This document shows positions 1 through 64,000 of a stretch of 64,000 nt of DNA, in pieces (positions within the stretch are counted from its first letter, which is position 1; each line of letters begins with the position of its first letter). This DNA is from Daucus carota subsp. sativus (lineage: Eukaryota; Streptophyta; Magnoliopsida; Apiales; Apiaceae). The notes beneath the pieces were generated by a model. It searched no databases. It saw only the letters and a program-made list of their open reading frames with translations, and was not told where the DNA came from. The position numbers were made by a program, and so were the translations under genes. Where the stretch lies: contig NC_030385.2 of NCBI RefSeq assembly GCF_001625215.2, positions 365,135 to 429,134 of the forward strand, read 5' to 3'.

Positions 1-459
1 TCTAATAAAACATTGATAAAAAATCTGAGTGTCATTATCATTGTCTGTTTTCGCTTTATCTTGTTGAACAATTATTACAGTGTATCTTGATTTATTTAAC
101 CTTGTACACGTACTCTAAGTTTCTTGTTTTAACATCGATTAAGAACAGCAAATTCAAAGCTTTTCCGGGAGTACATTGGAGCAGAATCTGACTCTGTCTA
201 TGACTCAAAATTATTCAGTAGTATCACCTTGCATATAAGAATGTCTAGTCAATGAACCATAAAATTTAGAGCAACAACAATGTACGTGTATTAATAGCAT
301 ACTAAATCCATGTACGTTTTCACACTTTTTTCTCTTCAAGCTCTCCTATTCGCCTCAGCAACACAGTTCCTAGTTTGCAGATACCATTTTTGATTCAATG
401 ATGCACATCCATATCTTGGCAATAACTAAGACAGTGTCTAAGGTGGAGCTTCCACTTAC
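1..459. other. AT-rich non-coding start of window
   Basis: I see no gene, RNA or mobile-element terminus here. It flanks the first captured exon on its left. If the mosaic is a Helitron transcribed leftward, its 3' end should lie here or beyond the window edge, but I could not find a convincing hairpin plus CTRR. Confidence 0.4.
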
Positions 460-558
460 CTTCTCACGTCCATGTGAGAAGTTAGAGCAGCACCACCTAC
501 ATATGCCCAAATCCATTAAATAAATTGACCACTGCATCTGGAATTCCAGCCTGTATTG
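460..558 (-). pseudogene. ALDH2-family aldehyde dehydrogenase exon fragment
   Basis: The minus strand reads IQAGIPDAVVNLFNGFG and then, after a frame change of about one base, GGAALTSHMDV. This is the conserved aldehyde dehydrogenase stretch that follows the cofactor-binding region and precedes the GST glycine loop (family form: AGIPDGVVN, GFG, AGAALASHMDV). An acceptor-like site lies near 550-560, and a good donor GTAAGT follows position 460. ALDH2 enzymes oxidise aldehydes to acids with NAD(P)+. Only one exon is present, with no catalytic Cys or Glu exon nearby, and the frame is broken, so it cannot make an enzyme. It is the leftmost of a run of unrelated exons on the same strand. The family call is strong; the exact member (mitochondrial 2B or cytosolic 2C) is not resolvable. 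Confidence 0.7.
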
Positions 559-696
559 CAAATAAGTAGTCTTGATAAATTAACAGGCTATTTATGTTAT
601 AGCTTGTAAAGAAAACAGGATACCAGATCAAATACTTCAACTAATATATTTAAAAATTACATTAAAAATGTTATAACAGTTCCAACAGATTTTTTT

Positions 697-993
697 ACCT
701 GCACAATAGCTGGCGAAGTCAAACCAAACATTTCTACACCGTCAAGACTTTTCGAACAGGGGCTATATAGAGGTGGCTCTAGTGCCAAGAAAGCATCTCA
801 GGTTCTGGTGCAGGATTTGCAGCCTGGTGGAACTGCTTTGTTTCAACTTGCCATAGAGGGGCCTCCGCACCAGCGAGATTTGTTCACCAGTGAGATTTCA
901 GGCCTATACAAATCGAACAGTTCTGCAGATAGCCAAACAGGGAGACAAATTCAACCAAACTATTACAGTTCTAGAAATATTCTTCAAAACTGA
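697..993 (+). other. Open, coding-like stretch, unrecognised
   Basis: An open frame of about 98 codons runs on the plus strand and contains QVLVQDLQPGGTALFQLAI. On the opposite strand the same DNA ends in a shorter open stretch (SLDGVEMFGLTSPAIVQ) directly before a good donor site at 699/700. One of the two strands may be another captured exon. The minus strand is favoured because the neighbouring fragments all run that way and because of the donor. I do not recognise either translation. Confidence 0.25.
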
Positions 994-1699
994 GAAAAGA
1001 AAATTTAAATTGTTCCCCACCATCTAAAACATTTAGCAATCCTTTCTGAGAGCATGAATTACAACAAACTGGTATATTAATTCTACACCAATTGACTGAT
1101 AAATTAAAAGATAAAGAGTGTCTTCTTATAAGTAACACATGCCTAGCTAGAGTACATAGTTTGCTGAATTTCCATCTGGTATGTCACCATATCATAAGTT
1201 CACAACCATTACATTCACAACCACAGAAAGGTTAATTTTTATGCCTCACTAATTCAACATTTGAAAACTGGTCTGAGCACATGAACCATATCAGAACTGT
1301 GTAAACTTACAGTTCTTGCCTCACGTATTCAAGAAAGTTTGCATCTTGCTCCTAGATTCTTTGTTCTCGTTCCTTTCTAAGTTATAAATTACATTGTATG
1401 TTGCCTATTGATTTTGTTGGCTAATATTCCTATTTAAGTAATGAAGAAATATATGTTACCGATTGCGTGTTCCCTCTTCAGCACAATAAGATGGAATATA
1501 TAAAAATAAAACTAATTCATAGCCAATGCAGCATGTGAGCCATGTACAGAATGGAACTAAAATACCTGAAGGCTGGGGCGACAATTAGGGGCATGTGTAG
1601 GTTAATATATAGACAAAGTTGAAAACAGTCAATTGGCTTCACCTCTCACAAACACTATGAATCTGTGAACAGATACTTTATTAAGCTAAAGCAACATAC
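994..1699. other. Gene-free spacer
   Basis: AT-rich sequence without recognisable exons. In particular the aminotransferase exon that should follow the GGLG codons upstream (AYSDSRG in the family) is absent, which shows that the aminotransferase copy is truncated. Confidence 0.4.
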
Positions 1700-2252
1700 C
1701 TAGACCGCCCGAGGTCATTGACAGGTAATGTTTAGCTCTGGCAATGGCATCTGCAGGGAATAGTACCCCCACATTCGGATCATCCATCAGAAATGGAGCT
1801 TGACACAGAGCAACCACCTGCAATTAAGTAAATTTCGCCTCAACAAAACTAAATGTGATAAGACAATAGTACTAATTTCCAATATTTGTTACAAAGTAAT
1901 TTCCAAACTCATAATAAAGAGGGAATACCTTGCAAGGAAAAGCTATAGGCTTTTGTCCCAGAGCATGAGGACTTCCAACATTTGTTAAGATTATCTGCAA
2001 AAGAATAGTTGGGACTGATATTTATAATAAATGCTTTGAGGGATCAGATGAGAAAATTGCTTTGTAAAAGGCGTAAATATTACTATTATTGACAAAATGG
2101 AAGGCATGTGTTAAATTTTACCAAGTCTCCCATACCTCCTTCCCTTGCGCTTGGAGCTCCAAGGCTCGAAAATACAACTCACCTCTGATAGCATATTGAG
2201 TATTATTCACATTTTCATTCAGGGACTCAGAATTCAGTCCCTTTATTGACAT
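1700..2252 (-). pseudogene. Glutamate:glyoxylate / alanine aminotransferase, first three exons only
   Basis: Three consecutive exons on the minus strand have clean splice sites: 2252-2136 (39 codons, starting MSIKGLNSESLNENV), 1994-1929 (22 codons, IILTNVGSPHALGQKP) and 1817-1700 (39 codons plus one base, containing VVALCQAPFLMDDPNVG and PADAIARAKHYLSMTSGGL). This matches the N-terminus of plant alanine:2-oxoglutarate / glutamate:glyoxylate aminotransferases (GGAT), PLP enzymes that convert glyoxylate to glycine in peroxisomes during photorespiration. Frames and GT/AG borders are all intact, and the start Met lies where the family begins. The roughly 370 C-terminal residues, including the PLP lysine and the peroxisomal tail, are missing. 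It is therefore a truncated copy, although a short chimeric transcript is possible. Family identification is very secure. Confidence 0.85.
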
Positions 2253-2499
2253 TATAAAAAGTGTGTAGATTTTTACAGGGCTTAGTGTTAAAAACACAAC
2301 TACCACGAAACAACTCAATTTATGACCTGAAAAATTCTAACATAAAATCTCATACAATCATAAGGAGTTATAGGCAGAAATATAGGAAAGATAATACTAT
2401 CACTTAAGAGAAAGAAAACAATACATCTGACATCATTTGCAAAAAAAATCCACTAAATCAAGCTATAAATCATTTTATATATGGTCCTAAAATTCCGAT

Positions 2500-2746
2500 C
2501 TGCTTGACAAAGACTTGCATTTTCATTTCTTATCAGTGCATCCTCAAGCAGAAAAGAATTGATTCTCTCAAATGAGCATCTGACTTGAATTAGCATAGAA
2601 AGAATCTCAGGTATTATTTTAATAGGTTCTGCTATAATGCACAGCACTGCCAAAACTGAGAAAACTGTTCCTGCATCAAGGGGAGCCCTCTGGAAAAGTG
2701 CACATCCAATAAGGACGAATGATGTACAATAGATGGAGACATACAA
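2500..2746 (-). pseudogene. ABCC (MRP-type) transporter membrane-domain exon
   Basis: The minus strand encodes a stretch with GCALFQRAPLDAGTVFSVLA, then AEPIKIIPEILSMLIQV and SFERINSFLLEDAL. This is the end of the second transmembrane domain of plant ABCC (multidrug-resistance-associated) transporters, just ahead of the nucleotide-binding domain (family form: EPVRMIPEALS, LIQVKVSFDRL, FLLEDE). These proteins pump glutathione conjugates into the vacuole. Only this exon is present, and no Walker A or signature motif follows. It lies immediately upstream, on the same strand, of the aminotransferase start codon, which is not a natural gene order and points to capture of separate fragments. Confidence 0.7.
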
Positions 2747-3407
2747 TATAAGGCAGTGCCATAAATATTACACAACAAAATAATTAATTTAAATCAATGA
2801 AATTTGGGAGATGAAAACAAATCAATTAAACATAATCAGAAGAACATGTAAATTGCAGTCAAGAAATTGATTAAGAAAACCATAATTCGAAGAAGCCTTA
2901 AATCGAAACCTATAATTAATTGAGTCTTCTAATGGAAGACTCACCATTCCATCCCCACAGCAAATTGAGAATGTAGGTCGTGCGACCTCTACGCTTCAGG
3001 ACTGAACATAAACCGCAAGAGTTAATAGTAGTCTTTGCCGCAACTTACTATATTTTATTTTACATACCTGTGGCACTATTGGGATCACATGATGCATGAT
3101 GTCTAGAGCTGGACAGTGTACTGTTACAGAAATCGCTTCGAGAGAATGTGGCATTTGCTGGTAGAAAGCATCACGCGTGTAAACTTGTGTATGACTGCCT
3201 TTGAAATTATACATGCTTGAAAAAACTCAGATTTTTGGATGAATCGCTTGAGGTGCTTAATTTCTTAGACTGTTTAAACAACGTTTCAATGCTTGGTCCA
3301 CGACCTCTACGCTTGACACCTGATTTCAAATTTCAACATCATAGTCACATTTCAGCACGGTGAGCAACAAATACAGAAATTTATATCCATGATATAAAGG
3401 TGGACAA

Positions 3408-4440
3408 TTAAAATGGAATCCACAACAAAGCCAGGATTTGCATTTTGATCAATATTGGACAACGGAGAATCCAACACAAAGCCGGGATTTGCATTTTGAT
3501 CAATATTGGACAATGGAGAACGCCTGATTGCTGCAAGAAAAATGAAAGATCAACAATCACGTACTCGAATAACACTTCAAAAATAACATTGGACACAGTG
3601 CGGTGACTCTAAAAATAAACCAAATCTATGAAAAGCTTAGAGCAGCCCGTTTAATCTTTAAATGCTCAAAAGGTATGTCCAACTTACATTGATTTGATGC
3701 ATTCTGGTCAATAGTTGATAGCGGGACACGACCTGTGGCTGCAATGGTAAAATGTTCAACGATGAAATGCGTGAAAGTGACAAAGAACAATCATCAACTC
3801 ATCATAACTTACAGGCAAACCATTTAAAAGACCTGCCAGTACCTTTAAGAGCATAATCCGATTCACAGGTTACTGCAACCGACGCATACCGACGACTGCT
3901 GGAAAGAAGAGAATGACTGTTGCCTACATCTAAAACAATTGTCCATTAAAAGACAAAACAACATATTTGCACCATCAGATACTCTCTCACTATGCAAACA
4001 ATGAGATGAGATGAGTATACAACACAAAAAGAAACAGAGTGTAACATCACTATAATTAGATCAGAACAATACAAAGTCTACAACATCCAACTAAATATGT
4101 ACATTTGACAGAAATTCCGACATATATTGATTGGATTCATTCTGATTAACAGTTGATAGAGGGACACGACTCGTGGATGCGATAATAAAAAGCGAAGAAT
4201 GATGCATACATTGTACGACATCGATCACAAATCAGCAAGTCTACGCAATGAGAGAGCGTGAATACCATTTTTTCCTGAGCTGATATTGTCAAACGCTGAC
4301 GAAGTCCCGATGGTCCTGGATTTCTTAATGTTTTCAGCGCGTCTTTGCAGAAATAAATCCAGAGCATTACCAGATCCTTGGTGACGGCTAACTGCCACAT
4401 GGTGCCGGCGGTGAATAAAAAACACAAACACGTGGTGTTC
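3408..4440 (-). pseudogene. Exons with repeated PLS(T/N)I-D-QN modules
   Basis: Three related minus-strand exons occur. One at 3738-3688 has flawless splice borders and reads TGRVPLSTIDQNASNQ. One near 4181-4100 contains SRVPLSTVNQNESNQ. One at 3536-3410 contains two in-frame 51-bp tandem copies encoding SPLSNIDQNANPGFVLD and a near twin. Upstream (4431-4225) is a basic, serine-rich open frame containing RRHHVAVSRHQGSGNALDLF. Short basic N-termini with R-x-PLS-x-I modules are, as I recall, common in plant Helitron helicase-like proteins, so this could be the degenerate 5' part of such a gene. No Rep or helicase motif is visible, so the identity is a guess. Confidence 0.35.
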
Positions 4441-6777
4441 CTACCTTAAACAAACACGGCATAAAGTATAATGCTCAATTGATGAATGTCAGGCAATGGT
4501 TACGCCAATACTAGCAAGTGAACCATCTGCTTGATTTTCTTTATTTCTCTTACGACCTACACATCAAAGACAATACATGAGTCTCGCACCCACGATGGTG
4601 GAAAGTACAGTCCCGGTAGATACTATTCTGTACAAACCTGAGTTTGACCAATTAATCATTGGCTGCTGCGAATGTGAATCCATAGCCGGTGAGACTCTTG
4701 CCAAAAATCACTCTACAAACCCACACAAGAACTCTTCCATAGCAAGCAAAGAACTTCAGTTTGAATTTTGAAAAATAACATACATAGTCTAATATGTATC
4801 CTTGATTACATGCACTTTCCATGATGGAAGAGATGAATCCCGTAATTAGCAGACAACAGAATAAATCAGCAATCAATTTTCGTGAAGAAGGCAAGGTGTA
4901 TATATGAGTTGGCGGAGTGAGTTATATAGCCGGTTATTTCTTTCTAAACGGGTCATGGAGAACAGGTAATTTAGATTAGGAATCGGGTAAAACATGGGTA
5001 ACCCGTGGGTAAAAGGCTAAACGGGCATTGCACACATTAAGAAGATATAGATTAAGAAGATATAGATATAGATATAAATTAGTACGAACAATCAATATTC
5101 CAGCAAAGTTAGGGCTAAAGTGTCGATGTGTTAGGGAAATAAATTTTGCATTAGTTGTCTATGGTGACTGTATTTTTATGGTACAACATTTTTGTACCAT
5201 ACCTTGTGTCATACAGGGACCAATACATCAGGTTTCAGTGCCGAAGTTTATATCAAAGCAATACGTTGTTTTTCTTCTTCGTATTGGGAGCATCCGGAAT
5301 GGGTGCAATAAGTGGATTGGTTAGTGTTCATAAGTAAGACGATAAAGTAAAGTATAACGTCAAAGGATCTGTCGGAAATTAGTGAATAAACCAACATATG
5401 AAAGTCATATGAAAGTTGACAGTATAAGATTATTCCACATATTAAACTGGATAACTCAACTAAAAACGTCTCTTACCAATAATAATAATATTAAGTGTCT
5501 AAATCACTTGCATTATAAGTCTTACATAATAATGAATTAAAAATAATTTTAAAAAAGTGATAAAAACCAGTAATATACAATTTTGATGAATCTCCAAGGA
5601 TTAGCACACAGAACATGTAGCCGACCTTCTTCACGTTAGAGAAGTCCTGCTGAGCAACCGAACACCGAATGTTCAGCTACTAAGCCTCCGACTATAACAC
5701 TTAATATTGTACACACTGTCTACAAAAGAGGATAAACAAACCAAAACTTAATCAAGCGTGTATATCATGCATACACAGAGAGAGAATATACATAAGGTGA
5801 AGAAAAACAGTTCTATCTAAGGTCTTCAAATGTAAGGCAGAGTTAGGACTTAGTAAGCCTCTTGATGTCTTTTTTCTCAAATTTTTCCCTTTATAAGAAT
5901 TAGCTTAGCAGGTTCGAAGAAATGAAAAGTTGCACTCTGTCAAAACTAAGCAGTAGTATTATGTAAGCCAACTTAAAGGAATTTAGAATAGCACTATTAC
6001 TATTTTACTTATAACACTTACCTAGAGTACCGCAGATTATATTTCATATTCTAAGGATAGAATTGTCTCTGGCATCACAAATTGAAAAATACAGTCCACT
6101 ACCTTATGCAACTGATAGTCTTATAGTCATTGAACAATAATCGTGAAGATTCAGTTTTTGTGATTATTGTGAGATCATTATATGAGTCAGTTTTATGTCA
6201 GACAGGATGAAACCTCAAAAGGAGGGTTACACACCTTGCTCAAGCTATGCAATGTCTGATTCCCACTTAAAAAACATACAAAATTTTTTTTTCCTAAGGG
6301 ACAAAAATGATGCCCACAATATAGTGTTGTTAATAATTCACTTATGTCTTCCTATATATGCTCAAATATTAGTATAAGCAAAGAACTTGACATGGAAAAT
6401 AACATAAACGCCAAATTTTAAACCTAAAAAGAATTCACACTTCGTCAAAAAGTTTCTCTTTATGAAGCTTGTAGTCTGATTTCTATCAGGACCAACCTAT
6501 GCAGCCTAGAAAAAAATTGGGTTTAAAAATGGTAGCGATACACAAAAGAGAACACTTGGCATAAATGACTATAATATAAGTGCAAAATTGACTGAACCAA
6601 AATCACACTGGCTTTTGATCTGTCAGTCGAGGTTCTTTCTCTTTTTCACTTTCCAAATGATTAGCATGAAAGGTTCTTGTTTAAACAGCTAATTGTACTC
6701 CTTTTCAGAATTTGAAATAAATTCTTAAAAAGTTAATTTTAAAAGTAGTAAACATTTTGAAATTCCATAGTAGTATA
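4441..6777. other. Gene-free AT-rich region
   Basis: No supported gene. At 4900-4935 the minus strand has a TATATAA-like box followed by sequence leading into the exons below, so it may be the promoter of the captured transcript. Around 4985-5015 there is a short inverted GGGTAACCCGTGGG motif. The rest has only short random frames. Confidence 0.35.
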
Positions 6778-7355
6778 TAGGGCTGTACATTCAATCCGCT
6801 CAACCGCATCAACCGCAACAACCACCCGCAACTGATCCGTGTATTATGGATAACCGCACAATGTGGGCGGTCGCGGATGGATTTTTTAATAACCATTAAT
6901 TTGCGGTTTGGTTGCGGATTCATTTTTTTTAAAACCGCAAAAGACCAACCGCAACCGCCAACGGCACATTATATAAATTTAAATATTTTTATTATATATG
7001 TTTATATATTTACATATAGATATTCACATAAATAAATAAAAGTTACTAAATTAATGAAATTTGGACTCTTTGAGCAACGCCCAATATAAATCAGTCAATG
7101 TGTCCATGACTGTAATTTATTCCATGCTCCAAATGGAAACTTATATCAGAGTGTATGATAGAACTTCTTTGTCTAACTATTTTAGCGGTTGAACCGCAAC
7201 TCAAACCGCAACCAACCGCAATTACGTGGGTGGATTTGGTTGGTTTTTTTTAACCAACGGTTTGGTCGCGGTTTGAGATTTTAGAAAACCGCAAGTTGCG
7301 GTTTGGTTCGGTTATTACCCTCCAACCGAACCAATCCGAACCGCGTACAGGCCTA
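6778..7355. mobile_element. Non-autonomous hAT element (MITE), 578 bp
   Basis: The termini are inverted: the left end starts TAGGGCTGTACATTC and the right end, read on the other strand, starts TAGGCCTGTACGCGG (10 of the first 12 bases match). They are flanked by a perfect 8-bp target duplication GTAGTATA at 6770-6777 and 7356-7363, the length expected for hAT transposases. Sub-terminal regions are packed with AACCGCA / TGCGGTT motifs in both orientations, the usual hAT transposase-binding arrangement. There is no transposase frame, so it would move only with an autonomous relative. Confidence 0.88.
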
Positions 7356-7519
7356 GTAGTATATGATAGTGTACCTAAAGAGAAGTGCTGCCATGGTGAC
7401 AGCACATTTTTTGACATCTTTGGTGGACTTCTGGATATAGTTATAAAAATTAATTCTGAAATTTGACACAGACATCCAAATTCCCAAAAATTCATAATGT
7501 AATTTAAACAATTACTTAC

Positions 7520-7654
7520 TTCTTCAAGAAGGCCAAGAAAGTCTACCCTTCCTCCGGGAAGTTCGTCCTAATTTAGATCATCCATGGTAGGTATCCTATA
7601 TCTTTTTGGAAGAACACCTAGCAAGTAGGCAACCAAAAAATGACCTACCTCATG
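7520..7654 (-). pseudogene. M41 (FtsH-like) chloroplast metalloprotease-homologue exon
   Basis: A 45-codon minus-strand exon has an acceptor (ATTACAG) and donor (GTAAGT) in place. It reads HEVGHFLVAYLLGVLPKRY, then an in-frame TAG, then GGRVDFLGLLEE. HExGH followed by FLVAYLLGVLPKGY is the zinc-binding segment of a plastid protein family related to peptidase M41 (Arabidopsis At1g56180/VIR3-like, from memory). The internal stop and the absence of neighbouring exons make it a dead fragment. It lies on the same strand as the other fragments, 165 bp from the hAT insertion. Confidence 0.7.
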
Positions 7655-7919
7655 CTGTAATATAATATCTTTTAGTTATTACTACTATTATCAGGAGAGG
7701 TTCAAGTTAAAACATTTTGAAGTACTCAATGCTAGTGTAAACAACAACTGCATTCCTTAATAACTACAAATAACTGATATAGAAGTAGTACGACAGTTCC
7801 AAAAATTTTCTGTTCCCCAGAAAGATGACTGATAAAACTGGTGGAAAAACTGAAGTTTAAAGAAAATTGCTTGTACATTACACAAGTGCTGTTGTGAATT
7901 GAATTGACATTAAATTCAA

Positions 7920-8106
7920 AATAATAGAAGTCAATGGAATCTGTAAGATAAGCCGAAAGGCATCCCATGAGTAGAGCAACTTTACATTCAAGACATGTAT
8001 AATCATCCCTCTGATCTGGGTGTACGGGGTATCCATCCGGTGTATAATGATTGTCATCATTTGGAAATTGTGCATGGCAGATCGGGGAACCACTATTAAT
8101 CTGTTT
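7920..8106 (-). pseudogene. Unidentified exon-like fragment with CxxC-type cysteines
   Basis: After an acceptor-like ACAG at about 8103-8106 the minus strand is open and protein-like, including INSGSPICHAQF, TPDGYPVHPDQRDDY and TCLECKVALLMGCL. The composition (His, Cys, Pro, Asp) differs from random AT-rich translation, and its place among captured exons suggests another gene fragment. I do not recognise the family; the CLEC could belong to a small metal-binding motif. The 3' limit is unclear. Confidence 0.3.
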
Positions 8107-8394
8107 TAAAATATAATACTTTATGCTTGTAAGTATATTCTGAATTTTTATATTAATCCTCTTTACTTTTTTTGTAAGAAGTTCAGTTTTCGAATACTTG
8201 GTCCACTCTGGAGTTTTTGCGATATACTTGACCACTAGAATGCATGACAGTGCATAAACAAATCCTTTTCCACTTGATGGCGCAAGTATCTGCTTCCCTG
8301 TCTATCATCAGTATAAGAGATTGACAGAGAGCAAATGTTGAGGAAAGAAGTGAACAGAGAATTTCTAAAAAAGCAATTCCTAAATAAGTTGCTC

Positions 8395-8513
8395 CTCCAG
8401 CTTCTACTTCTGGTCAGCGGAAAAGGAAGATAACTCATGAGCCCTCTAGAGGGACAAAACTTCCTAGTAGAGAGGCCAAAAAGGCTCGAAAATATACAGG
8501 AGATGCAAAGACC
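8395..8513 (+). pseudogene. Basic, NLS-like coding fragment
   Basis: A plus-strand frame reads SGQRKRKITHEPSRGTKLPS and then REAKKARKYTGDAKTN before a stop. It is rich in Lys/Arg with KRK and KKARK clusters typical of nuclear localisation signals. It is bounded by stops on both sides, so at most it is a broken exon. Unlike most fragments here it reads rightward. Family unknown. Confidence 0.25.
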
Positions 8514-8639
8514 AATTGAGACAACTGAAAGAACAATGACACTGAAAATTTTACTAAATTTCGAAGGAAATTTATACCAAAATGAGGACCCTTCCTTTAC
8601 TCAGTTGACGCATTTCTACATAATTCGATCTTAAACGTA

Positions 8640-9011
8640 ATGCTAAAGTAACCCTGCCCTTAACGGCGTAATGTAATACTAATGTACTATGCCAGAGGGC
8701 AGTTAAAGAGAATTAAAATGCAGTGGATGACCGCGCCAAAACTTTGTAGATCCTTTGTTCAATTTCCGGGTTAGGGGCCCGTTTTCAAAAAATAACACAT
8801 ATCTAGTCTAGTCTAGAAGGTGTGTGTATATTACAACTCCATGCTCTTAAAATAAGTCTGGGATTCAATAAATCATGCAATCTAAGCTTAAATTTAGCTA
8901 TATTTTTAAAGAAAGAGTAGGCCAATGTTTATTCAATTAATCAACCGTTCCAAGAGTAAAGCAACTTAGTATATTGTTATTATACTAACATTTTGCAACT
9001 CTTAAAAAAAA
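8640..9011. other. Gene-free spacer
   Basis: AT-rich, with a short CTAGT repeat near 8800-8816 (tctagtctagtctag). Nothing else is recognisable. Confidence 0.35.
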
Positions 9012-9112
9012 TCATGTAACTACTTGAAGTAGATAACATACTTGATGATTATGCTTAGCACATTAAGCAAAAAACATAATATAGCTCGGTACCTCAAAAA
9101 CTTGGCTGACGC
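9012..9112. repeat. 101-bp direct repeat, copy A (kinase exon end plus intron start)
   Basis: This segment is about 96% identical (four mismatches by eye) to 10008-10108 in the same orientation. On the minus strand it carries the end of the kinase exon (GTCAGCCAAGTTTTTGAG), the donor GT and the start of the intron. It sits directly downstream of the truncated BELL exon, so the BELL segment is flanked by two copies of the kinase border. Confidence 0.9.
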
Positions 9113-10007
9113 AAGCTGCTGGTCAACATACCGGAGTCGACATATTCCAACTGCTGAGCCATCTTGCTCCCTGAGGCTTACTTGAGTAACTCTAATTTGT
9201 CCATTTATGGCATCACGCAAACAACGGAATTGGCGGGAAATTGTCTGGAGAGCAAGTGAAGTGTAGGGTTTGGCCGCCCCAGATCCTGAAATTACATCAA
9301 ATGAAGATACCACAATCTGCATCTGATGAAAGTACTGTTTGTACCGTTTTTAGACCTGCAATAAAAATAATCATTTGGTTTTTGAAAGTACGAAGTAAAA
9401 TTCAAAGCAAAGCTTCCGAGAGCAGATTTGAAAGATGCTCATTACATATAATAGACTCCCTCAACACAATTATGCTAATGAACATTAGGTATACTTCAGA
9501 GTAAGCAGGACTTGAGGCAGAAGCTTTGAGATTGAATTACGATATGAAGTACTCTAAAAAATGCATGCAGAAACAAATTTGTGTAGTCACTTGAGTGCAG
9601 TTAGTTGACTATTAAGGAAAATAGATTACATGGATGTTGATAACTGTAATATTCTTACCTCATCCAGCATAGACAAAAACTTTGCCATCTTGTTCTGCAA
9701 TTCATGTTTTCCAGATGCTGAAAGCTCATTTGGGCCATTGCTGGTTGAATCTTGTCCAGCTGCAGGAAATGCTGAGGTTCCATCGATAGATGCTCTGTCT
9801 GCTTCAACACAATCTCCTACACGGTCTTTCTTGCGCTCATGCTGCTTCAGAGCTTTATGAACATTGACAACTTCATCAAGCAGCTGCTGAACTGCCTTTA
9901 GGTACTTGGAGTAGGGAACATTTCTAAGAATATTTTGCATCGCAAAAGAGGAGACATCTGCTTTTAGTAGCGCTGAACTGCTTCCCAAAACATCAGGCAG
10001 TATGTAC
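9107..10007 (-). pseudogene. BELL (BEL1-like) homeobox gene fragment: SKY/BELL region without homeodomain
   Basis: Two minus-strand exons. Exon A (about 9988-9659) encodes YSKYLKAVQQLLDEVVNV (the SKY motif) and ends KMAKFLSMLDE at a proper donor. Exon B (9355-9107) begins, after TTGCAG, with V, an in-frame stop, then KRYKQYFHQMQIVVSSFD, AKPYTSLALQTISRQFRCL and GSAVGICRLRYVDQQL. Together these form the POX/BELL dimerisation region through which BELL proteins pair with KNOX factors in the nucleus. The TALE homeodomain exons are missing. Exon B stops being BELL exactly after VDQQL, where it joins the end of a kinase exon (see the direct repeats). The internal stop plus truncation make it non-functional as a transcription factor. 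It resembles the BLH1/StBEL5 group. Confidence 0.85.
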
Positions 10008-10108
10008 TCATGTAACTACTTTTAGTAGATAACATACTTGATGATTATGCTTAGCACATTAAGCAAAAAACAGAATATAGCTCAGTACCTCAAAAACTTG
10101 GCTGACGC
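10008..10108. repeat. 101-bp direct repeat, copy B (native kinase exon border)
   Basis: Partner of 9012-9112. Here the kinase exon is continuous upstream, so this is the original copy and copy A is the duplicate. The BELL segment of about 900 bp lies between the two copies. Confidence 0.9.
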
Positions 10109-10184
10109 CAAAATCAATAATCTTTACTGTACCAGAGCTAGTAATCAATAGATTGTCAGATTTAGTATCCCCGTGCACAATATT
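10089..10184 (-). pseudogene. Kinase exon of the GRIK/SnAK type
   Basis: A single 32-codon exon with intact borders (ATACAG before it, GTACTG after it) reads NIVHGDTKSDNLLITSSG and then TVKIIDFGVSQVFE. It covers the catalytic loop (HGDxKxxN) and the DFG metal-binding motif of a Ser/Thr kinase. HGD in place of HRD together with the SVSQVFE-like ending is typical of the SnRK1-activating kinases GRIK1/2 (SnAK). Pro-to-Ser and Ile-to-Thr changes in the catalytic loop suggest decay. No other kinase exon is visible nearby, so it is a captured or orphan exon. Confidence 0.75.
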
Positions 10185-10451
10185 CTGTATTCCAAAGCAA
10201 AAAAGAAATATTTATGACTGCTAAAATGAGACATTATTATAGGTAACAAACACGGTACAAAAGAATCAGCATTTAACAGCTTACTGATCTATATAATAGA
10301 ATATACAGCAATCAAAATGAATGCCAAACTTCAAAAAATTATCAAAAATATATTATTTTCATGGCATTATCTGAAGGTTGTTATTCAAAAGGTGCAGTGC
10401 AGGAGGCTACAGACAGAAATAGAATATTGAAAGTATCAACTTGTTAGTTTT

Positions 10452-10869
10452 AGAAGGGGCATCTCAGCCTTCCGACAGCGCATCTGCAGGATCAGGCTAC
10501 AGAAATCATATGCCTCTGCAGCAAACAGAGAACAGGCCGAGTTCGTCTAAATTGAATTCCTGCAAGAGCATGCTGAGAGGAGATTTTAAGGATGATATCG
10601 GGCTTGAACTGTCACTAAATAGTTATATGGATGTTGACAAGATTCATGCCACTGTCCCACAGCAGAAGACTGTGGTCAGTAATGATCTTTGGAGGACAGA
10701 AGGGAATTGTATCGGCCAATTAACTGCTCCGAACCTTTCCTTAAATGAAGTAGTGAACATGACTGGCAAAAATGCAATTTTATTAGTCTTTGCAGAGAGT
10801 TCCATTTGCTTTATTGAGTGTACAATACTGCTGAGGGTATACTTTCCGCATCTAGTTCATACCCAGTAA
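10452..10869 (+). pseudogene. Unrecognised exon with EAR-like LELSL motif
   Basis: After a TTTTAG acceptor-like site the plus strand stays open for about 139 codons. It reads GASQPSDSASAGSGYRNHMP, later CKSMLRGDFKDDIGLELSLN, then APNLSLNEVV. The composition (Ser, Asn, Gln, acidic) looks like the disordered part of a nuclear regulator, and LELSL fits the LxLxL repressor (EAR) motif. The last 35 codons look intron-like, so the exon probably ends near 10760. There is no domain I can name. It runs opposite to the kinase and BELL fragments. Confidence 0.35.
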
Positions 10870-11606
10870 AGTTCTTTGAGCATTTTTATCAGGCTTTGTA
10901 CCCCGGCTCAATCAATCCTTCAATACTTATATTTTGTTTTCAGGTTTCATGTCATTAGGCTTCACTGAATTATGAATCTCCCGGCCACGCAAACAAACGA
11001 CTCGGCAGAAACGAAAACATTCCAATAAAAGAGTGTATTTAGCAGCCAAATAAATAAAATCAGACAGGGCAAAAAAATCATAATCTAATAATTTTCTATA
11101 ATCTACTCCTGAATTCCTAAAAGCAGAGAAGAAGAAAAAAAGGACCTATACATATGTAATTAAACCATCGGGCGAAAAATCCATAACTCGAGTTAAGTGG
11201 AAAGTAAAGCAATAATCAGAAGTGAGACAACTCATATTCATATATATGTATAAAGAACAAACCTTTAGGGAAGATGAAGTTCTTGAGAGATGGAATGAAA
11301 AGCAGAATAAATGTCCAGCTACGGAGTTCGCCGAGACGGAGAGGAAGACAGAGGGCGGTGGTTCAAGGTGTTTGTTTTCTGTAGTATTTGCTTTAGTTTG
11401 TAAAACCAATGTCCATTGGGAGAGAGAATCCTAACGGGAGCCGTTTTTTAAGTAATAGTCTAGTAACGAAAAAAAAAAGACCAAACCAAATAACGTGAAC
11501 AAAAAGGAGGATTACAAATTATACCCATGTTGGCTTATTATGGTATAGTATAGACTATACATCATGAATGGTGAAGTGAACAAATTTAAGCTCAACACGG
11601 ACAATG
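10870..11606. other. Spacer with 5'UTR-like sequence on the minus strand
   Basis: No gene supported. On the minus strand, 11430-11262 is CT-rich and ends at a donor-like AAAG/GTTTGT, resembling the untranslated first exon of a leftward gene. It could be the promoter end of the captured-exon transcript. The PPR stop codon begins the next feature. Confidence 0.3.
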
Positions 11607-13859
11607 TTACCAGTAATCTTGGCATGAACACCTTCCGTCCTTAAAATGATGGAATCTCTTTATGTCTCTCAACAAAATTTCCCTCTGACACATCTTACTG
11701 ACATACTTCATCATAGAATGGCAATCTCCGCACACTCTTAAATTCTTTACAATTCTAATGGTGGCCCCAGGAGTGGTACTAATGAGAGCAAAGGCAAGTG
11801 CCAATTTTTCACTGTGACGACCTAGTGACTCTTCCTTGTCTTCTTCTTCAATGTTATGAAGTATCCACCCGGTTTCTGGCATGTATCCCTGTTCTCTTGC
11901 ACTAGATGTTATGTCGTCCAGTTTCATGTATAACTCTTCTGTGAGTGCATGGGTACGATCACCTGCTACAAAAATATGAACTTGACCCCCTAACTCAATG
12001 TAACTCCACCCAGGTTCCTTGTCTGCACCTGTAACCTTCATTTCACTTCTTACTCTCTCAACATCTTCCCATCTCTCAAGTCCAGCGTAAACATTTGACA
12101 GAAACACAAAGCTCCCAGGATGTTTATCCTCAAGCTGTAAAATCTGTTGACATACATATTCTGCCATTTCAATATTCCTGTGAGCTCTGCAAGCAGAAAA
12201 AAGAGCTCCCCACATCACAAGATCAGGTTCTAGTGGCATATTCTCTATAAAACTAAGGGCTTCATCCAATCGGCCGGCCCTGCCAAACAAATCCACCACT
12301 ACTGCATAGTGTTTTATCGTAGGTATAATGGAATAGTCAAACACCAAGGAGTCAAAGTAATGTAGTCCCCTCTCAACTTGTCCAGCATGTGAGCATGCAG
12401 TTAGGACGGCGAGGAATACAACTTCATCTGGCTTCAATCCTGACAACTTCATCTCATCAAAATAGTGAAGAGCTTGCTCAACATAACCATGTATCGCCCA
12501 ACCCCATATCATGGCAGTCCAAGTCCGGATGTTCTTAGTCTTAGTCATGGAAAAGACTTGCTTTGCAGACTGTATTAGCCCACATTTTGCATACATGTCA
12601 ATCAGAGCAGTTCCAACATCTATTTCCATCTGGAAACCACTAGTCCATGCATAACTGTGAATTCTAACTCCAGTATCAAGAGCTCCCGCTTTCGAACAGG
12701 CTGAAAGTGCAAGAACAATAGTAAGCTCATTAGGCATCACACCATCCACCAACATTCTAGAAAACATTGCCAAAGCTTTTTTAAACTGCCCCTCACGCAA
12801 AAACCCGGAAACCATTGTAGTCCAAGTAACCACATCCCTTTCTGGCACCCTAGAAAAATACTCTTGAGCCACATCAACCTCACCTTTTAGCATCAACCCA
12901 TTAATCAAACAATTCCAAGACCCAACTTTCCTCTCAGGCATTGCCTCAAATAACTCCACAGCCTTCCCCAAATCCCCCACTTTACAACAGCCATTTATCA
13001 ACACATTCCAAACTAAAACATTATTATGTGGTTGAGACAATTCATCAAACAATTGTAGTGCATAACCCAACAAGTCAACTTTAACATACATATCAATCAA
13101 AGAAAGCCTAACATAAGACTCAGCATCAACACCCCTTTTCACAGCATCACAATGTAGCATCTTACCAGCACCCATATCACCGAAAGCCGCGATGGACTTG
13201 AAAAGAGATGGATAAGTAAGATTATTAGGCCTCACATTTCGCCTCAACATGAAAACAAAACAAGAAACACAAGCCTCGAACCTAGAATTGTGTTCAAGTG
13301 CTCTGATAATAGAATTAAAAATGAACAAATTGGGATTGAGAAAATGATTGAAGATAGAAAGAGCATAGTGAATAGATTTTCGTAAAGAACAGAAAGAGAT
13401 GAGTTGAGTGACCAGCCAACTGTTTGATGAAAGGTGGTGGCGAATAATGTGTGCGTGAAGTGGTTTGAGTTGGTGGGTGTTTTTGCAGGCGTGGATTAGA
13501 GATACAAAATGATTCGTAATATCAACCTCACTTGATGTTTTGGGTTGTTTGGGTTTTGGAACATACAAGTACTTGGCAGAACCGCCAACAAGTTTCATTG
13601 CAATGTGTGCGCCAAGAACAGAGTTGAATAAACTACTAGCAATGACCTGCTTTTGTAAAATGGTCTCTTTTATAGGTAACCTGTATAAAGTCCCTTGCTT
13701 TACGATGCTCTGGTAAAAAGGTCTCTCTTTAATTGCTGAATGATGAGTATGTTCTTGTATAATGTCACTAGCATAGAATGCACATTGAGGTCTACACAAT
13801 GCTAGACTGTGAAGTATACATCTTTTCCAATAATTAAGGCATATATTAATATACATCAT
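11607..13859 (-). CDS. DYW-type pentatricopeptide repeat protein (organelle RNA editing factor class)
   Basis: An intronless frame of 750 codons, the usual structure of plant PPR genes. From about residue 140 it is a PLS-type array (for example WNVLINGCCKVGDLGKAVEL and WTTMVSGFLREGQFKKAL), followed by the E/E+ region. The C-terminal DYW deaminase domain has HSEKLALAF, CGDCH and the ending FKDGRCSCQDYW. HxE plus CxxC are the zinc and catalytic residues of the C-to-U editing deaminase. Such proteins bind one or a few transcripts in mitochondria or chloroplasts. Two start codons compete: the first Met gives a long N-terminus, and Met88 (MKLVGGSAKYLY) gives a length closer to the family; both leave a pre-repeat leader that could target an organelle. 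It resembles Arabidopsis At1g04840 (from memory). It lies divergent to the LEA2 gene. Confidence 0.93.
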   Translation of the reverse strand: MMYINICLNYWKRCILHSLALCRPQCAFYASDIIQEHTHHSAIKERPFYQSIVKQGTLYRLPIKETILQKQVIASSLFNSVLGAHIAMKLVGGSAKYLYVPKPKQPKTSSEVDITNHFVSLIHACKNTHQLKPLHAHIIRHHLSSNSWLVTQLISFCSLRKSIHYALSIFNHFLNPNLFIFNSIIRALEHNSRFEACVSCFVFMLRRNVRPNNLTYPSLFKSIAAFGDMGAGKMLHCDAVKRGVDAESYVRLSLIDMYVKVDLLGYALQLFDELSQPHNNVLVWNVLINGCCKVGDLGKAVELFEAMPERKVGSWNCLINGLMLKGEVDVAQEYFSRVPERDVVTWTTMVSGFLREGQFKKALAMFSRMLVDGVMPNELTIVLALSACSKAGALDTGVRIHSYAWTSGFQMEIDVGTALIDMYAKCGLIQSAKQVFSMTKTKNIRTWTAMIWGWAIHGYVEQALHYFDEMKLSGLKPDEVVFLAVLTACSHAGQVERGLHYFDSLVFDYSIIPTIKHYAVVVDLFGRAGRLDEALSFIENMPLEPDLVMWGALFSACRAHRNIEMAEYVCQQILQLEDKHPGSFVFLSNVYAGLERWEDVERVRSEMKVTGADKEPGWSYIELGGQVHIFVAGDRTHALTEELYMKLDDITSSAREQGYMPETGWILHNIEEEDKEESLGRHSEKLALAFALISTTPGATIRIVKNLRVCGDCHSMMKYVSKMCQREILLRDIKRFHHFKDGRCSCQDYW

Positions 13860-14275
13860 CTTTTTTCTCTTGTCGACTCGACAAATGATGACATCTGGAG
13901 TTCAATGTACAAGTTAACTTAAGAATATTCAGCGACTCAACGGAACTTCCCTGCAGTATCGGCTACTATCCTAAATCTAAAAATGTCAGAAGTCGAAAAG
14001 TGTAAAAGGTCAGCAATACATCTTGTTAGCTTGACTAACAAGTCATTCCTTTCCTCCAAAAGTTGCTCAATGGGAGAAGTCTTGAGAAAGGAAGACACAA
14101 AAGTTCAAAATTGAGTCTAAGAAAGGAATAGAAGAAAGACAAATCAAAAGAAAAACATCACATTCTGCCTCCTCTCCCAAGTAGAGCCAGTCCTCTATCT
14201 TCTATTAATTGATTAATATACCACGTTAACACTTAATTGGTCATTAAGCTCCAGTATGAAGATCGAGCTGCAGAT
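13860..14275. promoter_or_regulatory. Divergent intergenic region between PPR and LEA2 genes
   Basis: This 416-bp interval must hold both promoters because the two genes point away from each other. I see no clear TATA box for either. The segment at 14040-14190 is purine-rich on the plus strand and probably forms the LEA2 leader. Confidence 0.4.
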
Positions 14276-15263
14276 ATGGATATTGCTATACAAAGTCCAT
14301 CGTATTTTGAGAAATTTTTCCACACATATTCTTTGAAAAAGTCTTGTTTCTTTTTCTTCATATTTGTTGTAATCCTCATCACAGCCCTGGGGACACTTAC
14401 ACTGATGGTAATCTTTGTGTTGAAACCTCAAAAGCCTATTTTTTCGCTTCGGGCAGTAAGCTTAGATGCATATAAACTGGATGTTTCTTCAAACTCGACC
14501 TTATTTGTTTCATTAGTTGTTTCACTAGGTTTGAATGCTCAAAATCCTAATAAAATTGGTATCAAGTACAGCAGATCAAGAATGCACATCTTCAGTGAAG
14601 ATACAATAATTGGACAGATCCGAGTTCCTGAATTCTATCAACCTTCTCATAGCACAAATGTAAGTGTACCTACTAGAGTTTTGTTCCATTGTGTAAATAT
14701 CAGTCAAATCCTCTCAGGTGTTTCAGATGTTTCCTCACACACCCTTGCTAAGGTAAGAATATTAGGTGATATCAGAGCTCATATTCAAGTCTTTCGCATC
14801 ACCTTACCAACAGTCAAGGTATGTACTATCAGATTATCAATAAGTTAACTGCATTCTCTATAACATGTTACTCGTTTGTAATTTTTATTTCTTCTTTGTT
14901 GCTAACCTCGTAGATTGCCTTGGAGTGTGACATTAGTATTGATGATAGATCTCTTACGCTTACTAATGCAGCTCACAGCATTAAAGCAGTTAAAACTCCA
15001 CTGGTAAGTATAAAGTTCACCCTCCTTATCTTTTGTCTGATAAATCTCTAAATGTTTGACTGTTTTGCCGAATTGGTGACAATAACTTTGGGTCACTTCA
15101 GTATAGACAAATTTTGGGTGAAATGTTCCAAAGTACCAAGTTTAAACTGGTGATTACCCTTTGTCCCTCCACTTATTCTTCTTCTGCTAACGAATTGCAG
15201 ACATCGTTTCCTAGCCACGCTCAATCATTTTCCACCAACTGCTCAATTGGTCTATATATTTAG
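14276..15263 (+). CDS. LEA2 / NDR1-HIN1-like (NHL) single-pass membrane protein
   Basis: Three exons: 14276-14818, 14914-15003 and 15201-15263, all phase 0 with GT/AG borders, giving 231 residues. The start is the first in-frame ATG (MDIAIQSPSYFEKF). A short N-terminus precedes a strong hydrophobic span at about residues 24-48 (FFFFIFVVILITALG) and then a LEA_2 beta-sandwich (KPIFSLRAVSLDAYKLDV, LNAQNPNKIGIKY). The last exon is tiny (20 codons, ending SFSTNCSIGLYI), which fits the usual LEA2 C-terminus, although retention of the second intron would give an alternative end. NHL proteins sit in the plasma membrane and many respond to stress or pathogens; no partner can be inferred here. Between the divergent PPR gene and the GDSL cluster. 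Confidence 0.85.
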
Positions 15264-16353
15264 ACGTAAGGTAACCACTTGACTGATTTCATCTAATAAA
15301 GATTTTAAACTACATCACAATGGAGTTTAATTTAACAACTAATGCATGTTTAGCTTTTAAGATAGTTGGATTACTTAGAACAGCATTATAATTATTGTGC
15401 AGGTCTAAAGTGAGTTCTTAGTTGTGTTGAAGAACAGTCTCTACAACTAAAAGGCAGTCCTTGTTCATTTCTTAACTTCCAAAGACTGGGGAAAATACTT
15501 GAAGAAGCAAATCATCTACAAGTTCAACACAGAATATTATTATAATTGTTTCAGAACACATGCGCAAGCATAGTGACCTTTAACTGGTTCCATCTCAGTA
15601 TAATTGATACATAATTTTTCTGCTGTAAACGATCACATTATGTGTATGTTCAGATACTAGAATTTCGTTTCAGAAAAGGATTTGGTCTTAAGTGACAAGT
15701 TTGAATAATTTAAGAGAAATAAATTTAATTCAGTACCTAGACATTCACAAATAATCTCAAGCTTGAGTCTTTTAAAATGATCGCTCAATTCATGTCATTT
15801 TAATCAGGCTTCTATGTTTCCGAACACAATTCTAAACATTCAGCATTTCCTCTGTCCCCAGCTACGTTTTTTTACTGGCTTCTTTCTTTTATATATCATA
15901 ATCAGGCTATTTCCGGTAATAGAAAACACAAGTAGAAAGTAAGACCATAATTGTTTTCACAAGTTGAAACCACACGACAAAAATTGTTTTAACAGTAACA
16001 GAAAGACAATTATGTTGTAAAGGAGTCAAAGATCAAATTACAGGAAATGACAACAAAACGCCTGTTTACTCTTTAGGGGGGGGGATGAATTCTAGAGATA
16101 AGTTGCATAAAGTCAAAAAGTAATACAAAATCTTGAAATCTAAAAGTTTAATCGGTTTTAAAAAACGGGGATAGTGATGCTGTGGCAGCAGTCTGTATGG
16201 AGGAGTTTAAAAGCCCAATCCTAAAATTTTAAAATACAAAGAATCTTAGATAATCCGGAATAAATGCACCCCAAAATTTTATGCCTTTCAGGCATATTGT
16301 TTCCAGCTAATCGGAGCATAAAGCTTTTTTTTGTTTTGTTGGCTAAATCAGCG
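15264..16353. other. Intergenic, with a relic GDSL exon near its end
   Basis: AT-rich 3' flank of LEA2 and promoter of the first GDSL gene. Apart from the relic exon at 16154-16212 I see nothing structured; a G8 run lies at 16076-16083. An in-frame ATG at 16264 would extend the lipase by 30 residues, but the paralogue starts at the position equal to 16354. Confidence 0.5.
16154..16212 (+). pseudogene. Relic of GDSL lipase exon 5
   Basis: About 60 bp closely match the start of exon 5 in the two downstream lipases (GGTTTTAA, AACGGGGA, TGCTGTGGCAGC, CTGTATGGAGGAGT), with small indels that break the frame. It encodes the [16 protein letters not shown] region. It shows that the tandem array once had at least one more member just upstream. 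Confidence 0.8.
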
Positions 16354-17895
16354 ATGGCAGGAAGTGCAACAACATTAGCAACAAGGTTTCAGTTTTGTGC
16401 CTTGTTACTTTTGATCAGCAGTACAACAGTTTTGTGTGGAAACATAAACAGTAATTTACTGAGGGAAAATGAACGGAGCTGCAACAAAAATAATAAAGCA
16501 GCCCTTTTTGTGTTTGGAGATTCGCTATATGATCCTGGTAACAACAACTATATCAGCACAAACACCAATTTCCAGGCTAATTTTTGGCCCTACGGCAAAT
16601 CATTTTTCTCTGAACCAACCGGACGATTCTCTGATGGTCGCCTAATCCCTGATTTTATCTGTAAGATCTGCGTCCACACACACAAACTCACATCTTTTAG
16701 CTAATTTATGCAGGCACTAAGTTTGTTCATGTTACAATTACTTTCTAGGTGAGTACGCTGGACTGCAGTTAATTCCACCATATCTCCAAACTGGGAATCA
16801 GCATTATCTTTATGGAGCAAATTTTGCATCAGGGGGGGCTGGTGCTCTCGATGAAACAAATCCAGGACTGGTATATCGTTTATATAAAACAAATCTACAA
16901 CCACAACTTTATTACTAAATTAGTGATATCATGATATTGGTCAATTATGTTCTACTGACAGGTGGTAAACCTCAACACACAGTTGAATCAATTCAAGAAT
17001 GTAGCAACTCAACTAGCGCAGAGGCTAGGAGAGGAAGAAGCCTCAGCCCTTCTCTCCAGATCTGTTTATATGTTTAGCATTGGGGTTAATGACTACTCGA
17101 GCACCATCAAGGGAGATTCTAAACAATTTAGGAACATGATTATAGGAAACTTGACCTCTGTTATCAAAGTAATTAGCATACTTAAAAAACCTTTTTTTTG
17201 CGCTAAATAGATTGCTTGAGAAAACCTTATTTTACATATCCAGCTCCTTAAATTTTCAAAACACAGTATTTTAACTTACTTGATCATGGACAGGCAATAT
17301 ACAAGACTGGGGGGAGGAAATTTAGTTTTGTTACCTTACCGCCCTTGGGTTGTTTCCCAAGCATAAAGGCGCAAAATGCAGGAAACAAAACCAACCATGG
17401 AGACTTTTGCAGAGAAGATTTAACGGCACTCGTACAAGAACACAACACAGCAGTTTCCAAAAACCTGGAGCAGTTGGAGAAGCACTTAAAAGGGTTTATG
17501 TATTCTTTTTTTGATTTCTACACAACTTTTTATGACAGAATGATTAATCCAACAAAATATGGTATGCCTGAAACTACTTTCTGTGAGTCACAATCTATGA
17601 ATGTAGATTGGTTAGAAATTATTTATGTCTTGAACCGGTGTGTTGTTTCAACATGTAAGGTTTTAAGAATGGAGAGAGTGCATGCTGTGGCAGCGGTCTG
17701 TATGGAGGAGTTAATAGCTGCGGTGGGATGAGAGGGATAAAAGAGTACGAAGTATGCAGTAATTCCAGTGAGTATTTGTTTTTTGACTCTGTTCATCCCA
17801 GTGAAATGGCTTATCAGCAATTGGCGAAGCTAATGTGGGAAGGAAGTTGTAGTGTTACAGGCCCCTGCAACCTCAAGTCATTTTTGAGCCTGTAA
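16354..17895 (+). CDS. GDSL esterase/lipase 1 (GLIP/ESM1-like)
   Basis: Five exons (16354-16660, 16749-16870, 16962-17168, 17294-17561, 17660-17895) splice in frame to 379 residues. A signal peptide ([16 protein letters not shown]) is followed by the SGNH-hydrolase blocks: [13 protein letters not shown] with the nucleophile Ser (block I), [13 protein letters not shown] with the oxyanion Gly (II), SIGVNDYSS with the Asn (III) and FFDSVHPSE with the Asp-His pair (V). All catalytic residues are present. The protein is probably secreted or in the secretory pathway and hydrolyses acyl esters; relatives act in defence and glucosinolate breakdown (GLIP1, ESM1), but the substrate here is unknown. The ATG at 16354 was chosen because the tandem paralogue begins at the same place. 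Exon 3 is six codons shorter than in the paralogue, just after block III. Confidence 0.92.
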
Positions 17896-18711
17896 CTTGT
17901 GCTGCTTCTCCTCAGAAATTCAGTCAATAATTTCAGAAGTGATAACCATTGACATTGAAAATTAACTATAAATTCTTGGAAGATTCAAAAAAAAAAAAGG
18001 GATGGATTATTTGTTTATTCTATCTAGTGAATTACCGCAGTATTTTTGCTAAATGCTGGCAATGAGTTTGGGTTGCTAGCCAGCAAGGGCTGATTTCAGA
18101 AAGTCATATACTTGAGGATGGAATAATTATTTCCATGAAGACAATAATTGCTTTTCAAAGTAATACTACAAAGAACTCATGCTCTGACAATAATTCATAG
18201 GGCACATTATTTAGGGAAATGCATGTCTTCAAATTTAAAATAATAAATATTTCTTCGTCTGCGAGGCGGCTATACTGTATAAAGACTGTAGAAAGTCAAA
18301 ATACAGATCTCATAAGAGATTTGATGCTTCTAAGTTCAAAGTAAAACGTCTGATTTTTTTTTTTGCTTAAAGATCTGTAAATAATGAATTTTTGTGTGAT
18401 AGGAAGATCAGAAACATTGTGGTTGATTGACATATGTGTATTTTGGGACACCTGAATCTGTTAAATTCCGCTACTTCCATTGTTGTGATTAACCTCTTCT
18501 CATCAAACTGAAAAATCCTGTCTTTTTTCACTGCAACCACCAGAAATTTGTTGCTTGCTCCATATGTTGAAAATGAATAAGTCAAGTATATACAGTAAAA
18601 TTTATATAACAGTGGTATGAACAAGATGATGGCTTAAGAGATAAGGATGTAATAACAAATAAGTCAAAGACGGAGATTCTTTATATAGTATACAGAAGAA
18701 ACTAATCAGCA
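17896..18711. other. Spacer between tandem lipases
   Basis: It contains the 3' end of lipase 1 and the promoter of lipase 2. AT-rich, with an A12 run near 17988; no gene or clear TATA box identified. A TATATAG-like stretch at 18681-18689, about 25 bp before the ATG, is likely leader rather than TATA box. Confidence 0.4.
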
Positions 18712-20243
18712 ATGGCAGAAGGAGCAGCATCACCGACAACAAGGTTTCAGTTACGCGCCTTGTTACTTTTCATCAGCACTGCAGCAGTCTTGTGTCAAGG
18801 CATCAGCAGTGAGTTGCTGGGGGCAAAAAAAGTCAGCTGCGACACAAATAATAATAAAGCAGCTCTGTTTGTGTTCGGGGATTCACTCTATGATCCTGGT
18901 AACAACAACTATATAAGCACAACCAACACCGATTTCCAGGCTAATTTCTGGCCCTATGGCGAATCGTTTTTCTCCCAACCCACAGGAAGATTCTGCGATG
19001 GCCGCCTCATTCCTGATTTTATTTGTAAGATTACCCCTCAACTTTTATATCAACATATTGACTCATTTATGCAGACAGCCAAAGTTGTTTAAGTTACAAT
19101 TACCTGCTAGGTGAGTACGCAGGATTGCCGTTAATTCCACCGTATCTGCAACCTGGGAAACATCAATTTGTTTATGGAGCCAATTTTGCCTCTGGCGGAG
19201 CTGGTGCCCTGGATGAAACTTATCCTGGATTGGTAAATTTTGTATGTAAAATCAACTGCATAACTAAAAGCATTTTTAACTGATTCTGATAATAAGATTA
19301 GTAAATATGATTATAGGTGGTAAACCTCAACACACAGCTGAAACAGTTCAAGAATGTAGCAAACAAACTGAAGCAGCAGCTAGGAGATGAAGAAGCTTCA
19401 GACCTGCTTTCCCAGTCTGTTTATATGATCAGCATCGGAGGCAATGATTACCTGAGCCCTGCCCGAGGAGACTCCCAACAATCATACACTCAAGAACAGT
19501 ATAGGGGCATGATCATAGGAAACTTGACCTCTGTCATTAAAGTGCTTAGCTTACTTAAAAACCCTATTTTACATTTTCTAGCTCCTTAAACTTTTGAAAC
19601 ACAGTATTCAAGTTTCCTAATAATTGGCAGGGCATATACAAGACTGGGGGAAGGAAATATAGTTTTCTTACCTTACCACCCTTGGGTTGTTGGCCAAGCG
19701 TAAAGGCACAAAATGCAGCGAATAAAACATATAGCGGAGACCTCTGCAACAAAGATCTAGCAGCACTGGTACAAGAACATTCTGAAGCAGTTTCAGAGAA
19801 CCTGGAGAAGTTAGAGAAGGCCTTGGAAGGGTTTAAGTATTCCTTCTTTGATTTGCACACTACTTTTAATGACAGAATGAGTAACCCGTCAATATACGGT
19901 CAGTCTGAAACTACTTCCTCTGATCAAAATCTATGAATGTTCCCTGATTACCATTTCTAATGGCCTCGAATTGTATCCTTGTTTTAACATGTTAGGTTTT
20001 AAGAACGGGGACAGTGCATGCTGTGGCAGCGGTCCGTATAGAGGAGTCTATAGCTGCGGTGGGATGAGAGGGATCAAAGAATATGAACTCTGCGAAAATG
20101 CCAGTGAGTATTTGTTCTTTGACTCTAACCATCCCAGTGAAGTGGCTTACCAGCAATTAGCCAAGCTAATGTGGGAAGGAAGTGCTAGCGTTACAGGTCC
20201 CCACAACCTCAAGTCATTTTTCCATGTGTCGAAGTCGAGCTAG
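18712..20243 (+). CDS. GDSL esterase/lipase 2 (tandem paralogue)
   Basis: Five exons (18712-19024, 19111-19232, 19317-19541, 19631-19898, 19996-20243) join in frame to 391 residues, with intron positions and phases identical to lipase 1, so the two arose by tandem duplication. A signal peptide (LRALLLFISTAAVLCQG) is followed by [35 protein letters not shown] and FFDSNHPSE, so the Ser, Gly, Asn and Asp-His residues are intact. It keeps the longer loop after block III (ARGDSQQSYTQEQYRG) that lipase 1 lacks, and a longer C-terminus ending FFHVSKSS. Function is as for lipase 1, an extracellular or vesicular ester hydrolase of unknown substrate. Confidence 0.93.
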
Positions 20244-21482
20244 TTAACATGTATGCAATCATTCTCTTTTAAGAAACAAAACTGAATGTACTTTTCCGTT
20301 CACTTGCCGAAAATAAAACCATATGTAATGACAGTAAATTAGTTTGCCTTGCACCAAAAATAAAAAACAAGCTAGATAGAGGGTTGTGTAAATCCCTTCC
20401 CGCAGTCCCCTTTCATAAATCCCTTCCCGCAGTCCCTTTTTACACGTTTCTTTGATTTTTGCACGTAATTTAAGATGTATGAAATGGATACCTCTGATTA
20501 TAATTCGTTGAATTCTCTTTCGGTGAATAAAAGTATGTTATAGCACCTCTTCAGAACTTAAAAAAAAAGGTCTGGTATTTTATAAGTTGGTGACAGCTGA
20601 ATTCACCAGCATCAGCCCAAATACCTGAGAAACAGGAGGAAAAGCAGGCTGAACCACATCACTGCCCCCACAGGGCATTAGTAATCTGGTTCCACTAATT
20701 AGAACCACCAACACTGATTACAACCACCAACGCCCGTAGAATAATCTGCAGCATAGTCAGTTATAGGAATGTAGGGCGACTCATTTTAAGTGTCGTTTAT
20801 AATATAGAATAAGTAAGGGGATAATATAGAATGTAGAGTGACTCATTTTAAGTGCCGTTTATAATATAAAATAACTAAGGGGATAATTTAACGCCAAGGA
20901 TAAGCTCGTTTTTTCTATTTTGAATATATGAGTAATTAATTTGAATTCGATTTTTCATATATTATAACTAATATAACTTCTAATATAGAAAAGTATTTAA
21001 AAGAAATTAAATAAATATGTTGAAAATCATAAACATCCAACACTAAATCTATGACAAAACTCTAAAAAAAATTCACATGTCTAAAAATATACTTGTAGAG
21101 AACTTATTCACATGTCTAAAAATATACTTGTAGAGAACTTGAAATGACCGCATGGAAACCAGCTCTCCATGGACATCATAGGTATGCTAACACAAATTAC
21201 ATAAATATACGATTAATCATATGAATCTCATATAAAGATTAGTTATCGGTAGATGACAAGCGCATGATGTATTGAAATAAACGCAATCCTATTAAATTGA
21301 AGCATCTCTAAAAGCATTTGCATATAAATAAGCATGATCAAAAATCTCAAAACTGATAATCATCATGAGATTTAGGGCTTCAAAACAACACTTCAATTTA
21401 GCTAACCATAGTCGCAATAAAATAAATTTTTACATTGGAAATTGTAGTTCAAGAGCATATTAAGGAAAATCATTCAAAAATG
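20244..21482. other. Gene-free region with three small tandem duplications
   Basis: 3' flank of lipase 2, then AT-rich DNA without genes. Visible structure: a 26-bp unit (AAATCCCTTCCCGCAGTCCC) repeated at 20389-20437; a roughly 60-bp unit repeated at about 20768-20889 (GACTCATTTTAAGTG, ATAATATA); and a 36-bp unit (TTCACATGTCTAAAAATATA) repeated at 21069-21140. Confidence 0.6.
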
Positions 21483-22093
21483 GGAAAATTAGATTTTTTC
21501 GCCATCCAACTTTTTTTTTTTTTGAGAATGCGCCATCCAACTTATTATGTATTTAGAAACTTACCTATAAATTATAATTTTTTTTGTCACTAATCTTAAG
21601 TTCAGATTTTTTTTGTCCCTAACATTAAGTTTTGATTATTAACATTATGTTATTTTTTTTGGTATTATTAAAATATAGTGGCAGTCTGCAATTTATGGTG
21701 ACATGATATATTTCTATGTAGTATACTCTGTATGTTTCTAGGTAGTTTACCTTGAGGACGAGAGTTTGACACGCATTTTAAGACTACTAAAAGATTTAGT
21801 TTCATAAATTATTTTAATTTTTTTCAGAATAAAAATTATGATTGTCTATTGTCTATATTATATAAAAAAAATTAAAGAGATAGACACGTATCAGATCACC
21901 ATAATATTGCAGACTATCAGTATGTTTTAATAATGCTAAAAAGAATAACATCGTGTTAATAATCAAAATCTGAACATAACGTTAGTGACAAAAAAAAATC
22001 TGAACCTAATATTAGTGACAAAAATAAAATTATAGTTTAGTTATAAGTTTCTAAATACATACTAAGTTGGGTGACGAAAAAATCTATTTTCCC
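21483..22093. mobile_element. Mutator-type MITE 1, 611 bp, long inverted repeats
   Basis: Left and right arms of about 200 bp are inverted copies (both begin GGGAAAAT and continue through AGATTTTTTCG, CCAACTTA and TGTATTTAGAAACTTA). Long arms starting GGGAAAA and a 9-bp target duplication (TTCAAAAAT at 21474-21482, TTCAAAAAA at 22094-22102; 8 of 9) are diagnostic of Mutator-like elements. No transposase. The left arm has a small internal insertion that repeats CGCCATCCAACTT around a T13 run. Confidence 0.85.
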
Positions 22094-22178
22094 TTCAAAA
22101 AATTGCTTTGAAGAGAGAGGGTCATGTATTTTTGGATAAATTCTTTTTGCAAAAAGGGCATGTAAATTGAGACGGCTG

Positions 22179-22409
22179 GTTCCCTTTGTTTTTTTATTTG
22201 ACGCTTTGACTTTAAACACACACTTTTAAGAGTTTTGACCGGGTAGTTAAAATGTTATTTTCTAAATCTTTTTCCTGAATAAAAATATATAACCAAAAAT
22301 TTTATTCACGAAAAAAATCAATCAAAAACAATAAATTTTACTATCCGGTCAACCCACTTAAAAATGTGTGTCAAAAGTCAAAACGTCAAATAAAAAAACA
22401 GACGGAGTA
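22179..22409. mobile_element. Stowaway-like MITE, degenerate left end
   Basis: Two inverted arms of about 75 bp share GTTTTTTTATTTGACG, TTTGACTTT, ACACACA and GACCGG. The right end (other strand) starts TACTCCGTCTG, a variant of the Stowaway/Mariner terminus CTCCCTCCGT, with TA at the border. The left terminus has decayed to TTCCCTTTG. Confidence 0.65.
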
Positions 22410-22494
22410 ATATAGAGCTGAATTTTGAAGAATAGGACGACCTCAACAAATAAATGAATGTGTTTTAGTCTCAAATAAACCATGATTAGAATGG

Positions 22495-22849
22495 GAGTAA
22501 ACTTCAGAGTTGTAGCTAAAATTTACACCGATTTTCAAAATGTTGGCCAGAGTTCCAAATTTTCAGAATGGTGACTAAACTTTGGTACCGTTTTTTAAAA
22601 GTGTGGCTCCAGTTAAATATCACTTAACGACAGCCACACTTTTAAAAAGCGGAGCAAAGTTTGGCCATTTTTCTGAGAATTTGGAACTCAATTTCACCCC
22701 TTCGTCCGTTATTTCTGTTAGTGACATTTAACGGGAGCCACTCTTTTAAAAAGCGGGGCCAAAATTTGATCATCTTTCTCATAATGCGGAACTATGACAA
22801 TCTTTTTAAAAATCGGTGTAAATTTTGATCACAACTTTGAAGTTTACTC
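22495..22849. mobile_element. Mutator-type MITE 2, 355 bp, perfect 9-bp TSD
   Basis: The termini GAGTAAACTTC (left) and GAAGTTTACTC (right) are perfect inverted repeats, and homology of the arms continues for about 80 bp (AAATTTACACCGATTTT). The flanks carry an exact 9-bp duplication TTAGAATGG at 22486-22494 and 22850-22858. Inside are further inverted GCCACACTTTTAAAAAGCGG-type segments, giving a nested hairpin. No coding capacity. Confidence 0.9.
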
Positions 22850-22854
22850 TTAGA

Positions 22855-23012
22855 ATGGCAGCTTCACTGCGGCGCTTGAAGACGTCACGCTCCATCTGAG
22901 AATCGCAGTTTTTGGTGTCGAGATAACTCATCATCTGGATCTCAGACTCCATCATAAACATCTCTCGCAGACTCCCACCGCTAGAATCCACTTTCACTTT
23001 CTGAAATTTCAC
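22855..23012 (-). other. Short unrecognised coding-like fragment
   Basis: On the minus strand an open frame reads KFQKVKVDSSGGSLREMFMM, then ESEIQMMSYLDTKNCDSQME, then RDVFKRRSEAAI. It ends where MITE 2 is inserted. The GC content is higher than that of the surroundings, and the Met/Glu/Lys composition is protein-like. I do not recognise it; it may be the first exon or a remnant of a gene interrupted by the MITE. Confidence 0.25.
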
Positions 23013-24744
23013 ACGCTCGTCACCCTACTTCTTTTTTACTCCCTCTAGACTCTGGTCACCACAAATTATATCGTAAAAATTGATTTTTATTGTGATGGAG
23101 TTGTGGATGATTTTTTACAAATGCATTATGAGGTACAATTTTTTTAATATTAAATTTAGAGCAGATTTCATTAATACTTTTCAAAGAGATACAACAGGGA
23201 TAAACTCTCGGCTGATCATGCAACTATATTCAAAAAGAAATAAACGAGCTGAATAATTAGCCGTTTTATTTCCGGATTGCTTAACTAACCGAATACCAAT
23301 ATTATGAAAATTGAAAATGAAGATAATTGTTTCTTGTTCAAAGAATTAAGGAAAAACTGAGTTTAAAGACCATATGTTATAAACATAAGTATATATTTTA
23401 TGAGATGTGATCACATGCGATTCTCACGACCCTTCCAAACGCACCCCAATAATTATCTTCATGTGGGACAACAACTATAAACTTGTCAAAAGTAGTGTAT
23501 TCCTATTTTATCTGTGGGTTAAATAATGTTAAATATAGATATTTAACAAAATTTGACGAAAAGGATGCAGAATGTTGCATACAAAATATCGGTGAGTCGC
23601 GAAATACAATCAAAAACTTGCACACTAAAATATTTTTGGAACTATAAAAAAGTGAAATGCAATTAACTCTCTCTATATATATATCTTTCGCACTTTTTTC
23701 ACTTATTTTCTCACTCCAAAACATAATTAGGTTATTATAATGACAAAAAATATAAGATACTACTCCCTCCGTTTCTTTTTTCCTTTCCCGTTTAACATGT
23801 TGGGACTCTTCATAACATGATATAAATTACTAATTTACGTCTAATTTATAAGATTAAATATAGTTGTGAGTGATTTTATTAAATTCGTATTCACGAGTAT
23901 TTTAATGCAGTGAAGTTTTTGTATTCAATATTAGTACAAAATTAAAAATATTAACAAGTAAAAGTGTGTGTTGTCAAACGTGATAATGGTAAACATAAAA
24001 ACTAAAAAATAATACAAGACTAAGGTTAATTTTTAAGATGTCGAGTTTATTAGTTTTGCATGTAGTAACTAATTTGGGTGCAAATTTTATAACCGCGTGG
24101 CGTGCAACCCCAAGCAATATCAAAGTTGGAAAGCTAATATTCTAACATCACCACTTGCGATATTTAAAGAGAAAGGAGGAGTAATAAATATTTGAGAGTA
24201 TATTCAAGTTGGAAAGCAGGACCACGCCTGTGGAAGTAAGTACGACAAACAGCGGGTGAAAGAAGTTTCTGGAGAGTATTGAAAGTTAGCCCCCGAAAAT
24301 ATCTAATACACCAACTCATCTCAGCCATCCATTCTATCTCTCTTTCCTTGTGATTCTGTGAACATAGTCCTCCGACAATCCACGTCCTAGAAAATTAATT
24401 AAAAAGCGTGCTCTCGTATTATCACCGATTATTTAATTCCGATATTTTAATCCCGAATCATCCGCTTATTAATAATTTAATACGGTGTTCCAGTTCCAGT
24501 TGTGTGAAAATATTTATTTACATAAATACGAGAAAACAAGCCCTGTTTCTGGATTCTTCTTGGTTTGAGTTGGAGAGATTTACAGGGGAAAGAAAGCCTC
24601 GTTTCTTGCTTGTTATTATTCCCCTGTTTTCATTCTTCTCTTCTTTTTATCTTCTTAAATAGCAATTGTTTGCCACACAGTTTTGCTCTCTGTTTGTTGG
24701 TCTCTTCAAGGACCTTTCTCTCTGTTCTCGTCGTATTTAATTTA
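23013..24744. other. AT-rich promoter-side region of the J-domain gene
   Basis: No genes. It holds a Stowaway-like element (23763-24012) and the leader and promoter of the J-domain gene. A short TTTACTCCCTCTAGA near 23035 may be another decayed Stowaway end. Confidence 0.45.
23763..24012. mobile_element. Stowaway-like MITE with one clear end
   Basis: Starts TA then CTCCCTCCGTTTC, the canonical Stowaway terminus. The opposite end is degraded: read on the other strand it gives TTTTTATGTTTACCATTATC and ACGTTTGACA, which aligns loosely with the left arm. Length of about 250 bp fits the family. Confidence 0.5.
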
Positions 24745-24901
24745 ATGGCGGCCAATGAAAACAAGAGCCCGGATTTCTATGCTGTTCTGGGATTAACAAA
24801 AGATTGCTCTGATCTTCAGCTCAAGTCTGCTTACAAGAAGCTTGCACTGGTCTCTATCTTCTCTTCTCTTCAAATTCACATGTTTAATTGGACCATTGGT
24901 T

Positions 24902-24932
<31 letters not shown>

Positions 24933-27337
24933 GTTTTAAGTTTATAAAGCTAAGATCTTGTTAAGCCCTTGTCATTATTAAATGATAAAGATTAGTTCTT
25001 TACACTATTGACATGTATATAAAATTGTTTAATTGAATTTTGTAAGTTGGCATTTGCTGTGTAGAGATGGCATCCTGATCGCTGTGCAGCTCCCGGGAAT
25101 TCCAAGTACGTGGAAGAGGCTAAGAAGAAGTTTCAGTCCATTCAAGAGGCTTATTCTGGTCATCTTCTCTCATATCTCTTTCCATTTGTTTATGTTCATT
25201 ATATGGATATCACTTTCTGATTTTTAATCTTTTTTCGCAGTCCTTTCCGACAAGAACAAAAGATTTATGTATGACTTTGGAGTCTACGACAGTAATGATG
25301 ATGACGATAATGTGAGTTTTGATTATTTTCATATCTTTGATTTTGTTCCACTTGATTGCGCATCTGGATCTTTATCATTAGCTAGCTCAAGTTTGAATTT
25401 TGTTGTAAAGTGGAACCAAATTATTATATTGACACACATGACACATGAAAAAGGTTTTTGTTACTAGTGTGCATTGATTAATCAACAAATGTAAATCTGA
25501 TGCATTGCCGTTTGAGTGATTATTTTACGTCTGTTTAAAGTTGCCAGATTTGTTATTCAGCCGCGCGCATTCTACAAACTGCACCTTAGATTTGATATAA
25601 ATAAGCAAAATTTTGAATCTTGGCATGGTTTGAATTGATTCAAGTGAACTGGATGCAGGGTATGGGTGATTTTCTAAATGAAATGGCAACTATGATGAGC
25701 CAGAACCAGTCCAATGTAAGTCTCTGTCCTATGCTGGTATTAAAAGTTATAATAGTATCCACAAACTCAACGTTTTTCCATGTTAAACAAAAATGGTTTA
25801 GTCCTACACTATGCACAGCTTATCATGATGTTACCCAGCTATAAAATTTTAATCAGAGTTTTCGTAATAAGGTCAGTTATTTTGCAGTCGATGGTTTTTT
25901 TGGTAATGCGTAATTGCAACTTGGGCATGTGGCGGGTTTATTCTGATCTGAACAGTCAAACCCTAACGCACACCGTATAAATGATGAACTGTGCAGAATA
26001 TAGACATCTCAAATCCAAACTATTAATGCAATTGCACATTACTTTCGATGATTGAAAATACCTACTACTTGATTAGTCGCTCCCTTTTTTCTAGTCTCGG
26101 CTTTCAGTCTGCCCGAGGCGCAATTGCTATATTAGTAGACAGCAGTTGTGAAGTTGTTTATTGACGATGCAGAGTTTTCTTTACTTCAATAATTGGATTA
26201 CAAACCCTAAGACGCGAAAAGATCAATTTTGTATGACACAACAGTTAGCTAAACATAGGAAAACCATAGTAGTCGAGTGATTTGTATCACTATTCGAAAC
26301 ATTCAACATTATTGTACAACACTACAACTACCTTTAACGTTTCTTTTAGTTTCTTCTATCTCTTCTTTGGGTTTAGCTTATCTCTAATCTTGCGATACCT
26401 TGTGCTAATTTTAGTCCGCCATATGAAGAACTTATAGTTATAGTTGTTAATGTTATCCTTCACTGAAAAGGGGGATTGATGTTGAACTCACCTTGCAACC
26501 CCCAAAAACCACTATTTGGTAATATTACTTTCCGTTCTTCATATATCTTCTTGTCAGGTTTAATAATTCCAATTATACAGTTACAAGAATAAATGATGAA
26601 CCTTTGCATAATTTGGTCATATTAGCCGAGTCAACTTTTCTATCTTTTGGTCGTTCCTTTGTGCAAAAACCTGTTCCTTGGGCTCGTATTAAAAGTTATC
26701 TATGTGGATGCAAGTTCCATCCCGTATTATTATTAAGCAGAGTAATGTGTCCAAGACATAGTCTGGTTAAAATTGACATTATGTTAGTTTACGACAATAA
26801 TGCAATATTTCCTTTACTCATCGAGTTATATTTTCATGGTTGCACATTTGTCAGGAAAATGTGGTGGAAAGCTTTGAGGAACTGAAGACATTATTTGAGG
26901 ATATGTTTCAAGATGACTTGGCCAGTATCAATTCATCTTCCCAAAGTGGGGCAACAGCTTCATGTTCTTCCTCTTTGTTTGATACTTTTGGGAAGAACCC
27001 TAGCCTCCCCAACAAAAGAAACTTTGAGCAAAATTCAGTTAAGCCGGAGCCTGAAAATTCCTTTAACTTTGACACTCATTTTCAAGGTTTCAGCTTCGGG
27101 GTCAGTGCTATCTCCACCCTCATTCCCGAAACTTTTTCCCTAGCTCCACACATATGTCGTATTATTGTTTTCCCTTCTCTCACACTTTCATTATAAAGAC
27201 AGGTGGAACAAGAGGGAAGTCTTCGGGAAGGAGGATGTGCTCCAGGAGAGTTCAGAAGTAGGAGGAGCGGCAGGAAGCAAAAGGTCTCGTCCAGCCATGA
27301 CGTATCCTCTGGCAACAATGCCGGCATATCTGCTTGA
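24745..27337 (+). CDS. J-domain (DnaJ/HSP40 type C) protein
   Basis: Six exons (24745-24849, 25065-25158, 25241-25311, 25659-25715, 26855-27100, 27203-27337), all in frame, give 235 residues. The J domain is at the N-terminus (DFYAVLGLTKDCSD, AYKKLALRWHPDRC, FQSIQEAYSVLSD). The HPD motif that stimulates Hsp70 ATPase is intact and spans the exon 1/2 joint. No Gly/Phe or zinc-finger region follows. Instead there is GMGDFLNEMATMMSQ, an acidic ELKTLFEDMFQDDL stretch, a Ser/Phe-rich part and a basic tail (RSRRSGRKQKVSSS). It closely resembles Arabidopsis At3g14200, a soluble nuclear/cytosolic co-chaperone candidate. Intron 1 carries a T21 run at 24911-24931, and intron 4 is 1.1 kb. Confidence 0.92.
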
Positions 27338-27604
27338 TGGTGTCCAGTTTCTCTTTGGTTAATGTTTAGGCGAAGATGATTCAAATACTTTACATGCTCA
27401 ATTTTGTGCTAAACTTGTCGACTACAATGTTGAAGCCTCTGATCATTCTGTACTTCTAAATTTTCAGCTCCAATTAATGGTTCAGTTAAATTTTCAAGAA
27501 TTGGTATTTGAAGTTAAACTTCAGCAGCAGATAAAAACCCGATTTAATCATGCAGTAGTAATCTAAAGTCGACTAGTAACGTAGTTAATCATAAGACATT
27601 TGAC

Positions 27605-27857
27605 CAGTGTTGTAAAAAGTGGGAATCGGACTTAATCGGTGAAGTTACGGAACAAAGATTAATCTCGAAAAAGTGATTCGACTGATGGGATTTGGTGATT
27701 AATTGAATTGATCGGAGATTAATCGGATTAATCAGTGATTAATCGGAGATTTAATCAGTTCGACGAGTTACGGAACAAGGATTAATAGGTGACTAATCGT
27801 GATTAATCACTGACTTTTAGAACAAATCGTGATTAATCACTGATTTTTAGAACAGAT
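27605..27857. mobile_element. hAT-like MITE rich in GATTAATC palindromes
   Basis: The left end CAGTGTTGTAAAAA has an imperfect inverted partner at the right (TTTTTAGAACAGAT; 10 of 14). Flanks CATTTGAC (27597-27604) and CATTGGAC (27858-27865) match at 7 of 8, the length of a hAT target duplication. The interior is a run of TGATTAATCA/CGATTAATC palindromic motifs. No transposase. Confidence 0.55.
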
Positions 27858-27865
27858 CATTGGAC

Positions 27866-28996
27866 AAGCAATGGATAATGGGCCGGCTGGTTTTGTCTTG
27901 ACCTGTGCAACTATCCAAGTTGATTGAGGGAGGCTTTATGGCTACAGTTATGCAACTTGATTGCCAAAAGTTGATAACCATCTGGGTGTTGGCTGAATTA
28001 TTCCGGGGACCCACCAATCACAAGTTGATAACTGAGCTGTCGGAAAATATCAAGAACACCCAAGAAGACAATGGAACTACTACGATTAAGGATAAGTGAT
28101 CTACCTAAGAACTTTACATCATTAAGGATGAGGGATGGGTAAACAACAGCTAAGCGGGGCCTTCTCTTTTTGTTAGGGCCCGGACCTTGGATCTTCTTCT
28201 TCTTTGGCAAATTTAATAATTCCAGCTCTACCGCCAGATTTGGTGGAAGTAAAAAGTTTTGTTTGACAGCTCGTTAAGACAAAAACTGGTATAATGTATT
28301 TTCTTTTTGTTTTGCGAACTTGCAAATCATGAACGGGGTCCCTGTTCACAAAACTAGCAGGTGTGGAGGAAATGTTGTGTAGACTTGCATATTCAACAAC
28401 GTATTTGGCGAAGAAATTTGTGTTTTTTGTTAAATAACATGTACACTTTGTCGTGTCGGGTCATGTTCAAGACGGTGAGAGAACCCATAAAATTTTCTCT
28501 TATATCTGGTATTAGTCAGGGTTCTGCACCAGAACTTCACATGTAAAAAATGTCAATATCTATGTATTATATTTTAAAATTATTTTTGAACACACACAAC
28601 GATGAAAAAACATGGAAATAAAAAACATGTATTTGTATATAGATCCTAAAAATCTATTTAAATTTAGGATTCTGCAGCAGAACCTTAGTGATTCTATGGT
28701 TCCAATTTAAGGACTAGTTCTCTTTGTAGCGCGATCCTTGTCAGATGATATGACAAAGTGTATATTGAAATATGCAAAATACATTTTTTTTTTTAAATTT
28801 GAACTAGGAGATTTATATTCACGCACACGTCCTGTTATTATCATCATCATCATTAACGGTGTGAGTGATATATTTAAAAATTAAAAAAGAATGCATTTTC
28901 CCGTATGAGTATTTCGTCTTAGCTTCTGATCTTATAGTATTTCTCTCGTGATCTTACTTATTCTTGTGCAGTTAAATTAAGGTAATTTCTGCACGC
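27866..28996. other. Gene-free flank left of the Tat retrotransposon
   Basis: AT-rich sequence without supported genes. The last five bases (28992-28996, CACGC) are the target duplication of the LTR element, so this DNA was originally continuous with position 41524 onward. Confidence 0.5.
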
Positions 28997-29668
28997 TGAT
29001 AACGCCGATCTCCGATCCCGGTCCTTCCTCCGCCGTGACTGGTGGCTCCGTGGTGTAGCTGCTGGATGGGAGCCTACAAAACAACGCCGGCGGGGGGGTT
29101 TGGCCCCAAAGCGCCTCCGGCGTGAGAGTAAGCGTAGGTTTTGGAAGGGTAAAGATACGAGAAAGTGTTATCTATGTGTGGTGGGTGAAGGTGTATGTGT
29201 GGTGGTTGCTGGTGGCTGAGAGTGTTTGAGTATATGCTGAGTGTAAGTGTGTGTATGAATGAGTGTGTAGAGAGAGTTCAGTTAACCCCTAAACTCTTGA
29301 TCCTTGGTCTATTTATAGGCCAAGGATTAGGGTTTAAGGGTGAGTACCTGGATCCTGGTCCTACACGTGTAGGGGTTTGATCCCCAACACGTGTCCAGGT
29401 GTCAGCGTAGGAGTAGTATTTTGGAATGTTCCCTGGCTTGTCTCTATCGCCAGTAGTTGACCGTTGCATTTGTCTTTATTGTGTCAGTCCGTGCCTCGTG
29501 CAGCAAGTGTCGGCTGGTACAAGTTTGGACCCCGGTCGAGGGACATGTTTAGGAGGTACCCGGGTCCAATTCCTGTCCCGGGTGACGTAGGCCTGAGATG
29601 CCATACTCCCAGAGGATCATGGCTTTCAAGAGGGTCCGGGTGACGTAGACCCGGGTTATACCATATCA
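28997..29668 (-). repeat. 3' LTR of the Tat element (left copy)
   Basis: 672 bp, TG...CA, identical to 40847-41518. Being on the left of a minus-strand element it is the 3' LTR. It carries the minus-strand TATA box described separately. Confidence 0.96.
29309..29318 (-). promoter_or_regulatory. LTR TATA box (CTATAAATAG), 3' LTR copy
   Basis: On the minus strand CTATAAATAG lies inside a longer inverted repeat whose arms are CCTTGG and CCAAGG. The same box is at 41159-41168 in the 5' LTR, where it would drive transcription of gag-pol toward lower coordinates. Confidence 0.6.
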
Positions 29669-29688
29669 TTTGCCCCCCACTCCCTTAT
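29669..29688 (-). promoter_or_regulatory. Polypurine tract of the Tat element
   Basis: On the minus strand AAGGGAGTGGGGGGCAAA abuts the TG of the 3' LTR, the expected plus-strand primer for reverse transcription. Its position confirms that the element reads right to left. Confidence 0.85.
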
Positions 29689-29749
29689 ATAGATTCTCTA
29701 TGTGAGGGAGTAGAGTGGAGTTCTCGCTTTTGCTGTCTTTGGCCGGATG

Positions 29750-30070
29750 GACCCGGGCAAAGTTAGGTCACCGTGTTTGCCCTGTGCCTGGATGGCCCCG
29801 GGTGTAGGTGGGAGTCGGAGTTTGTCCCCCTACCCGAGCAGACTTGGGTAAGGGTAGAATTTTGTGGTTGCCCCCCTGCCCGGGTAGACCCGGGTAAGGG
29901 TAGAATTTTGTGGTTGCCCCCCTGCCCGGGTAGACCCGGGTAAGGGTAGAAGTATCGCTGAAGTTTTCCCCGTTTAGGTCCGGTCAGGGGACTGCCCTCT
30001 CCCTTGGATCCGGGTAGTGGTCGCAGCCTTTCGTCCGGGGTTGCTTGCCGGGTGGATCCGGGTGACTAAG
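29750..30070. repeat. GC-rich tandem repeats with CCCGGGT motifs
   Basis: A unit of about 57 bp (containing GGTAAGGGTAGAATTTTGTG and TTGCCCCCCTGCCCGGGTAG) is repeated two and a half times at 29836-29952, followed by further CCGGGT-rich sequence. It lies between the polypurine tract and the TATA box of the antisense gene, that is, in its upstream promoter region. Confidence 0.8.
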
Positions 30071-30260
30071 ATGGGGTCCGGGTCCGCCGGAGATAGATCG
30101 ACAATTTTCTCAAGGGAATTCCGGGGGGTTTTTGCGCACAGCTGTTTCTTTTATTTTGAAACTTGAACAGGCGCGCCTTTTGAGGAGGGGTAATAATGAA
30201 ACGGCTGTAATTATTGCCGTGCGACCAATGGAAAACAGCCACGTGGCCTAGCCGTGAGGC

Positions 30261-30268
30261 TATAAATA
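30261..30268 (+). promoter_or_regulatory. TATA box of the antisense gene
   Basis: TATAAATA in GGCTATAAATATAACC on the plus strand. A start of transcription about 30 bp downstream would give a leader exon ending at a donor (CCG/GTAAGT) at 30430/30431, and the next acceptor (TTTCATTTAG) at 31239 lies four bases before the start codon. This is a normal plant promoter plus leader-intron arrangement inside a retrotransposon and opposite to it. Confidence 0.65.
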
Positions 30269-31243
30269 TAACCCCCATTACTTCTTCATTTTTTTACTTT
30301 CAGTTTCTATTTGTTTTCTCTGTTGCTTCTTCGAAAACTACTTCGCCGTTTCTATTTGCCGGTCGCTGGGGTTCGTCAAGTTTCGAGCTTCGCCGTTTGC
30401 TTTGCTTTCCCGTTTCCGCTGCTAATTCCGGTAAGTCTATTTTCTTTTTTCTTTGCCCTTTTCCTTCCATTATGCCGCTGTTGTTTGTACGAATCTTTTT
30501 TAACATGCTTGCTTTTGATTGCCTTCTCCATAGTTGTTTTGCTGTTGCTTGTTTGTGTTTTGTGTTTGTATGTGTTTGTTGGGGTTTTGTGAGTTTGATT
30601 CGAAATGGGTAGGCGTTTGTGTTTAGTCTGGGGTTTTGTATTTCGGAAATCTGGGTTTTGGTTTTGAATGTTCTTGGATTTCTTGAGTGTAACTGTATGT
30701 ATATGTGTATAGTGAGTGTATAACGGCTGGGGGTTTGAGTTTTGATTCTTGATTTCGTTTTGAAATTTCTGTGAAAATGTTTGTGGCGTTTGGGATTCTT
30801 CGGTGATTTGAACTGGACCCGGGTTATATAGTTGTACCCGGGTTGGGTAGATTTAGGACATGGCTGTTTTAGATGTTTGTGAGTCGCGAGCGTATTTGCC
30901 CGGGTATGTACTTTAGGTCCGGGTAGGGGTTTTGGGCTGCTTTGTTTTCGTACTTAGGAGAATTTGTTGTCCTGTAACTTGTATGTATAGACCCCGGTTC
31001 CTTCTTAGTACATAGTACTCTTCTCCCCATGGAAACCTGGGGAAAGGAGGGGACCCGGGTAGGATCGGGTGAGCTGCTTTAGTTTTTTGTTAGCTTGGAT
31101 CCAGGTAGTGTTGTTTGTGCCTGATCGTTTCTCTTTTCTTGATGCTCTTCCACATAGAATTAGGATGGGATCCGGACCCAAATAAAATCTGTAACCATGT
31201 GTGAATTCTAAAACTGATCCGGGTTGCTTTTTCATTTAGGTTT

Positions 31244-33814
31244 ATGGTCCGGATCCCTAGGCCGCCAAGGAGAGAAATCGTTGCTTACTCAGCTGTACCC
31301 GGGGAATTCTCTAGTGACACCGAGTGCGACGAGGTTCAAACCCTTGCTTTCCGCGCCCGGGTAAAGATGGCTGAAAGAGAAGTTTCTTCCTCGGGAGTGG
31401 TGTCCGAGTTCCAAAAAGTGACAAAGACGATCGGGAAGCAGGTTATTATGTCCCCGGAAGGTATCTGGTGTGACTCTAAGTCTTACTTTGTCACCAAGGC
31501 TCCCCTGGTCGAGGAGAAGGGGTTTTACACCAATATGTCCGGATTCTACAGGCGTAAGCACCCAAACGGGATGTTGGGACCTTACAGTAAGGAGGAGTTT
31601 GATGAAAAGTTCCGGGAGCTGATTGGGATCCGGGCTCCGTTCCCGCTGAAGAGCCATATCAGGGAAATGTCTCCGGACGCGGCCGATCGAATGATCCGGG
31701 CCGCTTTCCAATTGCCTCCGGAAGTCGAGTGGAGGTGGCCTGTGCCCGGGGAAATGATTTACCACCGGCCTGCAGATGGTTTCGTCCCGGTGTGGATGGA
31801 ACATCTTCGATCCGGGTGGAATCCCCGATGGCATATTTTCTTCAAGCACCTGTGTAAGTATGAGTGGAAGGTGTCCCCGATGCAGTTGACGCCGAACGCG
31901 GTCAAGTGGATGACCTGGTTCCTATGGGCGTGCAACAAGATGAACTATTACCCCACTTTGAGGTTGTTTCGCATGTTGTTCCAGTTCAAGAAGTCCGGGG
32001 TAAAGCCCCTGTATGAGCTACGCTTTCGTTCGAAGGAGTGTGGTCTGGGCACTGGGTTTGTGAGCCCGGTTATGCACCAGAGTTCGCTGAAGGGATGGAA
32101 CGGAGAAGTCCTTATGCTGAAGGGTCTGGACTTGGCCTTCATGCCTTACATGGAGACGGACGACAAGAGGGTGAAGACGGATTCTGGAGCGCCCGGAGCA
32201 GCTGGAGAGTTCCGGACTCAGTTGGTTGAGTTCTGCACTTGTCTCGGGTTTCAGTTGACCCGGGATACGTTTATGCAACACAACCAATTGCACGAGGGTG
32301 GCTGTGAGTTGCATTTTTTCCTTAGCTTTTTGTTGCTACTTTTGTAATATCTCGTCCGGGTCCTCTTGTTTGTCAACTGCATATTAATGTCTTGTCCGGG
32401 TCCTTTTATCTGCAATCTGTATGTTGCCATCCTGTCCGGGTCTTTTTGCTTGGAGCATATTCCTTAGAATGATTTATTGTAGTATTTCTTTGTATTAACC
32501 CGAGTTCTCTTGATTCTTGACAGGTCTTCCCTACTTTGACCCGGATCTTTGGAGGGCCATGTCTGCGAACGATTCTTTTGCTGCTGCTCTGCGAAATTTG
32601 GGAGGAGTTCATACCCTGCCAAAGCCACAGCCGAAGGATAAGTCGGCAAAGAAGAAAAGGGGCGCCAAGAGGGGGGAATCCGGGTCTTCCCGCCAGGAGA
32701 CAGATGGGACCGGGCATTCAAGTGCTACTCCGGACCCGGAGGTCCCAGTTGAAGATCAGGAGCTGGGAGTTGATGCTGTGGAGGTGGAGAGCCCGGTCCA
32801 CGAGCCGAAGAAAAAGAAGAAGAAGACCGATTCTTCCCAGAAACAAGTGATTGATATGACGGGGGAGGATCCGGGAAAGTCTGCGATGGAAGTGGTGGAT
32901 CTGGGGATCGAACTCGAGGGTGGTTCCCGCCAAGCGCCCAGGTTTGGAAAATATCCGGTCAAGAAAGTGATTGGATTAATGTCTGAGCTCCCCTCTGACC
33001 AGGATTGGGAGATGATGGAAGATCAGGGTTTGGTCGAGAATTTTAAGGAGATCGGGGACCTGTGGGGTCAGGTAATTCTCCTACCCGGGTTCAATTTTCT
33101 TTTGTACTTTGCTTCGTTTTCCTTGTTTTTTATAATTCTGGTTTTTCTGACCCGGGTCTGATGTTTCTCTGTTAGCTCGGTGGTCGCTTGGCCGGGTTCA
33201 ACACCCATGCTTTGGCTAACTTGAAGAAGGAGAGAGATTTCTCTATCGCTAATCATGCCAAAGCAGTGAAGTTGGAGAAGGATCTTGATGTAGAGAGGTC
33301 AGCCCGGGAAGCGTTGGAATCGAGTTTGGCTACCAGAGTCAAGGAGGCTGAAGTTCGTAAGGAAGCTGAGCTCGGGCAGAGAGTCAAAGATGCTGAGGCC
33401 CGGGCTGAGGGCGCGGAGAAGAAGGTTACCGGGTTGGAGCAGGAGGTGGCTGGCTTGAAGCAGGAGTTGGAGACCCGGAAAGCGCCTGCGGAGGTCATCG
33501 CCGACTTTCAAAAGTCGAAGGTTTATGAGGATGCCCTGGCCAAGGCCGCAGCTGCTGAAGTCATGCGCTGCTGGACTGTGGCTGAGAAGCATATCAAAAC
33601 TGACCTGGGTGCTAATGCTCAAAGCTTCATTGACTTATACATTGCTGTGAAGAACAGAATCAATGCAGGTGGGGCGGAGCCCGAGCCTTATGCTGTCCCG
33701 GGTCAGGATGTGGACTCGGATTCTTCGACTGAATCCGAACCGGTGGATGAAGAGATTCCTGTTCAAGATCCTCTTGCCGATGATCATCTCGTCCAAGACT
33801 CTCCTCCTGCTTAG
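31244..33814 (+). CDS. Antisense accessory gene of the Tat element (putative gypsy-type transposon protein)
   Basis: Three coding exons on the strand opposite gag-pol, 31244-32303, 32524-33071 and 33176-33814, splice in frame to 748 residues. The N-terminal half has a tryptophan-rich domain (WRWPVPGEMIYH, WNPRWHIFFKHLCKYEW, QLTPNAVKWMTWFLWACNK) like the family named putative gypsy-type transposon protein (PF04195-like, from memory). The middle is charged with a lysine-rich patch (EPKKKKKKTDSSQK) that could be a nuclear signal. The C-terminal half is a long coiled coil (ERSAREALESSLATRVKEAE to VAGLKQELETRK) with an acidic tail. Upstream are a TATA box and a leader intron. Antisense frames in this position are known in Retand/Grande-type elements; their role is unknown. 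The open, well-spliced frame implies selection. The first exon could also be read through at its donor, giving a shorter protein. Confidence 0.8.
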
Positions 33815-34014
33815 ATTGATTTTTGCCTTTGCTTTTGAAAGACAATGTTTTTGTAATATCAAGTATATTTGTGTATCAGGATTGATTATTTGACCGGGTC
33901 TGTGTGTACCCGGGTACTATGGATGCTTACTTCGCTGCTTTTGATCAACTATTTGTTTGTCAACAATAGACTTGTGAATGCTTCGTTGCTTGCTTTATAT
34001 ACTTATCGTCCGGA

Positions 34015-34545
34015 TCGGTTGCTTAAATAGTTTTGTAGTTAGAAATTTTTTCGAAGCAAATGAAATAGGTGGACCCGGGTAACATCTACCCGGGTTGGTT
34101 GCTTACATAGTTTTGTACTTAGAAAATTTTTCCAAGTAAACGAAGTGGATGGACCCGGGCAATTCTTACCCGGGTTGATTGCTTTATTTGTGTTTGCATT
34201 TAGAAATTTTTTCTAAGTAAATAAAATGGATGGACCCGGGCAGTTCTTACCCGGGTTGATTGCTTTATTTGTGTTTGCACTTAGAAATTTTTTCTAAGTA
34301 AATAATATGGACCCGGGTTGATTGCTTTAACATGTTTGCACTTAGAAATTTTTTCTAAGTAAATAATAGTGGATGGACTCGGGTAACTTCTACCCGGGTT
34401 GTATGCTTTCATTTGCTTTTTATACTTAGAAATTTTTCCAAGTTGAATGATTGCATGGATGGACCCGGGTAGATCCTTCCCGGGTTGGTTGTTGATATTG
34501 CTTGGTTGCCTTAGAAATTTTCTAAGTAAATAATAACATAGATTC
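34015..34545. repeat. About 80-bp tandem repeats with two palindromes per unit
   Basis: Six to seven units, each starting near TTGCTTTATTTG, each holding a palindrome of the type CTTAGAAATTTTTTCTAAG and a pair of ACCCGGG(T/C) sites. One unit (34260-34321) is shortened. The array lies exactly between the 3' ends of the antisense gene (33814) and gag-pol (34667), so both transcripts end in or face it. It may act as terminator or hairpin-rich 3' UTR for both. Confidence 0.85.
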
Positions 34546-34666
34546 ATCGGCAGCAAAAGACTTCATTGATATTAAAACTATTACACAGCTTTAGAACGAT
34601 CAAAATACATGATTGCTTTTAGGGATATGTAGCTGTCTTCTAGGATCCTTGTCCTTCTTCCTCATT

Positions 34667-37600
34667 CTATTGGTAGAATTTTCTTAATCTGAGTCCGTGC
34701 CAGGTGTTAGATACTTCTGACCCGTCCATATGCTCCAGTTTGTAGGTGCCCGGCCTTAGGACTTCTTTGACTTTGTAGGGGCCTTCCCACTTAGGCATCA
34801 GCTTGCCAGTGTTGGTTGGATCAGAGGCTTCGGTGTCTCGTAGAACCAGGTCTCCTGCTTGAAAATTTCTAACCCGGGATTTTTTGCTGAAGTGATCCCG
34901 GGTCTTCTCTTTGTATTTTTCCATTCTTGCAATTGCCTGATCTCGGACCTCATCTACCAAGTCTAAGTTGACTCGGAGTCCTTCTTCATTCGCAATTTCA
35001 TCAAAGTTGATTGCTCTGTGGGAGGGTGACCCGACTTCAATTGGGAGCATTGCCTCCGTTCCATAGGCCAACTTGAAGGGGGTTTCTCCGGTGCTTGTCC
35101 GGGGACTGGTTCGATATGACCAGAGAACATGTGGCAATTCTTCTGGCCATTTGCTTTTGCTTTCTTCCAACCTCTTCTCAATTCCTCTCAAGAGGATCCG
35201 GTTAGTAACTTCTACCTGGCCATTCCCTTGAGGGTAGGCGACTGAAGACTTCTTGTGTTTGATGCCTCTTTCAGCCAGGTAGCTTTCGAAATCTGACCCT
35301 ATGAACTGGGGTCCATTGTCTGATACCAGGACTCTTGGTAGCCCGAATCTCATTAGGATGTTATCCATGAACCGGATGACATCTTGTTGATTGATTGTTC
35401 TCATTGCCTTGGCCTCGACCCACTTGGTCATATAATCAATGGAGACAAGCAGGTATCTGAGGTCTCCTTTAGCCCGGGGAAAAGGTCCCATGATGTCTAT
35501 CCCCCATACAGCAAACGGGATTGGGGATAAAACTGAAGAAGGTAGGACAGGGCTTACCCGGGGCACATTGCTGAACAGTTGACAGTTCTTGCATCTTTTC
35601 ACAAATTCCATTGCATCCTGGTGGATAGTCGGCCAGTAGTACCCCTGTCTGATGATTTTGTATGCCAAGCTTTTGGCTGACATGTGGTCTCCACATATTC
35701 CTTCGTGGACTTCTCTTAAACAATACTCGGACTCTTCTGGACCGATACATTTCAGGATCGGGGCTGAGTAAGTTCGTCGGAATAGGATCCCGCCTTCAAC
35801 AAAAAACTTGGCTGCCTTAGCCTTCAGCCGTTGCGCTTTCCCCTTGTCTTCGGGTAACTCTCCCTTCTCTATGTAGTTGATCAGGGGAGTCATCCAGGTA
35901 GGGTCGTTGCTGATCTCGAAAACTTCCTCATGTTCTATTGTTGGCTTGTGCAATTCTTCGAAATAGACTGAGCTATCTAGGTCCGCTGAATTTTGGACTA
36001 GCCTGGAGAGGTTGTCTGCTTCAGCATTCTCTTCCCTGTTGACTTGCAAGATCCTGCATCCGGGGATCAGAGTAAGGTAGCTTTTCACCAAGGCTTGATA
36101 CTTGGTCAGGATCGGGTCTTTGGCAAGGTATTCTCCATTGGTCTGCCTGACCACGATCTGGGAATCACTGTAGATGGTGAGATTTCGGATAGACAGGGTC
36201 CGGACTAACTTTAACCCTGCTAGAAGGGCTTCGTATTCCGCTTGGTTGTTGGTTGCTGCGAAACCGAAGGAGATTGCTGTTTTGATGGTGAACCCATCCG
36301 GGCTCTTCAGGATTAGCCCGGCTCCTGACCTTTCGGTTGTTGAGGAGCCGTCGACATGTAGTATCCAGGTCTCCGGGTTGAGTTTTCCCGGGGCTTCCGG
36401 GTCAGTTTCCATGGAGGTTGTCTGGTTCTCTGGAAAGTTGCATTCCACTACGAAGTCTGCTAGGACCTGGGCTTTGACTGCTGTTCGGGGTAGGAATGTT
36501 AGGCTGAACTGGCTAAGTTCGATTGCCCAATTCACTAGTCTCCCGGAGATGTCAGGCTTGTGAATGATTTTCCTTAGAGGTTGGTCTGTGACGATCCTGA
36601 TCTCTCTTCCCTGAAAGTAGTGTCTGAGTTTCCTGGAGGCGGTGATCAGCGCGAAAGCAAATTTTTCTAAGTTGGGGTATCTGGTCTCTGCATCTTTGAG
36701 GACCTGGCTGACATAGTAGACAGGCTTCTGCTGCCCGGCTTCTTCCCTGATCAGGGCTGCCCCAACGGCCAAAGGTCCGGCTGACAGGTATAGATAGAGA
36801 GGTTCTCCGGGTAGGGCTTTTGTCAGGATCGGGGGTTTGGACAAGTATGCTTTTATTTCGTCAAGAGCTCTTTGGCAATCCGGGCTCCATTCTACCAACT
36901 TCTGGTTTTTCGCCCCTTTTAACAACTCAAAGAACGGTAGACATCTTTCAGCGAGTTTGGAGACAAACCTTCGGAGTGCTGCTAAGGACCCTGCTAGCTT
37001 TTGGACTTCTCTCTGAGTCCAAGGTGGTTGCATCTCTTGTACAGCTTTGATCTTCTCCGGATTAGCCTCGATACCCCGGTTGCTTACCATGAAACCCAAA
37101 AATTTTCCAGCCTCTACCCCGAATGTGCACTTGTCTGGATTGAGCTTTAGCTTAGTTCTTCTCATGTTCTCAAAACATTCTCGGAGGTCTGAAATGTGAC
37201 CCGGGACTGATGTAGATTTGGAGATGATGTCGTCGACGTAGCATTCCAAATTTCTTCCGAGTTGGTCTTTGAAAATTTCATTCATTGCCTTCTGGTATGT
37301 AGACCCGGCGTTCCTTAACCCGAAAGGCATCAGTTTGTAGGCATATACTGCTCTGTGGGTTATGAAGGCTGTTTTGGCTATGTCTGCTGGGTTCATCTTA
37401 ACCTGGTTGTACCCGGAGAAGGCATCCATGAAGCTTAACATCAGGTGTCCTGATGTGGCATCAATAAGCTGGTCTATGCTTGGTAAAGGATAAGGGTCCT
37501 TCGGGCATGCCGCATTCAGATCTGTGTAGTCAACACACATCCTCCACTTTCCGTTTGCTTTCTTTACCATGACTACGTTAGCTAGCCACTCCGGGTATTT

Positions 37601-40459
37601 GATCTCGCAGATGATATCCGCCTTCATCAATTTGCCAACTTCCTCATCTATTGCTTTCTGCCTCTCTGGTGCGAAATTTCTTCGTTTTTGTTTAACAGGC
37701 TTCTTTTTGGGATCGACGTCGAGGCTGTGCATTGCCAATGATTCATCCAACCCGGGCATGTCGTCCGGGCTCCAGGCAAAGACATCTGCATAGCTCCGGA
37801 GTAGTTGGATGAGTTCCTCTTTAAAGACAGTATCCAAGCCTTTTCCAATTTTGATTTTTCTTGTCGGGTTGTCTTTTTCGATCAGGACCGACTCGGTCTC
37901 TACCGCGGCTTCGACCTTGGTTAGTTCTTGTGCCGAGATCATTTGCTGGATCCGGGCGTCCGTGTTCTTTTCCACAAAATCTTGAGCGGAGCTCATGGTT
38001 GCTTTTTGGTTGCTTTGTTTGGGCTCAGGGTTGGTTGCTCCCGAGTTATGACTACCCGGGTCAAGCTCGATGACCTGGACTTCACCCTTAGGGTTTGTTC
38101 TCGGGTAAGGTCGATGCTTCTTGTTGCTTTTTTGCTTTTGGAAGACTGTTGCCTTTCTTTTGTTGTCCAGGTGTGTTTCTGCCATGACCAAAGCTTGGCT
38201 GTAGCATACCCCGGCTGTTTCCGAATCTCCTTTGACTTCGCCTACCCCGAACGGAGTTGGGAATTTGAATTTCAGGTGTGTGACAGAAGTGATGGCTTCG
38301 ATTTTGTTTAGACCCGGGCGGCCAATAATCACATTGTAAGAGGAAGGAGTGTCTGTAACATAGAATTTGATCATATGGACGACCTGGGTTGGTGCTGTTC
38401 CAAAACGAACCGGGAGGTAAAGGGTGCCTAGGACCGGGACAATGCTGTTCCCGAATCCGTATAAGGGGTCCTCCCTGTAGTCGTTCATCCGGATGTTCCC
38501 TAGTTGCATTCGGTCCATGGTATGCTTGAACAAGATGTTTGCTGAAGAGCCGTTGTCAACTAGGATCCGTCTGACCTCATTCTCGGCTATATCCAAGGTT
38601 ACCACCAGGGCTTGATTGTGACCCCGGGTGACACCCTCGAAATCCTTGCTGCTGAAGGAGATGACTTGTTCGGGGAAGGCTTGGATGGACATGATTTCTT
38701 GACAGGAGTCCGGGCTGGGAGGAGGGGAACAGGATCCGCCCAGTACTACGTTGACAATGTTCTTTTGTTTCCCCGAACCATCTCCCTTGTTTGCTGTATT
38801 CCGGGCTATATATTGCCCCATGTTTCCTTTGCTGATCTGTTCTTCAATGAAGTACTTGAGGGATATGCAATTTTCAGTTTTATGACCATGGGTACCATGG
38901 TAATCACAGTGCCTGTTGGTAGGTCTGCTTTCAGGAGGAGTTTGCATGGGTTTTGGTGGGTAGTAGAAGGGTTTGTCTCTGATTTCTTTGAGTATATCCT
39001 CTCGGGGTCTGTTTAGAGGGGTCCATTCGGGCTCTGGTTTTGGTTCCCTGGTTGCTCTGTTTGGACCGGGGTCACTCCTGGACCCGGATCCCTGTTGGCT
39101 GGTTCTCTTAGAACCTGATTGCTGGATGAAGTTTGTTTGTCTGTCTGGTTTAAATTTCTTATCCTGGTGATATTCTTTCCTGGGTCTATCTTCGATTTGT
39201 TTTCCTTTTGAACTGCCCTGCCGGGTCATCCTCATTGCTTGGAGCACATCGGTTTCCTTGATGAATTTTGCGGCCATGGCATAGGCAGCTGCCAGGCTCT
39301 GGGGCTCCTTGTTGATCAACTCGACCACATATCTCTCATTTTGTTCTGGGTCCAAGTTCCTTCGGAATATGCTCAGAGCCTCACGCTCGTCCAGGTTGGA
39401 GATTTTATTGATTGCTTCCTGGAAACGTTTCATGTAATCTGAGAGTGCCTCATTGTCATACTGGCGAACCGTTTCCAGGTGACACATATGGAGTTCATGT
39501 GTCCTGTTTGCTCGGAACCTTCTGAGGAAGGCTTCCCTGAAGTCTTTCCAGGACCCGATGCTCCGGGATGGGATCCGGCTGAACCATCTTTGGGCCCCTC
39601 CCTTGAATGTGGATGCGAAGAAGCGGCATTTGGTCAGGTCATTGTAGTAGTAGATCAGGGCTATCTGTTCAAAATAGTGTAGATGTTCTTCCGGGTCTCC
39701 CAGTCCATTGAAAGATTCAAAGTTGTAGTGCTTCATACCCTTTTGTCGGGGTATGGATTCCAAGGAGTGGCTGAAGGGAGTCAGGGTTCCCCCAATTTCA
39801 AGCCCGGAATCATTTCCGATTTTCCGGTTGAGCTCATTGATCATGTCTCTGAGGTTGGTTTGCCCCGGTCTCTCATCCTCGTCATCAGAGATGAGTTCGG
39901 GTGTTGCTTCCTTCCGGTATCGCTTGGACCGGGATCCCTTTATCAATTTCTCTTCTTCGAGTTGCATCCGGATGGCAATTTTTTGTTCAAGTTTTTCCTC
40001 TTCCTCTTTTCGGATCTGTTCTTTTCTTTCAGCTAAGATTCTTAGCCGGGTTTCCTCACTATCTTTCTGTTTCTTTTTCTTGGCTTTGTCTCCGATCCGG
40101 TCGAAGACGGAACCCCGGGATTGACGGCTGTTCCCGGAGTCCTCGGATTCACCGATGTCCTCAAGTCTACGGTTGCTTTCCCGGCGATCATGGTACTGCC
40201 GGATGGCTTCGGCCAACTCTACATTGGTGAGTTGGGATAGGTGGAGGGTGGTGACCGGGACATCGGTGTACTTGTACTGGTTTGCTTCGATCGTGACCCG
40301 GGCATCATTGGGGTTGATGGTTTGGTTCTCCTCCGGGTTCACATGGGTGAAAAGGGGTCCTGAGGCATGATCCTGGTTCGGGTTATCCTGGTCTGTCTGA
40401 GGGTTATCCGGGTTCTGGGGAAGACCCAGGTGGGAGCGTGTCCTTTTTGTCATGGTCAC
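34667..40459 (-). CDS. Gag-Pol polyprotein of the Tat element
   Basis: One uninterrupted frame of 1,930 codons. Rough order: coiled, charged N-terminus; Gag domain near 250-380 (GGAQRWFSRI, FREAFLRRF); a CHC-type knuckle near 520 (CDYHGTHGHKTENC); aspartic protease near 634 (VDNGSSANILF); reverse transcriptase to about 1100 with YVDD near 1076; first RNase H near 1180-1320 (TDQPLRKIIHKPD); a second, archaeal-type RNase H from about 1368 (HVDGSSTTERSGAGLIL, NNQAEYEALL, YSDSQIVV); integrase with an HHCC finger near 1585 and DDE motifs (DIMGPFP near 1653, SDNGPQF near 1711). The dual RNase H is the Tat hallmark. No frameshift between gag and pol is needed. All catalytic motifs look intact. Confidence 0.96.
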   Translation of the reverse strand: MTMTKRTRSHLGLPQNPDNPQTDQDNPNQDHASGPLFTHVNPEENQTINPNDARVTIEANQYKYTDVPVTTLHLSQLTNVELAEAIRQYHDRRESNRRLEDIGESEDSGNSRQSRGSVFDRIGDKAKKKKQKDSEETRLRILAERKEQIRKEEEEKLEQKIAIRMQLEEEKLIKGSRSKRYRKEATPELISDDEDERPGQTNLRDMINELNRKIGNDSGLEIGGTLTPFSHSLESIPRQKGMKHYNFESFNGLGDPEEHLHYFEQIALIYYYNDLTKCRFFASTFKGGAQRWFSRIPSRSIGSWKDFREAFLRRFRANRTHELHMCHLETVRQYDNEALSDYMKRFQEAINKISNLDEREALSIFRRNLDPEQNERYVVELINKEPQSLAAAYAMAAKFIKETDVLQAMRMTRQGSSKGKQIEDRPRKEYHQDKKFKPDRQTNFIQQSGSKRTSQQGSGSRSDPGPNRATREPKPEPEWTPLNRPREDILKEIRDKPFYYPPKPMQTPPESRPTNRHCDYHGTHGHKTENCISLKYFIEEQISKGNMGQYIARNTANKGDGSGKQKNIVNVVLGGSCSPPPSPDSCQEIMSIQAFPEQVISFSSKDFEGVTRGHNQALVVTLDIAENEVRRILVDNGSSANILFKHTMDRMQLGNIRMNDYREDPLYGFGNSIVPVLGTLYLPVRFGTAPTQVVHMIKFYVTDTPSSYNVIIGRPGLNKIEAITSVTHLKFKFPTPFGVGEVKGDSETAGVCYSQALVMAETHLDNKRKATVFQKQKSNKKHRPYPRTNPKGEVQVIELDPGSHNSGATNPEPKQSNQKATMSSAQDFVEKNTDARIQQMISAQELTKVEAAVETESVLIEKDNPTRKIKIGKGLDTVFKEELIQLLRSYADVFAWSPDDMPGLDESLAMHSLDVDPKKKPVKQKRRNFAPERQKAIDEEVGKLMKADIICEIKYPEWLANVVMVKKANGKWRMCVDYTDLNAACPKDPYPLPSIDQLIDATSGHLMLSFMDAFSGYNQVKMNPADIAKTAFITHRAVYAYKLMPFGLRNAGSTYQKAMNEIFKDQLGRNLECYVDDIISKSTSVPGHISDLRECFENMRRTKLKLNPDKCTFGVEAGKFLGFMVSNRGIEANPEKIKAVQEMQPPWTQREVQKLAGSLAALRRFVSKLAERCLPFFELLKGAKNQKLVEWSPDCQRALDEIKAYLSKPPILTKALPGEPLYLYLSAGPLAVGAALIREEAGQQKPVYYVSQVLKDAETRYPNLEKFAFALITASRKLRHYFQGREIRIVTDQPLRKIIHKPDISGRLVNWAIELSQFSLTFLPRTAVKAQVLADFVVECNFPENQTTSMETDPEAPGKLNPETWILHVDGSSTTERSGAGLILKSPDGFTIKTAISFGFAATNNQAEYEALLAGLKLVRTLSIRNLTIYSDSQIVVRQTNGEYLAKDPILTKYQALVKSYLTLIPGCRILQVNREENAEADNLSRLVQNSADLDSSVYFEELHKPTIEHEEVFEISNDPTWMTPLINYIEKGELPEDKGKAQRLKAKAAKFFVEGGILFRRTYSAPILKCIGPEESEYCLREVHEGICGDHMSAKSLAYKIIRQGYYWPTIHQDAMEFVKRCKNCQLFSNVPRVSPVLPSSVLSPIPFAVWGIDIMGPFPRAKGDLRYLLVSIDYMTKWVEAKAMRTINQQDVIRFMDNILMRFGLPRVLVSDNGPQFIGSDFESYLAERGIKHKKSSVAYPQGNGQVEVTNRILLRGIEKRLEESKSKWPEELPHVLWSYRTSPRTSTGETPFKLAYGTEAMLPIEVGSPSHRAINFDEIANEEGLRVNLDLVDEVRDQAIARMEKYKEKTRDHFSKKSRVRNFQAGDLVLRDTEASDPTNTGKLMPKWEGPYKVKEVLRPGTYKLEHMDGSEVSNTWHGLRLRKFYQ

Positions 40460-40846
40460 AAGAACTTACACAGGGTGTATGGTTGCTGTTTTGGTGGTCG
40501 TGCCCACAAATGGTATAGATAGTGACAGGATGACAAAAATAGTGTGCACAAGTAGTCAACTTACTATTTTCAGAGATACCACAAATAGTTAAGTGACAAA
40601 ATGTGTGCAGGTGTGTGACAAAAGATTTTATGTGCTACAGACAAGATTAGGGTTTTGCTCAGACAGGGTTTGCTAACATGCTCATATCAAGAAAAACCAT
40701 GGCTGAGGGTTCTGAGAAGCTGGGTGTTTGGTGAGAGCTTACTGGTGTTATTTGGACCCCCGTTTCGGGGGTTTGTTGAAGAAGATGAGTCCAGTGGCAC
40801 CGTGACCACAGGACAGAGGACACCTTCCCCTCCTTCTAGCGCCAAA
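40460..40846 (-). other. Leader and primer-binding site of the Tat element
   Basis: Between the 5' LTR and gag. Directly next to the LTR the minus strand reads TTTGGCGCTAGAAGGAGGGG, beginning with TGG (complement of a tRNA CCA end) and so the probable primer-binding site (about 40827-40844). I do not assign the tRNA. The remaining leader has ACAAAT/ATAGT-type short repeats and no frame. Confidence 0.75.
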
Positions 40847-41518
40847 TGATAACGCCGATCTCCGATCCCGGTCCTTCCTCCGCCGTGACTGGTGGCTCCG
40901 TGGTGTAGCTGCTGGATGGGAGCCTACAAAACAACGCCGGCGGGGGGGTTTGGCCCCAAAGCGCCTCCGGCGTGAGAGTAAGCGTAGGTTTTGGAAGGGT
41001 AAAGATACGAGAAAGTGTTATCTATGTGTGGTGGGTGAAGGTGTATGTGTGGTGGTTGCTGGTGGCTGAGAGTGTTTGAGTATATGCTGAGTGTAAGTGT
41101 GTGTATGAATGAGTGTGTAGAGAGAGTTCAGTTAACCCCTAAACTCTTGATCCTTGGTCTATTTATAGGCCAAGGATTAGGGTTTAAGGGTGAGTACCTG
41201 GATCCTGGTCCTACACGTGTAGGGGTTTGATCCCCAACACGTGTCCAGGTGTCAGCGTAGGAGTAGTATTTTGGAATGTTCCCTGGCTTGTCTCTATCGC
41301 CAGTAGTTGACCGTTGCATTTGTCTTTATTGTGTCAGTCCGTGCCTCGTGCAGCAAGTGTCGGCTGGTACAAGTTTGGACCCCGGTCGAGGGACATGTTT
41401 AGGAGGTACCCGGGTCCAATTCCTGTCCCGGGTGACGTAGGCCTGAGATGCCATACTCCCAGAGGATCATGGCTTTCAAGAGGGTCCGGGTGACGTAGAC
41501 CCGGGTTATACCATATCA
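40847..41518 (-). repeat. 5' LTR of the Tat element (right copy)
   Basis: 672 bp, identical to the left copy. Contains the TATA box at 41159-41168 (CTATAAATAG on the minus strand). It is followed by the CACGC duplication. Confidence 0.96.
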
Positions 41519-42195
41519 CACGCATATATTAGTTGTTTAACTCATCAATCAAGCGTATAACATACCATAATCTATTATTATCAGCATTCCCTCATGCTGC
41601 GACTTTTTCAAGCATTTGACGTCGTTCATCCCATTTCAACCCCCAAACTTTCCTCAATGACTGACCGGCCGGCATTCTCGAAAACATGAGTCCAGGTACA
41701 AATGTCAAATATTAGTTACGCAGATAAAAGGTTGATCAGAAACTAAAATTAAAAACATACGAGAACCAGAAGGCAAACACTTACTCGCGCATATGACAAA
41801 CATTGAAGCATGATATTACTAATAAATACATGGTTTCAGACACGGCCATATTAGCCGGAACCATTTGGCCATAAAACTTACGATTCTTCCTCATTTCTCT
41901 ATCTATCTATCCTCGCTTCTCCTTGTCCTCTATAAGAACTCTGTAATGTTTCCCGAATTTCTTCCCCCGATTAATATTAATTATTTTGTTGACACCTTGA
42001 AAAAGATAGTCATTTCACCACCTCCCTCTCCCTCTCTCGTTCGTAACAGTCGTATCATTTTCGCCACCTTGAGATCACTATCACCGCCTCCTTAAATTGG
42101 TACATTGTTATAGAAAGGAGAAGAAGAAGAGAGATCAATTTTTTCAACTATCTCTTTTTTCTTTCTATTCTATTATTGCCAAACTTAATTGGACA
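41519..42195. other. Promoter-side region of the DRM/ARP gene
   Basis: Right flank of the Tat element and leader of the next gene. On the minus strand 41690-41600 is open and protein-like (FSRMPAGQSLRKVWGLKW, then DERRQMLEKVAA and a stop), a possible C-terminal exon of an unrecognised leftward gene cut off by the retrotransposon. The rest is AT-rich with a CT-rich leader at 42020-42180. Confidence 0.35.
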
Positions 42196-43034
42196 ATGGG
42201 CTTCCTTCACAAGCTATGGGACGAAACTCTTGCTGGACCAGCACCTGACGCTGGCCTCAGCAAACTCCGTAACAGCTCGCATTCCCGTGGACTGTCTGCC
42301 AGTCATGTTCTTGACGATGACGTTCCCGTGACTCGCAGCATCACAATTCTCCGTTCTAACTCCGATATTCGCCATGTGAACCTTTCTCCTGACTCAGGCT
42401 CCGTGCCATCTTCTCCCACCACTCCAGCCACTCCCGGTTCTCCATTTTCACGTAATTGCTATACTATCTGCGCTCTTTACTAAATTGTGCTTCCTGGATT
42501 GCAAATATGTGATCTATAAGAGGGCGTTTAGTGCCTCATTTTAAACGATGGATTTCAAATGACAAGATTTGAGTTGTCATTTCAAATTCTCAGGTTGAAT
42601 GTATGAATTTCAAGTGAAATACAAATCCTAATTCTCAAATAGGTTATTTGATCAAATCCACAATTTCAAATGAAATCAAGATTTTCAAATGGGTCATAAA
42701 ATATTTTGAGAAAAATATGAGGCATTTATAGAAAATATGTGCATCAGATTGCCTTATACATAAAGCTCTGACATACTTTTGTGGGGATTATTGACATCAA
42801 TTTCAGCTACCTCGCCTCGAGGGGAAATAAAGAAATTGACAAGGAGGAAATCGACACCGGAAACATTACAACGATCTCGGCCTAGGAGCCCAACTGGTTA
42901 CGACTGGTACATGCCTCACATCTCTTTCCTAATTGAATATGTCAATGTCATTGTGAATCCTGTTCAGATCATTTTCTAATGTATACCACATTTCGTCATA
43001 ACGCAGGATTGTTCTTAGTGCTCTGGATCGTTAA
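42196..43034 (+). CDS. Dormancy/auxin-associated (DRM1/ARP1-type) small protein
   Basis: Three exons (42196-42451, 42807-42906, 43007-43034) splice in frame to 127 residues; the last exon is only 28 bases (ending YDWIVLSALDR, with the Trp codon split by the intron). The N-terminus MGFLHKLWDETLAGPAPDAG and the Ser/Pro/Thr stretch SSPTTPATPGSPFS are the signature of the auxin-repressed/dormancy-associated family (PF05564). Members are small, disordered and induced by dormancy, stress or sugar starvation; the biochemical role is unknown. The start follows a CT-rich leader. The Tat insertion lies 673 bp upstream and could affect expression. Intron 1 (355 bp) has a weak MITE-like look. Confidence 0.88.
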
Positions 43035-44520
43035 GAGACAGAAATTGGCAACTCTTTGTATGTTGACAAAATTATATATCGCAAGAATTGTTCATCTGAA
43101 TACAGACACAGATTACAAGCACTTAATTTATCAGTCGATTTCTTGCGAGTGATCAATCTACATACAGAGTAAGGACATAATGTACACATATCTTACTAAT
43201 TTTATTTAAGATGGTTCAGTTGGAGGGGGTAAAAAATCATATATAGCTAAGGAGTTTAGATTATATACTGCAATTCAATTCTTAGCAGCTAATTAAGATT
43301 CTTGTAGAGAGGAAAAGTAGAAGAGCTGGCTTTCGGCAGGGGCCTTGTTTCCTCCATGTTAGACCGGAGTGATGCCCTCCTTGTACTAGAATTTTCTTTT
43401 CCCTTTTATATTGTTTGTATTAACTTCTTCCTGCAAATTAAATCAGCAGGGACGTGTAATATAATTCATCTTTCAATGGAAAGTTTAACTATGATTTATT
43501 TCTTATCAAATATTGAATGACTGATCATTGATATTACGACTTACCTTATATGTGCACACTGACATTACTTGTCCTAAATATTTTCGGGCGGTCCGGCCTA
43601 ATGTGCAGTCACTGCAGTACATGTAGTCCCAGATCACAAAGGTGGAGCGAAAACAAGAAGAAAATAGGGCATATCTCCCATTGTCTTTAGGCGGCCTATT
43701 CTAAGCAAACCTGATTGCATTTAGGAGGCTGTTTTGACATTTAGCTTTTCCTTGTTTAAGGCCATACAGTTTTGAGTTCGTGTCTACTTTACAAGGATGA
43801 AAATGAGTCGAGTAGGAAAGAATAATTTCATGATCGGATTCAACTCAGAATTTATGATAACTCATTCGAATTCGGTCTGGATTTCAATTAAAATTATATA
43901 AACTTGATCATATTCGACTCGAGTTCGAACATCAATATTTGTATATGATTCGACTCGGTGCAACGGATATCAAATTACTCATTTTGTATTTCGTATTCGA
44001 TTTCGTAGAAGATATTTTAAAATTTATGAATATCTGAATTATATTTTATCATAACTAAAACGAAATCATTATAGAGCATGAGCTTAATATAAATATTGTT
44101 TATATCAGGTATATTATACATAATTTATAATTTCAGTTCGACTATCTTTAAATTGTTTGTGTGGGAGAATATTTTTAAATTAGTCAAACCAAAGTAAATA
44201 AATATGACCGAATAATCTAGAAGTAGTTTACTTTCACAACTTTTTTTAACAAAAATTTAAACATAAAATTATTCATTAAAAAAATTATTAGTTTAATGAA
44301 AAATCCAAAAAATATGTCAAAAATTAATGAAAAATCCAAACAATAAAATTTTATAATAATATAAAAGCAACTAATCTCTATATTTCTCTCAATTATATTT
44401 TTTATACATTAAATATCAATTAGTTCCATTACTATCCTCATATTTCACTCTTATTTTATTATATTTCCGTGCTCAATCCAAATATAAATATTTTTGATGG
44501 GATGAGAAGAATATCAATCA
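43035..44520. other. Gene-free spacer
   Basis: 3' flank of the DRM gene, then AT-rich sequence to the Helitron. Near 43850-43990 there are several TTCGA/TCGAA-containing words (ACTCGAGTTCGAAC) resembling decayed transposon sub-terminal repeats, but no ends could be defined. Confidence 0.4.
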
Positions 44521-46026
44521 TCAATATACTTATATAAAGGAGAAGCGAGGGGCGTGTAGGTGGCGCCTCTCACATCGCTCTGTTCTATTTTTCTAATTTT
44601 TGGGAATTTTCGGAATTTTTGGGAATTTTCGGATGAAAAATATCAAAAATTAGAATTACCTTTTTTAGTTTCGGATATATTAGAAGCAAGTTTCAGAATC
44701 TGATTTTATTTAAGATCATTTAAGGAATATAGTAGCTTGAAAGTTTTAATCTGATTTTGTTTCTATATAAAGGAGAAGCGATAGAACTACTTTTTTTAGT
44801 TTCGGATATATTAGAAGTAAGTTGTAGAATCTGATTTTGTTTCAGATAATTTATGAAATATAGTAGCTTGAAAGTTTTAATCTGATTTCGTTTCTATGTA
44901 AAGGAGAAGCGAGGGGTGTGTAGGTGGCGCCTCTCACATCGCTCCGTTCTATTTTCTAATTTTATGGAATTTTCAGATGAAAAATTAGAACTACCTTTTT
45001 TAGTTTCGGATATATTAGAAGCAAGTTTCAGTATCTGATTTTGTTTCAAATTATTTATGGAATATAGCAGCTTGAAAGTTTTAATCTGATTTTATTTCAG
45101 ATTATTTAATTATGGGAAATAGTAGCACACAAGTCTCTTTGCACCTATAAATACCCCTATAAGTTGTAGGGTTTTGAATCATCTAAACACAACCTATTCT
45201 CTCTCAATACCACAACCCTACCTCTCCCCGGTGATAGTTCTCTTGCTTGATTTCTAACTCGGTGGTGCCGTTCTTCTGCTGCAACGATAAGTGAAGGCTG
45301 TTTATATGGTATTAAAAAAAATAAAGGTAGTTATAAACCGCTACGTGGGAGTCGACAAATCCAAACACGGGAGAAGAATATAGTCTTGACATGATATTGA
45401 TTGATGATATCAATAAATTAACTATTAGTGATGTATATTTGTTGGTTATTCTTTTATAATATTTGTTTTGTTCATCGGACATGTTTGTTGTTGTTAATTT
45501 TTATATGATTTGCTTTGTATACATGAAAATATTATTAATGCGTTATCTGTTTACTCTGTTCAAGCAACTTTTAAGTGAAAGTTGTTTATACAGTATTAAA
45601 AAATAAAGGTTGTTACACGCAAGAGTAGTTATAAACTGCTATCTCACGGATTTAAGTTAGATGTTTTTGTGCACAATCAATCCATAAAAATTGAAGGAAG
45701 GTGACAATGTAAGAACATGATTCCTTTTAAAAAAAACACAAATAAAATTAAGATTCGTCGTGCTTTAAATTGTTATTTACGTGTAGAAATTTATTTTTAG
45801 TTTTTCACCATCAATTATAATCCAAATTTTGCAATATTATATATTAGTATTGGTATTACATCAAGATTTTTATAATATAAAATTTATTTTATCCTACAAA
45901 TATTAATTTTTAATCATTAATATACTTTTTATATACAGCCACAATATTATTGTATTCTACAAATATTAATATTGAATCATTGGTATAATTTTTATAGGCC
46001 GCCGCAACGCGCGGCTTCTCAACTAG
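44521..46026 (+). mobile_element. Non-autonomous Helitron, about 1.5 kb
   Basis: The right end has a GC-rich hairpin (GCCGC, CGCAAC, GCGGC) ten bases before CTAG and a host T, the Helitron 3' terminus rule. The left end begins TC after a host A and continues TATATAAAGGAGAAGCGAG, a common plant Helitron start. The 5'-end sequence (TAAAGGAGAAGCGA) recurs at 44766 and 44899, with the following block (AGTTTCGGATATATTAGAAG) repeated three times, so the 5' part is itself tandemly multiplied. No Rep/helicase is present. A TATA-like CTATAAATACC and leader-like DNA at 45146-45240 could be a captured promoter. Confidence 0.75.
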
Positions 46027-46405
46027 TTTAAGAAATAGTACTATATCTCTCCTCATATTTCTGTATATCGGAAAAGAAAGAAAAATTAAAAAAAATCAAA
46101 AGGGAAACATAAGTAAATAAAAGGGACATAAGAAAAAGAAGGAAAAAAGGGAGCGAAGCCGGCGAAGAGAGTTTGTTATGTCCGGTGACTGACTAAACTC
46201 TGAATTAATGAAAAAGAAAAATAACTAGGTAATTTTATATAAAATACCAGTCTCTTTCTCTGCCTGCCCCCCCGCCCCTCTCCTCATTATTTTCGCCGGT
46301 CAAAGCAAACCCTAGCCTACCCCCATTCTCTCTCCTTCTCTCTCTCTCTCGCCTCATCTCCTTCACATCTTCCTTCCTCTCTTTCTCGCCCGTCCGATTC
46401 ACCCG
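46027..46405. promoter_or_regulatory. Promoter and leader of the trihelix gene
   Basis: Purine-rich at 46066-46160 on the plus strand, then a CT microsatellite leader (46327-46360) typical of plant 5' UTRs. The Helitron ends 380 bp upstream of the ATG, so it now forms part of the promoter-side DNA. Confidence 0.45.
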
Positions 46406-47647
46406 ATGGACGACGACGACGACGAGATCCAATCGCATCCATCTCCCTCTCCTCGCAGTGAATCTCCGCCTTCTCCCCATCCCAACGGCCGCATCACCGT
46501 CACCGTCGCCGCCGCACCTCCCCCGAACAACACTCTCACTCTCGCCCTCCCTATTCAACAACAACCGCCTCAGCAACAACTCCAGCTCCTCCCTCCCCCT
46601 CAGCCTCACCTGCTGCAGCAGAGGATCGGCGGCAACGGCGGCGGCCGCGAGGATTGCTGGAGCGAAGCCGCTACCGCGGTGCTGATCGACGCCTGGGGCG
46701 AACGCTATCTTGAATTGAGCAGAGGTAATCTTAAACAGAAGCACTGGAAAGAGGTTGCGGATATTGTCAGTAGCCGTGAGCATTTTGGGAAAACTCCCAA
46801 AACTGATATTCAGTGTAAGAATCGGATCGATACGGTTAAGAAGAAGTATAAGTCTGAGAAGGCCAAAATTGGCTCGGGTTGTGGTCCTAGTAAGTGGCCT
46901 TTTTATGAGAGGCTTGATCAATTGATCGGTCCGTCTGCTGCTAAGATTCATTCTGGTTCTGGTGGTGGTGGAGGAGGATCAGCTGGCACTTCGTCTGCCT
47001 TGGTTTCTCCTGCATTTGTGCCCAAAGGCGTTCCAATGGGAATACCTGTGGGAGTTAGATCGCTTCCTTTTTATAAACAGCAGCAGCAAAAGAGACAGAT
47101 TAGAAAGCGAGTCCCTGTGGATTCTGAGTCATCTCAATCGGAGAGAGAGCCAACACCTGACTCCACTGATAGTTTCCCACCGGAGACTTATGAGCCTATT
47201 CCTAAAAGGCCTAGGTACCTTCAGCCACATCGGGAAATGAATTTGAGGCCATTAGCTCAGTTAGGATGGAAAGGAAAAGAGAAGGAAAGGGATAGGAATT
47301 ATAATGGCAATGCCAATGCTAATGTGAATGTCAATGTCAATGCAAGTGCCAATGCAAATTCTGATTGGGGGAATTCTGTCAGAGAGCTGACTCGAGCTAT
47401 ACTCAAATTTGGTGAAGCATATGAGCACGCCGAGACCTCCAAGCTGCAACAGTTAGTGGAGATGGAGAAGCAGAGAATGAAGTTTGCAAAGGAGCTTGAG
47501 TTGCAGAGGATGCAGTTTTTCATGAAGACGCAACTGGAGATCTCTCAGTTGAAACGTAGGAGAGACGGGGGAGGTAATACCAGTAACAATCATCATCACG
47601 ATAATAATAATATTAATAATAGCAATAATAGTGACAGCAGTAATTAG
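46406..47647 (+). CDS. Trihelix transcription factor, ASIL/SIP1 clade
   Basis: A single-exon gene of 413 residues. Residues 1-80 are acidic then Pro/Gln-rich (low complexity). The Myb-like trihelix domain is at about 84-172 ([63 protein letters not shown]), with the aromatic/tryptophan positions of the SIP1/ASIL group. A basic NLS ([10 protein letters not shown]) follows, then an Asn/Ala/Val repeat ([17 protein letters not shown]) and a C-terminal coiled coil at about 340-390 ([20 protein letters not shown]) ending KRRRDGGG and an Asn/His tail. Arabidopsis ASIL1/ASIL2 repress seed-maturation genes in seedlings by binding GT-type boxes; a similar nuclear role is likely. The start fits the acidic N-terminus and the end of the CT-rich leader. 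Confidence 0.9.
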
Positions 47648-49379
47648 ATTTGATTCCAGGGATATTAAGAGGGTATTGGATTAGTGTTAGATTGCCTATG
47701 GGTTAAATAATACCCCTGTTGTTGAGTACCAAAGTTCTTGTATGTGCCATTTGTAGTTTAAAACCTTTATTATGTCAATGTTACTCTTGATTTCATGTTT
47801 CTAAATTTCAAACTTATGGATTATGTCTTTGTTTATAGAAAAACTTTATTGCAACTAGTTACCTACTTGCCTTACAAGAACATAGCAAGTTATTAGCAAA
47901 AAAGAACATACAGTAAGTTTTATCCAACTGTTATCACAGAGATTGAGAATCTAAATTAATAGCTCTGAGATAAGTAATTAGTGATCAAAATCTTATGCAA
48001 ATATGCTAATAGGACCTAGGATTTCTTTTCGCACAATCAAATAAACACATTATGCTACCAAGGCTCATAAGCTCTAGCTTCTAAGAATCTCCAAAAGTTT
48101 GTTGAATTCTTCGTATAATTGTTATATATAAAAAACTAAAAGCTTTAAATCCCGTTACAAGGGGATGTTATGTTCGGCCTAGACCGTGAGAATATATTCA
48201 CTGTTCAGGGCTTTACTCATTCTGGAATCTCCAAAGCTTTATAACCACAGGCCACATGCATTAAGCATGATCAAAATGGTGGGAATTGCTCATCTACAGC
48301 CGTGCTTTTTAATTGTCTTGGTGGTGAGTGAGGAGGGTGCACAGGTCTTTAACGTTTGGAAGTCTATAGCTTCTGTTGTTATGTTGATTACTGTCAGTTT
48401 TTTTCTAAATTGCATTTCCCAGTTTCTAATAATCAAAAGAAAAATAACTGTAAATATTGATTATGTTGATTCCCAGTTCTAGTTTTGATACTATGTACTG
48501 TAAAAAGAAAGCGTGAGATCTAAAAATAGATAATTAGAATTTTCAGAACGTCTGTGCTAGACTACAAAGTACAAGTAGTTCCTGTATAAGGCTGCTGGCT
48601 GCCACAGTGAAGGATCTATTATATTTTCGTTTTCCATTTTCAAAATGTCAGTAATTTTCAAATTTGGCTGTTTAAACAAAAACTTGCATTTGTATATTGT
48701 ATATCTGAAACTGAAATGGTAGGGAGAGCCTGTTCATTGAAATAGAAAATAGAATATTTTAGGAAGATTTAGTTGGAATAAGTTTAAGAAATAAGCATCC
48801 TTTACTTTCAACAGGGCGAAGCCGTTCTAAGCAACAGGGCCTTTTTGGTAATGTTATTGCCTCGCAGGCCTTAGTTGTAAATATTCAACTTTTTGCTGTT
48901 TTTTTTACTATAATTTAGATAATAAAAATTAGTTAATTAATTTAAAATGTAGTCAGCAATCAATGAACTCTAAAAAAAAGTGATTTATTGTCGTTAATAA
49001 TCTGTTGAAAAATAGGTTTTATATGGGTCAGTGCATGTGCATGTGGAGCATCCAGTTTTATACAATTTTGAAAATTTCCAACAAGGCAATTTAACTGAAT
49101 TAGTTACATATCTCCAGATACAACTAAATCACAAAAATATTCAAAATTTAAAATATGTAATCAAGAACAATGAATGATATTACACATGAGGACATATGTA
49201 ATACAAATCTTTTATACACATCACAAGTCCACTTATGTTGCTAAAATGGTTCTAAATAGACATATTTTAAGTACGTATCATTTTATTATAATTTGTCATT
49301 AAATCCAAATTAATAATAAAACATTTCTTTACAAAATATATGGATATTTTAAACAAAATACAAAAGTACCATAAAAAAT
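47648..49379. other. Gene-free spacer
   Basis: 3' flank of the trihelix gene followed by AT-rich DNA. I see no gene, RNA or element ends. Confidence 0.45.
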
Positions 49380-49679
49380 TATCTAAATATAGAAAATAAA
49401 AGTCACTTTTCAGTTAGAAAAATAAAAGTATTTCAAAACCACATTTTAATTGCAGACCAAATTCAATTCTCTCCTCTTACATCCACGTAAACCATACTAC
49501 TTCAATACAAATTCCTGCAAATTACTCTCGAAATAAACTAGCATTTTTATTTTAATCCAGTTATTAGCAACTTGTATGAGCAATAAGCCTTTTTTTTAGT
49601 AAAACGAATCAAGCTCTTGTATTGTTTAAGAACCGAAGCTACTCGAATCCAGTACAAAGCTTCTCCAGTAGTAGTTGCC

Positions 49680-49687
49680 TATAAATA
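49680..49687 (+). promoter_or_regulatory. TATA box of gene A
   Basis: TATAAATA in TTGCCTATAAATAACC, 144 bp before the ATG and followed by a CT-rich leader. The same box and leader occur at 52765-52772 in the second copy. Confidence 0.65.
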
Positions 49688-49830
49688 ACCCTCTGCTCTC
49701 TCCTCCCCTCCCCTGGCGCTCTTGTCAATACACACATTGTTGTTTCGAATTCAAGAAACCACCTCCAAGAACCAAGAAACCATCCCTTTGTTTCTTTCTC
49801 ACATCAAGAAACTAACCACCCCCACTCCAA

Positions 49831-50658
49831 ATGGACGATCAGGACAAACAAGACGCTTCCACTTATGTGGCTCAAGGCGGAAATGAAGAAGCTGCTCGTG
49901 CTGCTTCAATCTTGCTCCGCATTTATCAAGAAGCACGCGCTGCCGGATATCATTTCCCTGGCGACGATACCACGGAGGAGAAACAAGGGTCTGCTAGCAC
50001 CAATGATTCTGGTGAGCAACAAGGGTCTAATATACCAGAAGACCACCCTGACCTTGCTCAACTTCTTACAAAGACAGACCTAGACCTGTACAACCGTTTG
50101 AGCACCATGCACGTGAGTAGTGAAAAGGCCAAGATTGCGTCTGGCATGCTGGAGAAATTAGAGGTTTATGGAAAGGTTGTTGAGAATCTGAAACGGAGAG
50201 TTGTTAAAGACTACAGAGATTTGGGAATCATTGTTGATGGAGATCTAATGCGTCCGCCTTATGCACGTGTCTGCAGCGTATGCCTATTCAAGAAAGTGGA
50301 TGACCAAGATTCAAGAGAGGGTTTCAGATTGGCAGCACGTTTCGTTGAGGATAAATTTTATGGTTTCATGACACAGAGGGAAAAGAAGTTGGCAGAAACC
50401 AGCAGGATAGGAATTCATTTGAACGCGTATTGCACTAATAATAAGTTGTATGAAGGCATCAAACTTGCAAAAGTCTCAGTGGATGTTTTTGTCTTAAGCT
50501 CTGATGCCTGGGCTGAGTTCTGGGAGGATAATGATATCAAGGCAAAATCTCATGGAATTTCAATTTGGTTCTCTAGGGTAGAGAGAAAAAAGATGTCTCT
50601 CTATCTTGCACCAGCTAGAGTTACAAGACGTCGGGGATCCAAAGGAATTCAATTGTGA
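49831..50658 (+). CDS. Gene A: unknown protein, 275 residues, intronless
   Basis: I do not recognise this family. The protein starts MDDQDKQDASTYVAQGG, is acidic and Ala/Glu-rich for about 100 residues (a probable flexible or helical part), then has a conserved-looking core: VVKDYRDLGIIVDGDLMRPP, YARVCSVCLFKK, GFRLAARFVEDKFYGFM, LSSDAWAEFWEDND, ending basic (LAPARVTRRRGSKG). No signal peptide, membrane span or known catalytic motif. The core shows much less divergence from gene B than the linker does (gene B lacks a 17-residue insert after EEKQ), which argues that it is a real folded domain under selection. Promoter, leader and ATG context look functional. The surrounding segment is duplicated in tandem. 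Confidence 0.75.
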   Translation: MDDQDKQDASTYVAQGGNEEAARAASILLRIYQEARAAGYHFPGDDTTEEKQGSASTNDSGEQQGSNIPEDHPDLAQLLTKTDLDLYNRLSTMHVSSEKAKIASGMLEKLEVYGKVVENLKRRVVKDYRDLGIIVDGDLMRPPYARVCSVCLFKKVDDQDSREGFRLAARFVEDKFYGFMTQREKKLAETSRIGIHLNAYCTNNKLYEGIKLAKVSVDVFVLSSDAWAEFWEDNDIKAKSHGISIWFSRVERKKMSLYLAPARVTRRRGSKGIQL

Positions 50659-51552
50659 CTCAAACCCCCACATCTTTCCTTCATCTGACCTTTCTTGGTC
50701 CTGTTTTGCTTCCAGTCCTGTATCAGTGTCAGATTGGGGTTTACTTAGCTTTATACATCAAGTGGTAATGTAATTCTTTAGCGTCCAAGTTGCCATGTAT
50801 TCTTCTAGTGCTCTTTATGTTTGGGGATGTGTCTTCAACAGCAAATGATACGATATGAGTTTAATAATACTCTGATATATAGTAATGAGCTATAGCTTTG
50901 ATAATTTGTTCTGAACACATGTTGATTGCATCTGATGCTAATGATTTGGTTATAATGCCTGGTTACAAAAATAAGATAGATATGTTCTATAGTTCTATTG
51001 TATGTTGAATGTTAGAGACCATCTGTAGCTTATAACCTATGAATCCTTCAGGAGTGAAGTTTGAACTAGGCACCTCTGTTCGTTTGCAGATTAATTTCTA
51101 AAGAATATTTGTTTTGCTTGTTTTTCTATTAAGGAAAAACTATTAGGAAATTAGTTTAGTATGGTACAAATTGATGAAAATGAATCTCTCTGAATTTATT
51201 ATTTACCAACAATCATCAATATTACTGCTTCAGTGGCATACGTAATGCAAACAATAGCTGCACACTTTGAGACTTGAACATGGCTTTTAGGGTCTCCAAG
51301 ACAGCAAGACTTCTGGAGCACAGTAACCTCTTGACCAAAGGCGGTCTGGTCGTCAGTATTCACTGTAGAAATCATGAATCTTTAGTTGTGACTCCAGATT
51401 CATGGCTATTATTATTTAGAAGAAGGATTTAGAGGGTTTTATGTTAGCCTGTGTACTACCTTCCTAGAGCCAATTTATTTGTGCCTTCCGCTGAAACTTC
51501 TATTGGCCTATGTCTCTTTGGTGGTCGACGGCCTGATACTCAGCAAAGTGCA

Positions 51553-52479
51553 CGCTGATAAAATTGTCTAGAAGTGATTCAGAGTGCTCTAGCTGAAACC
51601 TATGGTTAAATGAGTTTGTTCTCTATCAATCTGTTCTTGTTTCTATCTGTCAAGGCTTTCAACACGGGCTTTTTTGCTAAACAAATCCTGACAGGTCCTG
51701 CTTTGCAATCATATTCCTGTTAAAAGATTAACTAGATATGAACTATAAAACACAAGTCATGGAAAATATTTCACTTAATGAAATTTCTAACTAGTACTTG
51801 CCTGCAGTATTATGAAAAAAATATTAAAAGAGTACTCAAATTTCTAAGTTCTACTACAGACTACAGTATGTTGGTGAACTAGGTAGCTTATATAAGACAG
51901 GGGATGTTAATATTCTATATTGCAAGAAAGGCGGCTTATAGCTTCACATGAGATTCTATTAATGCCTCAGACAACCAGTGTATAGTTTTGCTCCTTATAA
52001 ACTGAAGAGGGGACTAAAACTCTAAAAGAGTTGGGTATAGATCCCCGTTAATAATGAAATATGCAAGTTACAGCTCTAAGATAGCGGCTTACACACACAA
52101 AAGAAAACAGCAATTAGATGATGATTTGTAAGTACTCCCTTCTTAGCAATAAAAATGGAAGTTCAATACGAAGTTAAGTTGCAGAATACCTTGCAAACAT
52201 CTAGGGCCTTGGCAGAATAGAATCATTTACGACATCATGCACTGCTTCAAGAGTAACCAGGCTAAGTGTATGGCTACAGCCACCATAAATTCGATACAAT
52301 TCACTGACGTGAAAATCTTATAACGAAAACAAAGAAAAAAAGTTATAAGTCAAATTCTTATTTATAGTAAGAAGTCGAGAAATTTGAAATTTCTCTAGAA
52401 ATTTAATTTTAAAAAGATTTATGATAATTTAATATATATTAATAATTTTATCATCTAATATGTGTACTCATAAAATAAT
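51553..52479. other. Spacer between duplication units
   Basis: AT-rich, no gene or element recognised. Confidence 0.45.
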
Positions 52480-52764
52480 TGTCTAAATATACAAAATACA
52501 AGTCACTTTTCAGTTAGGAAAATATTATTCTAGAGCAACATTTTTATTTGGAGAGCAAATTCAATTATGCATCTACATAAATCACAGTACAAACTTCAAC
52601 ACAAATTCCTGCTCTGGAAATTAAAAGGTTGATTTCCATTCAGTTATCAACATTTTTCTTTGAATCCAGTTAATATCAACTTCTATGAGCAATAAGTAGT
52701 TTTTGAGTTAAACGAAAGAAGCCCTTGTAGCTCGAATCAGTGCAAAGCTTCTCCAGTAGTTGCC

Positions 52765-52772
52765 TATAAATA
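52765..52772 (+). promoter_or_regulatory. TATA box of gene B
   Basis: TATAAATA in TTGCCTATAAATAAAC, with the same CT-rich leader as gene A. The ATG follows at 52906. Confidence 0.65.
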
Positions 52773-52905
52773 AACTCTCTCTCTGCTCTCTCCTCCCTCC
52801 CCTGGCGCTCTTGTCCACACACACATTGTTGTTTTGAATTCAAGAAACCACCTCCAACAACCAACAAACCATCCCCTCTCTTTCTTTCTCACATCAAGAA
52901 ACTAA

Positions 52906-53661
52906 ATGGACGATCAGGACGAAGAAGACGCCTCCAGTTATGTTGCTAAAGGTGGAGATGTAGAAGCTGCTCGTGCTGCTCTAACCTTGCTCCGCATTTC
53001 TCGAGACGCAAGCGCTGCCGGATATCCTTTCCCTGATGACGATACCACGGAGGAAAAACAAGAAGACCACCCTGACCCTGCTCAAATTCTTACAGGGAAA
53101 GACCTAGACCTGTTAAACCGTTTAGGCACCATGCACGTGAGTTTAAAAAACGCTAAGACTGCGTCCGACATTCTGGAGAAATTACAGGTTTATGGAAAGG
53201 CTGTTGAGAATCTGACACTGAGAGTTGTGAAAGACTACAGAGATTTGGGAGTCATTGTTGATGGAGATCTACAGCGTCCGCCTTATGCACGTGTCTCCAG
53301 CGTATGCCTATTCAAGAAAGTGGAAGCGCAAGATTCAAGAAACGGTTTCAGATTGGCACCACATCTCGTTGAGGGTAAATTTTATGGTTTCATGAAACAA
53401 AGGGAAAAGAAGTTGGCAGAAACCAAAACAGGAATTCAATTGGACGCGTATTGCACGAGTAATAGTAAGTTGTATAGAGGCATCAAACTTGCTAAAGTCT
53501 CATGGAATGCTTTTGTCTTCAGCTCTGATGCCTGGACTGAGTTCTGGGAGGACCATAATATCATGCCACTCACTCATGGAATTTCAATTTGGTTCTTGAG
53601 AAATGTTGAAATATGTTCACACCTCTGCTGGATTCTAACAGCTATTGTTGGACTTTTGTGA
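52906..53661 (+). pseudogene. Gene B: paralogue of gene A with its C-terminus replaced by LTR sequence
   Basis: The frame is open for 251 codons and matches gene A along nearly its full length (MDDQDEEDASSYVAKGG, VVKDYRDLGVIVDGDLQRPP, GFRLAPHLVEGKFYGFM, FSSDAWTEFWEDHN). A Copia element is inserted at 53604, after WFLR, so the last 18 residues and the stop codon come from the LTR. The original tail of about 25 codons survives at 58943-59020. The truncated product keeps the whole core and loses only the basic tail, so it could still be made; transcripts would end in LTR or read into the element. Classed as a disrupted gene, with function uncertain. Confidence 0.8.
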
Positions 53662-53880
53662 CAATATAGTTGAGAGTTTAGCAGATCAGCAGTACTAGTA
53701 AATGGCACACGGTTTATTTATGTAGCTTAGACTTTGTGTATAGTTTCTACTCTATAAAGCTAGCTCTTGAGCATGTAATACGCACAACACAGTAATACAA
53801 GAGTTTCACTTTCTTGGTTTCTCTTACATTACTCTGCATCAATATATTTACACACAACACAACAGTTAAGTGTTTCTACA
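53604..53880 (+). repeat. 5' LTR of the Copia element
   Basis: 277 bp, identical to 58666-58942. Supplies the new stop codon of gene B at 53659-53661. A TATAAAG-like box lies at 53754-53760. Confidence 0.95.
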
Positions 53881-53892
53881 TGGTATCAGAGC
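53881..53892 (+). promoter_or_regulatory. Primer-binding site (initiator tRNA-Met)
   Basis: TGGTATCAGAGC directly follows the 5' LTR, the standard tRNA-iMet primer site of plant Copia elements. The leader from here to 54575 has no supported coding sequence. Confidence 0.92.
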
Positions 53893-54575
53893 TTTAAGCT
53901 CCTTACCTCAATTGCTTCCGCTAATCCTCATCTGTTCTTCATTGTTCTTGTTGTGCCAGCTCGTTGAGACATTTTCTCAAACAGGTTGTCAGCCAAATTC
54001 CTTGAGCAACACAGCCACCCACGTTGGACACCACATGTACCAGCCACATATAACTATACCCAAAACTCAATCTCTACACAGCGAGTCGGTCCCAGTCAAC
54101 TCAGTGAGCCATCCAACTCGGTTACACTTATCCACACATCGAGTTGACAAACTCATCAAACTCAGTCTTGTATAAGATTGAGTCCCCAAAGGTCCTTCAT
54201 CATTAGTTCCGCTGCACTCCGACCAACAAACCCAGCTTAGTAATGAGTCGACTCACTGACTCAACCAATTCAGTCCTCTACAAGTTGACTCGGTGCCTAT
54301 ATCTCCCAGTAAAATAGCCGCTTCTTGAAATATGAGAAGTAGCAGCGATTAAAATAAAATAAAAATATCAAGGTGATTGTTTTGTCTCTGGGTGCTCTTG
54401 AATCGCGCTATCCTCATCTCTGGGAAGTAAAGTGGTACCCTGCTGTTTTGTTTTTAATTGATTAACATATATTAGTTAATTACCTCTCAGTACCCTCACG
54501 TTTACCATTTTTTATATTTTAAACCTTCATATTTTATACTTCACATTTTAGTCCCAACACTTATCTTATCTTGAC

Positions 54576-57500
54576 ATGGAGAAAGAAAATAGCTCACCAA
54601 TTCAAACGATTTTGAATGGCTCGAATTATATAACTTGGTCTCAAGCTATGCGCAGTTTTCTCAAAGGAAAAAGACTTTGGCGGTATGTGAACGGGGATTT
54701 TACTATTCCGACAAAAGAAAAAGATGAAGTTGACTCAAAATTCAAAGATCGTATTGAGGAATGGGATGTCAAAAATCACCAAGCTATCACATTTTTTAGA
54801 AACTCTTCAGTTTCTAAAATTAATTTACAGTTTGGAAATTATGACACCGCAAAAGAAATTTGGGACTTACTGGCATCAAGATACACTACATCTGATCTTT
54901 CTCACCAGTATCAGATCATGAGTTCACTAAGTAAGCAAAAACAAGAGCCTGGTCAACCAGTTGCAGATTTTCTCTCTCAGATACAATCACTTTGGGATCA
55001 ACTAACATTATCTGAACCAAAGTGGTTACATACAGAAGATGCTACACTTTATCACACATATCGTGACCAGCAACGACTCATCCAGTTTCTTATGGCTCTC
55101 ACTCAGGATTTCGAACCAGTTAGAGCTGCTCTTCTTCATCGAGTTCCACTCCCCTCATTAGAAAGTTCTGTTGCTGAACTTATCTCTGAGGAAACTCGAC
55201 TTGGCCTTGGAAAATTCAAATCTGTGGTTGATAATGTACTTGTTGTACCTTTGGTATCCACTTCTGACAAACCATTTTGCAGGTTTTGTCGTCAAAGTGG
55301 ACATGTCACAAAGGATTGCATAACATTGCGTAATCATACATGTCAACATTGTCATCAAAAAGGTCATTACTCAATACAGTTCTGCAAGAAAAAGCCATCA
55401 TTCCATTCAAACAAGTTTACTCAGTCTTCTGCTGCTGCAACCTCTGAATCTCCAACCACATCTACTAGTGAGCTGGAATCTTTGCTCAAACAGGTTTTAC
55501 TTAAAGCCAACTCTCCCTCCACTGCATTTTCTGCCACTTCAGGTACTTCTTGGTATTTTGATTCAGCATGTTGTAATCATATGACAAATGATTCATCCAT
55601 ATTTACCATGAAAACACAAAGTACATCCCTTCCAAATATTCAAACTGCCGATGGTTCTACCATGAAAGTGACACATGTTGGAACTGTATCTACAGAAGAT
55701 CTTAATCTTCCTGACACATACTTCGTTCCTAATCTATCACTAAATCTTATTTCCATCGGTCAATTATGTGATCTTGGTTTTGATATAATCTTTACCTCTT
55801 CTGGTTGTCATGTACAGGATCCTCAGACAGGACAGACCTTTGGGACAGGGCGTAGATGCGGAAGGTTGTTTGAGCTCACTTCCCTTCATCTTCCTACATC
55901 AAAATCATCATCCAATCATCTAGTTGGTTCTTTTTCCACTACAACCAACATCTGGCATTCCCGGTTAGGTCATCCATCACAATCTCGTTTACATAGTCTT
56001 ATTTCTAGTGGTCATCTTGGTAGTGTTAATCTAGACACAATTGATTGTGTTTCATGTAAACTGGCAAAACATCATGTACTTCCATTTCCTATTCATTATG
56101 AAAAATCATCAGCTACCTTTGATCTAATACATTCTGATATTTGGGGTCCCTCTCCAACTCCAACTATGGGAGGGTCAAGATACTATGTGATATTTGTTGA
56201 TGATTTTTCTCGATACACTTGGATATATATTTTGAAAAATCGTTCAGAATTAGGAGAAACTTATAAAAATTTTGCCACTATGATTAACACTCAGTTCAAA
56301 AAGAAAATCAAGCTTTTTCGTGCCGATAATGCCAAAGAATACAAAGAATCTGATCTTAACAAATTTTTGGCATCTTATGGCACTCTTGCACAAAGCTCTT
56401 GTCCTTACACATCACAACAAAATGGTCGTGCTGAACGTAAACATAGGCACATTCTTGATACAGTTCGAGCTCTTCTCATTTCCTCTTCTTGTCCAGAACT
56501 ATTTTGGGGGGAAGCTGCATTAACAGCTGTTTACACAATCAATATGATTCCTTCTCCTGTTACAAATAACTTGTCTCCTTATGAAATATTATATGAAGAA
56601 CCTCCATCATATGATTCTCTTAAGGTTTTTGGTTCCACATGTTTTGTTCTTCTTCCTCCACATGAAAGAACAAAACTAGAGCCACGTGCTCGTCTTTGTT
56701 GCTTTATTGGTTATGGTAGTGGTCAGAAGGGATATCGTTGTTGGGATCCTATCTCCCAACGTCTACGAGTTTCTCGTAATGTGACATTTTGGGAACACAA
56801 AATGTTTTCATCTATGTCAGAATTTAAAATTGACACTACTACTAGCATTTCCCACTTTACAGATCCTTTTATTGATCTACATCCCACTGATGAAAATATA
56901 GAATGTCCATCGTCTTCTACTAACATATTTTCAGCAGATTCTCCACTTGAGCTCACTCAGCCATCTCCAACTACCAATGTTCCTGCAACTGAAGTTCAGT
57001 CTGAGGATTCCAATGTTGAGCCTATCACTCTACCAGATGAGTCTATTCATCGCTCTACTCGGGTAAGAAAACCTCCGGTTCGACTTACTGATTATCATGT
57101 TTATTCTGCTATACAAGCGTTACATGAGCCTCAAACATATAGAGAGGCGAGTGTTAACCCTCTTTGGCAGAAAGCAATGGCAGAAGAGCTTCAGGCATTA
57201 GACCGAACACATACTTGGGATCTTGTTACTTTACCTCCTGGTAAAACAGCAGTGGGTTGTCGATGGATCTACAAAATTAAAACAAAATCTGATGGTTCCA
57301 TTGAAAGATATAAAGCTCGTCTAGTTGCTAGAGGCTTTACTCAAGAGTATGGCATTGATTACGAGGAAACTTTCGCACCAGTTGCTCGTCTCACATCTGT
57401 TCGAAGTCTACTAGCTGTCGGAGCATCAAAACACTGGGATATGTGGCAAATGGATGTCAAGAATGCCTTTCTCAATGGAGACCTTCACGAGGAAGTTTAT

Positions 57501-58658
57501 CTCAAACCTCCTCCAGGTTTCTCGCACTCTCCAAATCAGGTATTCAAGCTTAACAAGGCTCTTTATGGTCTTAAACAAGCACCTCGAGCTTGGTTTGAAA
57601 AATTCAGCAAAATAGTTCAGCAATTGGGGTTTTCTTCAAGTCCATATGATCATGCCCTTTTCATACGAAGGTCTGAACGGGGAAGTGTTTTACTTCTTCT
57701 ATATGTCGATGACATGATCATTACTGGAGATGACACCAAAGGCATTTCTGAACTTAAACAGTTTCTCAGCCAGCATTTTGAAATGAAGGATCTTGGTTCA
57801 TTGAACTACTTCTTGGGTCTTGAGGTTTCTTCTGTCCCTACTGGCTACACTCTTTCACAAGTAAAGTATGCATCTGACCTCTTATTAAAATCTGGAATCA
57901 GTGACACCAAGATTGCCTCTACTCCTTTGGAATACGAGGTTAAACTTAATGCAGAAGATGGTGAATTACTTTCCAATCCTACATTGTATCGCCAATTGGT
58001 TGGGAGTTTAATTTATCTCACTGTAACTCGCCCAGATATTGCTCATGCTGTGCACATTGTAAGTCAGTTCATGGCAGCTCCCCGCACTCCTCACTTCTCA
58101 GCTGTTCTTCACATACTTCGTTATGTCAAAGGCAGTATATTTCATGGATTACATTATTCATTTGACTCTTCTCTTGAGTTACATGCCTACTCCGATGCTG
58201 ATTGGGGCGGTGATCCTACTACAAGATGCTCTACTACGGGATTTTGTTTCTTTCTTGGCGATTCTCTTATCTCCTGGCGCAGTAAGAAACAATCCCTTGC
58301 TTCACGATCAAGTGCCGAGTCAGAATATCGGGCTCTTGCTGACACCACACAAGAACTTATTTGGCTACGATGGTTACTTGAAGACATGAGTGTAACGCAT
58401 TCTCCAGTTACTTCTATTTACTGCGACAGTAAAAGTGCTATAGACATTGCTCACAATGATGTTTTTCACGAGCGCACTAAACATATAGAAATTGATTGTC
58501 ATTTCACTCGTCAACAAGTTGCAAAAGGTACAGTTCGTCTATGTGGTGTCCCGAGTGCTGATAATACTGCAGATTTATTCACGAAAATTCATCCTCCCGG
58601 AATTTTTCGTAATTTTGTTTCCAAACTCAAGCTGATTTTACAACCATCTTCAGTTTGA
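54576..58658 (+). CDS. Gag-Pol polyprotein of the Copia element
   Basis: An uninterrupted frame of 1,360 codons with Copia order (integrase before reverse transcriptase). Gag N-terminus (LNGSNYITWSQAMRSFLKGK); two zinc knuckles near 234-265 (CRFCRQSGHVTKDC, CQHCHQKGHYSIQFC); protease near 325 (WYFDSACCNHMTND; DSA where DSG is usual); integrase with zinc motif near 459-500 (WHSRLGHP, CVSCKLAKH) and DDE core (DLIHSDIWGP, FRADNAKEY, QQNGRAERKHR); reverse transcriptase near 955-1050 (WQMDVKNAFLNGDLHEEVYL, LYVDDMIITGD); RNase H from about 1201 (AYSDADWGG, SSAESEYRAL, YCDSKSAI). The stop codon touches the polypurine tract. The closest Copia lineage is not decided from the motifs I can see. Confidence 0.96.
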   Translation: MEKENSSPIQTILNGSNYITWSQAMRSFLKGKRLWRYVNGDFTIPTKEKDEVDSKFKDRIEEWDVKNHQAITFFRNSSVSKINLQFGNYDTAKEIWDLLASRYTTSDLSHQYQIMSSLSKQKQEPGQPVADFLSQIQSLWDQLTLSEPKWLHTEDATLYHTYRDQQRLIQFLMALTQDFEPVRAALLHRVPLPSLESSVAELISEETRLGLGKFKSVVDNVLVVPLVSTSDKPFCRFCRQSGHVTKDCITLRNHTCQHCHQKGHYSIQFCKKKPSFHSNKFTQSSAAATSESPTTSTSELESLLKQVLLKANSPSTAFSATSGTSWYFDSACCNHMTNDSSIFTMKTQSTSLPNIQTADGSTMKVTHVGTVSTEDLNLPDTYFVPNLSLNLISIGQLCDLGFDIIFTSSGCHVQDPQTGQTFGTGRRCGRLFELTSLHLPTSKSSSNHLVGSFSTTTNIWHSRLGHPSQSRLHSLISSGHLGSVNLDTIDCVSCKLAKHHVLPFPIHYEKSSATFDLIHSDIWGPSPTPTMGGSRYYVIFVDDFSRYTWIYILKNRSELGETYKNFATMINTQFKKKIKLFRADNAKEYKESDLNKFLASYGTLAQSSCPYTSQQNGRAERKHRHILDTVRALLISSSCPELFWGEAALTAVYTINMIPSPVTNNLSPYEILYEEPPSYDSLKVFGSTCFVLLPPHERTKLEPRARLCCFIGYGSGQKGYRCWDPISQRLRVSRNVTFWEHKMFSSMSEFKIDTTTSISHFTDPFIDLHPTDENIECPSSSTNIFSADSPLELTQPSPTTNVPATEVQSEDSNVEPITLPDESIHRSTRVRKPPVRLTDYHVYSAIQALHEPQTYREASVNPLWQKAMAEELQALDRTHTWDLVTLPPGKTAVGCRWIYKIKTKSDGSIERYKARLVARGFTQEYGIDYEETFAPVARLTSVRSLLAVGASKHWDMWQMDVKNAFLNGDLHEEVYLKPPPGFSHSPNQVFKLNKALYGLKQAPRAWFEKFSKIVQQLGFSSSPYDHALFIRRSERGSVLLLLYVDDMIITGDDTKGISELKQFLSQHFEMKDLGSLNYFLGLEVSSVPTGYTLSQVKYASDLLLKSGISDTKIASTPLEYEVKLNAEDGELLSNPTLYRQLVGSLIYLTVTRPDIAHAVHIVSQFMAAPRTPHFSAVLHILRYVKGSIFHGLHYSFDSSLELHAYSDADWGGDPTTRCSTTGFCFFLGDSLISWRSKKQSLASRSSAESEYRALADTTQELIWLRWLLEDMSVTHSPVTSIYCDSKSAIDIAHNDVFHERTKHIEIDCHFTRQQVAKGTVRLCGVPSADNTADLFTKIHPPGIFRNFVSKLKLILQPSSV

Positions 58659-58665
58659 GGGGGGG
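58657..58665 (+). promoter_or_regulatory. Polypurine tract of the Copia element
   Basis: GAGGGGGGG directly before the 3' LTR. It overlaps the gag-pol stop codon by two bases. Confidence 0.9.
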
Positions 58666-58942
58666 TGTTGAAATATGTTCACACCTCTGCTGGATTCTAA
58701 CAGCTATTGTTGGACTTTTGTGACAATATAGTTGAGAGTTTAGCAGATCAGCAGTACTAGTAAATGGCACACGGTTTATTTATGTAGCTTAGACTTTGTG
58801 TATAGTTTCTACTCTATAAAGCTAGCTCTTGAGCATGTAATACGCACAACACAGTAATACAAGAGTTTCACTTTCTTGGTTTCTCTTACATTACTCTGCA
58901 TCAATATATTTACACACAACACAACAGTTAAGTGTTTCTACA
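58666..58942 (+). repeat. 3' LTR of the Copia element
   Basis: 277 bp, identical to the 5' LTR. Followed by AGAAA, the second copy of the target duplication. Confidence 0.95.
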
Positions 58943-59020
58943 AGAAAACAGAGAAAAAAGTTGTCTCTCTTTCTTGCAGCAGGTAGAGTTGCAAATCGTC
59001 GAGGAGCCAACAGAACTTAA
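58943..59020 (+). pseudogene. Severed 3' end of gene B
   Basis: Twenty-five codons and a stop aligning with the basic tail of gene A (KKLSLFLAAGRV against KKMSLYLAPARV), in the frame that gene B would have had before the insertion. There is no upstream start of its own. It could be expressed only from a transcript starting in the 3' LTR. Confidence 0.85.
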
Positions 59021-61179
59021 AGTGACTAAGCTATGATCAGTTGTGACTCAAACCCCTGCATCCTTTATCTCACCTTTCTTGGTCCTGTTTTGCTTCCAGT
59101 CCTGTACCATTGTCAGATTTGGGTTTACTCAGCCGTTATACATCAAGGGGTAATGTAATTCTTTAGCGTCCAAGTTGCCATGTATTTTTCTAGTGCTCTT
59201 TATGTTTGGTGATGTGTCTTCAACAGCAAATAATATGATATGAGTTTGATAATACTGATATATAGTAATGAGCTATAACTTTGATTATTTGTTCTGAACA
59301 CGTGTTGATTGCATCTGATGCTAATGATTTGGTTATAATTCATTGCCTGGTTACAAAATTTAAGATAGATATGTTCTAGTTCTATTGTACGCTGGATGGT
59401 AGAGACTGTTTGTAGCTTATAGCCTATAAATCCTTTAGAAATGAAGTTTAAACTAGGCACCTCTTTTCATTTGCAGAACGTCTATAAAAACGTCTAAAGA
59501 ATATTTGTTTTTCTTGTTTGGCTATTATAAAAGAAAAGCTATTAGGAAAGTAGTTTAGTATGGTAGAAATTGATGAAAATGAATTTCTCTGAATTTATTA
59601 TTTACAAACAAACATCAACATGACTACTTCAGTGGCATACGTAATGCAAATAATAGCTGCACACATTGAGACTTGAACATGGCTTTTCGGGTCTCCAAGA
59701 CAGCAAGACTTCTGGAGCACTGGACCAAAGGAGGTCTGGTCGTCTGTATTCACTGTAGAAATCATGAAATTTTAGTTGTGACTGCAGATTCATGACTAAT
59801 ATTGTTTAGAAGAAGGATTTAGAGGGACTTATGTTAGCCTTGTCCTACCTTCCTAGAGCCAATTTATTTGTGCCTTCCGCATAAACTTCTATTGGCCTAT
59901 GTCTCTTAGGTGGTCGACGGCCTGATACTCAGCAAAATGGATGATTAGTGCCAGTAAATAATTCTACTACAGTCCAAGTAATTAAATGATGATAAATCAA
60001 TGCCTAAAGCAGGCGTGAATGTTCTATTCAGCGGAGTAACCAAGGAACACTGTAAAACCATACATGCAATGATGTGTAGTACAAATAAAAAAGATGAGAG
60101 CTGGAAATAGAGAGTAAGAGCAGAGCAGTTTTTGCAGATATGGTAAAAAGCTCCAGGTGCCTCTTATTTGGAAGCAACTCAGATAGTCCGTTTTACCCAT
60201 ATAAGTTTCTGGAGGCCTCTCAGCTGCAATTACCGGGCCTCCCAAACTCCTCGGTCTACTCTCACTTAAATCATCTCATCTAGAGACCTTCTTTATACTC
60301 TGCACGGTTTAGAGACCCTGCTCTAAGCCTACTTAGTTTCAACTGGACCAGCATCAAGAGTGACCCTATGGTGTATCGTGCAAGACAACTGGTTATAGTG
60401 ATTAAAGTGATGGATTGGGCAACAAAAGAAACTATGAAGATCTTAAACAGAGCACTTTTAAAATCAAATGTGAGGATAATACCATGCTGAGAACAATTCC
60501 AGTAAGGGCATCCCTTGACAATTGTAGAGGGAGTGCAACAATCAGAGTGATATCGTCAAAGTTTTCAGTCCAATAATCTCTTTCAACGAGTAAACAGCAT
60601 TGTGTGCAGGTTAAAGTGAAGATTACTGTAATTACGAGCAACAATGTTTGGGATCGTCTTGTCAATTTGGGTGAAGGATAATACTTATATAGCAAATGCT
60701 CCTGAGGGAAGAAAGCTCAATAGTCTTTGGACATTTTGTTAAGCAAATAATGGCTAATTAGTAACAGTCTTACAATAGCGTATGCAAAAATTTAATCATG
60801 CTCATCTCTGATATAGTGATATGTTGTTGGCCGGTGAAAAAGAACATATAATGAATGACAATGCTAAGCCAGACATGCGACCTCAACTACACATTTTATT
60901 CCTGTAATTTCTTGCAACTGCCTGTGACTGCTATGAACTCCATTTCTGACCTCGCGGCTGATTCTGATGATTCGCTTTTTTTTGGATGTGAGAAGTTATC
61001 AGCTTACTCTTTCTCACTGCACTAAATGAATTGTAGTTTGAACTTGAATGTACTTATATCCTACTTAAGACAGCAAGAAGGAAAGTTTCAGAATGAATAT
61101 ATTAACATGTGGCAGTTTGGTATGAAAATTGATATTAAAAGTAAAATAAGAAAAGAAAGGGAAGAAGAGCTAGCATGAT
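59021..61179. other. Duplicated 3' flank, then gene-free DNA
   Basis: 59021-59940 is the second copy of the gene A 3' flank. From 59941 on I find no supported gene. A minus-strand open frame at 60695-60432 (containing RDYWTENFDDITLIVALPLQ) is hydrophobic and looks somewhat protein-like, but has no recognisable family or clear splice sites. Confidence 0.4.
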
Positions 61180-61188
61180 ATAAAATAT

Positions 61189-61344
61189 TGATGGGGCATG
61201 CAACGGTTTAGTTGATGAGGTTTTGCGAGCACTATGCTTTACGAGATGTCGAGAGTTCAAATCTTGTCAAAGACAGGGTGGGTGCGAGATGTCGAGAGTT
61301 CGAATCTTGTCAAAGACAAGGTGAGTGCGTGAGTGTGCTTAATA
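61189..61344 (+). mobile_element. Probable tRNA-derived SINE with a duplicated B-box block
   Basis: A 156-bp body is flanked by a 9-bp direct repeat ATAAAATAT (61180-61188, 61345-61353). Near the 5' end GGTTTAGTTGATGAGG resembles a pol III A box. GAGTTCAAATC and then GAGTTCGAATC resemble the B box; the block GAGATGTCGAGAGTTC(A/G)AAT plus flanking bases occurs twice (about 43-bp period). The tail is AT-rich. No frame. It could instead be a decayed tRNA-like repeat. Confidence 0.55.
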
Positions 61345-61353
61345 ATAAAATAT

Positions 61354-62532
61354 AGAAATCATGAAACTTTTGTCCTATAATAAGCACTAGATGTTTTGAG
61401 ATAATGATCAAAATTCCACTCAACTTTTGTTGTCATAATCCTGCTAGCAAGCATAGCATGCTTCAAGGCACTTATTATATCCCCCTTTGCATTTGCATGG
61501 CATAATAGACTCCTGCAGTTGGCATTGCTAATAATTTGACAGACACACTTGTAGAGAGGAAAATGAGAAATGTTGTCATAATGTTACAAGACAAGGTGAA
61601 GAATGCGGAAATGCTGTTGTTCTCAATAGCTCCATTTGCTCTTGCTGGAAAGGGATATGCAACCCTCATGACACTTGTCAGAAACCACTGACTTAATTAC
61701 CCACAAAACACCTACTACATGATGATCTTAGTATTTGGACAGACTTGTCATTTGCATCTCGTACGGACTTTCAAACTCTCTTCGAATGAATATTTAATTG
61801 GTATCTTGCCTTCAAACCCAAGGGATGTTCGATGGTTACGTGCTTCCTCTGCAAACCTCAAAAAAAGAGGTTCGTCCCCATAAGTTTGGCGCACATTACG
61901 CCTCTCTCAAAACATTTTCTCTCCTCTCTCCCTCCGTCTCTCTCTCTAGTTATATATGCATCTATTTATCTTTATAAAATCATATGGCTGCAGATAAAAA
62001 TCTACTATAGATTCTTTCCTGTTCTCAGTATTATTCTGCCAGACGTTCGTGCTTATTCTTTCAATAACTCAGGTACTATGTAATGTATATGATTTTTAAT
62101 TGTTCTTCTAAAATGTTCATGTACGCGTTTATATATGAAAAATCATGAATCCAAATTTTGTGCTTTTAGTATACACGGAGTTCTAGCTTAGTACAGTAGT
62201 TTTCTGTCCCAGACAGAGCCTTTTTTTTTTTTTTTTTTTTTAATCATGTTCAGAAGTTTCAGGGATTACAAATGGGTTTCTTCTATGATTTTTATATGCA
62301 TGAAAATACCATGACATCAAAATATTCCAGCGTGTATGGGTGATTTATTTCTCAAGTGTTTTGGATTCTAAATGTCATTACTCTGATTAATTTGTTCAGG
62401 AAGCTAGTTGATGAACCAAGTCTGAGGGCCTTGATAAAATTGTCGCAGAGTGCCTTAAACCGGATATCCAAGATTGTTGTTAGAACTAATAGAGCCTAAT
62501 TAAGAGTAGAATTGTTTAATTAATTGAAAGAA
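61354..62532. promoter_or_regulatory. Promoter/leader region of the DUF936 gene
   Basis: Contains a CT-rich stretch (61915-61950) typical of a plant leader and a T22 run at 62221-62242 that probably lies in a leader intron. An acceptor-like TTGTTCAG at 62393-62400 precedes the leader exon that reaches the ATG. No other gene recognised. Confidence 0.45.
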
Positions 62533-64000
62533 ATGGCATCTCTTACACCTGGAGTGTTACTTAAGCTTCTTCACAGTATTGATTCCAACATTAAGGTTCG
62601 TGGTGAACATCGATCCATTCTTCTGCAAGTTATTAGCATTGTCCCTGCTTTATCTGGATCAGAGTTGTGGCCAAACCAGGGGTTCTTCATCAAAGTCTCC
62701 GATTCATCTCATTCCACGTATGTATCACTATCGAGGCAAGACAATGAGCTAATTTTGAACAATAAACTGCAGCTTGGTCAGTTCTTTTATGTTGACAAAT
62801 TGGAGGCTGGAAATCCTATTCCAGTTCTAGTTGGTGTGAGGGTTGTTGCAGGACGTCATCCGTTTGTGGGGAATCCAAAGGATTTGATGCAGATGTTAGA
62901 TTCCTCTCAGGAATCAATTCGAGAAGGCTTCAACAGCTCAAAATTAAATGAGTTGGCTGAAGCAAGAGACGAGAGTGCAACACAGAAAATTGTAATAAAG
63001 AAGGAAAAAACAGCTGTTGCATCAAGGTACATGCAAGGTGTCTCAACATGTAGCAGCAAATTAAGTAGAACTGACTCTACTGGTTCTGAAAACATTGGGA
63101 GTGAGAGCGGTTCTGCATCCAAGAAGGTTGGAACCTTGAAAGGCAACGATCACGAGCTGAAAGAGCAGGTATGATTAAAGATTGTTTAGCTTAATGAGCC
63201 TTTTAAGAGGATAACATTTGTAAACATGTCAGGTTACCCATTACTGATAGTAGTTAATATCTGCAATACTACAGACTCGGACAACTCCTTTGCTGAACCG
63301 CATTACCTCACAAGCTGCAAAGCAAAATTCTACTATTAATGAAACCAAGGAGGTCTTGCAACTGAAAAAAGACCTGGATACTAAACGTGTAACGAGAAAA
63401 CAAGAAAATGTTAACTCAAACTACATATTAGGAAGAAGAGAGAAAAAGCAACCTTTGGGTGCTATCTCCTGGCCTTCCCTCCCTAGCAGGCTTTTGAAGC
63501 CGGGAAAGGTCTGAGCTTTTGTTTTATTCAATACATGTAGTATGCAAAATCAATTTATTGTTATCATTATTTTGTTGTTTGATGCTACCAGGAAATTCTT
63601 AGAAGAGCAAATATAGCTTCTTTGGTGGCAGCTGAAGCTCAGAAGGAATCAGCACAAGCAGCAACTCTGGTCACTTGCCTGAGGTAAAATTTGATTCTGT
63701 TTAACCGCTGATATGAAACAGAAAACTTCAGCTGTCTATGGTATTTTTAATATATATTTTCATACAGAAAGTTTGGTGATCTATCAGCATCTGCCTCACT
63801 GAATGATCCTCATCTCTGTCTCACCAAATTCTTTGCACTTTACCAGCTCATTGAACACCCAAATTTCACAACACAACCCAAAAGTAGCCCACCTCATAAC
63901 AATGCATGTAAACCATATAGAGACAAATCAAATAAACGTGAAGTTCGAAAACAGGGTAAAAGTATGGTGAAGTCACCTAAGCCCACAATACAGATAAGCG
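62533..64000 (+). CDS. DUF936 (CORD-like) protein, 3' part beyond the window
   Basis: Exons 62533-63168, 63275-63508, 63592-63683 and 63768 to beyond 64000, all in frame. The N-terminal 120 residues ([84 protein letters not shown]) are the conserved OB-like DUF936 domain (PF06075). Next comes a Ser/Lys-rich disordered part, then a basic [20 protein letters not shown] and a helical [12 protein letters not shown]-like region conserved in the family (here [20 protein letters not shown]). Arabidopsis CORD proteins of this family bind and disorganise cortical microtubules during xylem wall patterning; a similar cytoskeletal role is an inference. The ATG at 62533 (AAGAAATGGCATC) is the first in frame. 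The C-terminus is not in the window. Confidence 0.9.

Follow-up and report, generated by a model that had tools for sequence, protein, structure and literature searches.

A Retand-type element and its antisense gene

The window, a 64,000-nucleotide stretch of the Daucus carota subsp. sativus genome, contains a retrotransposon with a 3' LTR at 28997..29668 and a 5' LTR at 40847..41518, both on the minus strand. The LTRs are identical across all 672 bp, and the target site duplication CACGC flanks both on their outer sides. The gag-pol gene (34667..40459, minus strand) is a single open frame of 1930 aa with matches to Retrotrans_gag, RVT_1, RNase H models, Integrase_H2C2, and rve. Retand elements are marked by antisense ORFs with a TRP28 domain (PF04195), found between pol and the 3' LTR in 97% of clusters, and have a POL-3'LTR region of 2,933-6,566 bp (Vicient 2025, PMC11963269). 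The element in the window has an antisense TRP28 ORF at this position, and its POL-3'LTR region of 4,998 bp (29669-34666) fits the Retand range. The retrotransposon is a young, Retand-type Ty3/gypsy element. An earlier sequence-only reading of the window had missed membership in this published class. Two unstranded tandem arrays contain CCCGGG sites: a 46-bp array at 29822..29951, upstream of the TATA box described below, and an array with an 81-bp unit at 34032..34533, in which several sites are paired at 15 bp spacing and 3.5 copies of the unit (34032-34311) adjoin pol. The element is GC-richer than its flanks, and the right flank (22.5 kb) contains an open copia-type frame.

The antisense gene occupies the plus strand in the interval bounded by the 3' LTR (29668) and the end of pol (34667). 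It had been described as running antisense inside the retrotransposon, which holds for the strand, opposite to gag-pol, but the gene lies 3' of pol and does not overlap gag-pol. A partially conserved TATAAATA box (TATA box; 30261..30268) precedes a CT-rich, non-coding leader exon (30290..30430) whose putative start was placed from the position of that box; the interval 30261-30430 is 70% C+T and has no ATG. The leader donor, CCG/GTAAGT, ranks 2/266 among GT sites when scored with a splice-site matrix. Because the leader intron (30431..31239; 809 nt), with its 16 ATGs, ends in TTTAG/GTTTATGG, the first ATG in the spliced message is at 31244. Coding exon 1 (31244..32303) contains the TRP28 domain, with PF04195 at aa 186-248. 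It is followed by intron 2 (32304..32523; 220 nt), coding exon 2 (32524..33071), with lysine patches that look NLS-like by eye, intron 3 (33072..33175; 104 nt), which includes two copies of ACCCGGGT, and coding exon 3 (33176..33814), which is coiled-coil-like with an acidic tail and includes the stop codon. The three coding exons splice in frame to give 748 aa plus the stop, and GC content is 54% in exons and 38-41% in introns.

Some features of the gene model were weak when considered individually. The longest open stretch is 367 codons, and the maximum over 500 dinucleotide shuffles was also 367 (mean, 165), so ORF length by itself is not decisive. Donor 2 (GCT/GTGAGT) ranks only 91/266 and acceptor 3 only 20/233, and the true frames score best for coding potential under gag-pol codon usage, yet only at about zero. 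PF04195 was the sole Pfam match in exon 1 (E 2.7e-6; 28 bits against a cut-off of 26.2), and exon 3 matched tropomyosin and leucine-zipper models only weakly, below threshold. An NCBIfam search with the protein returned nothing useful, and a PDB search by sequence and with a 21-sequence profile found no credible relative, the best being 14-3-3 proteins at E 0.32 or more. An AlphaFold model of exon 1 from a single sequence had a pLDDT of 39. No relatives were found in genome contig and viral contig collections, as expected for a plant element.

Conservation of the antisense gene among copies

We compared 45 copies of the gene, the one in the window and 44 more, all from one genome. Donor 2 is GTRAG and acceptor 2 is AG in 45/45 copies. 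Exon 2 is complete in 42 copies; all of these have GT at donor 3, and 39 have AG at acceptor 3, the matches of the other three starting inside the exon. The leader acceptor YAG/GTnn(n)ATGG is present in 41/45 copies. This comparison settles the weak points of the gene model, donor 2 and acceptor 3, and, together with the in-frame joining of the exons, confirms the spliced gene of three coding exons and 748 residues first recognized in the sequence-only reading.

Median dN/dS over the 44 further copies was 0.064 for exon 1, 0.106 for exon 2, and 0.154 for exon 3, and PF04195 was found in 21/21 aligned sequences (E 0.01 or better). The antisense gene is therefore under strong purifying selection with conserved splice sites at both coding introns; relaxed selection among copies, one of the two observations named beforehand as counting against a functional gene, was not seen. 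These findings strongly support a functional spliced accessory gene, as had been suggested, with function here read from patterns of conservation. The genomic RNA carries only the complement of the introns, so the gene stays intact through transposition, a point of the earlier reading that follows from base pairing.

The claim that the gene has its own TATA box fared less well. TATA[AT]A[AT] occurs at -1250..-750 in 27 of 41 main-family copies against 3.7 expected, but a control stretch at -600..-100 was positive in 20/41. TATA conservation is thus not specific, and the box is only moderately supported. Overall, the earlier interpretation is partly supported.

A palindrome maintained across the element

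The palindrome ACCCGGGT occurs 18 times in the element against 0.18 expected and is absent from 51.5 kb of flanks. These sites and the shorter CCCGGG are dispersed across the element (28997..41518, unstranded), a conserved palindrome suggesting a concrete role that the sequence-only reading had also missed. CCCGGG occurs 45 times in 11.85 kb against 4.2 expected (maximum of 11 in 200 shuffles), compared with a single site in the 51.5 kb of flanks and 0 in the right flank. With the tandem arrays removed, noncoding sequence still has 12 sites against 0.89. Under a synonymous-codon null, the counts in gag-pol (12 against 2.55) and in the antisense CDS (7 against 1.48) were each reached in 0/500 randomizations. 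Gag-pol half-sites are about equal on both strands (12 and 10), and noncoding mixed sites are skewed on the strand of the antisense gene (ATCCGGGT, 170; ACCCGGAT, 37), for which AT skew accounts only partly.

Constraint on the motif was evident among copies. In leader introns at 60-70% identity, CCGG was retained in 839/1066 cases, compared with 88/1179 for other NCGN, 244/1144 for CpG-free G/C tetramers, and 17258/65226 for the rest. At fourfold sites of exon 1, C/G third bases were retained at 72% inside CCGG and at 42% outside. The CCGG core is conserved at silent codon positions as well as in leader introns.

The motif differs between subfamilies. The four T-type copies that we examined (L049-L052) have no ACCCGGGT and instead contain ATCCGGAT at 4-12 per 5.6 kb against 0.04-0.15 expected; their antisense exon 1 has diverged to 51-55%. 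Gag-pol pieces from three T-type elements showed 82-98% identity; relative to the C-type window element, L052 is 97.8% identical in RT and 94% in IN, L051 is 91% in gag, 87% in RT, and 84% in IN, and L049 is 89% in IN. These analyses show that AYCCGGRT is a selectively maintained, element-wide palindrome with subfamily-specific versions (ACCCGGGT and ATCCGGAT). Motif version and the antisense gene were both read from the same 5.6-kb piece, so recombination could hold the two together without function. Within pol, the TCCGGA:CCCGGG ratio beside T-type genes was 10:5 in L054, 5:5 in L056, and 1:3 in L053, of which only about 1.7 kb matches pol, compared with 4:10 in the window and 3:5 in L055, both C-type. 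The window and L054 counts gave a Fisher P of 0.066 (half-sites, P of 0.20), and motif version within pol follows antisense gene type only weakly. One copy, L028, is an exception to motif version tracking the antisense protein: its exon 1 is close to that of L025, yet their motif mixes differ (CC4/CT15 and CC14/CT6, respectively).

Candidate self-recognition and comparison with known systems

We consider it close to an even chance that the antisense protein recognizes AYCCGGRT and marks the DNA of its own element, a VANC-like self-recognition in an LTR retrotransposon. The Retand-type element would carry its own antisense transcription unit of promoter, untranslated leader exon, leader intron, and three coding exons. 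With its TRP28 domain, basic patches, and coiled coil, the 748-aa product would enter the nucleus and bind the palindromes as a dimer, using the coiled coil for dimerization, and the bound protein would mark copies of its own element to be expressed, either because silencing is countered or because transcription is activated. The core residues of TRP28 hardly vary between the two motif types, so any specificity would need to reside elsewhere. In a fuller form, which we offer tentatively and with rather less than even confidence, the spliced antisense gene of Retand-type elements would encode a sequence-specific DNA-binding protein with its palindromic target (AYCCGGRT) dispersed in large numbers over the element and kept at silent codon positions too; the two would co-diversify between co-resident subfamilies and travel together in recombination, independently of pol, in convergence with VANDAL and VANC.

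A different arrangement, which we regard as unlikely but worth weighing, is that the antisense gene is real and its protein acts elsewhere (in nuclear import of the pre-integration complex, in integration targeting, or as a Gag partner), and that what reads the palindrome is a host DNA-binding factor, exploited by the element as an enhancer, insulator, or anti-silencing site. Conservation of the motif and its scarcity in the flanks accommodate this, the reader of the motif being only a candidate, as do the invariant TRP28 core, the L028/L025 mismatch, and the weak motif agreement inside pol; a host factor, however, has no obvious reason to prefer different versions in co-resident elements according to the antisense region rather than pol. 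It is improbable that the motif works at the level of genomic RNA or that Gag or integrase reads it, for packaging, for dimerization via the self-complementary ACCCGGGU, or in the integration complex. Sites run all along the genomic RNA, gag-pol included, and the noncoding mixed sites are strand-skewed, but the gag-pol half-sites are balanced between strands, T-type L052 is close to the C-type window element in RT and IN, and a packaging signal made up of dozens of scattered palindromes would be unusual. We strongly disfavor mutation or gene conversion as the origin of the motif, for example through slow CCGG loss in a young, GC-richer element, given the ten-fold excess over dinucleotide-preserving shuffles that retain CpG content, the retention of CCGG while other NCGN is lost, and the silent positions held within CCGG. 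A noncoding antisense RNA (dsRNA or siRNA) with an incidental frame, a possibility raised for antisense units in PMC7264820, cannot be the only function, since the frame is under selection and splice sites and phase are conserved across 45 copies.

If self-recognition by the antisense protein is correct, sequence-specific transposon self-recognition has evolved both in VANDALs, which are Mu-like DNA transposons, and in LTR retrotransposons, and this would bear on the way in which such elements come to fill large plant genomes. A complete spliced gene model and a candidate target also turn the question of TRP28 function into a direct binding test.

The class of antisense gene is already known: among the recently active Retand elements surveyed, nearly all have a TRP28 antisense gene, with function stated as unknown, DNA binding predicted for TRP28, and Smc-like matches in some of the ORFs (PMC11963269). 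The carrot element shares with them the antisense PF04195 ORF between pol and the 3' LTR, the long POL-3'LTR region, tandem repeats, and recent insertion with identical LTRs. In that study, the ORFs were predicted with ORF Finder and the word intron occurs 0 times, whereas here they are exons of one spliced gene; this structure, the measured selection, and the family-wide palindrome are additions to that study. We found neither a spliced TRP28 gene nor this motif in the literature titles and abstract openings surveyed, an earlier report of introns being possible in Gomez-Orte 2013, Steinbauerova, or PMC9016345, and ACCCGGGT occurred 0 times in each of 10 papers counted. The antisense gene23 of maize Grande, as described in the review PMC7264820, is likewise an accessory gene situated in the 3' part of the internal region, with a promoter of its own and a protein that is nuclear, a likeness by description rather than by sequence comparison. 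In carrot, the TATA box and the basic patches do no more than hint at a similar promoter and nuclear product. Gene23 and the predicted DNA binding of TRP28 are the precedents that we count for the proposal.

The anti-silencing VANC proteins of VANDAL elements (PMC5735166) have DUF1985/DUF287 in place of PF04195, and a Pfam search of the antisense protein did not find these domains, the matches in exons 2-3 being sub-threshold and to other models. The two systems are alike in a TE-encoded protein gene with introns, in a short family-specific motif in noncoding parts, often within tandem repeats, in motif variants (C-type and T-type) between subfamilies, and in an accessory protein that varies more than the transposition enzyme does. 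As with VANC, the carrot element is enriched for a short motif in its own noncoding regions and tandem repeats. A joint change of motif version and fast-diverging accessory protein is a candidate likeness: it is seen in the antisense region, as judged from four T-type copies, with L028 deviating and pol agreeing weakly. The carrot motif differs from that of VANC in being palindromic and in being maintained inside coding regions as well, and is a candidate site for binding and demethylation.

Structure and distribution of the antisense gene

The LTR pair of the element (28997-29668 and 40847-41518, minus strand; 672 bp each) is identical at every base, starts with TGATATGG and ends with GTTATCA on the element strand, and is flanked on the outside by a 5-bp CACGC duplication; a purine-rich stretch precedes the 3' LTR. 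On the same strand, gag-pol forms one uninterrupted reading frame (1930 aa) that matches Gag, RT, RNase H, and integrase models. The antisense gene lies on the plus strand in the 4,998 bp between the pol end (34667) and the 3' LTR; as the sequence-only reading proposed, it is antisense to gag-pol, and the two do not overlap. Our model agrees with that reading at every point that could be checked and confirms its observation: a candidate TATA box (TATAAATA) at 30261, a CT-rich leader without ATG, a leader intron of 809 nt that contains 16 ATGs and runs from its donor at 30431 to the acceptor ending at 31239, a start ATG at 31244, and coding exons at 31244-32303, 32524-33071, and 33176-33814 that encode 748 residues. 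Exon 1 contains a PF04195 (Transposase_28, TRP28) match above the curated cut-off. Judged by eye, lysine-rich patches lie in exon 2, and exon 3 resembles a coiled coil (Pfam matches sub-threshold). Outside the element, in the region 41519-42480, an open frame matching PF05564 (dormancy/auxin-associated protein) starts head to head about 0.6 kb beyond the 5' LTR end, and the young element may have inserted in the promoter of this gene; a 131-nt direct repeat occurs three times at 44651-45116 (91% and 83% identity to the reference copy).

The exon-1 protein matched at least 117 places at 34-100% identity in the genome (441 Mb, 11 contigs), a lower bound from scoring 116 of 419 first-look candidates; 20 of the 117, counted from the listing, contain an internal stop. 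We chose 44 places by hand, with identities down to about 51% and a bias to uninterrupted frames, giving 45 copies with the window. Intron 2 has GTRAG and AG ends in 45/45 copies; intron 3 has GT in 42/42 and AG in 39/42, the other 3 matches beginning within the exon. Intron 2 spans 123-283 nt, and intron 3, where both ends were seen, spans 76-121 nt. The rest of exon 2 and the whole of exon 3 are missing from the fetched pieces of L014, L019, and L025 (L handles denote further family copies or pieces in this genome). The leader acceptor reads YAG|GTnn(n)ATGG in 41/45 copies. Across genomic copies, this conservation is the pattern expected of real introns. Eight copies (L023, L025, L027, L028, L036, L037, L039, and L042) have an N-terminus differing in length and sequence, with a shared leader acceptor and an MVRI start.

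The class to which this spliced gene belongs is known. According to Vicient (2025, PMC11963269), 97% of recently active Retand clusters carry antisense TRP28 ORFs; the paper also reports a DNA-binding prediction for TRP28, Smc-like matches among the antisense ORFs, and tandem repeats. Its ORFs came from ORF Finder, and the word "intron" is absent from the full text. The review PMC7264820 states that maize Grande gene23 has its own promoter and a nuclear product, and it urges a search for spliced antisense transcripts. Our multi-exon model, with its implication that TRP28 and coiled-coil ORFs listed apart can be exons of one gene, goes beyond the published accounts we found.

Selection on the coding exons and on a palindrome

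Exons 1, 2, and 3 had median dN/dS values of 0.064, 0.106, and 0.154 (Nei-Gojobori; nonindependent pairs with dS of 0.1-1), computed over 107, 132, and 126 pairs from 44, 40, and 37 copies, respectively. Rows with stops or split, short, or missing matches were dropped (exon 1, L043; exon 2, L014, L019, L025, L032, and L034; exon 3, L014, L019, L025, L028, L041, L043, L049, and L050), and omitting broken copies biases the values somewhat downward. Because the values are so low, with L010 exon 1 at dN 0.007 and dS 0.344, this omission alone would not plausibly produce them. The sequence-only interpretation is partly supported: selection among copies speaks strongly for a functional, spliced accessory gene, and a palindrome extends the picture.

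CCCGGG occurs 45 times in the element against 4.2 expected, and ACCCGGGT 18 times against 0.18 (11.85 kb, one LTR counted). The 51.5 kb of flanks contain one CCCGGG and no ACCCGGGT, even though an uninterrupted copia-type gag-pol frame (54576-58655; 1360 aa) lies in the right flank; that flank has no CCCGGG. In noncoding parts, ACCCGGGT occurs 17 times against 0.08 expected, and with two tandem arrays removed the counts are 8 against 0.04 for ACCCGGGT and 12 against 0.89 for CCCGGG; outside the arrays, the sequence next to many sites is unrelated. In the 81-bp tandem unit at 34032-34533, an inverted repeat surrounding AGAAATTTTTTCT lies between CCCGGG sites. Sites in gag-pol occur in all three frames. 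Under synonymous-codon permutation, CCCGGG counts of 12 in gag-pol (2.55 expected) and 7 in the antisense coding sequence (1.48 expected) were each reached in 0/500 shuffles.

Among leader introns at 60-70% identity, CCGG was kept in 79% of ungapped cases, compared with 7.5% for other NCGN, 21% for CpG-free G/C tetramers, and 26% for other tetramers (299 nonindependent pairs aligned, without L009 and L049-L052; pairs sharing <300 aligned bases or falling beyond the 55-97% identity range were left out uncounted). Because repeated motifs may attract an aligner, codon alignments served as a check: in the lowest identity band of exon 1, fourfold-site third bases C/G were kept in 72% inside CCGG versus 42% outside, with the same direction in 9/9 exon-by-identity bands (ordered, nonindependent pairs, T-type copies excluded). 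Judging by retention in introns and at fourfold sites, selection appears to act on a CCGG-containing DNA word.

Motif version, antisense gene, and pol

An excess of ACCCGGGT (4-26 per 5.6 kb) is present in every copy whose exon 1 reaches ≥70% identity (41 copies); in two of these, L028 and L043, the mixed form ACCCGGAT dominates. The four T-type copies L049-L052, the most diverged of those examined (exon 1 at 51-55% and exon 2 at 22-35% identity), lack ACCCGGGT in their 5.6-kb pieces and instead contain ATCCGGAT 4-12 times against 0.04-0.15 expected. Motif and antisense gene seem mostly to change together. The exon 1 of L028 is near that of L025, yet their motif mixes differ, which speaks against a strict match. 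Recombination alone could keep motif and gene together, because they share one DNA piece in the antisense region.

We sampled gag-pol of the T-type elements L049, L051, and L052. Relative to the window, L051 has 91% identity in gag, 82% in the next stretch, 87% in RT, and 84% in IN; L049 has 89% in IN, the rest of the sampled piece being without a match; and L052 has 97.8% in RT and 94% in IN. The C-type L044 (exon 1 at 72%) has 97.7% in RT and 96.7% in IN. Where sampled, gag-pol of the T-type elements is near that of the window, so the motif version of the antisense region does not follow pol. Sites within pol offer a better test of co-change, and the agreement there is weak: next to T-type genes, the TCCGGA:CCCGGG ratio is 10:5 (L054), 5:5 (L056), and 1:3 (L053), and next to C-type genes it is 4:10 (window) and 3:5 (L055) (window versus L054, Fisher P = 0.066; half-sites, P = 0.20).

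Copies are mosaics in identity to the window, as seen in L010 (exon 1, 98%; exon 3, 64%), L027 (exon 1, 83%; exon 2, 98%), and L052 (RT, 98%; antisense exon 1, 51%), and modules seem to have been exchanged between subfamilies. Mixed sites are strongly oriented on the antisense-gene strand, with 170 ATCCGGGT versus 37 ACCCGGAT in noncoding parts of 45 copies and 94 versus 50 in the gene body, a skew exceeding expectation from the mean AT skew of 0.28.

Candidate roles and comparison with VANC

We tentatively predict that the antisense protein binds AYCCGGRT and acts on copies of its own element. It would enter the nucleus and bind as a dimer, as the palindrome and coiled coil suggest, with anti-silencing, activation, or targeting as candidate outcomes. 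Slightly more tentative is the broader proposal that the TRP28 gene encodes a self-recognition binder in a palindrome-filled element, with protein and target co-diversifying and being exchanged as a unit independent of pol. That a host factor reads the palindrome is rather unlikely, and a role in Gag, integrase, or RNA function is considerably more doubtful. A mutational by-product is very improbable. The unexpected part is a selected palindrome with a second version beside diverged antisense genes, and the palindrome turns the function of the TRP28 antisense gene into a directly testable question.

Part of a 2026 sunflower methylome study (PMC12844716) describes local CG methylation drops in Retand and other lineages and discusses VANC as a precedent; these drops are compatible with the proposed role and are not a test of it. 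VANC of VANDAL transposons is the nearest working model. PMC5735166 describes a transposon-encoded protein whose short motif is found in introns and between genes, frequently within tandem repeats; the motif has C-type and T-type versions that differ between subfamilies, the transposase is more conserved, and the effect is methylation loss. The antisense protein has no DUF1985 or DUF287 match in Pfam and is not VANC by sequence. It resembles VANC in the setting of its motif and probably also in the C-type and T-type versions between subfamilies beside a more conserved transposition enzyme.
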